DNA from: Marinibacterium profundimaris
Lineage (GTDB): Bacteria > Pseudomonadota > Alphaproteobacteria > Rhodobacterales > Rhodobacteraceae
Length of the DNA: 49,886 nucleotides
Direction of reading: 5' to 3'
Assembly (NCBI RefSeq): GCF_002210095.1
Contig: NZ_AQQR01000027.1
Coordinates: forward strand, 1-49,886
In this document: positions 1 through 49,886 of the stretch, piece after piece
Numbering within the stretch: position 1 is the first letter of the stretch
Layout: each line of letters opens with the position of its first letter
Program-made: the position numbers and the translations under genes
Notes under the pieces: generated by a model
What the model was told of the DNA's origin: nothing
Seen by the model: only the letters and a program-made list of their open reading frames with translations
Database searches by the model: none

Positions 1-20
1 AATTCTACTTCCGCATCCCA

Positions 21-1109
21 CTAAGATCGGGGGGGATTACCCCAGCAAGCGTGCGACAGCGCGAATTGCGCCGCGAACAGAGCGGGGCGATCCCCGGCAT
101 GGGCGGACCGGCGTAGTAACCGGCCAGACGGGGTGAGAACGGCGGAATATCCCAGACCTACCAGCAGCCAGGCCCCCAAAAGGATGAACCAACCAAGGCC
201 GGCGGTCAGCACTGTTACCCCCAGTCCCAGCAATGTCGCCACCATCAGGGCAGCACCGCCGAACATTACGGGCCGGTCTGGCAGCGCATCCACTACGCGC
301 GGAAGGAGCAGTGCGGCCGTCATGGAGCCAGCGCCGAAGGCGAACATCGTCCAGGCCAGCGCGCTTTCCGACAGGCCGAGCGATCCGCGCACCAAAATGA
401 CGGTATTGACCAGCACCATTGCCCCGGCCGCCGCTGCCGCAAGGTTCAGCGCCAGCAACCCGCGCAGGCGGGGCGTGGCCAGATAGATGCGGATGCCGCG
501 TGTGGTCCGGTCATAGATGCCGCGTGGTTTGGAGGGCTTAGGATTGGGCAGTAGCACCGAAACGACCAGAAGGGCCGAGGCGGTAAACCCTACTACTGTG
601 CCGAGGAAAAGCGAATTGTAGGACATCATCGCAACCAAAAGTGCCGCCAGCGTTGGACTGACGATGTTTTCCAGATCGTAGGCCAGCCGCGACAAAGACA
701 ACGCGCGGGTATAGCGTTCCTCTTCGGGCAGAACGTCCGGGATCGTCGCCTGAAAGGTCGGCGTGAAGGCAGCGGAGGCCGATTGCAACAGGAAGATCAG
801 TACGTAGACCTGCCAGACCTCAGTCACAAAAGGCAGGGCCAGCGCCACGCCCGCGCGCACAAGATCAAGCGTCACAAGAAACGCGCGACGCGGCACCCGG
901 TCGGCGAACGCCCCTGCAATCGGCGCAATGCCCACGTAGGCTACCATCTTGATGGTAAAAACTGTGCCGAGCACAATCGCCGCCCCGTCGCCCGCGAGGT
1001 CGAATGCCAAAAGCCCAAGCGCGACCGTTGCGAGTCCAGTTCCCAAAAGCGCCACGACCTGCGCCAGAAACAGATGGCGGTAGGTGCGGTCAGAGAGGAT
1101 ATCGAGCAT
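21..1109 (-). pseudogene. MFS efflux transporter, C-terminally truncated
   Basis: This is a major facilitator superfamily protein of the 12-helix drug/metal efflux type. It starts MLDILSDRTYRHLFLAQ and has about ten hydrophobic segments plus the loop motif GAFADRVPRR near residue 65. The frame ends abruptly after LSHACW with the unrelated tail GNPPRS and a stop. Related proteins continue from about this point with their last helices, and family members usually exceed 400 residues against 362 here. The first ~40 bases of the window therefore look like foreign sequence joined to the 3' end. The gene begins 8 bases after the stop of the FrmR-family regulator, so the two form an operon. The context suggests export of nickel or cobalt, but the substrate is inferred. 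Function after truncation is doubtful. Confidence 0.75.
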
Positions 1110-1117
1110 GGCGGGCC

Positions 1118-1378
1118 TCAGAGATATCGGGTGATCGCCCGCAATTCGGCACGATCGGCTTCGGAGCTTTCAGCGTCTAGGCAATGGTCCATATGGTCGT
1201 GGATCAACGCCCGCTTGGCATTGGTGATCGCTTTCTCAACCGCCTGCATCTGTTGGGCGATCTCAAGGCATGGCTTGCCCGCCTCGATCATCTCGATCAC
1301 AGCACACAGGTGACCGTCAGCGCGTTTCAGCCGTGCGATGAGGGCGGGATGACTTGCATGGACAGGGGGATTTGTCAT
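1118..1378 (-). CDS. FrmR/RcnR-family metal-sensing repressor
   Basis: An 86-residue all-helical protein of the metal/formaldehyde-sensitive repressor family (DUF156). Family members are small tetramers that bind G/C-tract operators and let go when metal is bound. The ligand pattern is visible: Cys37 (GKPC) and His60, His62 and His65 in LIHDHMDHC, with His7 and His10 near the N-terminus. This resembles the Cys/His set of the Ni/Co sensors RcnR and DmeR more than the two-Cys set of copper CsoR. It is divergently transcribed from the His-rich/HupE genes and co-directional with the MFS gene behind it. Metal specificity is inferred from residues and neighbours; a formaldehyde sensor is the alternative. 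Confidence 0.85.
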   Translation of the reverse strand: MTNPPVHASHPALIARLKRADGHLCAVIEMIEAGKPCLEIAQQMQAVEKAITNAKRALIHDHMDHCLDAESSEADRAELRAITRYL

Positions 1379-1390
1379 ATCAACGACTTA

Positions 1391-1407
1391 TCCTCCCTGG
1401 GGGGATT
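1391..1407. promoter_or_regulatory. Candidate G/C-tract operator for the FrmR/RcnR repressor
   Basis: Between the divergent repressor and His-rich genes lies CCTCCC directly followed by a run of six to seven G (CCTCCCTGGGGGGATT). Operators of RcnR/CsoR-type repressors contain such G tracts with flanking A/T steps. Its position, 13 bases upstream of the repressor start codon and between two divergent genes, suits control of both. Identification rests on composition and position only. Confidence 0.45.
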
Positions 1408-1462
1408 GAACAAGATGGTGCCACGACGCATCACGCCAAAGACGAGCGGGCAGGCAAAGCTG

Positions 1463-1819
1463 ATGACAACTTTACAGACAATCGGAAAGACCGCGTTCGC
1501 GACACTTCTATGCGCGGCCGTGCTCGTCTGGTCGGTCATGCCCACAACCTCACATGCGCCCGCAATCATTGATGTGCTTCAGGAGCACGCTGAGATGATT
1601 GCCGAGCACGGGCATTCGCACGGTCTGGAAGAAGACCTGGCTTGGGCCATGCACGGACACAGCCACGACAGTGTTGATCACGATCACAGTCAGGCGGTTG
1701 TGCCTGGCCCCGATCTGTCGCCGCTGCCCATGGAAATTTACAAGACCGCATGGCGGCTGAATGCAGCCGCCGCCAACCCCCGACGCTTATTCCTGATCGA
1801 ACGACCTCCGCGCGTCTGA
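1463..1819 (+). CDS. His-rich exported protein, putative metal-binding
   Basis: A 118-residue protein beginning with a signal peptide or membrane anchor (residues 1-32, ending TTSHA). It has two histidine clusters: EHGHSHGLEED, and HGHSHDSVDHDHS about 20 residues further on. Such clusters bind Ni, Co or Zn ions. An upstream in-frame ATG at 1415 would add 16 residues before the hydrophobic segment; the 1463 start is preferred because it gives a normal signal peptide. The HupE/UreJ gene follows 61 bases later, and the metal-sensing repressor lies upstream and divergent. The likely role is periplasmic metal binding beside a Ni/Co transport protein. No closer family was recognised. Confidence 0.65.
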   Translation: MTTLQTIGKTAFATLLCAAVLVWSVMPTTSHAPAIIDVLQEHAEMIAEHGHSHGLEEDLAWAMHGHSHDSVDHDHSQAVVPGPDLSPLPMEIYKTAWRLNAAAANPRRLFLIERPPRV

Positions 1820-1880
1820 TTGGTCGCGCGCCACTCGCGCGTTTCAACCAACCATCAGACAAGAATACGGAGTTCAATCC

Positions 1881-2609
1881 ATGACTATAGTCCATCGGGG
1901 CTGGACCGATCCCGGCATGGGCCGGATCGTAATCCTGTCCTTAATCACGCTGTCGTCACTCATTCTGAGTGCGGGCAATGCGCTTGCTCACAATGTCACC
2001 GAAGGCGACGCGGGTTACATCCAGGAAATCTGGGGGGTGAACATCATCCCCTTCATGTATCTCGGTGCCAAACACATGGTGACGGGCTACGATCACATCC
2101 TGTTCCTGCTCGGCGTCGTCTTCTTTCTCTACAAGATGAAGGACGTCGGCATCTATGTCAGCCTCTTCGCCATCGGGCACTCGACCACGATGCTGGCAGG
2201 AGTCTGGTTCGGCTGGGGCATCAACGCCTATATCATCGACGCGATCATCGGCCTCTCGGTCGTTTACAAGGCGCTCGACAATCTGGGTGCCTACCAGCGC
2301 TGGTTCGGGGTGCAGCCGAACACTAAGGCCGCGACGCTGATCTTCGGCTTTTTCCACGGCACGGGTCTGGCCACCAAGATACTCGACTACGAGATCGCGT
2401 CGGATGGGCTGCTGGCCAATCTCCTGGCGTTCAATGTAGGCGTGGAGCTGGGCCAGTTGATGGCACTTGCCGTGATCCTCATTGTCATGGGTTACTGGCG
2501 GAAATCCCCGAATTTCTTCCGGCAGGCCTACGCCGCCAACGTCGTCATGATGTCCATGGGATTCATCCTCATGGGCCTGCAAATCACTGGCTACTTCGTA
2601 GCCGCCTGA
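1881..2609 (+). CDS. HupE/UreJ-family membrane protein
   Basis: A 242-residue polytopic membrane protein with a leader ending NALAH and about six more hydrophobic segments. It carries the features of the second HupE/UreJ family: GYDHILFLLGVVF near residues 70-82, FAIGHSTTM around residue 98, and FGFFHGTGLA around residue 157, with conserved His and Asp residues inside the helices. Related proteins are linked to nickel or cobalt uptake for hydrogenase or urease. No hydrogenase or urease gene is visible here, and the neighbours suggest a metal-homeostasis role instead. The start has GGAG about 9 bases upstream. The next gene follows 17 bases downstream, so they are probably cotranscribed. Confidence 0.85.
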   Translation: MTIVHRGWTDPGMGRIVILSLITLSSLILSAGNALAHNVTEGDAGYIQEIWGVNIIPFMYLGAKHMVTGYDHILFLLGVVFFLYKMKDVGIYVSLFAIGHSTTMLAGVWFGWGINAYIIDAIIGLSVVYKALDNLGAYQRWFGVQPNTKAATLIFGFFHGTGLATKILDYEIASDGLLANLLAFNVGVELGQLMALAVILIVMGYWRKSPNFFRQAYAANVVMMSMGFILMGLQITGYFVAA

Positions 2610-2626
2610 GAATTTAGGAGACCCAA

Positions 2627-3256
2627 ATGTTCAACGCAGAAAAACCGAGCCTCGATGAGCTGCCAAGTTCCGCGCAGCTCATCCGTTCCACCGTTATCGC
2701 TGCGGCCAGCGCCGTTGCGATCCTCGTGACTGTCGTGCTTCCCGCCGAATACAACATCGACCCGACCGGGATTGGCGGCGTACTCGGTCTGGCAGAGATG
2801 GGTGAAATCAAGACCCAACTCTCCGAAGAGGCGGAGGCCGACCGATTGCTGGAACTGGAGGCCACTGGCGGCGACCAGTCCAGCTTCCTAGACGGCATGT
2901 TCGGCCTGTTCGTCGGGGCGGCCCACGCTCAGGAAGCGGAGGTCTGGCGCGACGAGACCACCTTCACCCTGGCTCCCGGAGACTCCGCCGAGTGGAAGCT
3001 CGTTATGACCGAGGGCCAGACCGCAGAATACCGGATGCTGGTCGAGGGCGGGCGCGTCAACTTCGACCTGCACGGCCATGGTGGGGGTAATTCGGTGACC
3101 TACGAAAAGGGTCGCGGATCGATGGGCGACGAAGGCGAGATCGTCGCTGCATTCGACGGCGAACACGGCTGGTTCTGGCGCAATCGCGACAGCGAGACCG
3201 CCACCGTGACCGTTCAAGTACGCGGCGAATACGCCGAGTTCAAAGACGCCAGTTGA
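2627..3256 (+). CDS. Membrane-anchored protein linked to HupE
   Basis: A 209-residue protein with one N-terminal transmembrane segment (about residues 21-43) and a soluble, probably periplasmic, remainder. The C-terminal part (about 105-209) looks beta-rich with a His/Gly patch (DLHGHGGGN) and a WFWRNR stretch, as in proteins annotated as transmembrane anchor proteins beside HupE/UreJ. The gene has a good ribosome binding site (TAGGAGA) and is followed after 6 bases by a strong hairpin terminator. It probably works with the HupE-like protein, but no enzymatic motif was recognised. Confidence 0.65.
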   Translation: MFNAEKPSLDELPSSAQLIRSTVIAAASAVAILVTVVLPAEYNIDPTGIGGVLGLAEMGEIKTQLSEEAEADRLLELEATGGDQSSFLDGMFGLFVGAAHAQEAEVWRDETTFTLAPGDSAEWKLVMTEGQTAEYRMLVEGGRVNFDLHGHGGGNSVTYEKGRGSMGDEGEIVAAFDGEHGWFWRNRDSETATVTVQVRGEYAEFKDAS

Positions 3257-3262
3257 CAACTT

Positions 3263-3293
3263 GATAACGGAGCCCTTTGAGGGCTCCGTTATC
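3263..3293 (+). terminator. Strong hairpin terminator after the HupE-linked genes
   Basis: A perfect 13-bp inverted repeat, GATAACGGAGCCC, with a 5-base loop TTTGA and its exact complement. It starts 6 bases after the stop codon. The T tract is weak (TTCACTTC), so it may be bidirectional or partly Rho-assisted. Confidence 0.75.
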
Positions 3294-3321
3294 TTCACTT
3301 CAACCAGAGAAGGACCCTAAA

Positions 3322-3357
3322 ATGATTAGAAAACTGGCACTTGCGGCGGCCACGTAG
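3322..3357 (+). pseudogene. Stub of an exported-protein gene
   Basis: A good ribosome binding site (GAGAAGGA) is followed by ATG and eleven codons, MIRKLALAAAT, then TAG. The peptide looks like the first half of a signal peptide. No downstream frame continues it. This reads as the start of a fifth gene of the metal cluster cut at about 3350, where the conjugation region begins. A short leader peptide is the alternative. Confidence 0.4.
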
Positions 3358-3497
3358 GCGCCTCCTAGCCGCCGCTGGAAACGCCACAGGCCATCTTACC
3401 CACACGCCGTAACCCTTGTGGAAAAAAATTACATAAACTTCACTATCGGATATTGAATCGCGCCGTGTTTCTCGGCTCCAAAGCTTGGCAAGCGAAC

Positions 3498-4340
3498 CTA
3501 CCTGGAAATTTCCCCTGCTAACACCGCTCGTCCGTGCACCGCCAAGGTTGCTGAAAACCTCTGGCACCCAAACTTGCGGATTACATCCAGTACGCGCGCT
3601 TCGTAGGCAGCGTGACCGATCAAACGACACAGGTCGGACGCGTGGAACTGGCGGTTCGCAGTCGGGGCGGCTTGCATCTGTCTCAGCAATTCGCGCTCTT
3701 TGGGGTCTGCTACCCGCTTCTGCGATGGTTTCACCTCGGGACGAGGCCGAGTCCCCGACGAATTCCGCCATCGGCGCATGAAGCCAAGCAGGAAGCCGGC
3801 CGGCACCCTGCCGTTGCCTCGGGACCGATTGAAGGCGAGGAAGCGGTCCCAAATGACCTGGGTGTCGACGTTCCAGCAGGGCAACGTGGCCTTCGCTGCT
3901 TTGATGAGCTCTGCCCAACTGGTCTGAAAAACATTCGAACTCGCTGTGATGTCGATCAGTCCTGCGAAGATAGTTTTGTTATTATTATCTCTAGATAGTG
4001 ATGTGTCACCTTCACCTGACACGAGATCATGGGTTTCACTCTCCTCGTCGAAGGCGGAAAACCGAAAGATCCAGGGCGCGAACTTGCCATTCGGCTTCGC
4101 CCGCTCGAGCTGCAACTCCGACGTCTCAAGTTCGCTCAAAAGAACCGAAAGATATTGTCGTGAGACACCCATCCTCTCTGCCAGGGCAGAGAGGGTGAAG
4201 GCTGCCGTTCCGCGCGACAAACCGTTGTAGCCATCCTTCCAGGCGATGGCATCGAGGATGAGGGTGGCAAGCTTGTGCGCTGCAACAGAGAGATTTGTCT
4301 GCGTGATCCGTCGCAGGATCAGGCCGGTCGTAGGTTCCAT
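3498..4340 (-). CDS. Winged-helix DNA-binding protein of the conjugation region
   Basis: A 280-residue protein. The start at 4340 is set by AAGGAGA 10 bases upstream; an upstream ATG at 4406 would add a Cys-rich tail and lacks a site. The N-terminal third contains a clear helix-turn-helix (about residues 48-72, LSALAERMGVSRQYLSVLL) followed by a wing-like strand (GKFAPWIFRFSAF). The middle is polar and the C-terminal part basic (residues 180-280). Two roles fit: a plasmid replication-initiator-like protein, or a transcriptional regulator of transfer like the rhizobial RctA class. Its promoter carries the motif shared with the virB operon, which favours a regulator. Palindromes upstream (4395-4415, 4438-4468) suggest autoregulation. 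Confidence 0.6.
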   Translation of the reverse strand: MEPTTGLILRRITQTNLSVAAHKLATLILDAIAWKDGYNGLSRGTAAFTLSALAERMGVSRQYLSVLLSELETSELQLERAKPNGKFAPWIFRFSAFDEESETHDLVSGEGDTSLSRDNNNKTIFAGLIDITASSNVFQTSWAELIKAAKATLPCWNVDTQVIWDRFLAFNRSRGNGRVPAGFLLGFMRRWRNSSGTRPRPEVKPSQKRVADPKERELLRQMQAAPTANRQFHASDLCRLIGHAAYEARVLDVIRKFGCQRFSATLAVHGRAVLAGEISR

Positions 4341-4381
4341 GGTCGAGGTCTCCTTGGAGATCCGACGCCATGTCGTGAGAC

Positions 4382-4415
4382 AACAACATTCTTGCCAGCA
4401 AAACAACTTTGCTGG
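4382..4415 (-). promoter_or_regulatory. Shared conjugation promoter motif plus palindrome, upstream of the winged-helix gene
   Basis: On the minus strand, bases 4401 to 4382 read TTGCTGGCAAGAATGTTGTT. This matches the corresponding part of the virB promoter motif at 6665-6684 in 16 of 20 positions, including TTGCT and AATGTTGTT. It overlaps the perfect palindrome CCAGCAAA-5-TTTGCTGG at 4395-4415. It lies 42 bases before the start codon, which suits a promoter with an operator. Confidence 0.5.
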
Positions 4416-4437
4416 TTGCAGGTGTTTTGGCGGTGCG

Positions 4438-4468
4438 CTAGGAAACTCTTGTTCACGGAGTTTTCTAG
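4438..4468. repeat. Imperfect inverted repeat upstream of the winged-helix gene
   Basis: CTAGGAAACTC and GAGTTTTCTAG, 11-bp arms with one mismatch, separated by 9 bases. It lies about 100 bases upstream of the winged-helix gene and is a candidate second operator. No gene covers the surrounding 4416-4576. Confidence 0.4.
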
Positions 4469-4576
4469 CACGGCGTCAGGCTTCACGGTCTGGCGTCGTC
4501 TCCTTTTTGGGGGCTTTGCACAGCCTTTCGTGCGGGGTTGTGATGACGCGCGCGGCAAGACCGCGTGCAGATTTTG

Positions 4577-5230
4577 TCAGTAGCGAACTTCTTCAGAACC
4601 ATAGTTCCCGGCGTGATCACGCCAGTCGACGAAGACGGAGCGGTAGAAGTAGCTGCCGCATCCATTCGGGATGCTCAGGCCAGATGCAGCCGGCACTTGG
4701 CCCACGTTGGATCTTGTCCATCGGTAGTCGCCCTGCACTCCGTAGGACCCCAATCGCGTGGAATCGGTGCGATTGCAGTCGCCATCTCGGTTTTCATGCT
4801 GGCGGCACTGAATGTGATAGACGCGAATGCTGCGCACGAAATCAAAGGCGTCGCCTGAGATGTCGATGTCGGCTTGTTCATCCGCCTGGACGCGAACAAG
4901 GGGTATCGGAGTCGATACCTGCGGTTCGGGCGGATCGCGAAACGTGATGTCATAAAGGCGTTCCATAGGCGACAACGGACTTGGTTCGTTGAACGACACA
5001 CCCATCGGACACCGCCAGATTTGTAGGGGCGGCTCGATCGGCCATGGCGTGATCCGCCGAATAAAGACCGCTCTGGCATGGGCGCAGGGCGCGGAGGCAG
5101 GCCAGCCGCCCGCAAGGCACAGGAGGATCGCACAGTCCACTTGATAGGCCTGAGCCGGACCTGACGAGGCCATTAGTCCGGATATGCTTATTGCCGTGGC
5201 TGTTGCCACGCCGTGGATCACGTGCTTCAT
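4577..5230 (-). CDS. Exported accessory protein of the conjugation module
   Basis: A 217-residue protein with a signal peptide (MKHVIHGVATATAISISGLM, cleavage after about GPAQA). The mature start is a Cys-rich stretch, YQVDCAILLCLAGGWP, followed by RITPWPIEPPLQIWRCP, and more Cys residues (CRQHENRDGDC) occur later, suggesting disulphides in the periplasm. I recall similar proteins as hypothetical genes beside virB-type clusters in this group, but no function is known to me. The start at 5230 fits the signal peptide; upstream in-frame codons do not. Its promoter region carries a 31-base element 28/31 identical to that of the virB operon, so co-expression with the transfer apparatus is likely. 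Confidence 0.7.
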   Translation of the reverse strand: MKHVIHGVATATAISISGLMASSGPAQAYQVDCAILLCLAGGWPASAPCAHARAVFIRRITPWPIEPPLQIWRCPMGVSFNEPSPLSPMERLYDITFRDPPEPQVSTPIPLVRVQADEQADIDISGDAFDFVRSIRVYHIQCRQHENRDGDCNRTDSTRLGSYGVQGDYRWTRSNVGQVPAASGLSIPNGCGSYFYRSVFVDWRDHAGNYGSEEVRY

Positions 5231-5256
5231 GATGCCGACTCCATCTATAATGGTGC

Positions 5257-5287
5257 AGCGATACGAAACAACATTACCGATAGCAAG
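5257..5287 (-). promoter_or_regulatory. Shared conjugation promoter motif (copy 2)
   Basis: Reading the minus strand from 5287, the element starts CTTGCTATCGGTAATGTTGT and ends TTCGTATCGCT. It is identical to the plus-strand element at 6664-6694 in 28 of 31 positions. It lies 26 bases before the ATG at 5230. A TATAGA at 5249-5244 could serve as a -10 box with TTGTTT (5271-5266) as -35, 16 bases apart. Confidence 0.65.
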
Positions 5288-5667
5288 GCGATTTGATTGA
5301 TGGCGACTTGCGATTGTTCGCTTGTGTCGCGTGACGGCTTCCAAGATCTGATGACGGTTTGAGCTCTTGAGGCGTCCTGGAAGCGGCCAAAATTGCGGCC
5401 TCCTTTCACGTCCATTGCCAAACAAACAACTGTTACAAAAAGAAAATATGGCGTTCCAATACGGCCACGAAACCGGTCACGGAAGAACAGACCGCATGAG
5501 CCCGTCAAACGGCGTGTCGCAGCGCCCATGGTCCCGGGAAGGGCAGTGTCGGAAAACTGTCGAGCCCGGTTCTCCGGCTGGAATCCGGGAACGGAAGGGC
5601 GGGTGGAGCAACGATCCTGTGTTGTGGCCTATGTTGGGATCGAACATGCGCTTGAAGACTTATGGCA
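5288..5667. other. Intergenic stretch before parDE with no convincing gene
   Basis: This stretch lies between divergent genes. A plus-strand frame runs from about 5393 to 5704 (product ending LEDLWQYLIRLSMDRRV), but it has no ribosome binding site, a basic low-complexity composition and no recognised relatives. Nothing else stands out. Confidence 0.4.
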
Positions 5668-5678
5668 GTATCTGATAC
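5668..5678. promoter_or_regulatory. Candidate ParD operator
   Basis: The short palindrome GTATC-T-GATAC lies 25 bases before the parD start, downstream of a TTGAAG that could be a -35 box (5652-5657). ParD antitoxins usually repress their own promoter by binding such repeats. Confidence 0.4.
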
Positions 5679-5703
5679 GATTGAGCATGGATAGGAGAGT
5701 CTG

Positions 5704-5946
5704 ATGCCAAACGTCCACCTGACCGAACCGATGCAGAAATATGTGCAGGCGCAGATCGAGTCCGGCGCCTACGCCAATCTGAGCGAAGTCGTGCGCGCCG
5801 GCGTAAGGATGCTGATGGAGAAGGATGGCGCGCGGCAGTTCTATGCCCTCAAGGCCGATCTCGAGATGGCAGCCACCCTGGCCGAGAATGGGGATTTCGC
5901 CGAGTTCGATGCCCAAGCCTTCGAACCGGATGCGTTTGATCGCTGA
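5704..5946 (+). CDS. parD: ParD-family antitoxin
   Basis: An 80-residue antitoxin with an N-terminal ribbon-helix-helix domain (VHLTEPMQKYVQAQIESGAY, then ANLSEVVRAGVRMLME, residues 3-40) and an acidic C-terminal tail (FAEFDAQAFEPDAFD) that would wrap the toxin. This is the normal ParD/CC2985-type length. The ribosome binding site is ATAGGAGAG. It is separated from the toxin gene by only 5 bases. The pair would stabilise the element by killing or arresting cells that lose it, and ParD should also repress the operon. Confidence 0.92.
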   Translation: MPNVHLTEPMQKYVQAQIESGAYANLSEVVRAGVRMLMEKDGARQFYALKADLEMAATLAENGDFAEFDAQAFEPDAFDR

Positions 5947-5951
5947 CCCGA

Positions 5952-6272
5952 ATGACGATTCGGCTTTCCGGACAGGCCAAGTCCGACCTTGAAGAGATAC
6001 GCACCTACACCGTCGAAACATGGGGCAGGGACCAATGGCTCGTCTATTACCGCCAGTTGGTCACCGCCTTCGAGCGGATCACTGGGGATCCCGACGCGGG
6101 CCGGGACAGGAGTCTCTTTGTCCCGGGGATGCGGTCCGTCAATTGCCAGCGACACGTGATCTTCTACAAGCGGCTCGATGCGGCGGATGGCGCGGCAGTC
6201 ATCCTGCGCATCGTGCATCAGCGCCGCAACATGCCCGCACTCGTCTACTACGAGGATCTCGACGGCGGTTAA
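5952..6272 (+). CDS. parE: ParE-family toxin
   Basis: A 106-residue RelE/ParE-superfamily toxin. Typical features are SGQAKSDLEEIRTYTVETWG near the N-terminus, an RSLFVPGMRSVNCQRHVIFYK strand region around residues 54-75, and VILRIVHQRRNM near the C-terminus. ParE members target DNA gyrase; the RelE branch cleaves mRNA at the ribosome. The sequence favours ParE, but the target is inferred from the family. It lies directly behind its antitoxin. Confidence 0.92.
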   Translation: MTIRLSGQAKSDLEEIRTYTVETWGRDQWLVYYRQLVTAFERITGDPDAGRDRSLFVPGMRSVNCQRHVIFYKRLDAADGAAVILRIVHQRRNMPALVYYEDLDGG

Positions 6273-6286
6273 GCCCATGCGGTTGC

Positions 6287-6565
6287 TCAGTCCAATAGCT
6301 CGATCAGTTTTCCATAGTCTTCACTGACCTCGCGCGCCTCCTGAAACGCCCGTTGGCGCTCGGCATCAAGACAGCGGAAGTATTCCTGAATGTCGGCAAT
6401 GTAGTCCTCGAAATCAGAACGCAGCAGATCGGCATAGGCACGAATGTCTTCTCGCGACTGAGGCAAGAACGGTCGTTCGGGAGGTACGCAATCTGCTGCC
6501 GCGGCTATCGGCATGCTTCCAAGCAGGAACGCGAACAGCAACGGTGCGTTGCGCGCAATAAACAA
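6287..6565 (-). CDS. Small exported protein of the conjugation module
   Basis: A 92-residue protein starting at a TTG codon (AAAGGAG lies about 14 bases upstream). It has a signal peptide (FIARNAPLLFAFLLGSMPIA, cleaved near AAA-ADC). The mature part has two Cys residues (CVPPERPF and EYFRCLDAER) and a helical acidic body. It converges with parE, whose stop is 15 bases away, and is divergent from the virB operon. Function is unknown; small periplasmic partners of the secretion channel are a plausible class. The TTG start is the weakest part of the call. Confidence 0.6.
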   Translation of the reverse strand: MFIARNAPLLFAFLLGSMPIAAAADCVPPERPFLPQSREDIRAYADLLRSDFEDYIADIQEYFRCLDAERQRAFQEAREVSEDYGKLIELLD

Positions 6566-6663
6566 CCGCAGGGCAAAACTCCTTTGCCGCCTTTAAGATT
6601 ATCATTCTGTCGGCTATCACCGTTATCGGAGCAAGGCGAACTTCGTCAACACGTTATTATTGT

Positions 6664-6694
6664 CTTGCTATCATTAATGTTGTTTTGTATCGCT
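6664..6694 (+). promoter_or_regulatory. Shared conjugation promoter motif (copy 1), virB operon
   Basis: The element starts CTTGCTATCATTAATGTTGT and ends TTTGTATCGCT. It is 28/31 identical to the copy at 5257-5287 and similar to the one at 4382-4401. If TTGCTA is the -35 box, the -10 would be TATCGC after 17 bases. It stands 65 bases before the first gene of the virB operon, within an AT-rich stretch (6600-6700). Confidence 0.65.
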
Positions 6695-6759
6695 CACGGT
6701 GTTGCGACCCCGTGGGCCTGATACTGCACCCAGGCAGAACAAGGACCCAAGGGAAGGCC

Positions 6760-7086
6760 ATGATAGAAGAAGCCCCGAATGTGGTTACAGAAGACGGACT
6801 GCGCGGCTTGCTCGCCGAGGGCTACCTCATTGAGGTGGTCTGCAAGGAGAGAGCAGAGAAGCGCCATAACAGCTGGTACGGCTCGTGGGTCATCCGCGCC
6901 GTCGCCACTGATGGGCGTGACGATAAGATGCTCGTCACCAGCCGAAGCGTCCTCAAGCTCCGCGACTTCAAAACCATCGTTGGCCTTGTCAGTTTCCTGG
7001 CCGACATGGGCTGTACGACCGCTAGCATCCCACTTGAAGAAGGTGGCCGCGAGCGCCACGCCGCGCCTCCGGTCAAAGGCAGCTGA
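6760..7086 (+). CDS. Small cytosolic protein, first gene of the virB operon
   Basis: A 108-residue protein without signal peptide or membrane segment, starting MIEEAPNVVTEDGLRGLL. The start is chosen for GGGAAGG 6 bases upstream. The middle has a beta-rich stretch (SWYGSWVIRAVA, then KMLVTSRSVLKLRDFKTIVG) followed by a helix. It overlaps the transglycosylase gene by 44 bases, which implies translational coupling. I do not recognise the family. Its place at the head of the operon, right after the shared promoter motif, suggests a regulatory or early accessory role. Confidence 0.6.
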   Translation: MIEEAPNVVTEDGLRGLLAEGYLIEVVCKERAEKRHNSWYGSWVIRAVATDGRDDKMLVTSRSVLKLRDFKTIVGLVSFLADMGCTTASIPLEEGGRERHAAPPVKGS

Positions 7087-7726
7087 CCGCGCGACTGCGC
7101 TCGTCGTTGCTTTGGGTACAGGCGTTTGTTCCGCGCCCCCGGCCCTGGCCGACGGTTTCATCTTCTCGGTTGGTCCTGACGGCCAATTGATTTCCTCTTC
7201 TCAAGAGGCAAACGGGCGCCTTTTTCTCTTCGCAGAACCTCGCGTCCCTGACGCAACGAGCGAGACAGCGATCCCGGCTCGATCTGCCGCCCGCGCCACC
7301 CCAGAAATCCTCCATGCGATCGAGACTACGGCTCTACGGTATGCCGGGCATGGTGCGCTGCGTCGCGCAGGACTTTCCGTCACTGATTGGGCGCTCCTTT
7401 ACCGGGCCAATATCGAAGTCGAGAGCGCATACAATCCCGCAGCACGTAGCCCTGTCGGGGCTATAGGCCTCGGACAGCTTATGCCGGATACCGCCCGCGA
7501 TCTCGGCGTGGACCCACATGACATTGCGCAGAACCTCGACGGATCAGCTCGCTACCTGCTGATGATGCTCGACCAGTTCGGCGAGGGCTCTCTGGCCCTT
7601 GCGGCCTACAACGCTGGTCCGGAGGCGGTCACACGCCACGGCGGCATCCCCCCATTTCGCGAAACCCAAGGGCATGTGGCCCGTGTGACCGCCGTGTTTG
7701 AGCGGCTCAGAGGAGATCTTTCATGA
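7043..7726 (+). CDS. virB1: VirB1-like lytic transglycosylase
   Basis: An SLT-family muramidase that would open the peptidoglycan for assembly of the secretion channel. The GTG start at 7043 gives a 227-residue protein with a signal peptide ending at APPALA (about residue 34). The catalytic domain covers roughly residues 105-220: catalytic Glu127 in IEVESAYNP, followed by SPVGAIGLGQLMPDTA and LALAAYNAGP, the three classic SLT motifs. It overlaps the previous gene by 44 bases and virB2 by 4 (ATGA). It is the first of two transglycosylase genes in this operon. Confidence 0.88.
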   Translation: MAASATPRLRSKAADRATALVVALGTGVCSAPPALADGFIFSVGPDGQLISSSQEANGRLFLFAEPRVPDATSETAIPARSAARATPEILHAIETTALRYAGHGALRRAGLSVTDWALLYRANIEVESAYNPAARSPVGAIGLGQLMPDTARDLGVDPHDIAQNLDGSARYLLMMLDQFGEGSLALAAYNAGPEAVTRHGGIPPFRETQGHVARVTAVFERLRGDLS

Positions 7727-8037
7727 CATCGAGGAAACGTCAAAGCGTGCTCCGCACGCGGGCGATCACCGCGTTCGGCGCGATGGCCCTTATCGTGCTG
7801 GCGGGTCCAGCGCTTGCGCAGAGCATCGACCTCTCGCCGGTGCAGACCCTGCTTCAAGGAATTGTCGATGCGATCACCGGTCCCTTGGGGATCGTGATCG
7901 GAACGCTCGCGCTGATCGGGGTGTTCCTTTCCTGGCTCTTTGGCATCCTCGACTTCCGTCAGGCCCTCTGGGTCGTGGTTGCAATCGCGGGCATCGCCGC
8001 AGCACCCACCATCGTCGCCGCCATCTGGACGACCTGA
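7723..8037 (+). CDS. virB2: VirB2/TrbC-family major pilin
   Basis: A 104-residue pilin precursor. A long leader ends GPALA-Q at about residue 32. The mature peptide has two hydrophobic helices (about 45-70, then 75-100) separated by the short polar loop GILDFRQ, the TrbC/VirB2 pattern. The protein would be processed and assembled into the conjugative pilus. It overlaps virB1 by 4 bases and precedes virB3 by 9 bases. Confidence 0.88.
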   Translation: MTSRKRQSVLRTRAITAFGAMALIVLAGPALAQSIDLSPVQTLLQGIVDAITGPLGIVIGTLALIGVFLSWLFGILDFRQALWVVVAIAGIAAAPTIVAAIWTT

Positions 8038-8046
8038 GCTCCATCC

Positions 8047-8325
8047 ATGGCTGACCAGTCCCGCGTGTTCATCGGCCTTCTCAGGCCACCCAAGCTGATG
8101 GGCTTGCCGATCATGTATGCCATGGTCTGGCTCTTCGGCTCTACTCTCCTGTTCCTCTGGGTGCAGAGCTGGGTGGTGGCCGTCTTCGCGGGGCTGGCCT
8201 GGCCGGCGCTTTGGAAAGCCGCGGACTGGGATCCGAACTTCCTCGATGTCCTGGTGATCACCTTGCAGGAAACCCCGCCCACGACGAACCGCAAGCTGCA
8301 CGGAGGCGACAGCTATGCCCCGTGA
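8047..8325 (+). CDS. virB3: VirB3-family inner-membrane protein
   Basis: A 92-residue protein with the usual VirB3 start (FIGLLRPPKLMGLPIMYAMV), one or two transmembrane segments (about residues 20-55) and a short tail. VirB3 sits in the inner membrane with VirB4 and helps pilus assembly. It overlaps virB4 by 11 bases, as commonly seen for this pair, which are fused in some systems. Confidence 0.88.
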   Translation: MADQSRVFIGLLRPPKLMGLPIMYAMVWLFGSTLLFLWVQSWVVAVFAGLAWPALWKAADWDPNFLDVLVITLQETPPTTNRKLHGGDSYAP

Positions 8326-10699
8326 TGGACTTGCCAATGACGTGGCGGAGGCGCTCGATCCGCTGACTGCGCTACCCTCATGGGTCAAGGGCGAGAAGCG
8401 GCTCTCAATGATGCTGCCTTATGTGAGCCTCGTAAACGACCGAACGATCCGGACACGCGGCAACGAGCTGATGCAGTGCATCCGCCTCGAAGGGGTGAAC
8501 AGCACCACGAGCGAGGACGGGCATCTGGACCGGATCGGGGGGTTGCTGGCTGGCATCGTGGCGCAGGTCGGGACCGAGTTCTCATTCTACCTGCACAAGG
8601 TCTCGAAAGCGGTCGATGTGACCCTGCCGCCCGTTCCGGGCGAAGGGTTTGCGGCTGCCGTCGACGAACGATGGCACGCGCATCTCGGCCGCGCGGGTTT
8701 GCGCGACAAGACGCTGACCCTGACGGTGCTGAGGCGACCTGAGACCGGCAGCCGCTTGCCGTTCGGACTTGGGGCGTCTCGCTCGCGACACGCGGCCGAC
8801 ACCACCCGCCGCTTGCGCAAGCTCGACGAGGTTGTGGGGTTTCTGCTGTCCTCCTTCGATGAGCTGAAGCCCCGCCTGCTGGCTGCAAGCACCGGAGAGC
8901 TTCTGGGCTTCCTCGGTTCACTCAACACGGGCGAGGAGCACCCGCTCTTCCCCCGGTCGCGCCACGGTGTGATCGCCGAGGACGTAGCAAATACCCGCGT
9001 CACCTTCCGCGGCACGACCATCGCACTCTCGGACGGTGCCGTCAGCGACAAGCTCGGGGCGATCTTTGCGGTGAAGAACTACCCCGCCAAGACAGATAGC
9101 CTGATGCTCGACGAGTTGAATCTGCCCGTCGACATGGTGGTCACACACTCTTTTGTGCCGATCAACGCCAACATCATGGCGGGCCGGATCAAGCGGCAGC
9201 TGCGGCTAATGCAGGCCGCCAATGACGGAGCCGTCAGTCTCGCCCAGGAACTGGAACTCGCGCAGGACGATCTGGAATCCAAACGCCTGATCTTCGGCGA
9301 GCACCACATGACCGTGGCCGTCTATGCCCGAACCCAGACGGCGCTTGACGACATCGCGGCCGAAATCCGCAACATCTCCGCCACCTCCGGCATCAACCTG
9401 ATCTCGGAGGCCTTCGGGGCGCGGGCGCATTTCATGGCGCAGCATCCCGGCAATACCGGGGCGCGAAGCCGCAAGGCAGCGATCACAAACCACAACTTCA
9501 CCGATCTCGCCGCCTTTCACCGCACCCCGCTCGGCAAGACTGGCAAGGAAGTGCCGTGGGGCGTGCCCATCACACTCTTCCCGACGCCCGAGCGCAGTGG
9601 TTTTCGCTTCAACTTCCACGAACAGGGCGCGCCGGATCGCGAGCCCACAGGTGGGCACACGCTGATCCTGGGCCGCCCCGGCTCCGGTAAATCCGTACTG
9701 GCGGCTTTCCTGATGACCATGGCACGGCGGGCAGGTGCGCGGGTCTTCGTCTTCGACTATCGCGCGGGCATGGAGATGGCCGTCCGTGCGCTCGGCGGCA
9801 GCTATTCGACGATACGTGCCGGACGGCCCACGGGCCTCAATCCGCTCCAGACCGAGATCGACATGCGGGGCCAAGCATGGCTTGCTGATTGGCTCGCGAG
9901 CCTCTTAGAGCGGCGCGATCGACCGCTAACTCCGATTCAGACCAACCGACTGCAGGAAGTCGTGCGCCAGAACGCGAGCGCAGGACATGCGGGCCTGCGA
10001 AACTGGTCGGATTTCGCCTCGCTGCTGGTCTCGACCGATGACGAGGGCGATCTCTTCGAGCGTATGCAGGAGTGGACGGCCGAGGGCCGCTATGGCTGGA
10101 TCTTCGGGGCCAATGCCGAGGACAGCTTCAGCATTGACGGCGATGTCGCAGGCTTCGATCTGACCGGCATCCTCGACTCCGAGAGCGAGCGGGAACGCAT
10201 GGCGGTCCTGTCCTATCTTTTCCGCCGGGTCGAGCGCGTGATCGAGGACCGCAAGCCCACGATCATCGTCATCGACGAGGCATGGAAGGCGCTCGACAAC
10301 GCTTATTTCGCAGAACGGCTCTCGAACTGGCTGGTGACTGCCCGCAAGCAGAACGCCGTCGTCGTCATGATGACCCAATATGCCAGTCAGCTCGAACGCA
10401 CCCGGACCGGCAAGACCATCGTCGAAGCCGTGCCGACGCAGGTGCTTTTGCCCAACATTCGCGCCTCGGCTGCAGATTACTCGATGCTCGGCCTGACCGA
10501 GAAAGAGCTCGACGTGCTTCTGGGCGTCGGCTCGGCCTCGCGGCTCGCACTTGTACGCGACGACCGTGGTTCCGTCGTGATCGATGCCGATCTCAGCGCG
10601 CTCGGCCCGCTCGTGACCATCCTTGGCGGAATGGAGAAGGGCGAAGCGCTTGCCGGCGCCGATTATCGCGAACGTCCTGATTTCTGGAGAGTGACATGA
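8315..10699 (+). CDS. virB4: VirB4 ATPase of the type IV secretion system
   Basis: A 794-residue ATPase of normal VirB4 length. The N-terminal CagE/TrbE/VirB domain covers about residues 180-390. The C-terminal RecA-like domain holds Walker A GRPGSGKS (about 452-459) and Walker B TIIVIDEAW (about 647-655), followed by the motif VVVMMTQYASQLE. VirB4 powers pilus biogenesis and substrate transfer at the inner membrane. The start has CGGAGG 7 bases upstream. It ends with an ATGA overlap onto the VirB7-like gene. Confidence 0.95.
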   Translation: MPRDGLANDVAEALDPLTALPSWVKGEKRLSMMLPYVSLVNDRTIRTRGNELMQCIRLEGVNSTTSEDGHLDRIGGLLAGIVAQVGTEFSFYLHKVSKAVDVTLPPVPGEGFAAAVDERWHAHLGRAGLRDKTLTLTVLRRPETGSRLPFGLGASRSRHAADTTRRLRKLDEVVGFLLSSFDELKPRLLAASTGELLGFLGSLNTGEEHPLFPRSRHGVIAEDVANTRVTFRGTTIALSDGAVSDKLGAIFAVKNYPAKTDSLMLDELNLPVDMVVTHSFVPINANIMAGRIKRQLRLMQAANDGAVSLAQELELAQDDLESKRLIFGEHHMTVAVYARTQTALDDIAAEIRNISATSGINLISEAFGARAHFMAQHPGNTGARSRKAAITNHNFTDLAAFHRTPLGKTGKEVPWGVPITLFPTPERSGFRFNFHEQGAPDREPTGGHTLILGRPGSGKSVLAAFLMTMARRAGARVFVFDYRAGMEMAVRALGGSYSTIRAGRPTGLNPLQTEIDMRGQAWLADWLASLLERRDRPLTPIQTNRLQEVVRQNASAGHAGLRNWSDFASLLVSTDDEGDLFERMQEWTAEGRYGWIFGANAEDSFSIDGDVAGFDLTGILDSESERERMAVLSYLFRRVERVIEDRKPTIIVIDEAWKALDNAYFAERLSNWLVTARKQNAVVVMMTQYASQLERTRTGKTIVEAVPTQVLLPNIRASAADYSMLGLTEKELDVLLGVGSASRLALVRDDRGSVVIDADLSALGPLVTILGGMEKGEALAGADYRERPDFWRVT

Positions 10700-10911
10700 C
10701 CAGTACCATCATTCGCAGCGTCGTGCTGCTAGGGCTCGGCCTGACCCTGACAGCCTGTGCACAGCATAACCCCCCGCAAGCCAACTGCTTTAATTTTCGC
10801 GAGGCTCCTGCGCAGGCAAGAACCGCCACCGCCACGATCTCGACCATGGGGGCGGAAGTCACGCGCCGCGACACGGCCTGCGATTTCGTCCTCTTGGGTG
10901 CGGGCAGTTGA
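10696..10911 (+). CDS. virB7: VirB7-like small lipoprotein
   Basis: A 71-residue protein with a lipoprotein signal peptide and lipobox LTAC (Cys21). After the lipidated Cys there are two more Cys residues (QANCFNF and DTACDF) that could form disulphides. VirB7 is the outer-membrane lipoprotein that stabilises VirB9 in the core complex; its sequence is poorly conserved, so the call rests on size, lipobox and place in the operon. It overlaps virB4 by 4 bases. Confidence 0.7.
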   Translation: MTSTIIRSVVLLGLGLTLTACAQHNPPQANCFNFREAPAQARTATATISTMGAEVTRRDTACDFVLLGAGS

Positions 10912-10915
10912 GCCA

Positions 10916-12082
10916 ATGCGGACCTGGCTTCCTCTCTCGATGATCGGCTTTGCACTGGCAGTTCCCGCGGCGGGGCCGGCGGTCGCCCAGGGCGTGCCAA
11001 CCTTCGATCTGCGCCTGTTCGCAGAGCGGCAGGCGATCCTCGAGCAGACCGATCGGGACCTGACACTGCAGCAGGACCGGCTAAGCCGCGAGGAGGAACT
11101 GGCCGAGATCGAGCGTCAGCAACTCGCCTCCCTCGAAGGGCTGATGGATGCCATGTCGCTTGGCGCTGGAGATGTGGCCGGCACCGTGGCCGGGCTCGAG
11201 GCGGGGCAGGGGGCGGTTGACGACGTCGAAAGCGCGGCCGCCAGTCTTTATGCACCCGAGGACACCAATCCAGCGGCGGCGCGGATGTTCGGCGATGCCC
11301 GGGAGGGGATCGAGGAGCTGATCATCCGCGCAGCACGCGACACCCATAGTCTGTCCGGGGTCGGCCGTGCGGGCCTTTCGCTCGTGCAATGGCGCTGCCT
11401 TTTGCAGGCGCTGATCTGGCAGGAAAGTCGTTTCCAGATTGGGGCACGCTCACCCGTGGGGGCCTTCGGACTTACCCAGATCATGCCCGGTACCGCGGGC
11501 GATCTCGGGATCTACCCGGCCTATTACGACGATCCCTATCTGCAGGTCACCGGCGGTGCGCGATACCTCGCACAAATGCTGAACATGTTCGACGGCAACA
11601 TCATCCATGCGCTCGCCGCCTATAACGCCGGTCCGGGCAATGTGCAGGATTATGGCGGTGTGCCGCCCTTCGCGGAAACCCAGCACTATGTCGTGGTGAT
11701 CCCGCAGCAGTACAACAGCTACCTCGCGGCCGTAGGCGGCATCGATGCGCTCGGCACCATCGACCCTGTGCTCCTCGCCAACGCGAGTTTCAGCCTCTCG
11801 GCCCACGGCGCAGGGGTCTATGGCGACTATTCGCTGGTCTCGGTCCGTGCCGCCGCCCTGCGGGTGCAGGACATCATCACCCGCATTGGTGAGACCGAGG
11901 ATCTCCACGAGGCCATCGCTCTCAACACCTATGCCCGGGCCGAACTGGCCCGGCTGGTTGCAATCCGGACCCGGATTAAGGCCGCCCGAACCGAGCCACT
12001 CAGCGCCGAGCAGATCGCCTTGGCGGCAGCGCAAGCTGCCGAGCGGCAATACATGGATTTTAGTCAGGAGGATTTGCGTTGA
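10916..12082 (+). CDS. VirB5-like protein with an inserted lytic transglycosylase domain
   Basis: A 388-residue exported protein with a signal peptide (cleaved near AVAQ). The mature N-terminus, QGVPTFD followed by a coiled coil of about 50 residues (LEQTDRDLTLQQDRLSREEE), and the C-terminus, ERQYMDFSQEDL, match the ends of the next gene's VirB5 product (QGVPTVD and ERRYMDFTLPDL). Between them lies an SLT domain (about residues 145-275) with catalytic Glu170 in WQESRFQ, SPVGAFGLTQIMPGTA and ALAAYNAGP. It therefore looks like a VirB5 paralogue that gained a muramidase domain. It would bring peptidoglycan cutting to the pilus tip or channel, which is inference. An upstream ATG at 10757 overlaps the lipoprotein gene and is not preferred. 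Confidence 0.75.
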   Translation: MRTWLPLSMIGFALAVPAAGPAVAQGVPTFDLRLFAERQAILEQTDRDLTLQQDRLSREEELAEIERQQLASLEGLMDAMSLGAGDVAGTVAGLEAGQGAVDDVESAAASLYAPEDTNPAAARMFGDAREGIEELIIRAARDTHSLSGVGRAGLSLVQWRCLLQALIWQESRFQIGARSPVGAFGLTQIMPGTAGDLGIYPAYYDDPYLQVTGGARYLAQMLNMFDGNIIHALAAYNAGPGNVQDYGGVPPFAETQHYVVVIPQQYNSYLAAVGGIDALGTIDPVLLANASFSLSAHGAGVYGDYSLVSVRAAALRVQDIITRIGETEDLHEAIALNTYARAELARLVAIRTRIKAARTEPLSAEQIALAAAQAAERQYMDFSQEDLR

Positions 12083-12876
12083 ACCTGCGCCTGCCCCGTT
12101 CCCTTTTCGCCGGTAGCATCGCTCTCGCACTTGCCCTCAATGTCACCGGACCTGCCGGGGCACAGGGTGTGCCCACGGTGGACACCCAAAACATTGCCCA
12201 GGAAATCCGCCAGCTTCAGCAGATGCTGCAGGATTTCGGGATCCAGACCGATCTTCTGGACAATGCGTTGGAGCAACTGAACATGCTGCAAAGCCAGCTC
12301 GATCAGCTGAACGAGATGTATGCCTCGCTCACCGGGCCGCGCAGCATCCTCGGGCTTGCCATGGGCGGGGACCTCGACACCTTGCTTCAGGCCAACTTCG
12401 AAGACATCCCCGGCCTGATCCGAGGCATCCAGGCGGGCGATTGGAGCGCGCTCATCGGGCCCAATGCCGGGCCCATGCGCACGCAGATTGAACAGGCGCT
12501 GGCAAGTGCAGGGTTCGACGAAGATTCTCTCCGCGAAATCGCCACCAGCGGCAATCCGGGAGCTGAAGGCGTGGCCACCCGGGCAACCACAGGTGCTGTG
12601 ATGTCGGCGGCGGCGCAGAACAGCCACGCAGAGGCGGAACAGTCTCTCGAACGAGTGGAACGTCTGGTCGAGATGATCCCGGACATGGAGGATCTCAAAG
12701 CCTCGATGGATCATAACACGCGCGTCACGGCGGAACTCGCCATCGCCATGACCCGGATGTGGGAGTTGGAAGCGATCCAAACCCTCGGCGCAGGCAATGC
12801 AGGCGTGGTTGATGCCGCCACCCTTGCCGAAGAACGCCGCTACATGGACTTCACCTTGCCGGATCTTGAGCCATGA
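12079..12876 (+). CDS. virB5: VirB5-family minor pilin / pilus-tip protein
   Basis: A 265-residue exported protein with a signal peptide ending GPAGAQ and a mature start GVPTVDTQNIAQEIRQLQQM, followed by long alpha-helical coiled-coil stretches and a central loop, as in VirB5/TrbJ-like proteins. It starts with TTG inside TTGA, overlapping the stop of the hybrid gene, with CAGGAGG 8 bases upstream. VirB5 caps the T-pilus and mediates contact with recipients. It overlaps virB8 by ATGA. Confidence 0.85.
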   Translation: MNLRLPRSLFAGSIALALALNVTGPAGAQGVPTVDTQNIAQEIRQLQQMLQDFGIQTDLLDNALEQLNMLQSQLDQLNEMYASLTGPRSILGLAMGGDLDTLLQANFEDIPGLIRGIQAGDWSALIGPNAGPMRTQIEQALASAGFDEDSLREIATSGNPGAEGVATRATTGAVMSAAAQNSHAEAEQSLERVERLVEMIPDMEDLKASMDHNTRVTAELAIAMTRMWELEAIQTLGAGNAGVVDAATLAEERRYMDFTLPDLEP

Positions 12877-13538
12877 GTGGGGCAGGGGTGATGACTGCGC
12901 GCGAACTCGTGGAAGAGGAACTTGTCTACGGTGCCCTGCGCCGGGAACAGCTTTGGCGGATGATCGGCCTTTCCGGGGCAGGCTTCGGCGTATTTGGTTG
13001 TTTGACGGCTGCGGCTGTCGCGCTGATGGTCGAGACGCCGCCTCCCGTGGTTGTCCCCTACGATCCCGCGACCGGGGTGGCGCTCCCCAATGCCACGGTT
13101 GAAACCGTGTCCCTTGCCGAACGGCCAGCCGTGATCGAAGCACAAATCTACCGCTACCTTCTCGACCGCGAGACTTACAACCAGCTCGACAATGATCTTC
13201 GTGTCCGCCGCGTCCTGGCACAGTCTTCCGGGTCGGCCGAGGCCAGCATGCGCGCGATGTGGACATCGGGGCAGGAGAGCTATCCGCCGACGCGTTACGG
13301 GGCTGCGGCCGAGATGGCCGTTGAGATCGCATCGATCACCCTTATTGGCGAAAACCGCGCCCAGGTGCGGCTCAGAAAGCGCCTGACAAGCCCGCAGGGG
13401 GTACAGGATGGATCGTTCACTGCCACATTGATGTTTGAATTTCAGCCGGAACGGACCCGCTCCCTCGACGATGTCTGGCAAAACCCTTTCGGTTTCACCG
13501 TCACTCAATATGCCATCCGATCGGACCGTTCTGAATGA
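12873..13538 (+). CDS. virB8: VirB8-family inner-membrane scaffold protein
   Basis: A 221-residue bitopic protein: a cytosolic N-terminus, one transmembrane helix (about residues 31-53) and a periplasmic NTF2-like domain (about 70-221) with the typical YDRETYNQLDNDLRVRRVLA-like region and a C-terminal strand ending NPFGFTVTQYAI. VirB8 nucleates the secretion complex. It overlaps both neighbours by ATGA, and an internal ATG six codons downstream is an alternative start. Confidence 0.92.
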   Translation: MSGAGVMTARELVEEELVYGALRREQLWRMIGLSGAGFGVFGCLTAAAVALMVETPPPVVVPYDPATGVALPNATVETVSLAERPAVIEAQIYRYLLDRETYNQLDNDLRVRRVLAQSSGSAEASMRAMWTSGQESYPPTRYGAAAEMAVEIASITLIGENRAQVRLRKRLTSPQGVQDGSFTATLMFEFQPERTRSLDDVWQNPFGFTVTQYAIRSDRSE

Positions 13539-14236
13539 CTCGCACTGCAATCTCTACGCTGTTGGCCGCCAGCATTCTCGCGCTCGCGGGAACGACCGCC
13601 ATGGCCGAAACCACGCCCCGTCCACGCTCTCACGATAATCGCGTGCGCGTGGCGACCTGGACCGAAGGCCAGGTTTACCGGGTCGTCACGACACTGACCC
13701 GTGTCACCACAGTCGAATTCGGTGAGGGTGAAACCATCCGCTCGATCATCGCCGGCGATACGGTCGGTTTTCAATTCGACGATGTCCCGGGTGGCCGTGC
13801 CTTCGCCATCAAGCCAACAGCATCTGGCGTTGCCACCAACATCACCGTCTACACCAACCGCCGCTCCTACTACTTCCATGTCGTCGAAGCCCGGGAGACG
13901 CCGCATTATGTCGTGCAGTTCCGCTATCCTGAAAACCGCGTGCAACCCACCAGGGCGGTTGCGGCCGATGCGCCGAACGCGAACTATGCGGTCAGTGCCC
14001 GAGAAGAGTTCACGCCGACGGCCATCTGGGATGATGGTACCTTCACGTATTTCCGGTTTGCACGGAACGCGCCGGTGCCCGCCATCTTCCGATATTCGAA
14101 CGGAAGGGAACGCGCGGTGAACAGCCACACCTCAAGTGACGGCGTTATCCGCGTATCTGGCGTCAACCGACAATGGGTCCTTCGCCTTGGCGAAGATGTG
14201 GTTTGCGTCCAGGACGCAGGGCAGGCCACATCATGA
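13535..14236 (+). CDS. virB9: VirB9-family outer-membrane complex protein
   Basis: A 233-residue exported protein with a signal peptide ending TTAMA. It has an N-terminal VirB9/CagX domain (about 35-130, with the VEFGEGETIRSIIAGD motif) and a C-terminal domain (about 150-233) with PTAIWDDGTFTYFRF, which pairs with VirB7 and VirB10 in the core complex. Length is slightly short for the family but complete. It overlaps virB8 and virB10 by ATGA. Confidence 0.93.
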   Translation: MTRTAISTLLAASILALAGTTAMAETTPRPRSHDNRVRVATWTEGQVYRVVTTLTRVTTVEFGEGETIRSIIAGDTVGFQFDDVPGGRAFAIKPTASGVATNITVYTNRRSYYFHVVEARETPHYVVQFRYPENRVQPTRAVAADAPNANYAVSAREEFTPTAIWDDGTFTYFRFARNAPVPAIFRYSNGRERAVNSHTSSDGVIRVSGVNRQWVLRLGEDVVCVQDAGQATS

Positions 14237-15558
14237 CCGAAGGTACGGAAGACCTCGCCGCGCGCCTCGCGGCTCTCGAAGGTTCGACAGGCAAAGCGAA
14301 GGCAAACAAGCGGCCTGCGCCGCTTGCGGCGATCCTTGGAGTCGTCGGCATCGCGGCAGCAGGTGGTCTGGCGTGGGCTGCCCTACAGCCGTCGGCAGAA
14401 GCACCAATGGCGACCGCCGCGCCGGAAGAGTTCCAGAGCACCGGCCCCGGATTCGGAGATCTGGCGCCGATTTCTGCCCCGGAGCCCAGCCAAGCCCCGC
14501 CTGCGGACACAGGTCCGAGCGAGTCAGAACTAGCGCTGATAGAAAGTCTTGCGACATTGAGAGCGGAACTCGAGGAACTGCGCGCAAGACCGGCCGAGGC
14601 CGCGGATAGCGGGGCGGAGCAGGCTATTGCGGACCTGACGGCGCAAATTGCCACCTTACAGGAAGCATCCGCCGAGGCTCAGCGGGCCCTCGAGCGGCAA
14701 CTGACCGAGCGGGATCGCGAATTGGATCAGCTCCGCATGGACTTGGAACTTGCACGGCTTGCACCACCAGAGCCGACCTCATTGGGACCAAGTGAAGAAG
14801 AATTGCGGTTGGCCGAACTAGAAAGGCGGCGCGCAGCCGAAGCCGAGGCCCGCGCAGAGCGTATCGCGTCTCCTATGATCGCCTTCTCCGGGATGGGCGC
14901 GGGTGCGGATAGGGAGAATACGCTGGAAGCCGCGCGACTGAATGCAGATGAAGCCTTTGTTCGTTCGGGCGCGCAACCTGCACAGGTGACACGTGCCGAA
15001 GTGATCGCGAACCCATCGAACACGGTTGTTCAGGGCACCATGATTCAGGCTGTGACAGAGACGGCCCTCGACAGCACACTGCCCGGCGCGATCCGCGCCA
15101 TCGTCTCGGAAGACGTCCATTCTTTCGATGGAACGCGTATCCTGATCCCGCGCGGCGCGCGGCTGATCGGGCGCTACCGCTCCGATGTCGCACTCGCCCA
15201 ATCGCGCGTCATGGTGGCATGGGACCGGATCATCCTGCCCGATAATCAGACCGTGCAGATCAGCGCCTTCGGTGGAGACGAACTCGGCCGTACTGGCACC
15301 ACCGGGTTTGTCGACACCCGTTTCGCGCAACGCTTCGGTTCCGCCGCGCTGATCTCCTTGATCGGCGCCCTGCCTGCGGCTGCAGCGGGTCAAATCGACA
15401 GCGAGGCGGCGGCCGATGTTGCGAGTGATGTCGGCACCGACCTGCGCGATAGTACGCAAAGCGTGATGCAGGACTATCTGGCGATCCGGCCAGTGATACA
15501 TGTCGATCAGGGTACACGGATCACGGTCATGGTTGATCGTGACCTCGAGATTTTCTGA
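14233..15558 (+). CDS. virB10: VirB10-family core-complex protein
   Basis: A 441-residue protein with a cytosolic N-terminus, one transmembrane segment (about residues 31-51), a long Pro/Ala/Glu-rich linker with a coiled coil (about 85-215), and the C-terminal TrbI/VirB10 domain (about 240-441). The domain has the expected stretches VVQGTMIQAVTETALDS, GTRILIPRGARLIGRY and MVAWDRIILPDNQ. VirB10 spans inner and outer membranes and senses ATP use by the ATPases. The start at 14233 is preferred over 14173 because it gives the usual ATGA overlap. Confidence 0.94.
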   Translation: MTEGTEDLAARLAALEGSTGKAKANKRPAPLAAILGVVGIAAAGGLAWAALQPSAEAPMATAAPEEFQSTGPGFGDLAPISAPEPSQAPPADTGPSESELALIESLATLRAELEELRARPAEAADSGAEQAIADLTAQIATLQEASAEAQRALERQLTERDRELDQLRMDLELARLAPPEPTSLGPSEEELRLAELERRRAAEAEARAERIASPMIAFSGMGAGADRENTLEAARLNADEAFVRSGAQPAQVTRAEVIANPSNTVVQGTMIQAVTETALDSTLPGAIRAIVSEDVHSFDGTRILIPRGARLIGRYRSDVALAQSRVMVAWDRIILPDNQTVQISAFGGDELGRTGTTGFVDTRFAQRFGSAALISLIGALPAAAAGQIDSEAAADVASDVGTDLRDSTQSVMQDYLAIRPVIHVDQGTRITVMVDRDLEIF

Positions 15559-15559
15559 C

Positions 15560-16594
15560 ATGGCTGCAAGTTATCTGGAAGCGTCGCTCGACCGTTTCGG
15601 CCCCGAGGTCCTGCGCGACGACACGATCGAAATCTGCATCAATCCTGACGGACAAGTCTGGGGAGAGTTTCAGGGCGATCACTTCATGCGTGCACTGGGC
15701 AGCCCGCTGACCCAGACCGAGATCAAGGACCTCGGCAATCAAATCGCCTCCGCCGCCTCGACCACACTCAGCACCAAGAAGCCCATCGTCTCGGTCTCGA
15801 TCCTCTATCGCGACCGGCCAATCCGCGCGCAGGTGATCCAGCCGCCGGCAGTAGAAGGCGGGTTCTCCATATCGCTGCGATTCTTCTCCTCCCTGCCGCT
15901 CGAGGCGATCAAGCTCGGGTTTCTCTATGGCAAGGAGCGCAGCCTCGAAGGCCTGCGCCGCGAACGTAACGCCGCGCTGCGCGATGTGGTGACATCCGGC
16001 GACATCAACGCCGCCCTGCACTTCTGCGTCGAGAACAAGCTCAACATGATCGTCTCGGGCGGCACATCGACCGGCAAGACGGTCGCGGCGCGCAAGATCC
16101 TTTCGCTGATCCCGCCCGAAGAGCGGATCATCACCATCGAGGAGGCGGCCGAGCTGCGCCCCGAGCAGCCCAATGTCGTGACGTTGATCGCTGACCGGGA
16201 CACGGATGCCCGCAGTGCCGATGTGCTCTTGGCCTCAACGCTTCGCATGCGACCCGACCGGATCGTCCTAGGCGAAGTCCGCGGGCGCGAAGCGATGACG
16301 TTTCTCGAGGCAATCAACACCGGCCACGGTGGATCGCTGACCACACTGCATGCCGAGACCCCACAACTTGCTGTTCGCCGCCTCGCCATCGCCGCCCTGA
16401 AAACCGATGTGCCGATGACCTATGCCGACATGATCGATTATATTGAGGGCTCGATCGACGTGATCATTCAGGCAGGCCGCCATGAAGGCGCGCGCGGAAT
16501 CACCGAGTTCTTCCTGCCGGGTCATACCACAGATTTGAACCTCGACACGGTCGACGGCAGAGGCAACAAGAGCCCCTCCGTTGCCGCTGAGTAA
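15560..16594 (+). CDS. virB11: VirB11 secretion ATPase
   Basis: A 344-residue hexameric traffic ATPase. Walker A is GGTSTGKT (about residues 167-174), the Asp box IITIEEAAEL follows near 193, Walker B-like LRMRPDRIVLGEVRG is near 230, and the His box TGHGGSLTTLHAETP near 255. It drives switching between pilus assembly and DNA transfer at the cytosolic face. The start at 15560 lies one base after the virB10 stop; a longer frame from 15500 overlaps virB10 and is rejected. Confidence 0.95.
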   Translation: MAASYLEASLDRFGPEVLRDDTIEICINPDGQVWGEFQGDHFMRALGSPLTQTEIKDLGNQIASAASTTLSTKKPIVSVSILYRDRPIRAQVIQPPAVEGGFSISLRFFSSLPLEAIKLGFLYGKERSLEGLRRERNAALRDVVTSGDINAALHFCVENKLNMIVSGGTSTGKTVAARKILSLIPPEERIITIEEAAELRPEQPNVVTLIADRDTDARSADVLLASTLRMRPDRIVLGEVRGREAMTFLEAINTGHGGSLTTLHAETPQLAVRRLAIAALKTDVPMTYADMIDYIEGSIDVIIQAGRHEGARGITEFFLPGHTTDLNLDTVDGRGNKSPSVAAE

Positions 16595-16610
16595 AAAAGG
16601 ACCTCCCCAG

Positions 16611-17030
16611 ATGCGAAAACCAATCCTCGCAGTCACGCTTGCCGCCCTTGCGGGCCCACTTGTGGCGCAGACTTCGCCTCAGGTTTCAAACGATCTCACA
16701 GTCGATATGTCGCCTCAACAATACCGGATCTGCAACGATCGTCCGGCGCGACCGACTTGGATGGACGAAATCAATCCGCGTGAAGCTTACAAGGCAGCAG
16801 CTTTGATGGAGTTGTACGAAATTCGGGCCTGGGAGGAGATCGCTGAATCTGGCGACTGCAGCTGTGAAACCCGCTTTCCCGCTTGGGATAGCTCCGATGG
16901 CGAATATCATGAAAGGTATGCAGGCCTTAGCCAAGCCGAGCATTCAGCGTTTCGCCGCGACTGGATTGAAGTAAGGAAGCAACTCGAGCCGAGCGTGCGT
17001 ACAATCTGCGAAGCTCAAGGCAACTGGTAA
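16611..17030 (+). CDS. Exported protein between virB11 and virB6
   Basis: A 139-residue protein with a signal peptide (MRKPILAVTLAALAGPLVAQ). The mature part has Cys residues at RICND, SGDCSCETRFP and RTICEAQG, so disulphides are likely, and contains many Trp and Glu. The site occupied suggests an EexN- or VirB7-type accessory, but no lipobox is present and no family was recognised. It starts after AAAAAAGGA and ends with TAATG, sharing a base with virB6. Confidence 0.65.
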   Translation: MRKPILAVTLAALAGPLVAQTSPQVSNDLTVDMSPQQYRICNDRPARPTWMDEINPREAYKAAALMELYEIRAWEEIAESGDCSCETRFPAWDSSDGEYHERYAGLSQAEHSAFRRDWIEVRKQLEPSVRTICEAQGNW

Positions 17031-18055
17031 TGGGCGTCGTCAGCTGGATGGTCGGAACGGCAGACGCGTTCCTTGTCGATGCGGCTGAGTCCCAGTTCGG
17101 GGCCGTGGCAAGCAATACCGGCACGATCGTCCTGCTGATGGTCACGCTTTCGCTAATCGGCGTCTGCATCAACATGGCATTCCAGTTCCGCAGCATGGAT
17201 GGGGCCAGCTTCTTCTGGTACCTGATCAAGCTGACCCTTATCGGTCTATTCGCCTTCAATTGGGCAAACTTCAATGCAGTAGCAAACGCAGTCATTGGAG
17301 GCTTGGACTACGTCGCTGGCGCACTGGTGTCTTCGGTTGGCGGCGGAGGAGCCGGAGCCACACACTTTGCTGGCGAATTCGACATCCTGATCGAAAAATT
17401 CAGCCAGTACCTGAATGCTATCGGCAGCAACCTGAACTGGATGACGGGCGCGATCCTAGGCGGCATCGGGCTTATTCTTTTGAGCCTCCTTGGCTTCATG
17501 ACCGGCATCGTCCTCATATTCGCCAAGATGATGCTGACCCTCATGCTCGGCCTTGCTCCGATCATGATTGCATTGTCGCTCTTCGACGCGACCAAAGATT
17601 TCTTCCACAGATGGGTCTCGACGACAGTCAGCTATGCCTTCTACCCCATCGTAATCGCAGCAATGTTCTCTACCGTCGTCGGCATGGCGAATTCGCTGCT
17701 AGCCCAGCTCGGTGATCCGAACTCGGCAACCAACATCGGATCGCTGGTGCCGTTCTTCGTCATGGTGTTCCTGGCCAAGGGATTTGTGGCAGCAACACCC
17801 CTGATCGTGCGAGGGATATCGGGGAACCTGATGGTGGCGGCGACGCCTGCTGTTGCCGCTGGATCGATCGGGATCATGCGAGGGATCTTCAATACCGACG
17901 GCGTAAAGGGCAGGACGCGGATCGGGGCGCTCCCGACAGGCGAAGCGATCGGGCGGGGTGCGGTGCAGGCACCTGCAGTCGTACGGACCGCTACAGTGAC
18001 CGCCAGCGCGCAGCTAGTCAGGATGGCGGAACGGGCAAAACGGCTGAGAGGATAG
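17030..18055 (+). CDS. virB6: VirB6/TrbL-family polytopic channel protein
   Basis: A 341-residue inner-membrane protein with at least six hydrophobic segments (about residues 25-50, 58-80, 135-160, 165-185, 205-230, 240-260) and the family region GLAPIMIALSLFDATKDFFHRW around residues 177-198. VirB6 forms part of the translocation pore. Its place at the operon end, after virB11, differs from the Ti-plasmid order. The C-terminal 80 residues are low-complexity and basic. Confidence 0.9.
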   Translation: MGVVSWMVGTADAFLVDAAESQFGAVASNTGTIVLLMVTLSLIGVCINMAFQFRSMDGASFFWYLIKLTLIGLFAFNWANFNAVANAVIGGLDYVAGALVSSVGGGGAGATHFAGEFDILIEKFSQYLNAIGSNLNWMTGAILGGIGLILLSLLGFMTGIVLIFAKMMLTLMLGLAPIMIALSLFDATKDFFHRWVSTTVSYAFYPIVIAAMFSTVVGMANSLLAQLGDPNSATNIGSLVPFFVMVFLAKGFVAATPLIVRGISGNLMVAATPAVAAGSIGIMRGIFNTDGVKGRTRIGALPTGEAIGRGAVQAPAVVRTATVTASAQLVRMAERAKRLRG

Positions 18056-18451
18056 ACGTCGATGAGCTGACGTTCGCCAAGGCCTTCGGCAAAGCTCACA
18101 ATGCGGACAAAGTGAGCTTTCGCTGCAAGTGCGCCAATGTCAGCAAAGCGCGCATTGCAACGTTGCCAATACATTGGTGGAGCATGTTCCACCGCGGCGC
18201 GCTAGTGGCGCTGCAGCGGTTTTGGAAACGCCTATCACCACCGCCTTTCCGCCCGTAGCGGAGTACACCAGCGAGGTCGGCGAGCGCGGCCGAAGAACTA
18301 GGAATGCTCTCGGATGGGTTTAGTATCGCCGAGATACTGGCCGAACATTTCACGCGAGAACAGGCGCGGACGTGTGAGATGTTACAACCACGTGCCTTCG
18401 GTTCTTTATGCGTGGAAACTTACAAACCTCTAAGCGGCTTAGATGCATCTT
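18056..18451. other. Gene-free stretch after the virB operon
   Basis: About 400 bases separate virB6 from the convergent lysR gene. No frame here has both a start site and a recognisable product. A 60-codon frame at 18304-18486 runs into lysR antisense and is not supported. There is no clear terminator hairpin. It looks like the decayed edge between the conjugation module and the cargo block. Confidence 0.4.
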
Positions 18452-19348
18452 TCACGGATGCGCATAACGAAGCGCATCGACGATGACCCTGAAGGCCGGC
18501 AGGTTTTGCCGCCGACTGGGGTAGTAGATGTAGTACCCTGAGAAAAACGGCGACCATTCGTCCAGAACCTGGACCAGGTCTCCCGCCGCGATGTACTGCA
18601 CAACCGTATCCTCGGGGATATAAGCGATGCCGTAGCCGTTCAGCGCCGCATCGATCATCGCGTGCGAGGAATTGAAGGCGAGCTGGCCATTGACCCGGAC
18701 GCGCAGATCCTGCCCATCCTTTTCGAACTCCCAGGCGTAGAGCCCGCCGGCCCTGAGGTGCCTGTGGTTGATGCAATTGTGCCCGATCAGCTCTTCCGGA
18801 TGAACGGGCGCGGGATGTGTCTTCAGGTATCCGGGTGACGCGACCGCCACCAATCGCCAATCCGGACTGACCCTGACGGCAATCATGTCCTTTTCGACGC
18901 TCTCGCCAAGGCGGATACCAGCATCGAAACCCTCCTCCACGATGTTGCGAAAGCCGTTGTCGATGTTCAGCTCGAGTTTGATGTCCGGATAATCGACAAG
19001 CACAGGCCGCAGCTTCGGCCAGACGTAGCTCTGCAGTGCGTGATCGGACAGCGTGATCCTGATCGTCCCCGCGGGCTTGTCGCGAAACTCCGTCAGTGAC
19101 GCAATCTCCGCCTCGATCTCTTCCACGCGCGGCGCCAATGCCTGTCGCAGGCGCTCTCCTGCCTCCGTGGGCGCGACGTTGCGCGTCGTGCGCGTCAGGA
19201 GCCGGATGCCCATTTGCGTCTCGAGGCGCTTGATGGTGTGGCTGAGCGTGGACTGGGCGATGCCGAGCTTGGCAGCGGCACGCGTGAAGCTTCGCTCCTC
19301 AGCAACGGCCAGGAACCACAACAGGTCGTTGAACTGTCCCCGCGCCAT
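18452..19348 (-). CDS. LysR-family transcriptional regulator
   Basis: A 298-residue regulator of standard length. The N-terminal winged helix-turn-helix (residues 5-65) contains FLAVAEERSFTRAAAKLGIAQSTLSHTIKRLE. The C-terminal substrate-binding domain (about 90-295) has the usual IRITLSDHAL and GYGIAYIPEDTV regions. It is divergent from the MFS gene at 19488 and probably controls it and the following hydrolase, cyclophilin-like and SDR genes in response to a small ligand that cannot be named here. Confidence 0.92.
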   Translation of the reverse strand: MARGQFNDLLWFLAVAEERSFTRAAAKLGIAQSTLSHTIKRLETQMGIRLLTRTTRNVAPTEAGERLRQALAPRVEEIEAEIASLTEFRDKPAGTIRITLSDHALQSYVWPKLRPVLVDYPDIKLELNIDNGFRNIVEEGFDAGIRLGESVEKDMIAVRVSPDWRLVAVASPGYLKTHPAPVHPEELIGHNCINHRHLRAGGLYAWEFEKDGQDLRVRVNGQLAFNSSHAMIDAALNGYGIAYIPEDTVVQYIAAGDLVQVLDEWSPFFSGYYIYYPSRRQNLPAFRVIVDALRYAHP

Positions 19349-19394
19349 GCTCCGCTCCCATCATGCTGAACCACTTATGCTCCCTATCGATTAA

Positions 19395-19410
19395 TGCAAT
19401 CGTATTTGCA
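19395..19410. promoter_or_regulatory. Candidate LysR-regulator box
   Basis: TGCAA-6-TTGCA, a 16-bp dyad in the 139-bp gap between the divergent lysR and MFS genes, 46 bases upstream of the lysR start. LysR regulators usually bind dyads of about 15 bp in such places. Evidence is position and symmetry only. Confidence 0.45.
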
Positions 19411-19487
19411 CGTCTAATCCATTTGTTCGGCTACTGCTATTTATGCGTCATCGAAAGCCGGCTCTGCAGCCGGAAGCGAGGCGCAGA

Positions 19488-20672
19488 ATGTCCACGACAC
19501 TCACAGCAGAACCAGCCGATACGCGCTCCGCCTGGGGCGCGGTCATGTCGATGGCGCTCTGCGTCGCCGTTCTCATCGCCTCGGAGTTCATGCCCGTCAG
19601 CTTGCTGACCCCGATCGCAAGCGAGCTTGGCGTCAGCGAGGGACAGGCCGGTCAGGCGATTTCGATCTCCGGTCTCTTCGCCGTCATCACCAGCCTCACG
19701 ATTGCCGGACTGACCCGAAGCGTGGACCGCAAGCAGGTGCAGTCCGCCTTCGCAGTCCTCCTGATCGTCTCGGCCCTGATTGTCGCCTCTGCGCCGACCT
19801 ATCCCGTGCTGATGATCGGTCGCGCGTTGCTGGGCATCGCCATCGGCGGGTTCTGGTCGATGTCGACCGCCATTGTGATGCGGCTTCTCCCGGCGGAACA
19901 GGTGCCGCAAGGCTTGGCTGCGCTTAACGCGGGCAACGCAATCGCGGCCACCATATCGGCGCCGCTCGGTGCCTGGCTCGGCGACCTCATCGGCTGGCGC
20001 GGAGCATTCGCACTGATCGTTCCGGTCGCAGTGCTCGCGCTGGTCTGGCAACGCATCCACATGCCGCCTCTGCCGCCCCGCGGCATCCGGCGCACCAATC
20101 CTCTCGGACTGCTTTTCCAGCCTCAGGTAGCGCTCGGCATGGCGTCGATCTTCCTGCTGTTCATGGGCCAGTTCGCGCTGTTCACTTATCTGCGGCCGTA
20201 TCTCGAGGGAGTGGCGGGCTTCTCCGTTCCCATGCTCTCCGGGGGCTTCCTGGCCCTCGGACTTGCGGGCCTCGCCGGCACCTGGGCGATCAGCCACCTG
20301 CTGCGAACCCGCCTCTATGGTCTGCTGGTCGCGATTCCAGCGGTCATGGCGGCGCTTGCGGTCCTGATGATCGCATCGGCACAACTGCCGGCCGGTGTCG
20401 GCGCACTGATTGTCCTTTGGGGGTTCTTCGGAACGGCGGCCCCTGTCGGCTGGGGCACCTGGCTTGCCCGGACGCTCGGCCCCGAAGCCGAGGCCGGCGG
20501 CGGGCTCCAGGTGGCGACCATCCAGCTTGCGATCATGGGCGGCGCAGCCACCGGCGGACTGCTCTTCGATGCACTTGGCTGGCAGTTTACCTTCGCCCTC
20601 TCGGCCACGCTTCTCGGTGGTTCGGCCCTTTGCGCCTTGCTCGCCTGGCTCCACCAGAGGAGTTCGAAATGA
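19488..20672 (+). CDS. MFS transporter of the DHA1/arabinose-efflux type
   Basis: A 394-residue, 12-helix major facilitator. It shows ASEFMPVSLLTPIASELGVS in helix 1, GQAGQAISISGLFAVITSL in helix 2 and RALLGIAIGGFWSMSTAIVMRL in helix 4, as in NepI/YdhP-like sugar or drug efflux proteins. The start at 19488 follows GGAAGCGAGG; an upstream ATG at 19443 would add 15 polar residues. Its stop overlaps the next start codon (ATGA) at 20669, where a decayed gene follows. Substrate unknown; the divergent LysR regulator probably controls it. Confidence 0.85.
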   Translation: MSTTLTAEPADTRSAWGAVMSMALCVAVLIASEFMPVSLLTPIASELGVSEGQAGQAISISGLFAVITSLTIAGLTRSVDRKQVQSAFAVLLIVSALIVASAPTYPVLMIGRALLGIAIGGFWSMSTAIVMRLLPAEQVPQGLAALNAGNAIAATISAPLGAWLGDLIGWRGAFALIVPVAVLALVWQRIHMPPLPPRGIRRTNPLGLLFQPQVALGMASIFLLFMGQFALFTYLRPYLEGVAGFSVPMLSGGFLALGLAGLAGTWAISHLLRTRLYGLLVAIPAVMAALAVLMIASAQLPAGVGALIVLWGFFGTAAPVGWGTWLARTLGPEAEAGGGLQVATIQLAIMGGAATGGLLFDALGWQFTFALSATLLGGSALCALLAWLHQRSSK

Positions 20673-20724
20673 GACTTTCCGGCTTCTCGCCGCTCTGGCC
20701 TTTCCCGCCATCGCTCACGCCTAG
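20669..20724 (+). pseudogene. Decayed signal-peptide stub after the MFS gene
   Basis: A strong ribosome binding site (AGAGGAG) and an ATG overlapping the MFS stop are followed by ATGAGACTTTCCGG. If one base is restored after ATG, the frame reads TFRLLAALAFPAIAHA, a textbook signal peptide ending in AHA, then TAG. This is the leader of an exported protein whose frame was broken by a one-base loss and whose body is missing. As it stands, the ATG opens only a 36-codon frame. Confidence 0.45.
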
Positions 20725-20792
20725 AAGCGCGGACTGCCGCTCATCCGACCAACACCATCAAATGAAATCACCCGCTTGAAGGAGCAAACGAC

Positions 20793-21884
20793 ATGACCGA
20801 AGGAACTGTTCACACACCGAGAGACCTGCCTGACGCGAGCCGCCGGACCCTGCTGATGATGACCGGTGCGAGTCTCGCAACCACAGGTCTTGTGTCACTG
20901 GGCACCTCGCCCGCTTGGGCGCAGGCCAGCGGCGAATGGGACAAGACGTTCCCCCGCAGCGAGGCCGTGACTTATGAGAAGGTCACCTTCACGAACCGCT
21001 ACGGCATCACCCTGACCGGCGATCTTTACATGCCGTCCGACCGCGGGGACGCCGCGCTGCCGGGCCTGACCGTCGCCGGGCCGTTCGGCGCCGTCAAGGA
21101 GCAGTCGGCCGGTCTCTATGCCCAGACTATGGCCGAGCGCGGCTTCATCACGCTCGCATTCGATCCCTCCTTCGTGGGTGAAAGCGGCGGCGAGGCGCGC
21201 GACGTGGCATCCCCCGACATCAACACCGAGGATTTCATGGCTGCGGTCGATTACCTCGGCCTGCACGACGCCGTGGACCGCGAGCGGCTCGGTGTCATCG
21301 GAATCTGCGGCTTCGGCGGCATGGCGCTGAACGCAGTGGCGGCCGACAAGCGCGTCAAGGCGGTGGCCACGACCAGCATGTACGACATGTCGCGCGTCAT
21401 GGCGCGGGGCTATTATGACAGCCTGACGGACGCGCAGCGGGCCGAGAGCCTTGAGCAGATGAGCCGGCAGCGCTGGACGGATGCCGAGACCGGCGACCCC
21501 GCGATGGCCGGCGGTCTTCCCGACAGCCTCGACGGCATCGATGATCCCGTCATCCGCATGTACCATGCCTACTATAAGACGGATCGGGGCTATCACCCGC
21601 GCTCGGTCAACTCGAACGGCGGCTGGACGGTGACCAATCCGCTGTCCTTCATGAACATGCCGCTGCTGACCTATATCGCGGAAATCTCTCCGCGGCCCAT
21701 GCTGGTGATCGCCGGCTCCGAGGCGCATTCGCGCTATTTCACCGAAGAAGCCTATGCAGCCGCGGCCGAGCCGAAAGAGCTGATGATCATCGATGGCGCC
21801 GACCACGTCGATCTCTACGATCAGCTGGACGTGATCCCCTTCGACCGACTGGCCGAGTTCTTTGGCGAGCATCTCGCGGCCTGA
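20793..21884 (+). CDS. Tat-exported alpha/beta hydrolase with Cys nucleophile
   Basis: A 363-residue alpha/beta hydrolase. The N-terminus has a twin-arginine signal (SRRTLLMMTGAS, residues 16-27) cleaved near PAWAQA, so it acts in the periplasm. The nucleophile elbow is GICGFG (residues 170-175) with Cys172 in place of the usual Ser, as in dienelactone hydrolases. The catalytic His is probably His338 in GADHVDLYD. Similar proteins with a GxCxG elbow include the YcjY/dienelactone-hydrolase-like group; the substrate is unknown. It follows the MFS gene and decayed stub and precedes a cyclophilin-like gene, probably under LysR control. Confidence 0.8.
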   Translation: MTEGTVHTPRDLPDASRRTLLMMTGASLATTGLVSLGTSPAWAQASGEWDKTFPRSEAVTYEKVTFTNRYGITLTGDLYMPSDRGDAALPGLTVAGPFGAVKEQSAGLYAQTMAERGFITLAFDPSFVGESGGEARDVASPDINTEDFMAAVDYLGLHDAVDRERLGVIGICGFGGMALNAVAADKRVKAVATTSMYDMSRVMARGYYDSLTDAQRAESLEQMSRQRWTDAETGDPAMAGGLPDSLDGIDDPVIRMYHAYYKTDRGYHPRSVNSNGGWTVTNPLSFMNMPLLTYIAEISPRPMLVIAGSEAHSRYFTEEAYAAAAEPKELMIIDGADHVDLYDQLDVIPFDRLAEFFGEHLAA

Positions 21885-21950
21885 GCACGCGGGGCCCGCG
21901 CGCAAGCGCGGGCCCCTGCCCGCCAAATCCGCTGAACAGAGGATCGTCGC

Positions 21951-22361
21951 ATGTGGAAATCAACATTGGGCGCTGCCGCTGTCGCGCTGGGATTGTCTGG
22001 AGCTGCCATGGCACAGGAACAGATTAGTATTTCGTCAGGCTGGGGTGACGTGACCGCGACGCTTGCGGATAACGAAGCCGCCGAGGCCTTGCTGGAGATG
22101 CTGCCGCTGACCATCGACATGCGCGACCATCTTCGCCAGGAAAAGACAGGCTACCTGCCATCCGACTTGCCCGAACTGGCGCGCCAGCGCGACTTCTCGA
22201 CGGGCACGCTTGGTCTGTGGAGCTCCAATCACTTCGTGATCTACTACAGCTCCGGCAGCGTCCCCGCTCCAGGCATCATCATTCTCGGACAGGTCACGGG
22301 CGATGTGTCGATCTTCGATCGCCCGGGCAACCTCACCGTCGAACTGACGCGCCTCGAATGA
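21951..22361 (+). CDS. Exported cyclophilin-like fold protein
   Basis: A 136-residue protein with a signal peptide (MWKSTLGAAAVALGLSGAAM, cleavage near AQE). The rest matches the small cyclophilin-like family (DUF369 type): ADNEAAEALLEMLPLTIDM around residues 38-56, GTLGLWSSNHFVIYYSSG around 87-104, and IIILGQVTGDV near 110. The fold resembles peptidyl-prolyl isomerases but catalytic activity is not established for these proteins. It lies 66 bases after the hydrolase gene, probably in one transcript. Confidence 0.8.
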   Translation: MWKSTLGAAAVALGLSGAAMAQEQISISSGWGDVTATLADNEAAEALLEMLPLTIDMRDHLRQEKTGYLPSDLPELARQRDFSTGTLGLWSSNHFVIYYSSGSVPAPGIIILGQVTGDVSIFDRPGNLTVELTRLE

Positions 22362-22649
22362 ACCAGCGGCGACGCTGACCGCTCCACGATTACGCTGCAG
22401 TCCCGAACGGCGGTCTGCCGTCCCATGCCAAGCGCGGGTGCGCCTGTTCGGGCAAGACGGAAGTCGAGTTCAGCGGAGCGGAGTAGTCCGTACGATCCGG
22501 GCTTCGCACTGCCAGTCCCGTGCGCGGGAGATGGCAGCTCTCGCTGCGAGCGCAACTGCATACAACTTCAACAACGGCGCGCTGCGAGCCACTCATTCCC
22601 TTGGTGGGGCCAGGAGTCAGCGCGCCATCCATCCTCGAAGGAGAAATCA

Positions 22650-23396
22650 ATGACCGACAACATCACTGGAAAAGTCATCGTCATCACAGGCGCCTCGAGC
22701 GGCATGGGCGAAGCCGCGGCTCGGCATCTTGCGTCGAAGGGCGCTAGCGTCGTACTTGGCGCGCGGCGCGCAGATCGTCTTGAGGCGCTGGCGGCCGATA
22801 TCGTCGCCGCCAGCGGTAAGGCAACGGTCGTCGTGAGCGACGTGACGAATCGGGCGGACGTGCAAAAGCTGGTCGATACGGCCGTCGAGACCTATGGACG
22901 GATCGACGTGCTCATCAACAATGCCGGCGTGATGCCGCTGTCCCCCCTCGAGCGCCTTAAGGTCGACGAATGGGACCAGATGATCGACGTCAATCTAAAG
23001 GGCGTGCTCTACGGCATCGCGGCCGCGCTCCCCTATATGAAGGAGCAAAAGGCGGGCCACATCATCAGCCTGTCGTCAGTCGCGGGACATAAGATCTTTG
23101 GCGGTTCTGCAGTCTATTCCGCGACGAAGTTCGGCGTGCGGGCCATCAGCGAGGGACTCCGTCAGGAGGTGAAACCCTACAACATCCGCACCACAATCAT
23201 CTCACCTGGTGCGGTGAAGACCGAATTGCTGGACCACATCACCGAGCAGGATGTTCAGAAGGCCAACCAAGACTATGTCGGCCAAGTTGGCGTTCCGGCC
23301 GAGACGTTCGCTCGCTTGGTGGACTTCGCCATTAGCCAGCCGGAGGACGTTGACATCAACGAGATCCTCTTCCGGCCAACGGCTCAGGAACTCTGA
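22650..23396 (+). CDS. Short-chain dehydrogenase/reductase
   Basis: A 248-residue classical SDR. Cofactor motif TGASSGMG (residues 13-20), NNAG (90-93), catalytic Ser142 or Ser143 and YSATK (Tyr156, Lys160) are all present. The basic pair ARR at 38-40 suggests NADP preference. Closest in style to the YdfG/serine-3-dehydrogenase-like group, but the substrate cannot be told. The start has GAAGGAG 6 bases upstream. It follows the cyclophilin-like gene after 288 bases and ends the cargo block with a strong terminator. Confidence 0.9.
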
Positions 23397-23444
23397 GTAG
23401 CGGTTAAGCCAAAACGCCGGCGGATGCTCAGCTTTCTTAATTGG

Positions 23445-23472
23445 AATGGCCCCTCGGGGGCCATTTCTTTTC
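23445..23472 (+). terminator. Intrinsic terminator after the SDR gene
   Basis: Perfect 9-bp stem AATGGCCCC with loop TCG and complement GGGGCCATT, followed by TCTTTT. It lies 49 bases after the SDR stop. Confidence 0.85.
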
Positions 23473-23819
23473 GTGATGTTCACTAGCCCCAGAAACGAGC
23501 TCGAGGTACCTCCCAACAATTCCCCCAAAGTCGCGTCTCAGAAGGTTCGACGTCAGGACTGGAGTGCCCCCGTTTCACCAAACCCTCCGCATGAGGGTTG
23601 GCTCTTAAACTAGTGATGATTTTAGTCGGATATCGCCGCCGAGTATCTTGACACGAAGCTACCCTGCTGCGGCGTCAGTGACCGGGTTCGGATGGACCTC
23701 CGCAAGCAATGGCAGCATTGGGCGCTTCGCACACAATCAGGCGCCGCCGCAGCATCCCTCGGAGAGGGCTCGGAGCCGTTATTCGCCGCGCCTTGCGCGA
23801 AGGTCCGCAGTTGAGAAAC
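23473..23819. other. Gene-free stretch between convergent SDR and virD4 genes
   Basis: No supported gene. It contains a short hairpin, AACCCTC-5-GAGGGTT (23581-23599), which could terminate virD4 transcription. A frame at 23648-23848 has no start site and overlaps the virD4 end; it is not called. Confidence 0.4.
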
Positions 23820-25775
23820 TCATCCATGCTCCGCAATTATCGTCCTAGTCGTTTGAACGGCGGATTCCAGCGCCGCCCGGTTAGCACCCCTGATCCCCAA
23901 TCCCTCGACATCAAGTGACAGCTGACCCTGGCCACCACCTGTCGCAGCAGCCCGAGCCGCTCGGCTGCGGGCTTTCCCTGAACTCCCTGGATTAGTCGTC
24001 TTTGCGCTCGGCGCATTCGCGCCGACGTCCCGCGCGACATTTGCCGCCCGCATCTCTTGCAGTTTCTGTTTCAGCCTCTCCACCGTCTCGCGGGTCTCGG
24101 TCATCTGCCGATCCCGCCGCAGGCCGTCCTCGTCCGGATACGGGAAACTCCCCGATTGACCGGCGTGCAGAACCTTCAACACTGGGTCCTCGAAATACTT
24201 CACCCTTCTTGCCCGGATCGGCATCTGCGCGTCGATCACGAGGATGACCTCGTCGAGGTCCATGCGCCGGGCTTCATCCTCTGTCAGAAGCGGGGTGTCC
24301 TCTGTCCTCTCCGAAACGCTGCGCCCCTCAAACGGATTGCGTCCAACAGCGCGGGAGCGGGTCACCACACGCTTGGTGGTCTTGCCGACGGCCTGGCTCA
24401 ACTCCTCGATTGTCTTCTGCTCGGACGGTGTGAGGTAGAGCTTCACGCCGGCGCCGCCCTGAAGCGACCGGCGGGTGTTCTCACCATAGATCTCGTCCAG
24501 CGCCGGAATGGTCTGGGTGACAATGGCGAGGTTGCCGCCGAAGGAGCGCAGCGTCTTGATGCTCTCGGCGACGATCGGCATTTTGCCGAGCCGGTCGAAC
24601 TCGTCGAGCAAGATCATGACCGGCCAGGGCTCGTCATCGCCGGGTTCCCGCGCCTGCAGCGAGGCAATCAGGTCCGAAAAGAAGAGGCGGATCAGCGGGG
24701 CAAGCGGGCGGATCATCTCGGATTCGACCACAAGATAGATCGCATGTGGGCGGCGGCGGATATCCCGGAATGAGAAGTCAGAGGTCGCGGTGGCCGCGTC
24801 AATCGCGCGGTTGTCCCAAGTGTCGAGACCCGATGTCATCAGGAGGGAGAGGTAGGAAGTGAGGGTGTCGTTGTTGGTCGATGCCATACGCTCGAAGATC
24901 AGTCTGGCCGACTTGTTCTTCACCTCCTGCGAACGCTTCAGGTATTCCTTCTGCTTGTCGCCCCCCGAGGCTGTGATGCGATAGATCTCGCCGATGGTCG
25001 GCACGCCGCGCTCGAATGCCAGAAGACCGGCCGCTACGAAGAGGTCGATACCCCCGGCTAAAAGCCCACTCAGCTTTTCATTGTCGGTCTGCAGGAAGAG
25101 CTTGGCAGTGAGTTTCAGCTCCATCTGCTGCCGGTCGGGGTTGGTCATGGCAGCAATGCGCGCCAGCGGATTATAGCGATGTGTCGGTCGGTCCCAGTCG
25201 GTCGGCGCGAAGCGGAAAACCTTGTCCCCCATGCTGGCGCGGAAGCGCGAGGTCTCGCGGAAGTTCTCGCCTTTCACGTCGAGCACCACGGCCGAGCCCT
25301 TGTAGGTCAGAAGGTTCGGGATCACGAACCCCACGCCCTTGCCCCGGCCTGTAGGCGCCACGATCAGCGCGTGGGGGAAGGTTTTTGAGACAAGGAACGG
25401 GCGCTTGGAATTCGGGGAGCCGAGCTTGCCCAGAAGGAAGCCGCCGCCGGGCTTGGCAAAGAAACCGTTCCTCTTAATCTCGCTGCGAGTCTGCCAATGC
25501 GTCGTCCCGAAGCGGGTCAATGCATCCCCCAGAAGCGTGACGCTCAGCATCAGCGATGCCAGGCCGAAGCCGCCAAGGATGAGGTTCACCCAGAGGAAGT
25601 CTTTTGGTGCGGACTGAGACAGACCCCGATATTCGCGGGCAAGCAGGGTGACGTCGAAACGCGTGGGAGAAAGCCCATAGCGGAACATGACAAAGCCGGT
25701 CGCCACGACATAGCCCATGGCGAGACCGACCAGCACGAGGCTCAACACTCCTAAGGCAATCTTGCCTTTATCCAT
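23820..25775 (-). CDS. virD4: VirD4/TraG-family type IV coupling protein
   Basis: A 651-residue coupling ATPase that delivers the relaxase-DNA complex to the VirB channel. Two N-terminal transmembrane segments (about residues 5-28 and 48-70) precede the P-loop domain: Walker A APTGRGKG (about 138-145) and Walker B VMILLDEFDRLGKM (about 385-398). The C-terminal region has a low-complexity linker and ends TTRTIIAEHG. The start at 25775 follows AAGGGGAT and overlaps the virD2 end by 8 bases; a longer frame from 25877 lies inside virD2 and is rejected. Confidence 0.93.
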   Translation of the reverse strand: MDKGKIALGVLSLVLVGLAMGYVVATGFVMFRYGLSPTRFDVTLLAREYRGLSQSAPKDFLWVNLILGGFGLASLMLSVTLLGDALTRFGTTHWQTRSEIKRNGFFAKPGGGFLLGKLGSPNSKRPFLVSKTFPHALIVAPTGRGKGVGFVIPNLLTYKGSAVVLDVKGENFRETSRFRASMGDKVFRFAPTDWDRPTHRYNPLARIAAMTNPDRQQMELKLTAKLFLQTDNEKLSGLLAGGIDLFVAAGLLAFERGVPTIGEIYRITASGGDKQKEYLKRSQEVKNKSARLIFERMASTNNDTLTSYLSLLMTSGLDTWDNRAIDAATATSDFSFRDIRRRPHAIYLVVESEMIRPLAPLIRLFFSDLIASLQAREPGDDEPWPVMILLDEFDRLGKMPIVAESIKTLRSFGGNLAIVTQTIPALDEIYGENTRRSLQGGAGVKLYLTPSEQKTIEELSQAVGKTTKRVVTRSRAVGRNPFEGRSVSERTEDTPLLTEDEARRMDLDEVILVIDAQMPIRARRVKYFEDPVLKVLHAGQSGSFPYPDEDGLRRDRQMTETRETVERLKQKLQEMRAANVARDVGANAPSAKTTNPGSSGKARSRAARAAATGGGQGQLSLDVEGLGIRGANRAALESAVQTTRTIIAEHG

Positions 25776-28116
25776 GGGTGATCCCCTTCTCACCATGTGC
25801 CGCGGCGTGGCGCGCGCGCTGCGCCTCGATCTGCTCTTCGGCCAGAGCATCGAGAACGCGCTCCATGGCCAGGCCATGCGCGGTGACCTCGCTGCTTTGA
25901 AGATAGGTCTTGGCGAGTTCCAGCTGGCGCAGCGGATCCTCGGTGAATTTGTCCAGGACGTCCGCGTTACCGGCCCGCAGCGCGTCGATTGCGTCGGAGC
26001 TTAGTCGCTCGTTTATCTGCCGGACGATGTCCTGCTGCTCTGCCTCGGAGAGCGGGCCCTCGACGTCGGCGTTTCGCACAAAGGCCATGACGGTTGGCGC
26101 TGTCTCTTCCAGATACCGGCGCTCGGCGTAGTCTTGTCGCGCGTGGTCCTCGATCTCGAAACTGCGCTCGCTGATATAGGCACGCGACGCGCCAAGCGAA
26201 CGAAGGTGATTGATTTCGTCCTGGACGGCCTGCCCGAACTCGTCATCCGGCATCTCCGTGCGATAGCGGGCGAGGGTGCGGAGCTCTTCGGTAATCGGAC
26301 CGAGATGATCCGAAGGATCCCGCAAGGCGAGGTCCATGTCGCCAGCATGAAGCGTGCGGTCCTGCGCCGATACCGCATATTGCGGCGGCATTCGACTGTC
26401 AGTCATCTGTTGCCAAGCCATCGAGGCCAATTCGGCATGTTGCGGAGATCTCTGCGCATAGGCGTCGAACGCGACGCGGGCCTCTTCAACCTCCACGGCG
26501 CCGGACCGCCGGACCGACGGGTCGTCGGAGAACGGATGATCGAAATCCGTCCGACGGAACTGCGCCACCAGCGCCCTGAACGCCTGCCGCTCCGATGGGG
26601 CAAAAATGTCGGGCCCGTCTTGCGCGAGATCACCCCCAGGTGCCGCCAACCGCTCGCCGAGCGCTGGCTCAGCGTTGTCCACCTCGTCGATCTCGGTTGG
26701 CGCGCGAAGGACGCGTACGTCGGTCAGGACATCGCCCAACCGAACATGCACGGCTTCCAGTCGGTCGAGCGCTTCTTCCCGGTCCGCAGATTTCTCCAGA
26801 TCGAGGTCGCTCGCTTTGGCAATCCCCTGCAGATCCTGTGCCAGCCACTGGCGTTCCAGTACGGCATTGCCTGCCCCTTCCCGCAGGCGCGCGGCCACAG
26901 CCTCGGCATCGATGCCCGTGCCTTGCAACGCCTCGGCCAGCTTTGGTGCCACCTCTCCATCGTCAAGACGCGCGAGGTGATCTTCACTTAAGTTCGGCCT
27001 TGCATAGATGCCGTCCCGGGACGGGGCATCGATCAGGGCGGCGGAGCGATCCCCGAGCGGGTTCAAATGCGCGACCGAGGCCAGAACGTCGGTCAGCTTG
27101 CGCTCGATCACCGGCCTCTCGGCCGCCGGCGCCCTGTCGATCGCCGCCTCGATCTGGCGAATGTTCTGAGAAAACTCGGTGATCAGCGTGTCGAACGCTG
27201 CTTCGTCTTGGGACATGTAGATGGCTCCGTCAGATTGAATCTGACCGCCACTGGCAAGGATGGTGCTGGCCCGCTCGAGCGCTTCGGCCACGTCGTCGAA
27301 ATTCGAACGTGACGCCTCCGCCGCGAGCCCACGGTAGATCAACGCCTTGTGCCTGACGGTTTCCAGAGCGGCCCCCAGGTCAGCGCCGGTTCTCTGGCGC
27401 TCAACTGGGGGACGACCTTCGTCGCGAGCCTTGTAGATTTCGAAGGTCTCGGCGGCGTAGGTCGTGACGCCGCGATCCAGACGACGCGTCGCCTCGAGGC
27501 GGATCCCATGAACTTGGGCCGCCTCGACCATCGCCTCGCGAAAGGCGTCGTAGTTGAAGTGATGATCCTTCCCGAGAAAGAACATTTCGCCATCCTTGCT
27601 GCGGCGGTTCAGAACGATATGCGCATGTGGATGCGCGCGATCTTGGTGTATTGCAGCAATATAGTCGAATTGCGACCCCTCACCTTGAAAGAACTTCTCG
27701 CAGACCGCCTGGGTGATATCGCGCACCTCTTCACCCCTGGTCCCAACCGGGAATGCCATCAGCAGATGCGACGTATGGCCAAGCTTGGGGCTGTAGCGCT
27801 CGTTCCACTGGTTCTCGAACCGCCGCGCCACGCGGTTGATCTCGGCTTCCGAGAGCTGCTTCTTCCCGTCATGGGTGCCGCGGCTGTCGAGGATATGGGT
27901 CGACTTCGTCGTGAGATATGTGAGCTGCGCCCGTAACTGCACCCCGGTGTGGCAGCCCCCTTTCGAGATAGCCTTGAAGATCGCTGGCGAATAGCCGCGC
28001 GCGGCCCGAACCATCTGCGCGCCCTTGGAAAGCCCCTGCCAGGATCCCGAAACCCGGCTCCAGCCTCGGTCAAATAGCGCCGGGTCGATGCCACGGACCC
28101 GGTCACTCCGCGCCAT
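25768..28116 (-). CDS. virD2: VirD2-like relaxase
   Basis: A 782-residue MOBP-class relaxase that would nick oriT and pilot the strand to the recipient. The relaxase domain covers about residues 40-215. Catalytic Tyr67 lies in AQLTYLTTK, matching Tyr29 of Ti-plasmid VirD2 (QLEYLSRK). The metal-binding His triad is HQDRAHPHAHIVLNRR (about 152-167), nearly identical to the VirD2 DRDHPHLHVVVNRR. LEATRRLDRGV follows. The C-terminal 500 residues are acidic, helical and unlike VirD2. The start at 28116 has GAGAGGG 6 bases upstream and overlaps the virD1/mobC end by 14 bases. Confidence 0.92.
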   Translation of the reverse strand: MARSDRVRGIDPALFDRGWSRVSGSWQGLSKGAQMVRAARGYSPAIFKAISKGGCHTGVQLRAQLTYLTTKSTHILDSRGTHDGKKQLSEAEINRVARRFENQWNERYSPKLGHTSHLLMAFPVGTRGEEVRDITQAVCEKFFQGEGSQFDYIAAIHQDRAHPHAHIVLNRRSKDGEMFFLGKDHHFNYDAFREAMVEAAQVHGIRLEATRRLDRGVTTYAAETFEIYKARDEGRPPVERQRTGADLGAALETVRHKALIYRGLAAEASRSNFDDVAEALERASTILASGGQIQSDGAIYMSQDEAAFDTLITEFSQNIRQIEAAIDRAPAAERPVIERKLTDVLASVAHLNPLGDRSAALIDAPSRDGIYARPNLSEDHLARLDDGEVAPKLAEALQGTGIDAEAVAARLREGAGNAVLERQWLAQDLQGIAKASDLDLEKSADREEALDRLEAVHVRLGDVLTDVRVLRAPTEIDEVDNAEPALGERLAAPGGDLAQDGPDIFAPSERQAFRALVAQFRRTDFDHPFSDDPSVRRSGAVEVEEARVAFDAYAQRSPQHAELASMAWQQMTDSRMPPQYAVSAQDRTLHAGDMDLALRDPSDHLGPITEELRTLARYRTEMPDDEFGQAVQDEINHLRSLGASRAYISERSFEIEDHARQDYAERRYLEETAPTVMAFVRNADVEGPLSEAEQQDIVRQINERLSSDAIDALRAGNADVLDKFTEDPLRQLELAKTYLQSSEVTAHGLAMERVLDALAEEQIEAQRARHAAAHGEKGITHG

Positions 28117-28690
28117 TCTCATCCCTCTCGGCGAGGCCCGCCAGGGCAGAGCTGATCTCAAGGTCCAGCAGGCTGCGCCGCGCACGCGACATCTCCTGGA
28201 CCTGGTCGGCCAGATCGAAGACCAGACCTGCAAGGGCGCGGACGTCACGGTGACTTGAGGCCGGGTAGGACAGTCTCTCGCCCCGCACCTTGGCCTCGTT
28301 CAGACGTCGCGCGATCTGGTTCACGTTGTTGCCGACCCGGTTGAGCGCGGCGCCAAGGCTGCGCAACTCGTCACACATCTCGTCGTCGGGCAGGAAGACA
28401 CCTTCGGCCGCCAGCATCAGGCGGCGCATGGCATCCGAGCGGTGCGCAATCCCGCGCCGCGACAGCGCCGCGTCGAACCGGCGCAGGTCGTCGTCCGAGA
28501 CCCGGATCCCCACAACCCGCGAACGGCTGCCATTCGCTGTCTGACGCTCACCCCAGTGGTTCACCACGTTGTAGATCGTCTTAAGGCTAACATCGTAATG
28601 GGCGGCCAACGACGCCGCGGAGGCGCCGTTCCGGCGGTCCTGGGCGATGGTCGATTTCTCGATCTCTGACAGTCTACGACGACGGGGCAT
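28103..28690 (-). CDS. virD1: VirD1/MobC-like relaxosome accessory protein
   Basis: A 195-residue DNA-binding protein. The N-terminus holds a helix-turn-helix (about residues 8-42, ASAASLAAHYDVSLKTIYNV). A ribbon-helix-helix-like part follows (about 55-90), then the MobC signature LGAALNRVGNNVNQIARRLN (about 122-141). It would bind oriT and open it for the relaxase. The start at 28690 (MPRRRRLSEIEK) has a weak ribosome site; the longer frame to 28765 runs through the oriT repeats and is rejected. It sits directly next to the putative oriT. Confidence 0.82.
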   Translation of the reverse strand: MPRRRRLSEIEKSTIAQDRRNGASAASLAAHYDVSLKTIYNVVNHWGERQTANGSRSRVVGIRVSDDDLRRFDAALSRRGIAHRSDAMRRLMLAAEGVFLPDDEMCDELRSLGAALNRVGNNVNQIARRLNEAKVRGERLSYPASSHRDVRALAGLVFDLADQVQEMSRARRSLLDLEISSALAGLAERDENGAE

Positions 28691-28709
28691 TTTGAAGTTA
28701 ACGTTCCTA

Positions 28710-28810
28710 TTTCTTGCCAACTTCGTACAAGTCCGCCGACTCCCAACGCAAGTGGAGTCGGCCATAAGGGCTTGTACTCAATGTAGAAAATCGCCCTGCA
28801 GGGGCGATTT
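28710..28810. other. Putative oriT with nested inverted repeats
   Basis: Between virD1/mobC and virC1. An inner perfect 9-bp repeat, GCCGACTCC (28735-28743) and GGAGTCGGC (28754-28762), is enclosed by an outer 7-bp repeat, GTACAAG (28725-28731) and CTTGTAC (28771-28777). A third hairpin, AAATCGCCC-5-GGGCGATTT, covers 28788-28810. TTTCTTGCC at 28710-28718 resembles the IncP/VirD2 nick sequence TATCCTGCC in 7 of 9 positions. The place beside the relaxosome genes is right for oriT. The nick position is inference. Confidence 0.6.
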
Positions 28811-29242
28811 CCCGTCCTTAGTCAAATGGATCGCGCCTCGCGCTCATTGCACCACGCGATGCGGTCTCCGCATCGCGCATCGCGTCTTTCGCGCCCCGTC
28901 TCTTGCACCCCGCAAGACGGGTTTTGCCGCGTGCTGACCGTCTCGCGTCACCCGCAGAACGACATACGCGAGACTGCCTCCCGTCGTCTGGAGCGCGCTA
29001 TCCGTCACCTGCATTCCGTCCGCAGCACATCGCCAAGCGCATCCCGACATTTGGAGGGTGGGTGGTGCCCCGCGACGAATGCTGAAGGCGCCACGGCAGA
29101 CGTCGCACGGTCATTGCCAAACGCCGTCCGCAGCATGCCAGACGCGGGTCGCATCCCGACTTATGCTTGACCCCTCCGCCTCATGCGTTTAGCGACATTT
29201 TGGTATTATCGTTGCGATTCACTATTTTTGCGGAGGATCAGA
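28811..29242. repeat. Hairpin and direct-repeat array between oriT and virC1
   Basis: About 430 bases without a gene. Perfect or near-perfect inverted repeats: CGCGATGCGG-3-CCGCATCGCG (28855-28877); CCCGTCTCTTGC/GCAAGACGGG (28895-28921, two extra bases in one arm); GTCTCGCGT/ACGCGAGAC (28940-28974). A two-part module repeats directly: CCGTCCGCAGCA at 29016 and 29124, each followed by GCATCCCGAC at 29039 and 29151. This would suit binding sites for the VirC1 (ParA-like) or VirC2 proteins, like an overdrive or centromere. The last 60 bases are AT-rich and probably carry the virC promoter. Confidence 0.6.
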
Positions 29243-29962
29243 ATGCCGAACGAAAATCTTGTGGTGGTCGCAGCGATGGCCCGGAAAGGGGGCAGTGGAA
29301 AAACGACGCTTTCGCGCGCCTTGATCAGTGCCGCGATCGCCGCCGGACGCAGAGTGATGTTGATCGACACGGACAGCACGAGGGTACTCGGGGCCTGGCA
29401 TGCTCGGGCGGAAGCCGGTGGGCTGAGTTCGCCGCTTCTCTGCTCGGCCACCGTCGAAAGCGTGGCGGGTGTCGAAGATCAGATCGATCAGGTCTACATG
29501 GCAGGCACGGCAGACTTCATCTTTATCGATACCGCAGGGGTCGGTGCCGAATGGTCAGACGGCATCGCGGTGCTTGCGGACCACATCGTGACGCCCGTCA
29601 TGCTGTCGACGTCTGATTTCGATGTCGGCGCGCAGACGGCTGATTGGTTTGAGAAGCTGAAATCCCGTGTTGACGACCCCTCCAACCTTCCGCGCCACCA
29701 CGTCGTCCTCAACATGGTCGACCCGAAAACAACCCGTGCTGACGCCGCCCTGATTGAAGAAGCGCTCACCCGTTTTCCGGTGATAGAGACCGTCATGATG
29801 CGACGGAACACTTACAAGGAGATGGACCAGAAGGGGCTTCTCCACGCCTTGGCGCTGGAAAAGCAGTCCGATCCGAATCCTCTGATGCGTCCACATGTAC
29901 GTCATGTTGTCGAGGCGCTCGAGGAGGCGACGGACATCCTCAACAACATTCTTGCTGCGTGA
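29243..29962 (+). CDS. virC1: VirC1-like ParA-family ATPase
   Basis: A 239-residue Walker-type ATPase with deviant Walker A KGGSGKTT (about residues 15-22), MLIDTDS (about 39-45) and FIFIDTAGVG (about 92-101). ParA relatives position DNA; VirC1 of Agrobacterium brings relaxosomes to the cell pole and boosts transfer. The choice of VirC1 over plasmid ParA rests on the VirC2-like gene behind it, the divergent virD genes and the missing ParB. The start has CGGAGGA 6 bases upstream. It is followed by virC2 after 10 bases. Confidence 0.82.
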   Translation: MPNENLVVVAAMARKGGSGKTTLSRALISAAIAAGRRVMLIDTDSTRVLGAWHARAEAGGLSSPLLCSATVESVAGVEDQIDQVYMAGTADFIFIDTAGVGAEWSDGIAVLADHIVTPVMLSTSDFDVGAQTADWFEKLKSRVDDPSNLPRHHVVLNMVDPKTTRADAALIEEALTRFPVIETVMMRRNTYKEMDQKGLLHALALEKQSDPNPLMRPHVRHVVEALEEATDILNNILAA

Positions 29963-29972
29963 GGACAGTCGA

Positions 29973-30614
29973 TTGCGCAAGAAGATCCCGACCATCACCA
30001 GGCCCGACCCAGCCTACGCCGCCACCCTGCAACAGGGTGACCGCGAGATTCCCGGGAAGGAAGATGAGGCACAGGTCACAGCAACAAAGACAGGCACCCC
30101 AGCCGCTGACGTCGACGCTGATCGGCTCGAGTCAGAGCCTGTGCCGGAAGGTACCGTGGCGCCGCATCAAGTCACCGCGGAAAGCTCTGACCCGCATACC
30201 AGCCTGAGAACTCCCGTATCGGCACGCGCTTTGAGCCCGACCCGGAAGATCGACATCAGGGTCAACGCACTCGAACGACAGGAAGCAGCGCTCCAGACTT
30301 GTGGTGTTGAGCCAGCACATGTCGTGCGTGCCGCCCTGCGCCGTGCAGTCAAAGGCTGGCAACTGTCGCCGGTCTTTGCCCCAGTCGCGGAGGAGCGACG
30401 CACTCGCAACACACAGTGGCAGGCCCGGACATCTCTGGCAGTAGATGCGGCCAGCCTGGGTGTCCTCCTACGGGACCACGACCCCCTCGACGTCTTGAGT
30501 AAATGGGCTCTGATCCGCGGCCAGGTGGAACCACGCATATGGGGCGAGATCGACAAAATCTTGGAAGAAATTGCTGTTCGTGCTGCATCGCCGCATGAAC
30601 CGCACGCACCGTAA
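29973..30614 (+). CDS. virC2: VirC2-like DNA-binding protein
   Basis: A 213-residue protein starting at TTG (GAGGACA 5 bases upstream). The N-terminal half is polar and disordered. The C-terminal half (about 95-205) resembles the ribbon-helix-helix fold of VirC2: IDIRVNALERQEAALQTCGV, then HVVRAALRRAVKGW, and RTSLAVDAASLGVLLRDHDP-LDVLSKWAL, which parallels the VirC2 end QTSRMFPVALLEVARSHFDP-LGLETARAF. VirC2 binds overdrive DNA near the border repeats. Here it probably binds the repeat array upstream. The match is remote. Confidence 0.65.
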   Translation: MRKKIPTITRPDPAYAATLQQGDREIPGKEDEAQVTATKTGTPAADVDADRLESEPVPEGTVAPHQVTAESSDPHTSLRTPVSARALSPTRKIDIRVNALERQEAALQTCGVEPAHVVRAALRRAVKGWQLSPVFAPVAEERRTRNTQWQARTSLAVDAASLGVLLRDHDPLDVLSKWALIRGQVEPRIWGEIDKILEEIAVRAASPHEPHAP

Positions 30615-30645
30615 GATACCTATCTGAAAAGATAACTTGCATTTC

Positions 30646-30669
30646 GCCGGTGGATTTTCGCCCACCGGC
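30646..30669. terminator. Hairpin after virC2
   Basis: Perfect 8-bp inverted repeat GCCGGTGG-8-CCACCGGC, 32 bases after the virC2 stop. No T tract follows, so it may be a Rho-linked end or an RNA-stabilising hairpin. Confidence 0.45.
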
Positions 30670-30775
30670 AGAAGCTCGCCTTGCAGTTGCGGAAAGCGTG
30701 GCGCTAATGAGCGTCATAGGGAATTTCAGACCTCAGTGGTGACGAGTTACGAGGTCCATTTAGGAGGAACGCATT

Positions 30776-31015
30776 ATGAACACGAAGCCCCGCCTGACTG
30801 GCGAACCGATCATGCGCATCCTCTGCAAGACATCTGAAAATCTGGTCGGCTACCTTTACCAATGGAACAATGGCGACGTGCAGCCTGCCTGGTTCGACGG
30901 CGCGATGGCGGACGTTCGCTATGAACCATTCATTCAAGCGACGGAACAGAACCCAGTCGATCCGAAGACCCCCAGACCGCGTCAGCAAGATCTGACGCAC
31001 CTTGAAAAGGCCTAG
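30776..31015 (+). CDS. Small protein of unknown function
   Basis: A 79-residue protein (MNTKPRLTGEPIMRILCKTS...) with a strong ribosome binding site, TAGGAGGA, 8 bases before ATG. The core KTSENLVGYLYQWNNGDVQPAW-like part looks like a small beta-rich domain, while the tail is polar with prolines. No family recognised. It lies between virC2 and the Fic gene in the same direction. Confidence 0.55.
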   Translation: MNTKPRLTGEPIMRILCKTSENLVGYLYQWNNGDVQPAWFDGAMADVRYEPFIQATEQNPVDPKTPRPRQQDLTHLEKA

Positions 31016-31106
31016 CTCAAGGCATCGCGTTGGTTTGTGGGTCATCCCATCCCGCAGGTCCTTTGAGCGATAGAGTTGACTTCTATGCCTCAGAAGTGAT
31101 CTAAAT

Positions 31107-31137
31107 ATGAGTTATAGAAAGGATGTCTATAACTCAT
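31107..31137 (+). promoter_or_regulatory. Perfect 12-bp inverted repeat over the Fic ribosome binding site and start codon
   Basis: ATGAGTTATAGA (31107-31118), loop AAGGATG holding the ribosome binding site, then TCTATAACTCAT (31126-31137), whose last two bases are the first two of the fic ATG. A possible promoter, TTGACT (31076-31081) and TCTAAA (31100-31105), lies just upstream. It can act as a DNA operator, perhaps for the Fic protein's own C-terminal helix-turn-helix, or as an RNA hairpin limiting translation. Confidence 0.6.
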
Positions 31138-32257
31138 GGCTTGGAACTGGACGCTGCCCGATTGGCCGGATTTCACGTATGACGCCTCCGCTCTGGAGCC
31201 GTTCGAGCAGATGTTTCTGCTGTCGTCCGGTGAAATCCTCGGCGCGGTCCATCATGTCAGCCAGCCGGAGCGCGAGCAACTCCGCATCGAACTGCTCAGC
31301 GAGGAAGCGATGCAGACGAGCGCCATCGAGGGTGAAATCCTCGACCGGCTCAGTGTCCAGTCTTCGCTTCGCCGCCATCTAGGCCTCGATCCAGACAGCT
31401 ACCCTGCCAAACCGCGCGAACAGGGCGTCGCGGAAATGATGGTGGACGTCTATTCCAGCTTTGCAGAAAAGCTAAGCCACGAAACGCTGTACCGCTGGCA
31501 TCGGATGCTCCTGTCCCATGACCGCCGGTTGGAAACCATCGGGGCCTACCGACAACACGCCGAGGCGATGCAAATCGTTTCCGGCCGTCTCGACCGGCCG
31601 ACGATCCATTTCGAAGCGCCGCCTTCAGAGCGGGTCATGCCTGAGATGGAGCGATACGCGGATTGGTTCAACAAGACCGGGCCGGGGGGAGCAGAGCCGC
31701 TTCCAGCGCTGACGCGCGCAGGGCTAAGCCACCTCTATTTCGAGAGCATCCACCCATTCGAAGACGGCAACGGCCGCTTGGGTCGCGCCCTCGCTGAAAA
31801 GTCGCTGGCGCAGAACATTGGCCAGCCGACCCTCATCTCGCTCGCCTTCACCATCGAGAAGGAGCGCAAGGCATACTACGACCAGCTCGAGCAGCATCAA
31901 AAAACGCTCGACGTGACCGATTGGCTCGTCTGGTTCGCGGAAGTTGTCTTGAAGGCCCAACAGGCAACACTCGACCGCGTCGGCTTCTTCATCAGCAAGG
32001 CACACTTCTACGATCGTCACAGAGACCACTTGAACGAACGCCAGGCCAAGGCCATCGCTCGAATGTTTCGGGAAGGCCCTGGCGGTTTCGAAGGCGGCCT
32101 CAGCGCCGACAACTATCTCAAGATCACCGGAACTTCACGCGCAACGGCGACCCGCGATCTGCAGGATCTGGTCGAGAAGGGTGCGCTCAACCGAACCGGT
32201 GAGCGACGCCATACGAGATACTGGTTGAACCTAGACCATATGGAGCAGCGCAAGTGA
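31136..32257 (+). CDS. Fic-family protein with N-terminal inhibitory motif and C-terminal HTH
   Basis: A 373-residue Fic protein. The catalytic motif HPFEDGNGRLGR starts at His206 and is complete, so AMP transfer (or another nucleotide-based modification) is expected. The N-terminal inhibitory motif TSAIEG (residues 61-66) fits the [S/T]xxxE[G/N] rule, so the enzyme is self-inhibited. The C-terminus (about 320-365, YLKITGTSRATATRDLQDLVEKGAL) is a winged helix-turn-helix, probably for DNA binding and autoregulation. Full-length Fic proteins of this kind (Fic/DUF4172-like) are common on mobile elements and often act as toxin-like or regulatory proteins. Target unknown. Confidence 0.88.
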   Translation: MAWNWTLPDWPDFTYDASALEPFEQMFLLSSGEILGAVHHVSQPEREQLRIELLSEEAMQTSAIEGEILDRLSVQSSLRRHLGLDPDSYPAKPREQGVAEMMVDVYSSFAEKLSHETLYRWHRMLLSHDRRLETIGAYRQHAEAMQIVSGRLDRPTIHFEAPPSERVMPEMERYADWFNKTGPGGAEPLPALTRAGLSHLYFESIHPFEDGNGRLGRALAEKSLAQNIGQPTLISLAFTIEKERKAYYDQLEQHQKTLDVTDWLVWFAEVVLKAQQATLDRVGFFISKAHFYDRHRDHLNERQAKAIARMFREGPGGFEGGLSADNYLKITGTSRATATRDLQDLVEKGALNRTGERRHTRYWLNLDHMEQRK

Positions 32258-32568
32258 CGATAACTTAACATTTGTATTTTTATCAATACTTTACCGAAAT
32301 ACGCATAATTCGTTTTATGTATACTGATGATCTGTTTGGTGCCTCAAGTCGATTTTGAAGCATACCATCGAGAAGACGGAACATGCTGTCGTCGAAATAG
32401 TCGATTTTCTTTAGTGAATGGTACAATCTCAATGTACCAAGCAATCTTAGAGGTCCGCCATTTTTGTTAATCGTTTAATAATCAAATTGTGACCTCTATC
32501 ATTATTAAACGATGATTAAGTCGAGGAATTTGATCAGCCCGACCTAACTGAGAGCAATAGTTGAAAGG
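32258..32568. repeat. AT-rich patch with interleaved inverted repeats
   Basis: About 310 gene-free bases, markedly AT-rich against a GC-rich window. It holds TGGTACA-7-TGTACCA (32419-32439), AGAGGTC/GACCTCT (32449-32455, 32491-32497) and the 12-bp repeat TCGTTTAATAAT/ATTATTAAACGA (32471-32482, 32501-32512). The last two interlock (A, B, A', B'), a pseudoknot-like order. It may be a regulatory RNA, an attachment or origin site, or foreign DNA brought in with the IS6 remnants. Confidence 0.55.
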
Positions 32569-32700
32569 TTGCAATCACAGCGGAACACACGGGCCGCAAG
32601 GCGTTTTCTTGCGGGGTTTGGCGCCCGTTGGGGCAATCCTCGGTTGATTGTGACAGACAACCTGCGCAGTTATGGCGCGGTTCAAGCTGTGATCACGACA
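32569..32700 (+). pseudogene. IS6-family transposase fragment, C-terminal part
   Basis: The frame reads RNTRAARRFLAGFGARWGNP, then LIVTDNLRSYGAVQAV, which is the region of the second catalytic Asp of IS6-family (IS26-like) DDE transposases. Nothing before or after it belongs to a transposase in this direction. It meets the oppositely oriented fragment at about 32700. Confidence 0.75.
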
Positions 32701-32706
32701 CGGGGT

Positions 32707-33079
32707 TCAAATAAACCGCCTCAGGAAGCGCCGGGCTGCCTTTGCACTCCGCCCTGGTTGTACGAGGGCATCAAGAACATCTCCGTTCGCATCCACGGCC
32801 GGCCAGAGCCAGCATTTCCGACCGTTGATCCGGTATGACCACTTCGTCCATATGCCATTTGTCGGCTGCGGCTGGCCGGTCTCGCCTGATGCAATGCGCG
32901 AAATGGCCGGACCCATTTCCGGATTGTTTACCGGCTGACCGTCCACCGCGTTCCGCGAGCAGATCTGCAACGTCAGCGCGGCTGAACGCAAAGCGATGGT
33001 AGGCCCCGACGGCATAGACGATGATCTCACGGGTAAAACCAAAACCCTTCAGGCGAGGCATTTTGGGCGGGATCTTCAT
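32707..33079 (-). pseudogene. IS6-family transposase fragment, N-terminal part, frameshifted
   Basis: Starts MKIPPKMPRLKGFGFTREII and covers the IS6-type zinc-finger/HTH N-terminus (VADLLAERG), then DKWHMDEVV with the first catalytic Asp. After that the frame must shift to read RINGRKCWLWPAVDANGDVL and AARRFLRRF. About ten residues also seem lost after LLAERG. It stops where the plus-strand fragment begins, so the two halves face tail to tail, as after an inversion inside the IS or a merger of two copies. Confidence 0.8.
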
Positions 33080-33137
33080 GCGTGAGCCGTAAACAATTCA
33101 GAACGCGCATACCACTTGGCAATGCCGTGGCGTCGTC

Positions 33138-33899
33138 TCAGCAGCCAGAGACCACCTCGGTATTCCAGCTCTTGCAGGCCTGGGACAGCTCGGCCGGAAC
33201 GGCGTGATCGGTGAAATACACGTCGATGTCGGACAGCGATGCGATCCTTGCCGGGGCGCTTCTGGAGAATTTGGTGTGATCCGCGACGAGAAAAATTTTG
33301 CGCGATTGCCGTAAGATCGTCTGGCTCACACTGACCTCTTGGATGTCGAAATCCAGAAGATCGCCATCACGGTCGAGCGCGGAGCAACCGATAACCGCCA
33401 GATCGAATTTGAATTGGCGGATGGTCTCTGCGGCCAGATTGCCGACCAAGCCGCCATCGGAGCGCCGCAAATGCCCGCCGGTCACGATGACTTCGCAATT
33501 GCTGTTCCCGGCCAAGATGTTGGCGACATTCATATTGTTGGTGACGACCATCAGATCCTTGTGCTGCAACAACTCCTGCGCGACGGCTTCCGTGCTCGTC
33601 CCAATGTTGAGAAACAACGAAATCCCGTTGGGAATCCGCGATGCACAGGCCCGCGCGATCGCGGTTTTGGCCTCCGCGTTCAACTGCCGACGATCTTCGT
33701 ACCCGATATTGATTGTGCCAGAAGCCAGCACCGCCCCGCCATGTACCCGTTCGACACGCCCCAGTTCCGCCAATTCGGACAGGTCGCGGCGAATGGTTTG
33801 AAGCGTCACGCCAAAATGCTCTGCCAGCCTCTCGACCGTGACCTTTCCCTCTTTGCGTGTCATTTCGAGAATCTCGGGATGACGAAAGTTGTTGGACAT
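33138..33899 (-). CDS. glpR: DeoR-family regulator, GlpR-like
   Basis: A 253-residue repressor. The N-terminal helix-turn-helix (about residues 8-60) contains VTVERLAEHFGVTLQTIRRD and RVERVHGGAVL. The C-terminal sugar-phosphate domain shows FLNIGTSTEAVAQEL (about 95-109) and VVTNNMNVANIL, as in GlpR proteins that sense glycerol-3-phosphate. It stands divergent from glpD and the transporter genes, now separated from them by an insertion sequence. The start at 33899 is preferred over 33971, which would cover the operator-like repeats. Confidence 0.88.
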   Translation of the reverse strand: MSNNFRHPEILEMTRKEGKVTVERLAEHFGVTLQTIRRDLSELAELGRVERVHGGAVLASGTINIGYEDRRQLNAEAKTAIARACASRIPNGISLFLNIGTSTEAVAQELLQHKDLMVVTNNMNVANILAGNSNCEVIVTGGHLRRSDGGLVGNLAAETIRQFKFDLAVIGCSALDRDGDLLDFDIQEVSVSQTILRQSRKIFLVADHTKFSRSAPARIASLSDIDVYFTDHAVPAELSQACKSWNTEVVSGC

Positions 33900-33904
33900 A
33901 GGTG

Positions 33905-33924
33905 TTCGCTTTGCTTCGTTTTTG
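33905..33924. promoter_or_regulatory. Candidate GlpR operator, glpR side
   Basis: Two tandem copies of TTCG followed by T-rich bases (TTCGCTTTGCTTCGTTTTTG), about 10 bases apart, directly before the glpR start. Complementary CGAA-rich repeats stand on the glpD side at 35115-35134. Tandem half-sites of this kind suit a DeoR-family repressor. Confidence 0.4.
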
Positions 33925-33987
33925 TGGCTGCACGGGAAAAAGACGCGAAAACCCGATGCGAATCCAGTCAATTTATTGCCGCACCCG

Positions 33988-35038
33988 GGCTCTGTTGCGC
34001 AAATCGGCTGATAGCCGAGGTTCCCCTATTCCCGGACAGACTTATCCCACGGCCTCTGTGAGGGGTATGCCGAGCGCGGTGTAGCCGTTCATGACGGCGA
34101 TGCGGACCTGAAGTTCCGCGACCTGGCGATCGAAGTCCCGCGCCATGAGGCGCTGACCCAGAAGTTTCACGCAGTGCATCTTGGTTTCGACGCGGCTCCG
34201 ACGGTGGTATCCGCTCCATCGTCGCCACAGGGCGCGGCCCAGATACTTCGATGCCCGCAGAGCTTCGTTGCGTGCGATAGCGCCAGCGGTGACGGTCTTC
34301 CAGGGCTTCGCATTCCGGCGAGGCGGGATGACGGCATGAGCGCCACGCTCGGCGATGGCGTCATGGCATTTGCGGGTGTCGTAGGCACCGTCTGCCGTGA
34401 CGCTGCCGATCTCTTCATCCTCGGGGATCTGGTCGAGCAGGTCGGGCAGAACCGGAGCATCGCCGATGTGGCTTCCCGTGATCTCGACGGCGCGAACCTC
34501 CAATGTTTGCTCGTCGATCCCGAGATGGAGCTTACGCCAGACACGCCGCTTTGGGCCACCATGTTTGCGCGCGTGCCATTCGCCTTCACCCTCGACCTTG
34601 ATCCCTGTGCTGTCGACAAGAAGGTGCAACGGCCCCTTGGAGCCGCGATACGGAATGTTCACGGCAAGGGTCTTCTGGCGACGAGACAGCGTGCTGAAGT
34701 CGGGCACCGTCCAGTCGAGGCCAACCAGCTGCAGCAGGCTCTCGACGAACCCGGTCGTCTGTCGCAGCGCCATACCGAACAACACCTTCATCGAAAGGCA
34801 GGTCTGAATCGCGGCGTCGCTATAGCTCTGCTGGCGACCGCGCCTGCCGGTCGGCGCGGCCTCCCAGTTCATCTCGGGATCGAACCAGATCGTCAGCGAG
34901 CCACGGCGCTTGAGCGCTTCATTGTAGGTTGGCCAGTTCCTGGTCTTGTAGGTCGGGGGCGTCGGTCTGCTCATGCCGGCCAGCTACCACGCTGGATTCA
35001 CGACATGAATCCCTTCACGGGATTTGTGCAACAGAGCC
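33988..35038. mobile_element. IS5-family (IS903-like) insertion sequence
   Basis: A complete 1051-bp element. Terminal repeats are GGCTCTGTTGCGCAAATC at the left and, inverted, GGCTCTGTTGCACAAATC at the right, one mismatch in 18. It is flanked by the exact 9-bp direct repeat CCGCACCCG (33979-33987 and 35039-35047), the target duplication typical of the IS903 group. Exact repeats and an intact transposase gene point to a recent insertion. It lies between glpR and glpD. Confidence 0.92.
34042..34974 (-). CDS. IS5-family transposase
   Basis: A 310-residue DDE transposase, intact. Catalytic residues are seen in LLVDSTGIKVEGEGEW (first Asp, about residue 121), VTADGAYDTRKCH (second Asp, about 193) and YHRRSRVETKMHCVKLLGQRL (Glu, with the YREK-like motif, about 262). 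N-terminal RNWPTYNEALKRRGSLTIW is typical of the group. It fills almost the whole insertion sequence. Confidence 0.93.
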   Translation of the reverse strand: MSRPTPPTYKTRNWPTYNEALKRRGSLTIWFDPEMNWEAAPTGRRGRQQSYSDAAIQTCLSMKVLFGMALRQTTGFVESLLQLVGLDWTVPDFSTLSRRQKTLAVNIPYRGSKGPLHLLVDSTGIKVEGEGEWHARKHGGPKRRVWRKLHLGIDEQTLEVRAVEITGSHIGDAPVLPDLLDQIPEDEEIGSVTADGAYDTRKCHDAIAERGAHAVIPPRRNAKPWKTVTAGAIARNEALRASKYLGRALWRRWSGYHRRSRVETKMHCVKLLGQRLMARDFDRQVAELQVRIAVMNGYTALGIPLTEAVG

Positions 35039-35114
35039 CCGCACCCGCGTAGATTCTCTTATCTTTTCTTCGCAGTTGCAGAAATATCCAACCTAACCCA
35101 TTGATTTTTCTTAA

Positions 35115-35134
35115 TCGAATAAAAACGAAAACAA
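35115..35134. promoter_or_regulatory. Candidate GlpR operator, glpD side
   Basis: TCGAATAAAAACGAAAACAA contains two CGAA-type half-sites 10 bases apart, the inverse of those before glpR. It lies 62 bases upstream of the glpD start, in the AT-rich remains of the original promoter region. Confidence 0.4.
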
Positions 35135-35195
35135 ATATCTTGCGTTTCTGACCTTTTCCACACAACGTTAGCGCCAGAACTTGGGAGGAAAGCCT

Positions 35196-36791
35196 GTGCA
35201 GGGGAATGACAGCACACATCCCGTCGATCTTTTTGTGATCGGCGGCGGCATCAATGGCTGTGGCATTGCGCGCGACGCGGCGGGACGGGGATTTTCCGTG
35301 ACGCTCGCGGAGATGAGCGATCTGGCCTCTGCGACCTCATCTTCCTCCACAAAACTCTTTCATGGTGGGCTACGCTATCTCGAATATTTCGAGTTCCGAT
35401 TGGTCCGTGAGGCTTTGATCGAGCGCGAAATTCTCCTGCGGGCCATGCCGCACATCAGCTGGCCGATGCGTTTTGTCCTTCCTTATCATAAGGATATGCG
35501 CTTCGAATCCGAAACACCGACCTCGAAACTTCTGTCTGTCGTGATGCCTTGGATGAAGGGGCGTCGTCCGGCATGGCTGATCCGGCTTGGCCTGTTTCTC
35601 TATGATCATCTGGGCGGGCGCAAAATCCTGCCGGGTACGGAAACCATCGGCCTGACGGGAACGCCCGAGGGCGCGCCGCTTCAGGAACGCTTTGCCAAAG
35701 CCTATGAATATTCCGATTGCTGGGTCGAAGATTCTCGTCTCGTGATCCTCAATGCCCGCGACGCAGAGGCGCGTGGTGCGGCGATCCTGACGCGCACCAA
35801 AGTGACCCACGCAACGCGCGAAGGCGATCTCTGGCGTGTCGAAACGAAAGATATGGAACATGGCCGCACTGCCACCCATTACGCCAAAATGCTGGTGAAT
35901 GCGGGCGGACCTTGGGTCGGCGACGTGATTCACGACAAAATCGACCTGCCGTCGAAAGAGGGCGTGCGACTTGTGCGCGGCAGCCATATCGTGACCCGCA
36001 AGCTCTACGATCACGACAAATGCTATTTCTTTCAGGGCACCGACGGGCGGATCATTTTCGCCATTCCCTATGAGACGGATTTCACCCTGATCGGCACCAC
36101 GGATGCCGAGCACAGCGATCCGTCGCGCAAACCCACCTGTACCGACGAAGAGCGCGACTATCTGATCGCCTTTGCCAACAAATATTTCAAAGCGCCGATC
36201 AGCGCCGAGGATGTGGTCTGGAGCTATTCCGGCGTCCGCCCGCTCTACGATGACGGAGCGTCATCGGCGACAGCCGCGACACGGGACTATACGCTCAAGG
36301 TCGATGCAGAGGGCGGTGCGCCGGTGCTCAACATCTTCGGGGGAAAAATCACGACCTATCGGCGGCTGGCGGAAAGCGCGCTTGAGAAAATCTCGGAACA
36401 CCTGCCGGACACAAAGGGCCAGTGGACGGCAGGTGTGCCGCTCGCAGGCGGGGATTTCCCGGTCGGCGGGTTTGACCGGCTTGTCTCCGAGCTGCGTGCG
36501 CAATTTGGGTTTCTGACCCCGTTCTGGGCGCGGCGTCTGGTGCGTGCCTACGGCACCGAAGCGCGTGACGTGCTGGGAGACGCAAAGAGTGCCGAGGCAC
36601 TGGGACGTGATTTCGGCGCGACCCTGACCGAGACCGAAGTGACATGGCTGATGGAGCGCGAATATGCGCGCACGGCCGAGGATATTGTTTGGCGCCGCTC
36701 AAAGCTTGGGCTGCGTCTGGATGAAACGCAGATCCATGATCTGGATGACTGGATGAAGACCCGCCGCGCGGGGAGTGCCGCAGCTGAATAA
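35196..36791 (+). CDS. glpD: Aerobic glycerol-3-phosphate dehydrogenase
   Basis: A 531-residue FAD enzyme that oxidises glycerol-3-phosphate to dihydroxyacetone phosphate and passes electrons to quinone at the membrane. The N-terminal dinucleotide fold is DLFVIGGGINGCGIARDAAG (residues 11-30); SSSTKLFHGGLRYLE (about 52-66) and VRLVRGSHIV, then FAIPYETDFTLIGTTD, are typical. The GTG start at 35196 has GGGAGGAA 6 bases upstream. It heads the glp transporter genes, as in rhizobial glpD-STPQUV operons. The native upstream region is interrupted by an IS 157 bases before the start. Confidence 0.94.
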   Translation: MQGNDSTHPVDLFVIGGGINGCGIARDAAGRGFSVTLAEMSDLASATSSSSTKLFHGGLRYLEYFEFRLVREALIEREILLRAMPHISWPMRFVLPYHKDMRFESETPTSKLLSVVMPWMKGRRPAWLIRLGLFLYDHLGGRKILPGTETIGLTGTPEGAPLQERFAKAYEYSDCWVEDSRLVILNARDAEARGAAILTRTKVTHATREGDLWRVETKDMEHGRTATHYAKMLVNAGGPWVGDVIHDKIDLPSKEGVRLVRGSHIVTRKLYDHDKCYFFQGTDGRIIFAIPYETDFTLIGTTDAEHSDPSRKPTCTDEERDYLIAFANKYFKAPISAEDVVWSYSGVRPLYDDGASSATAATRDYTLKVDAEGGAPVLNIFGGKITTYRRLAESALEKISEHLPDTKGQWTAGVPLAGGDFPVGGFDRLVSELRAQFGFLTPFWARRLVRAYGTEARDVLGDAKSAEALGRDFGATLTETEVTWLMEREYARTAEDIVWRRSKLGLRLDETQIHDLDDWMKTRRAGSAAAE

Positions 36792-36833
36792 AGCCAAAGG
36801 CCAAAGACAATAAGGCGCGGGGAGGAGGACCTA

Positions 36834-37922
36834 ATGACGCTGGAACTGAAGGGCGTGTCAAAAATCGTCGAGGGGCAAATGCATATTGCCGCGACCGATC
36901 TGACGCTCGAAAAAGGAACGATGAACGTCCTGCTGGGGCCGACCCTGTCGGGGAAGACCTCGCTGATGCGTCTGATGGCCGGGCTCGATCAACCGAGCGC
37001 CGGGCGAATTTTCTGGGACGGAAAAGACGTCACCGGCATGCGGGTGCAGGATCGCAAGGTTGCGATGGTGTATCAGCAATTCATCAACTACCCCTCGATG
37101 AGCGTCTATGACAACATCGCCTCGCCGATGAAACTCATGGGCGTGGACAAGGCGGAGATCGACGCGCGTGTACGGGAAACGGCGGAGCTGATGAAGCTGA
37201 CGCCGATGCTGGACCGCAAACCGCTCGAACTTTCAGGCGGGCAGCAACAGCGCTGTGCTCTGGCCCGTGCGCTCGTCAAGAACGCAGGCCTCGTGCTGCT
37301 CGATGAGCCGCTGGCGAACCTCGATTACAAGCTGCGCGAAGAGTTGCGCGTCGAGATTCCGAAGATTTTCGAGGCCTCCGGTTCGATCTTTGTCTATGCG
37401 ACGACCGAGCCCGAAGAGGCGCTTTTGCTCGGCGGCAATACGGCGGCGCTTTGGGAGGGGCGGGTGACGCAATTCGGCCCGACGCCCGAGGTCTATCGCC
37501 GTCCCGTGGATGCCACCACCGCGCGCGTCTTTTCCGATCCGCCGATGAATTTCCTCCAGATTTCGAAAACCGGCGATCGGTTGATGTTCGGCGACGGGCA
37601 AAGCGCGCAGGCAACGGGAAAACTCGCCGATCTGCCCGACGGGCGCTACACGGCGGGGTTCCGGCCGAACCATGTCGAGATCCTGCAACATACGGATAAC
37701 GCGATGAAATTCACGACAAAGCTGCATGTGACGGAGCTGACGGGATCGGAGACCTTTGTGCATCTCGATCATGATGGCGCGCGTTGGGTCGGCCTGATCC
37801 ACGGGGTGCATCACCTCGACATCGGGGCGGATCTGGAGGTCTGGCTCGATCCGCGTCATGTCTATGTGTTCGGCGAAGACGGGGGGCTCGTTGCGCCCGC
37901 CGCCTACGCAATGGCGGCGTGA
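36834..37922 (+). CDS. glpS: Glycerol-3-phosphate ABC transporter ATPase GlpS
   Basis: A 362-residue ABC ATPase with C-terminal TOBE-like domain (about 240-355). Walker A is GPTLSGKT (35-42), the signature LSGGQQQR (133-140) is canonical, and Walker B is LVLLDEPLANLD. The switch (H-loop) position, normally His, is Glu192 in YATTEPEEALL. It therefore needs GlpT as partner. Start has GGAGGAGG. It is cotranscribed with glpT, 12 bases apart. Confidence 0.92.
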   Translation: MTLELKGVSKIVEGQMHIAATDLTLEKGTMNVLLGPTLSGKTSLMRLMAGLDQPSAGRIFWDGKDVTGMRVQDRKVAMVYQQFINYPSMSVYDNIASPMKLMGVDKAEIDARVRETAELMKLTPMLDRKPLELSGGQQQRCALARALVKNAGLVLLDEPLANLDYKLREELRVEIPKIFEASGSIFVYATTEPEEALLLGGNTAALWEGRVTQFGPTPEVYRRPVDATTARVFSDPPMNFLQISKTGDRLMFGDGQSAQATGKLADLPDGRYTAGFRPNHVEILQHTDNAMKFTTKLHVTELTGSETFVHLDHDGARWVGLIHGVHHLDIGADLEVWLDPRHVYVFGEDGGLVAPAAYAMAA

Positions 37923-37934
37923 GGAGGCGCGATC

Positions 37935-39020
37935 ATGGCTAGAATTACACTCGACAACCTTGCGCATTCCTACAATCCGACGCCTTCGTCGCAGGACGAC
38001 TATGCGCTCAAGGAACTGAATTACGACTGGGAAGACGGCGAGGCCTATGCGCTTTTGGGCTCGTCAGGCTGTGGCAAGTCCACGTTGCTCAATATCATTT
38101 CGGGGCTGTTGATGCCCTCGCAGGGGCGCATCCTGTTCGACGGCAAAGACGTCACCCGCGCCCCCACGGCGGAGCGCAACATAGCGCAGGTGTTCCAATT
38201 CCCGGTGGTCTACGACACGATGACCGTGCACGACAATCTGGCCTTTCCGCTCCGCAACCGGGGCCGCGACGAGACCTATGTAGCCGAGCGCGTTCAGGAA
38301 ATCGCCAAGATGATCGGCATGGAAGACATGTTGCGCAAAAAGGCGCGCGGGCTGGGTGCGGATGCCAAGCAAAAGATCTCTTTGGGTCGCGGCATGGTGC
38401 GCAAGGACGTGAACGCGCTTTTGTTCGACGAACCCCTGACCGTGATCGATCCACATATGAAATGGGAACTCAGAACCCAGCTCAAAAAGCTGCACCACGA
38501 TTTCGGCCACACGATGATCTATGTGACCCACGACCAGACGGAGGCGCTGACTTTCGCGGACAAGGTCGTTGTCATGTATGACGGGCGCGTGGTTCAGATC
38601 GGCACGCCTGAGGAGTTGTTCGAACGGCCCGCGCACACGTTTGTGGGCTATTTCATCGGCTCTCCGGGCATGAATGTGATCCCCGCCAAGGTCGAGGGCA
38701 CGAAAGCCTATATCAACGGGTCGGAAATTGCGCTCGGCGCGGGTTATGCGCCCGTGGATGGCAAGGTGGAGATCGGCGTGCGGCCCGAGTTCGCCCGGTT
38801 GAGCGAAAGCGAAGGCCTGCCCGTGAAAGTGCGCCGCGTCGAGGATGCGGGACGGCACAAGATCATCCGCGCCGAGTTCTTTGGTCAGGACATCAACATC
38901 ATCGCCGGAGAGGACGATCCCGTGCGCGCGGATATGACCCGCGTCACCTTCGATCCGGCCCGCGTGAATGTCTACGCAAACGACTGGCGTGTGGCGCCGC
39001 AAGGCGGGGAGGCCGCGTGA
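37935..39020 (+). CDS. glpT: Glycerol-3-phosphate ABC transporter ATPase GlpT
   Basis: A 361-residue ABC ATPase, second subunit of the heterodimer. Walker A GSSGCGKST and Walker B ALLFDEPLTVID are canonical, and the switch His199 is present (YVTHDQTEAL). The signature is degenerate: LGADAKQK (from residue 140) replaces LSGGQ. Together with GlpS this gives one complete and one incomplete ATP site. The name GlpT follows the rhizobial operon, not the E. coli antiporter. Confidence 0.9.
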   Translation: MARITLDNLAHSYNPTPSSQDDYALKELNYDWEDGEAYALLGSSGCGKSTLLNIISGLLMPSQGRILFDGKDVTRAPTAERNIAQVFQFPVVYDTMTVHDNLAFPLRNRGRDETYVAERVQEIAKMIGMEDMLRKKARGLGADAKQKISLGRGMVRKDVNALLFDEPLTVIDPHMKWELRTQLKKLHHDFGHTMIYVTHDQTEALTFADKVVVMYDGRVVQIGTPEELFERPAHTFVGYFIGSPGMNVIPAKVEGTKAYINGSEIALGAGYAPVDGKVEIGVRPEFARLSESEGLPVKVRRVEDAGRHKIIRAEFFGQDINIIAGEDDPVRADMTRVTFDPARVNVYANDWRVAPQGGEAA

Positions 39021-39892
39021 TGCAACAGAAAACAACCAATCACAAAGCATGGTTCCTAGTGCTGCCGGTCTTGGTGCTTGTGGCGTTCTCCGCCGTGATC
39101 CCGCTCATGACCGTGGTGAACTATTCCGTGCAGGACACCTTCGGCAACAACCAGTTCTTCTGGGCCGGACTGGAATGGTTTCAGGAAATGCTTTCGGATG
39201 AGCGCATGTGGAACGCGCTGCAACGTCAGTTGATGTTCTCCGGCATCATTCTTGCCATCGAATTCCCTTTGGGCATTTTCGTGGCGCTCAACATGCCGAA
39301 ATCGGGCTTCTGGTCCTCTTTCTGCCTTGTCGTGATGTCTTTGCCGCTTCTGATCCCGTGGAACGTCGTGGGCACAATCTGGCAGATTTTCGGTCGTGTC
39401 GACATCGGTCTCTTGGGTCACACGCTTGAGGCGCTCGGCATCGACTACAACTACACGCAAGACACGATCTCCGCCTGGATCACCATCATCGTGATGGATG
39501 TCTGGCATTGGACGTCACTCGTCGCCCTACTGGCCTTTGCCGGTCTCAAATCCATCCCCGACGCCTATTATCAGGCGGCGCGGATTGATCAGGCCAATCG
39601 TTGGAAAGTCTTCCGCTTCATCGAACTGCCCAAGATGATGGGCGTCTTGATGATCGCCATTCTCCTGCGCTTCATGGACAGTTTCATGATCTACACCGAG
39701 CCCTTCGTGGTGACGGGCGGCGGTCCGGGCAATGCGACGACGCTTTTGTCCATCGACCTCGTCAAGATGGCTCTCGGCCAGTTCGACCTCGGACCCGCTG
39801 CAGCCTTCTCTCTGATGTATTTCCTCGTGATCCTGTTGATTTCATGGGTGTTCTACACCGTCATGGTCAACCTCGACAAAAAGGGCATGTAA
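39020..39892 (+). CDS. glpP: Glycerol-3-phosphate ABC transporter permease GlpP
   Basis: A 290-residue MalF-type permease with six transmembrane helices and the coupling EAA loop (DAYYQAARIDQANRWKVFRF, about residues 182-201). It pairs with GlpQ to form the membrane channel. The ATG at 39020 lies in the glpT stop (TGATG); a GTG one codon earlier is an equal alternative. Confidence 0.92.
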   Translation: MQQKTTNHKAWFLVLPVLVLVAFSAVIPLMTVVNYSVQDTFGNNQFFWAGLEWFQEMLSDERMWNALQRQLMFSGIILAIEFPLGIFVALNMPKSGFWSSFCLVVMSLPLLIPWNVVGTIWQIFGRVDIGLLGHTLEALGIDYNYTQDTISAWITIIVMDVWHWTSLVALLAFAGLKSIPDAYYQAARIDQANRWKVFRFIELPKMMGVLMIAILLRFMDSFMIYTEPFVVTGGGPGNATTLLSIDLVKMALGQFDLGPAAAFSLMYFLVILLISWVFYTVMVNLDKKGM

Positions 39893-39893
39893 G

Positions 39894-40748
39894 ATGACGG
39901 ACGCAACCGCACTCACACCCGCCGTCACCAAACCGCGCAGCCTGCCCAAGGTGAACAGCCGCGCCGTGGTGATGACGCTCTATCTTCTGTTCCTGATGTT
40001 GCCGATCTACTGGCTGATCAACATGAGCCTGAAGACCAACACAGAAATCCTGGGCAGCTTCTCGCTTTGGCCACAAAACCTGACGTTCGAGAACTACGTC
40101 ACGATCCTCACCGACGAGGCGTGGTATATGGGCTACGTCAACTCGATGATCTACGTGGTGATGAACACGGTGATCTCGCTCGCTGTCGCCCTGCCCGCCG
40201 CCTATGCGTTCTCGCGCTACAATTTCTTGGGCGATAAACATCTGTTCTTCTGGCTTTTGACCAACCGCATGGCACCGCCTGCCGTGTTCGCCCTGCCCTT
40301 CTTTCAGCTCTATTCCTCAATCGGGCTGTTCGACACGCATATCGCCGTGGCTCTGGCGCATTGTCTCTTTAACGTGCCGCTCGCCGTCTGGATTCTCGAA
40401 GGCTTCATGCGCGGTGTGCCCAAGGAAATCGATGAGACCGCCTATATCGACGGCTACGGCTTTGGGCGTTTTTTCGTGAAGATCTTCATGCCGCTCATCG
40501 CCTCGGGCATCGGTGTCGCTGCGTTCTTCTGCTTCATGTTCTCTTGGGTCGAACTGCTGCTCTCGCGCACGCTGACCTCGGTGGACGCCAAACCCATCGC
40601 CGCCACCATGACCCGCACCGTGGGTGCGGCAGGCGTCGACTGGGGCGTGCTGGCCGCCGCAGGGGTGCTCACCATCGTGCCGGGCGCGCTCGTGATCTAC
40701 TTTGTACGCAATTACATCGCCAAGGGCTTTGCCCTCGGGCGGGTCTAA
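39894..40748 (+). CDS. glpQ: Glycerol-3-phosphate ABC transporter permease GlpQ
   Basis: A 284-residue MalG-type permease with six helices and the EAA loop KEIDETAYIDGYGFGRFFVK (about residues 178-197). It lies one base after glpP and partners with it. Do not confuse with the E. coli phosphodiesterase of the same symbol. Confidence 0.92.
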   Translation: MTDATALTPAVTKPRSLPKVNSRAVVMTLYLLFLMLPIYWLINMSLKTNTEILGSFSLWPQNLTFENYVTILTDEAWYMGYVNSMIYVVMNTVISLAVALPAAYAFSRYNFLGDKHLFFWLLTNRMAPPAVFALPFFQLYSSIGLFDTHIAVALAHCLFNVPLAVWILEGFMRGVPKEIDETAYIDGYGFGRFFVKIFMPLIASGIGVAAFFCFMFSWVELLLSRTLTSVDAKPIAATMTRTVGAAGVDWGVLAAAGVLTIVPGALVIYFVRNYIAKGFALGRV

Positions 40749-40763
40749 GAGGAGGAATTCGAC

Positions 40764-41036
40764 ATGGACTGGATGGCATGGACATGGCCGACCGCCGCCT
40801 TTTTCGGAACGATTGCAACGCTTTTGGTGATCTTCACCATTCTGGCGATCAAATTTCCCGAAACGCCGCGCGTTGGCGTGTTGGGCATCGAGACCACGCG
40901 TGGGGATCGTTTGTTCATCACGCTTCTGGGCTCGGCCTTCATCAATCTTGCATGGCTCGGTCTGGTCGGCGCCAACCAAGCGCTCGCGCTTGTCGTTTGC
41001 CTGATCTTTGCAGCCATCGTCTTTCGCTGGGTCTGA
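40764..41036 (+). CDS. glpU: Small membrane protein GlpU (DUF2160)
   Basis: A 90-residue protein with three hydrophobic segments (about residues 8-28, 50-68, 70-88). It belongs to the DUF2160 group that is regularly found between glpQ and glpV in alphaproteobacterial operons. Its exact role in transport is unknown; a helper of the permease is likely. The ribosome binding site AGGAGGA lies 7 bases upstream. Confidence 0.85.
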   Translation: MDWMAWTWPTAAFFGTIATLLVIFTILAIKFPETPRVGVLGIETTRGDRLFITLLGSAFINLAWLGLVGANQALALVVCLIFAAIVFRWV

Positions 41037-41093
41037 GGAGGCCCCGCGACGGATCGACACCTAAAAACAAAGGTTCACATAGGGAGGAAACCA

Positions 41094-42800
41094 ATGAACC
41101 ATCGTCTCAAGACAACCACCGCACTGGCGTTAGGCCTTGGCCTTTTGTCGGTGCCCGCTTTCGCCGATATGGATGCGGCCAAGGCGTTCCTCGATGCTGA
41201 AATCGGCGATATGTCCGGGCTGTCCCGCGCGGATCAAGAAGCCGAAATGCAGTGGTTCATCGATGCGGCCCAGCCCTTTGCGGGCATGGAGATCAAAGTG
41301 GTCTCCGAGACCATCACCACGCATGAATATGAATCTCAGGTGCTCGCCCCCGCGTTCGAGGCCATCACCGGCATCAAAATCACCCACGACCTGATCGGCG
41401 AAGGCGATGTGGTCGAGAAACTGCAAACTCAGATGCAGTCCGGCGAAAACATCTATGACGCCTATGTCAACGACTCCGACCTGATCGGCACCCACTGGCG
41501 CTATCAGCAGGTGCGCAACCTCACCGACTGGATGGCAAACGAAGGCGCAGATGTGACCAACCCCGGTCTCGATCTCGACGACTACATCGGCACCCAGTTC
41601 ACCACCGCACCCGATGGCAAACTCTATCAGCTTCCCGACCAGCAGTTCGCGAACCTTTACTGGTTCCGCTACGATTGGTTCACCGATCCCGCAATCATGG
41701 CCGAGTTCAAAGAGAAATACGGCTACGACCTCGGCGTTCCGGTCAACTGGTCGGCCTATGAGGACATCGCCGAATTCTTCACCGGTCGCGAAATCGACGG
41801 TGTCGAGGTCTATGGCTCGATGGACTACGGCAAAAAAGACCCGTCCTTGGGCTGGCGCTACACCGACGCATGGATGTCCATGGCCGGGATGGGCGACAAA
41901 GGCGAACCCAACGGCCTTCCGGTCGATGAATGGGGCATCCGCGTGAACGAGAACTCGCAACCTGTCGGCGCCTGTATGGCACGCGGCGGCGCGGCGAACT
42001 CTCCGGCGGCGGTCTATGCGGTGGAGAAAGCCATCGACTGGCTGAACAAATACTCCCCGCCCTCGGCCATGGGCATGACCTTCTCGGAGGCCGGTCCGGT
42101 TCCGGGTCAGGGCAACATCGCGCAACAGATGTTCATGTACACCACCTTCGTCGCGCCTCTGGTCGACAGCCCGGCGGTGATGAACGAGGATGGCACCCCG
42201 AAATGGCGTCTCGCCCCCAGCCCGCATGGCGTCTACTGGGAAGACGGCATGAAGGTCGGCTATCAGGACGTGGGCTCCTGGACGCTGATGAAATCCACGC
42301 CGGATGATCGCGCCAAAGCCGCTTGGCTCTACGCACAATTCGTGGGCTCCAAGACCGTCGACGTGAAGAAATCCCATGTCGGTCTGACCTTCACCCGCGA
42401 ATCCACCATCCAGCATGAGAGCTTCTCCGATCGTGCGCCGAAACTTGGCGGTCTCGTCGAGTTCTACCGCTCGCCCGACCGTGTGCGCTGGTCGCCCACC
42501 GGCACCAACGTTCCGGATTATCCGAAGCTCGCCCAGCTCTGGTGGCAGAATATCGGTGACGCGATGTCCGGCGCGAAATCCGCGCAGGATGCGCTCGACA
42601 GCCTCTGCGCCGATATGGAGAAAGTCATGGAGCGCCTCGAGCGCGCTGGCATTCAGGGCGATCTCGGGCCGGTCATGAACGACGAGACCAGCGCCGAGGA
42701 GTGGCTCGCCAAGCCCGGCGCACCGAAACCCGCCATCGAAAACGAGCGCGAGACGCCGCAAACCGTCTCCTACGACGCGCTCGTGGCCTCCTGGAAATAA
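41094..42800 (+). CDS. glpV: Glycerol-3-phosphate ABC transporter binding protein GlpV
   Basis: A 568-residue periplasmic solute-binding protein with a signal peptide ending VPAFA (residue 24). Its size is unusual for the class but typical for GlpV. Regions such as FAGMEIKVVSETITTHEYES and GENIYDAYVNDSDLIG match the extracellular-solute-binding family 1. It captures glycerol-3-phosphate (perhaps also glycerol) for GlpPQST. It ends the operon before a strong terminator. Confidence 0.92.
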   Translation: MNHRLKTTTALALGLGLLSVPAFADMDAAKAFLDAEIGDMSGLSRADQEAEMQWFIDAAQPFAGMEIKVVSETITTHEYESQVLAPAFEAITGIKITHDLIGEGDVVEKLQTQMQSGENIYDAYVNDSDLIGTHWRYQQVRNLTDWMANEGADVTNPGLDLDDYIGTQFTTAPDGKLYQLPDQQFANLYWFRYDWFTDPAIMAEFKEKYGYDLGVPVNWSAYEDIAEFFTGREIDGVEVYGSMDYGKKDPSLGWRYTDAWMSMAGMGDKGEPNGLPVDEWGIRVNENSQPVGACMARGGAANSPAAVYAVEKAIDWLNKYSPPSAMGMTFSEAGPVPGQGNIAQQMFMYTTFVAPLVDSPAVMNEDGTPKWRLAPSPHGVYWEDGMKVGYQDVGSWTLMKSTPDDRAKAAWLYAQFVGSKTVDVKKSHVGLTFTRESTIQHESFSDRAPKLGGLVEFYRSPDRVRWSPTGTNVPDYPKLAQLWWQNIGDAMSGAKSAQDALDSLCADMEKVMERLERAGIQGDLGPVMNDETSAEEWLAKPGAPKPAIENERETPQTVSYDALVASWK

Positions 42801-42808
42801 CTGATCGA

Positions 42809-42839
42809 GAGGGGGCGGGGTCATTCCCGCCCTCTTTTT
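42809..42839 (+). terminator. Intrinsic terminator after glpV
   Basis: A GC-rich hairpin, GGGCGGG-6-CCCGCCC (42813-42819 and 42826-42832), extended by flanking G/C pairs and followed by TCTTTTTG. It lies directly after the glpV stop and separates glpV from glpK. Confidence 0.85.
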
Positions 42840-42908
42840 GCGCTCTCTTCTCCGTCCAGAGATGGTGGCATAGCCTTGGACAGAGCAGAGACCACCAAGG
42901 AGATGCAT

Positions 42909-44392
<1,484 letters not shown>

Positions 44393-44393
<1 letters not shown>

Positions 44394-45550
44394 TGTCGGG
44401 TCACGCCGAAAGCCTCGCGTCCAATCCGGTCGCGGATATCGCCTTTACCGCGCCCGCTCGCTGTCTGATCGGACGTGGCGCAAAGGATCAGGTCGCAGCT
44501 TTGGTGCGCGAGAGAGGGCAAAAGGTTCTCGTCTTGCGCAGCGCCTCGGTCCTTTGGGCCGATGTGCTGATCGAAGAACTCGACACTCTTGGGGCACAGG
44601 TCACATCCCTTACCGCCCGTGGCGAGCCGACCGTCGATCAGGTCCGCGACGCGGTGGCCCGCGCCCGTGCGTCCGCCGCCGAGTGTATCGTCGCCATTGG
44701 CGGCGGTGCGGTGATTGATCTGGGCAAGGCGGTGTCGGGGCTGTGTGTCTCCGAGGGCGATGTCTTGGATCATCTCGGTCTCGGGCCCGATCCCGCGCCC
44801 AAACTCAACGCCCCCCTGCCCTTCGTGGCGATCCCGACCACCGCAGGCACCGGCGCAGAGGCCACCCGCAACGCGGTGATCGGTGTACCGGAACAAGGGC
44901 TCAAGATCAGCCTGCGCGATCCACGTCTCGTGCCGGACCTTGCGGTGGTCGATGCGTCCCTGACCGATGGACTGCCCAAATCCCTGACCCTTTCGACCGG
45001 GTTGGATGCGCTGACACAGTTGATCGAGAGCTACCTGTCAAACCGCGCCAATCCGGTCACCGATGCCCTCGCCCGCGGCATGATCGGGCCTGCGGCCGCA
45101 GCGCTTCAGACGCTCATGACACGTGAGGATGAAACCGCGCGCGACACTTTGGCCAAAGCCAGCTATCTGAGCGGTCTGGCGCTGGCCAATTCCGGGCTTG
45201 GGATTGTGCATGGCCTCGCCGCCGTCATCGGCAGTCGCGGTGGCGCCCATGGCGCGATCTGCGGGCGTCTGCTGCCTGCTGCACTGACGGTCAATCATGC
45301 CGCGCTGATAAAGGCTGGCAGACCCACCGCACGCTGCGAAGAGATCGAACGATGGTTGCAAGACGGGCTTGGCATGTCCCTGCGCCCTTTCATTGACAGG
45401 CATGGACTGGCCTCTCTGGGCGCCCTGCACTGCGGCCCGCCACTTTGGGAGGAAACAGCGCGAAATGCCCTATCGGCCTCCTCCACACAGGCCAACCCTG
45501 TGCGGCTCAGTGTCGCCGAGGTGCACCAAATCCTGAAGCTTTCCTCCTGA
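44393..45550 (+). CDS. Iron-type alcohol dehydrogenase with altered metal site
   Basis: A 385-residue member of the group III (iron-containing) alcohol dehydrogenases. GGGAVIDLGKAVSG (about 103-116) and PTTAGTGAEATRNAVI (148-163) bind NAD(P). The metal ligands are Asp205, His273 (GIVHG) and His286 (GAHG); the first His of the usual DALTH motif is Gln209 here (DALTQLIESYLS). Substrate unknown; glycerol or a related polyol or aldehyde is suggested by coupling to glpK. It ends the glycerol block. Confidence 0.85.
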
Positions 45551-45723
45551 TCCAGGGCGCGTCCCCAAATGCGACCGGCCCACCCAAGGCCTTACGTGCA
45601 GGCCTCTTTCATTGTGGGCGAATGCCAATGAACGCTGTCGAAGACCTGACGCTTCAAAACCCGAATGTAATGGTGCGGGATTGCCAACTTGCTGCCCCCA
45701 CAGAAGCGGTCTAGCTGGTGGGC

Positions 45724-45929
45724 ATGAAAATACCAGCAGAGATGCCACGCCTGAAGGGCTATCGTTTCCCGCGCGAAATCATCGCCTACGCCGTTTGGGT
45801 CTATCATCGGTTCGCGCTGAGCACGGCGGATGTGGAGGATCTCCTCGCCGAGCGAGGCGTAGTCGTCAGCCGGGAAACCGTACGCAAATGGGTGAACCGG
45901 TTTGGTCGGCATTTCGCACGTTGTGTAAA
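45724..45929 (+). pseudogene. IS6-family transposase, cut by the Tn3-family element
   Basis: Starts MKIPAEMPRLKGYRFPREII and continues with HTH region VEDLLAERGVVVSRETVRKWVNRFG, then breaks off after about 69 residues at the Tn3-type end. It is a different IS6 member from the fragment at 32707-33079. The DDE domain is absent from the window. Confidence 0.85.
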
Positions 45930-45962
45930 GGGGTCTGATGCCGGAGAGTGCAGAATCTTACG

Positions 45963-46265
45963 CTAAGCGCTGAGCACTCGTTTCCCGTAATCGCGTAGAT
46001 TGCCGTTTGGATCGACATACCGGTAGAGCGTGACCGGTTTGACGCCTAGTTCCTTGCAAAGTTCTGAAACAGATGTGTCGCGACTAGCCATAGCGGCCTG
46101 AGCCATGCGGACCTGCGCTTTCGTCAGCGCGAACTTCCTTCCACCTTTTCGGCCTCGGGCGCGGGCGGCCTGGAGCCCCGCCATCGTGCGTTCGCGGATC
46201 AACTCGCTTTCAAATTCTGCAAGCGCAGCAAAGATGCCAAATGAAAGCCGTCCAGCCGCAGTCGT
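45963..46265 (-). pseudogene. tnpR: Serine resolvase (TnpR), C-terminal part only
   Basis: The minus-strand frame reads TTAAGRLSFGIFAALAEFES, then ELIRERTMAGLQAARARGRK and the C-terminal DNA-binding helix-turn-helix (SVSELCKELGVKPVTLYRYV). These match Tn3-family resolvases. The catalytic N-terminal domain of about 110 residues with the active Ser is missing; the frame runs directly into transposase sequence at about 46265. It cannot be active. Confidence 0.85.
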
Positions 46266-46861
46266 TGCGCCACTACACCCTTGCCGACGACGATCTGGAA
46301 TTCATCCGCGCCCGCCGCCGCCCCCACAATCGATTTGGGTTCACTCTTCAACTTTGCGCATTGCGCTATCCCGGCCGGTTGCTGACTCCGGGTGAGGTCA
46401 TTCCAATGGAGGTCACGCGGTTCCTGGCAGCGCAACTTGGGCTGAAGCCGGACGATCTGGCAGGATATGCAAGCCGTGAAGAGACGCGTCATGAACACCT
46501 GGCTGCCTTGCGGGATCTCTATGGCTACAAGATGTTCACTGGCCGAGGATCGCGCGACCTGAAGGTCTGGCTGGAGAGAACGGCCGAAACAGCTCGGTCG
46601 AACGAGGATTTGGCGCGGCGTTTCGTAGAACAGTGCCGGGCGACCCAGACCATTCTACCGGGGATCACGGTTATAGAACGCCTTTGCGCGGATGCTCTCG
46701 TCGCCGCAGAGCGACGGATCGACGCTCGAATCGCTGAGCGACTGGACGATAAGATGCGCAGCCGACTTGACGCTTTGCTGACGGAAACGGCAGACGGCTC
46801 TGTCACCCACTTTGTCTGGCTGCGCCAGTTTGAAGTGGGCCAGAACTCGGCCGACATGAAC
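46265..46861 (+). pseudogene. tnpA: Tn3-family transposase (TnpA), first fragment
   Basis: Reads LRHYTLADDDLEFIRARRRP, the beginning region of Tn3-family transposases (DUF4158 part), but without the first ~30 residues. It continues in frame to HFVWLRQFEVGQNSADMN, where the IS66-family element is inserted. An ATG at 46241 gives an accidental start inside former resolvase sequence. The gene resumes at 49343. Confidence 0.88.
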
Positions 46862-46889
46862 GTAAGCGCTGTGCCGGGATCACGGGATC

Positions 46890-48464
46890 TCAGGTTGACG
46901 GCCTGAAATTCCACGGCAGAAGTTCGTCGATCCGCTTCTGCGGGTGCCCGGCTACGATCGCCTCCAGCGTGGCTTTCAGATAGGCAAAGGGCTCGACGCC
47001 GTTGATCTTTGCCGTCTCGATCAGAGAGGCGATGCGCCCCTAGGACCGGCCGCCCTCGTCATGGCCCGCGAAGAGCGCGTTCTTGCGATTCAGGGCAATC
47101 GGCCTGACGAGATTTTCCACGGAATTGGAGTCGATCTCGACACGGCCGTCCGCGAGAAACGTCTGCAGCCCGTCCCAATGGTTATGGATGTAGGCGAGCT
47201 TCTCGCCGAGCCGGGATTTGGCCGAAACACGTCTGCGCTGCCCCTGCAGCCAGGTGCCGAATGCTGCGACCAGCGGCGCGGTGCGTGCCTGGCGGGCAGA
47301 CAGCCGCTGATCAGGGGAACAGCCGCGGATCTCAGCCTCCACCTTGTAGAACTCGGCGATGCGGCGCAGCCCTTCGGCGGCGATTTCCGACCCATCGCGG
47401 TCGAAGATTTCCCTCAGCTTGCGCCTGGCATGCGACCAGCAATGGGCGACCGTGACCGGGCTGCCGCCTTTCCGGGACGGGCGTGTCAGGCGGTTGTAGC
47501 CCTGGTATCCGTCGAGCTGCAGAATGCCGTCGAAGCCGGTCAGGAATGTCTCCGCGTGCTCGCCGCCGCGGCCCGGGGCGTAGAAATACACCACGCCCGG
47601 AGGGTCATCGCCGCCCCAGGCGCGATCGTCGCGGGCCAGCACCCAGAGGAAGCCGGTTTTTGTCTTCCCGCGTCCCGGATCGAGCACCGGCGCGGTGGTC
47701 TCGTCCATGAACAGCTTGGTCGACGCCTTGAGATGCTCCGCCAGCCGGTCGACGACGGGGCCGAGATGGAAGGCCGCGGTGCCGACCCAGTCGGCGAGCG
47801 TGCTGCGGTGGAGATCGACGCCGGAGCGGGCGAGGATCTGGCTCTGTCTGTAAAGGGGAAGGTGGTCGGCGTACTTGCTGACCAGCACATGCGCGATCAT
47901 TGCCTCGGTGGGCAGCCCGCCTTCGATCAAATGGGCGGGCGCCGGGGCCTGGATCACGCCGTCGGTGCAAATCCGGCAGGCGTAGCGGGGGCGGATGGTG
48001 ACGATGACCCGCAGCTGCGCGGGGATGATGTCGAGCCGTTCTGTCCGGTCCTCGCCGATCTTGTGCATGCGTCCGCAGCCACAGGGGCAGTCGCAGCTGG
48101 CGGGCTCGATGACTTCCTCGATGCGCTGCAGTTCTGCCGGGAGATTGCCGCGGTTGCGCTTCGCGGCGGGGCTCTTGCGGCGCGCGTCCCTGGGCCCCTG
48201 CACCCCCTTTTGGGCTTCGACCTCGGCGACGGCCGTTTCCAGGTCCTCGAAGGCCAGTTGCCGCTCGTCCTCGCCGAGCTTTTCCGACTTCTTGCCGTGG
48301 ACGACATGGTTCAGCTCGGCGACGAGATGCTCCAGGCGTGCGACGACCTCCTTGAGGCCCGCCGTCTCGTCCCGCAGATCGAGATGCGCGCGCAACAGCG
48401 CAGCAACGGCTGCGCGCTGGTCCTCGGGGATGGCGGAAAGGTCGATCTCGGGCACGGCGGTCAT
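46890..48464 (-). pseudogene. tnpC: IS66 TnpC transposase with in-frame amber codon
   Basis: The DDE transposase of IS66, full length 524 codons. It shows the Cys-rich zinc motif CDCPCGCGRMHKIGE (about 124-138), HHLPLYRQ-like YADHLPLYRQSQILARSGV, KLFMDETTAPVLDPG with catalytic Asp (about 246) and LQLDGYQGYNRL with the second Asp. At 47040-47042 a TAG stands where relatives have Trp (GGRS-stop-GRIASLIETAK); the frame continues for another 49 codons to ...LPWNFRPST. Loss of this tail may or may not abolish activity. Confidence 0.88.
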
Positions 48465-48518
48465 GCTGGCAGCATAGACCGGACGACCGCGCCGCCACCG
48501 CCAAAACCGGGCCGCGAG

Positions 48519-48869
48519 TCATTCCGCCGCGGCGGGACGCCGCGCTTCCAGCGCCTTCACCCTGCGCCAGTCGAGCCCGGCAAACAGGGCCTCGAACTGT
48601 GCCCGGTTCAACGACATCACCCCGTCGGTCACTGGCGGCCAGGTGAAGGTTGCCTCTTCCAGCCGCTTGTACGCCATGACCAGACCGGTACCGTCCCAGA
48701 ACAGGATCTTCAGCCTGTCGGCCCGCTTCGAGCGGAAAACGAAGACCGCGCCCGCGAAGGGATCTTCCTTCAGCGCCGACTGCACCAGCGCGGCAAGGCC
48801 GTCATGGCCCTTGCGGAAATCCACGGGCTTCGTGGCCACGAGGATCCGCACCCGGTCGGACGGGATCAT
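48519..48869 (-). CDS. tnpB: IS66 TnpB (Orf2) accessory protein
   Basis: A 116-residue protein, typical of IS66 Orf2: MIPSDRVRILVATKPVDFRK, then GHDGLAALVQ and DRLKILFWDGTGLVMAYKRL. It is required for transposition of the family, with unknown mechanism. It overlaps the upstream tnpA by 4 bases. Confidence 0.93.
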   Translation of the reverse strand: MIPSDRVRILVATKPVDFRKGHDGLAALVQSALKEDPFAGAVFVFRSKRADRLKILFWDGTGLVMAYKRLEEATFTWPPVTDGVMSLNRAQFEALFAGLDWRRVKALEARRPAAAE

Positions 48870-49249
48870 GCCAGCGCCCGAACCACGGCGGCGATCCGCT
48901 CCGGCGAGGCGTCGGGCTCGAGCCGTACCGTCACCGCGCCGACGGCGATCTCGACGCTGCCGCTTGCAACCGGCCCCGTGTCCGCCAGCGCTTCCGCCGA
49001 CGCCACCATCAGCGACATGAACTCCACGGCATCCTCAGGCGCAGGCAGCACCAGCCTGCCGTCCCGCGCCATCCGCCGCCACGCCGAGACCTGGTTCGCC
49101 GCCAGCCCGTGCCGCGCCGCTACCGCGTTCACGGTCGCGCCGGGGCGCAGCGTCTCGGCCACGATCTCGGCCTTCAACTCCTCCGGCCACTTGCGGTTCC
49201 TGCGCTGCGTCTCGCGTTCGTTCGTGAGAACCTCAAAATGTGCGCTCAT
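48866..49249 (-). CDS. tnpA: IS66 TnpA (Orf1) DNA-binding protein
   Basis: A 127-residue protein with a helix-turn-helix (about residues 15-55: RKWPEELKAEIVAETLRPGA, VNAVAARHGLAANQVSAWRR) like other IS66 Orf1 and IS3 OrfA proteins. An ATG four codons upstream (49261) is an equal alternative start. It is the first gene of the IS66 operon. Confidence 0.9.
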   Translation of the reverse strand: MSAHFEVLTNERETQRRNRKWPEELKAEIVAETLRPGATVNAVAARHGLAANQVSAWRRMARDGRLVLPAPEDAVEFMSLMVASAEALADTGPVASGSVEIAVGAVTVRLEPDASPERIAAVVRALA

Positions 49250-49342
49250 TGAGAAAGTCACTCCCTGCCTGTCGCTGGGAATGAGATCTCAGAACTCCAC
49301 TCTCATAAACAGGTGGGGTCGGCACACCGCATACACATGAAC

Positions 49343-49886
49343 CGGCTGCTCGACCGGTTGGAATTCTTGCGGGCCATGGCCCTGGACCGGACTGTCCTAT
49401 CGGCTGTGCCGCCCCACCGTATCGCGCGCCTCCGACGGCAAGGGGAACGTTATTTCGCCGGAGATCTGCGGGATATTTCAGGCGACCGCCGTCTTGCTGT
49501 CCTCGCGGTCTGCGTTTTGGAATGGCGCAGTGCCATTGCCGATGCAGTGGCCGAAACCCATGACCGTATTGTCGGGAAGACGTGGCGCGAAGCGAAACGC
49601 GCATGCGGCGCCCGTGCGGATGATGCCAGGGCGGCCTTGAAGGACACTTTGCAGGGGTTCTCAAATCTCGGATCAGCACTGCTGGAGGCCCATGAAGATC
49701 AGGTCCCCTTGGGTGACGCGGTGTAAAACGCCGGCGGCTGGACTTCACTCAGAGAGCTTGTCGCCTCGGCGGGCCAACTCACCAACACATTAGCAGCTGA
49801 TCCGCTGGCACATGTTGTCCATGGGTATCACCGCTTCCGGCGCTATGCACCGCGCATGTTGCGGGCGGGCTCTGCCTCACTTTGTG
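49343..49886 (+). pseudogene. tnpA: Tn3-family transposase (TnpA), second fragment with a nonsense codon
   Basis: Continues the transposase in the same frame after the IS66 element: RLLDRLEFLRAMALDRTVLS, then RLRRQGERYFAGDLRDISGD and THDRIVGKTWREAKRACGAR. A TAA at 49724-49726 interrupts it, but the same frame goes on with GGWTSLRELVASAGQLTNTL and ADPLAHVVHGYHRFRRYAPR to near the window end. So this gene has an N-terminal loss, an insertion and a point nonsense change. Confidence 0.88.

Follow-up and report, generated by a model that had tools for sequence, protein, structure and literature searches.

A promoter-like element common to the virB operon and an exported-protein gene points to a transfer regulon with a candidate winged-helix regulator in Rhodobacterales plasmids

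In a conjugation module from Marinibacterium profundimaris, the virB operon and a gene for an exported accessory protein, EXP, are preceded by closely similar promoter-like elements, termed A and B, and a diverged copy, element C, lies before the gene of a winged-helix protein, WH. These sites were analyzed in the window, i.e., the whole stretch of 49,886 nucleotides, as well as in related loci, genomes, and plasmids. Judging from sequence comparisons, it is fairly probable that they constitute a transfer regulon, in which A and B would be regulated promoters under the control of an autoregulated WH, probably acting as a repressor. The original prediction had proposed one regulator for virB, the accessory gene, and its own gene. 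Of this proposal, co-control of virB and EXP is strongly supported by the position of the elements, by their co-variation, and by the restricted distribution of the motif, and WH is the best candidate for the regulator. Its co-occurrence with the motif and the presence of C and a palindrome at its own promoter speak for this role of WH, whereas the retention of A in some plasmids without WH speaks against it.

The window encodes a VirB/VirD4 (MPF_T) conjugation module comprising VirB2-B6, VirB8-B11, a coupling protein, and a VirD2/MobA-like relaxase, together with a MobC-like helix-turn-helix protein and VirC1 (Table 1). Family matches for EXP were not found, and its predicted structure was too poor for use (mean pLDDT 47.7). 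The ParD/ParE pair is placed outside the core module because the compact relative L116 has no annotation for it; EXP and SEXP are both present there. A search of positions 3400-8400 yielded no Rfam matches. Matches to portions of the 2.5-kb region occur in 236 plasmid records, foremost from Phaeobacter (63), Pseudosulfitobacter (53), and Sulfitobacter (19), and at least 80% of this region is covered in 15 plasmid records.

Table 1. Coordinates of elements and genes of the conjugation module in the window
Feature	Position	Strand	Remarks
WH, winged-helix protein	3498-4340	-	280 aa; candidate regulator
Element C	4382-4401	-	Before WH; only first 20 bases of the element
Perfect palindrome CCAGCAAA-ACAAC-TTTGCTGG	4395-4415		Overlaps C
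EXP, exported accessory protein	4577-5230	-	217 aa; N-terminal signal-like stretch by eye
Element B	5257-5287	-	Before EXP; layout as in A
ParD/ParE toxin-antitoxin pair	5704-6272	+	Between B and A
SEXP, small exported protein	6287-6565	-	Signal by eye; divergent from virB
Element A	6664-6694	+	Before virB operon; basis: sequence, matrix, relatives
-35-like TTGCTA of A	6665-6670		Followed by 17-base spacer
Conserved core ATGTTGT	6677-6683		Within spacer of A
-10-like TATCGC of A	6688-6693		
Inverted repeat GCTCACGG-10-CCGTGGGC	6692-6717	+	Immediately 3' of the -10 of A; possible second operator or leader hairpin
ORF1	6760-7086	+	108 aa; first gene 3' of A
virB cluster	7094-18055 (start approximate)	+	Downstream of ORF1; order: lytic transglycosylase, VirB2, B3, B4, second transglycosylase, B5, B8, B9, B10, B11, VirB6/TrbL
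MobC-like helix-turn-helix protein	28103-28765		Helix-turn-helix match

Recounting confirmed the predicted identities of 28 of 31 bases between A and B and of 16 of 20 bases between C and A; C and B agree in 15 of 20. From the core that had been claimed for all three elements, TTGCT, the C at position 8, and AATGTTGTT are indeed common, whereas the A following this C is found in A and C only and is replaced by G in B. AATGTTGTT has four copies in the window versus 0.17 expected, and none of 100 shuffles reached four; the fourth copy (29942-29950, minus strand) lies inside a VirC1-like ORF and is absent from the matrix hits. The scoring matrix was built from 47 distinct A/B sites of the relatives and the window itself, so that the scores of A and B, unlike that of C, are circular. 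It yielded scores of 55.8 for A and 48.7 for B over 30 bases and of 21.8 for C over its first 20 bases. In 30 simulated windows, random sequence scored no higher than 10.9 over 30 bases and 14.7 over 20, and the next real 20-base hit after C scored 15.5, at position 33520. By itself, C is only moderately above chance within one window, so that the support for C comes from its conservation in relatives. As C departs from A and B past position 20, it has the element without the -10 part. The claim of a single motif at three promoters holds exactly for A and B only, C being a diverged copy. Scanning the window with the matrix revealed no further site ahead of the relaxase and VirC genes. Visual inspection of 6600-6640 had suggested a similar promoter for SEXP, and this was rejected when the resemblance failed to hold in relatives; the best element score in the region upstream of SEXP is 14/30 in the window and at most 18/30 in relatives.

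According to the matrix, variation within the element is lowest in the starting TTG, in TGTTGT at the core of the spacer, and in the TATC close to the end. This constancy fits a promoter with the -35 region TTGCTA, 17 bases, and the -10 region TATCGC that has a special spacer. Both A and B show a sigma-70-type layout (-35 TTG.., 17-base spacer, -10 TA....) and presumably act as promoters.

Positional conservation was assessed in the best 80 of 442 VirB4 candidate loci plus three plasmid regions. In this set, A is found with at least 22 of 30 bases at 66 of the 75 ORF1 loci, including the window, and in weaker form at the others (five at 19-20/30, L084 at 18, and L062-L064 at 17). In all 75 loci it lies at -86 to -98 from ORF1, the first gene of the virB operon. 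In the same set, B reaches at least 22/30 at 34 of the 48 EXP loci and at least 20/30 at 46, lying at -50 to -62 from the EXP start in 46 loci; L055 and L084 are without B. The exact C pattern is present at 30 of the 42 WH loci, and eight of the remaining 12 belong to a Paracoccus type with an altered element, in which GGTG or AGTG replaces GTTG, in A as in B. From the loci, with real sites unmasked, 2000 random stretches of 200 bases were drawn; 12 scored at least 24/30 and are taken to be real sites, none scored 20-23, and the others reached at most 19. The two promoters are 1.4 kb apart, and one could have been copied from the other; a recent duplication, or a chance likeness between ordinary promoters without any regulator, is nevertheless highly improbable as the origin of the similarity of A and B, since it ends at the edges of the element and persists in relatives with EXP identities of no more than 66-77%. 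In addition, the columns of highest constancy lie in the spacer, a part of promoters that is normally free to vary.

A and B also change together. In the 46 plasmids tested after L055 and L084, both without B, had been dropped beforehand, the identity of A and B inside a plasmid was 24.51/30 versus 22.54 after shuffling with 37 representatives (0/20000) and 23.42 versus 21.81 with 12 representatives (P 0.002). Co-variation of A and B was not found in the flanks, i.e., 30 bases upstream and 24 bases downstream (P 0.10-0.89); the co-varying columns of the element include 6, 9, 10, and 16 (counted from 1). Because the sites change in the same direction within plasmids and the flanks do not, A and B are probably read by one factor. 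For C and B, identity over 20 columns was 14.29 versus 13.72 after shuffling (P 0.0001), with P 0.017 for columns 4-26 and P 0.0006 for columns 13-20 (38 pairs, clades uncorrected; L101, L105, and L115, each without B, were dropped). In L057 and L077, column 16 is altered in B and C with A unaltered, which speaks against a fully tied set of A, B, and C.

WH matches no Pfam family above the cut-off and no NCBIfam family at 0.01, and its best PHROGs match has an E value of 0.044. A structure model based on 26 sequences (mean pLDDT 76, pTM 0.38) contains a winged helix, consisting of helices and two strands, at residues 19-94; its C-terminal part is helical. The closest PDB structures are winged helices, with CodY as the best at E 0.022 and none at or below 0.001. 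As predicted, a perfect palindrome overlaps C ahead of the WH gene. In relatives, its arms are mostly kept or compensated and its centre varies: the CCAGCAAA arm occurs with the centres GTTGT, GTATT, or GTGTT, L101 has CCGGCAAA-TGCC-TTTGCCGG, and L069 has ACCGACAA/TTGTCGGC (7/8). The palindrome is weaker in the Paracoccus type (6-7/8), and L105 is without it. The variable centre argues against a tandem GTTGTT repeat as the conserved feature of the WH promoter, which was rejected; what is kept is the palindrome. Many winged-helix operators are palindromic; the element in the main clade is, by eye, not. Two WH copies borne with transposition genes, L115 and L117, keep the palindrome and C with an IS5-type transposase gene at the place of EXP. 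This retention without EXP beside WH favors autoregulation, in which WH would limit its own expression via the palindrome and C.

A RepC gene is located behind EXP, at the place of WH, in the relatives L106, L107, L108, and L111. From this, WH might be regarded as a replication or copy-number protein, with the palindrome and C as replication sites whose likeness to A and B would be incidental. There is very little to recommend this assignment: WH is not a relative of RepC by profile, as it does not match PF03428/PF11800, which are matched by the RepC proteins of L106 and L107, and its alignment with RepC (hhalign) has a probability of 6%. Two WH plasmids that were inspected have other partition or replication genes, and the co-variation of C with B also argues against replication sites.

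A search for the motif in strict form in 394 genomes of the family found 57 sites in 26 genomes, compared with no sites for the reversed pattern. Classified by the best 29 ORF1 places and 25 WH places, 28 sites are located 86-98 bases before ORF1, 24 are located 945-957 bases before WH, i.e., before EXP, and five are unclassified, so that 52 of the 57 sites belong to virB and EXP promoters. WH is present in 38 and ORF1 in 86 of the 394 genomes. WH accompanies the motif in 24 of the 26 motif genomes, the exceptions being G068 and G115, versus 14 of the 368 genomes without the motif; in these 14, WH is present and the exact motif is absent. Among the ORF1 genomes, the motif occurs in 22 of 31 with WH versus two of 55 without WH (Fisher P 2e-11, ancestry uncorrected). 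The 30-base element seems to travel mostly with the WH gene, and WH probably reads it. Since linkage and ancestry both confound the co-occurrence, WH is not separable here from other genes that change with the lineage.

Some relatives carry A without WH nearby. In 31 genomes without WH near virB, WH is located elsewhere in 28 (23 full length, five in part), and EXP is present in 28; this count covers 31 of the 33 loci without WH in the fetched stretch, leaving out L083 and L084. In the genomes of L049, L058, and L055, A is present, weakly so in L055, and WH was not found. An A-like promoter was seen in 21 plasmid records, 18 of which carry WH whole or in part, two of them clearly in part; WH was not found in the A-bearing plasmids NZ_CP010872, NZ_CP004396, and NZ_CP035507. 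NZ_CP004395, a sister plasmid in the same species as NZ_CP004396, has WH, and in NZ_CP035507 an IS5 transposase gene occupies the WH slot. Draft genomes, a sister plasmid, or IS5 in the WH slot may explain some cases of A without WH. A 66-base search found no A in 28 of 46 WH plasmid records.

The retention of A in some genomes without WH would also suit a single factor that reads A and B but is not WH, such as the ORF1 product or the MobC-like protein, with WH as a linked member of the regulon. ORF1 homologs outnumber WH, and the MobC-like protein has a helix-turn-helix match. Even so, this reading appears unlikely. The 53 of 86 ORF1 genomes that have neither WH nor the motif would require a lineage-wise change of specificity for ORF1, EXP and SEXP appear to be exported, and the WH promoter has C and the palindrome even where a transposase gene replaces EXP. 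Alternatively, the element might be a promoter read by the host or be recognized by a sigma factor or a regulator encoded on the chromosome, e.g., the quorum-sensing cascade of Dinoroseobacter shibae. The -35/-10 layout with 17-base spacing agrees with this, AHL control of the type IV secretion system (T4SS) is described for D. shibae (PMC4886583), and hosts and plasmid lineages are partly confounded. A host factor is a still less likely explanation, however, because it would not easily produce the co-variation of A and B by plasmid lineage or explain the near-confinement of the motif to WH-bearing genomes, and because eight other plasmids, most of the same order, are without the element.

These eight relatives outside the 46 WH records (L084, L106-L112) scored at best 17-19/30 for the element over the whole fetched stretch on both strands, compared with 30/30 and 22/30 for the WH plasmids L113 and L116 under the same scan. 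Besides the four with RepC, L084, L109, and L110 have a gene for a small helix-turn-helix regulator near SEXP, and L112 has genes for an acyl-homoserine-lactone synthase and an autoinducer-binding protein. In L084 and L110, another element, CGATAGTATATTATC, is common to EXP and the SEXP/virB interval in opposite orientations, with scores of 15 and 15 in L084 and of 14 and 15 in L110 (of 15). In L109 it is found at virB only (14/15), and at 13/15 or more it is absent from the other five WH-less relatives and from L113. As CGATAGTATATTATC is located at both targets in L084 and L110, virB and EXP look to be under a second kind of co-control in at least one other lineage. No shared element of at least 17/20 was found in the other WH-less lineages, in a comparison that probably missed the virB side of L107 and L108.

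In the proposed transfer regulon, WH would bind the spacer element of A and B, the candidate operator, and would switch the virB operon and EXP together. Repression would result from WH blocking RNA polymerase at A and B. Repression is slightly preferred over activation, since the core lies between -35 and -10 and since the rhizobial RctA represses virB in a similar setting (PMC13055273), although the weak -10 TATCGC would also suit an activator. By binding the palindrome and C before its own gene, WH would limit its own level. The transfer machine would stay at a low level as long as WH is present and active, a state that would end, e.g., when the plasmid enters a WH-less cell.

RctA, which is encoded beside virB in rhizobia, is described as a winged-helix repressor of transfer genes that binds to the region of the virB promoter (PMC13055273, PMC13274422). 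The RctA/RctB systems of S. meliloti pSymA and R. etli CFN42 provide a setting analogous to that of WH as a candidate winged-helix repressor of virB. In 33 kb of pSymA around virB4, no match to WH was found, and the divergent helix-turn-helix protein next to pSymA virB, which we take to be RctA by its position, aligned with WH at a probability of 0.5%; a homology of WH to RctA thus has no sequence support. WH is also larger (280 versus about 122 amino acids), and its gene starts 2.3 kb from A with EXP, parDE, and SEXP intervening, whereas the RctA-family gene is divergent from and next to virB. Unlike the RctA systems, the WH system includes an exported gene, EXP, with the same element as virB. 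Since WH differs from RctA in both sequence and gene position, it is regarded as an analog and not as a member of this family. The T4SS plasmids of D. shibae (191 and 126 kb) likewise belong to Rhodobacterales and have a controlled virB operon; compared by description only, their published control is quorum sensing, with a cascade that strongly activates T4SS genes (PMC4886583). Roseobacter virB promoters have been assayed with GFP reporters in P. inhibens P72 and D. shibae in a study, compared by description only, whose main text does not contain the words regulator, motif, or repress (PMC11481893).

No publication on this element, on WH, or on this target set was found in the open-access literature searched. 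Control of transfer genes by plasmid-encoded factors belongs to the known kinds of regulation. For plasmid transfer in Rhodobacterales, the published control that was found is the quorum sensing described for D. shibae. The present analysis adds a candidate regulator and a concrete candidate operator, along with an exported gene under joint control, and it suggests that EXP takes part in the transfer process. It is conceivable, though doubtful, that WH founds a new family of autoregulated transfer regulators in Rhodobacterales with a spacer operator and a fixed virB/EXP pair, that plasmid lineages exchange the operator together with the regulator (one set with WH, another of XRE type, and others), and that transposon-borne WH inhibits the transfer of other plasmids in trans. 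The plasmid family concerned is conjugative and comes from marine and other Rhodobacterales, and its members form a natural series, the operator having been altered lineage by lineage and the regulator perhaps as well.

The inverted repeat directly behind A, the copy of the shared control element in front of the virB operon, recurs in relatives: a stem of 7-8 pairs follows A in all 35 distinct leaders compared (L084 left out), in variable register, and the mean stem score of these leaders is 7.43 versus 4.10 after base shuffling. The repeat may serve as a second operator at the transcription start or as a leader hairpin.

Features in the window and in relatives
Feature	Position	Remark
Inverted repeat GCTCACGG-10-CCGTGGGC	window 6692-6717	immediately downstream of the -10 of A
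Second lytic transglycosylase gene	window 10757-12082	within the virB cluster, besides the one following ORF1, the first gene downstream of A
Copy of the WH gene	L115:14683-15525	amid transposition genes, ~76% identical
Copy of the WH gene	L117:6001-6843	amid transposition genes, ~76% identical

The exported accessory protein EXP (window 4577-5230), preceded by copy B of the element, is strongly conserved with invariant cysteines, and a search for its family found none. Since EXP is tied to virB, a role in transfer is suggested. Behind EXP, the slot held in the window by the gene for the winged-helix protein WH is occupied by a RepC gene in L106, L107, L108, and L111, near which neither repA nor repB is annotated within the stretch seen.

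The element itself varies among relatives. By eye, A and B of the Paracoccus-type branch (L062, L063/L064) contain 18-base palindromes overlapping the -35, in L062 ATCATTGCAAGCAATGAT in A and a version with one mismatch in B, whereas the main-clade element is asymmetric. A different element, CGATAGTATATTATC, is common to the EXP and virB promoters in L084 and L110 and occurs only on the virB side in L109; all three plasmids carry a gene for a small helix-turn-helix regulator.

In Celeribacter indicus, A lies on one of the plasmids NZ_CP004395 and NZ_CP004396, and EXP with B and WH on the other, so that the regulon looks divided between two replicons. In the transposition-associated WH copies, a transposase gene takes the place of EXP, while the palindrome and C, the element copy before WH, are retained; such copies might affect other plasmids in trans.
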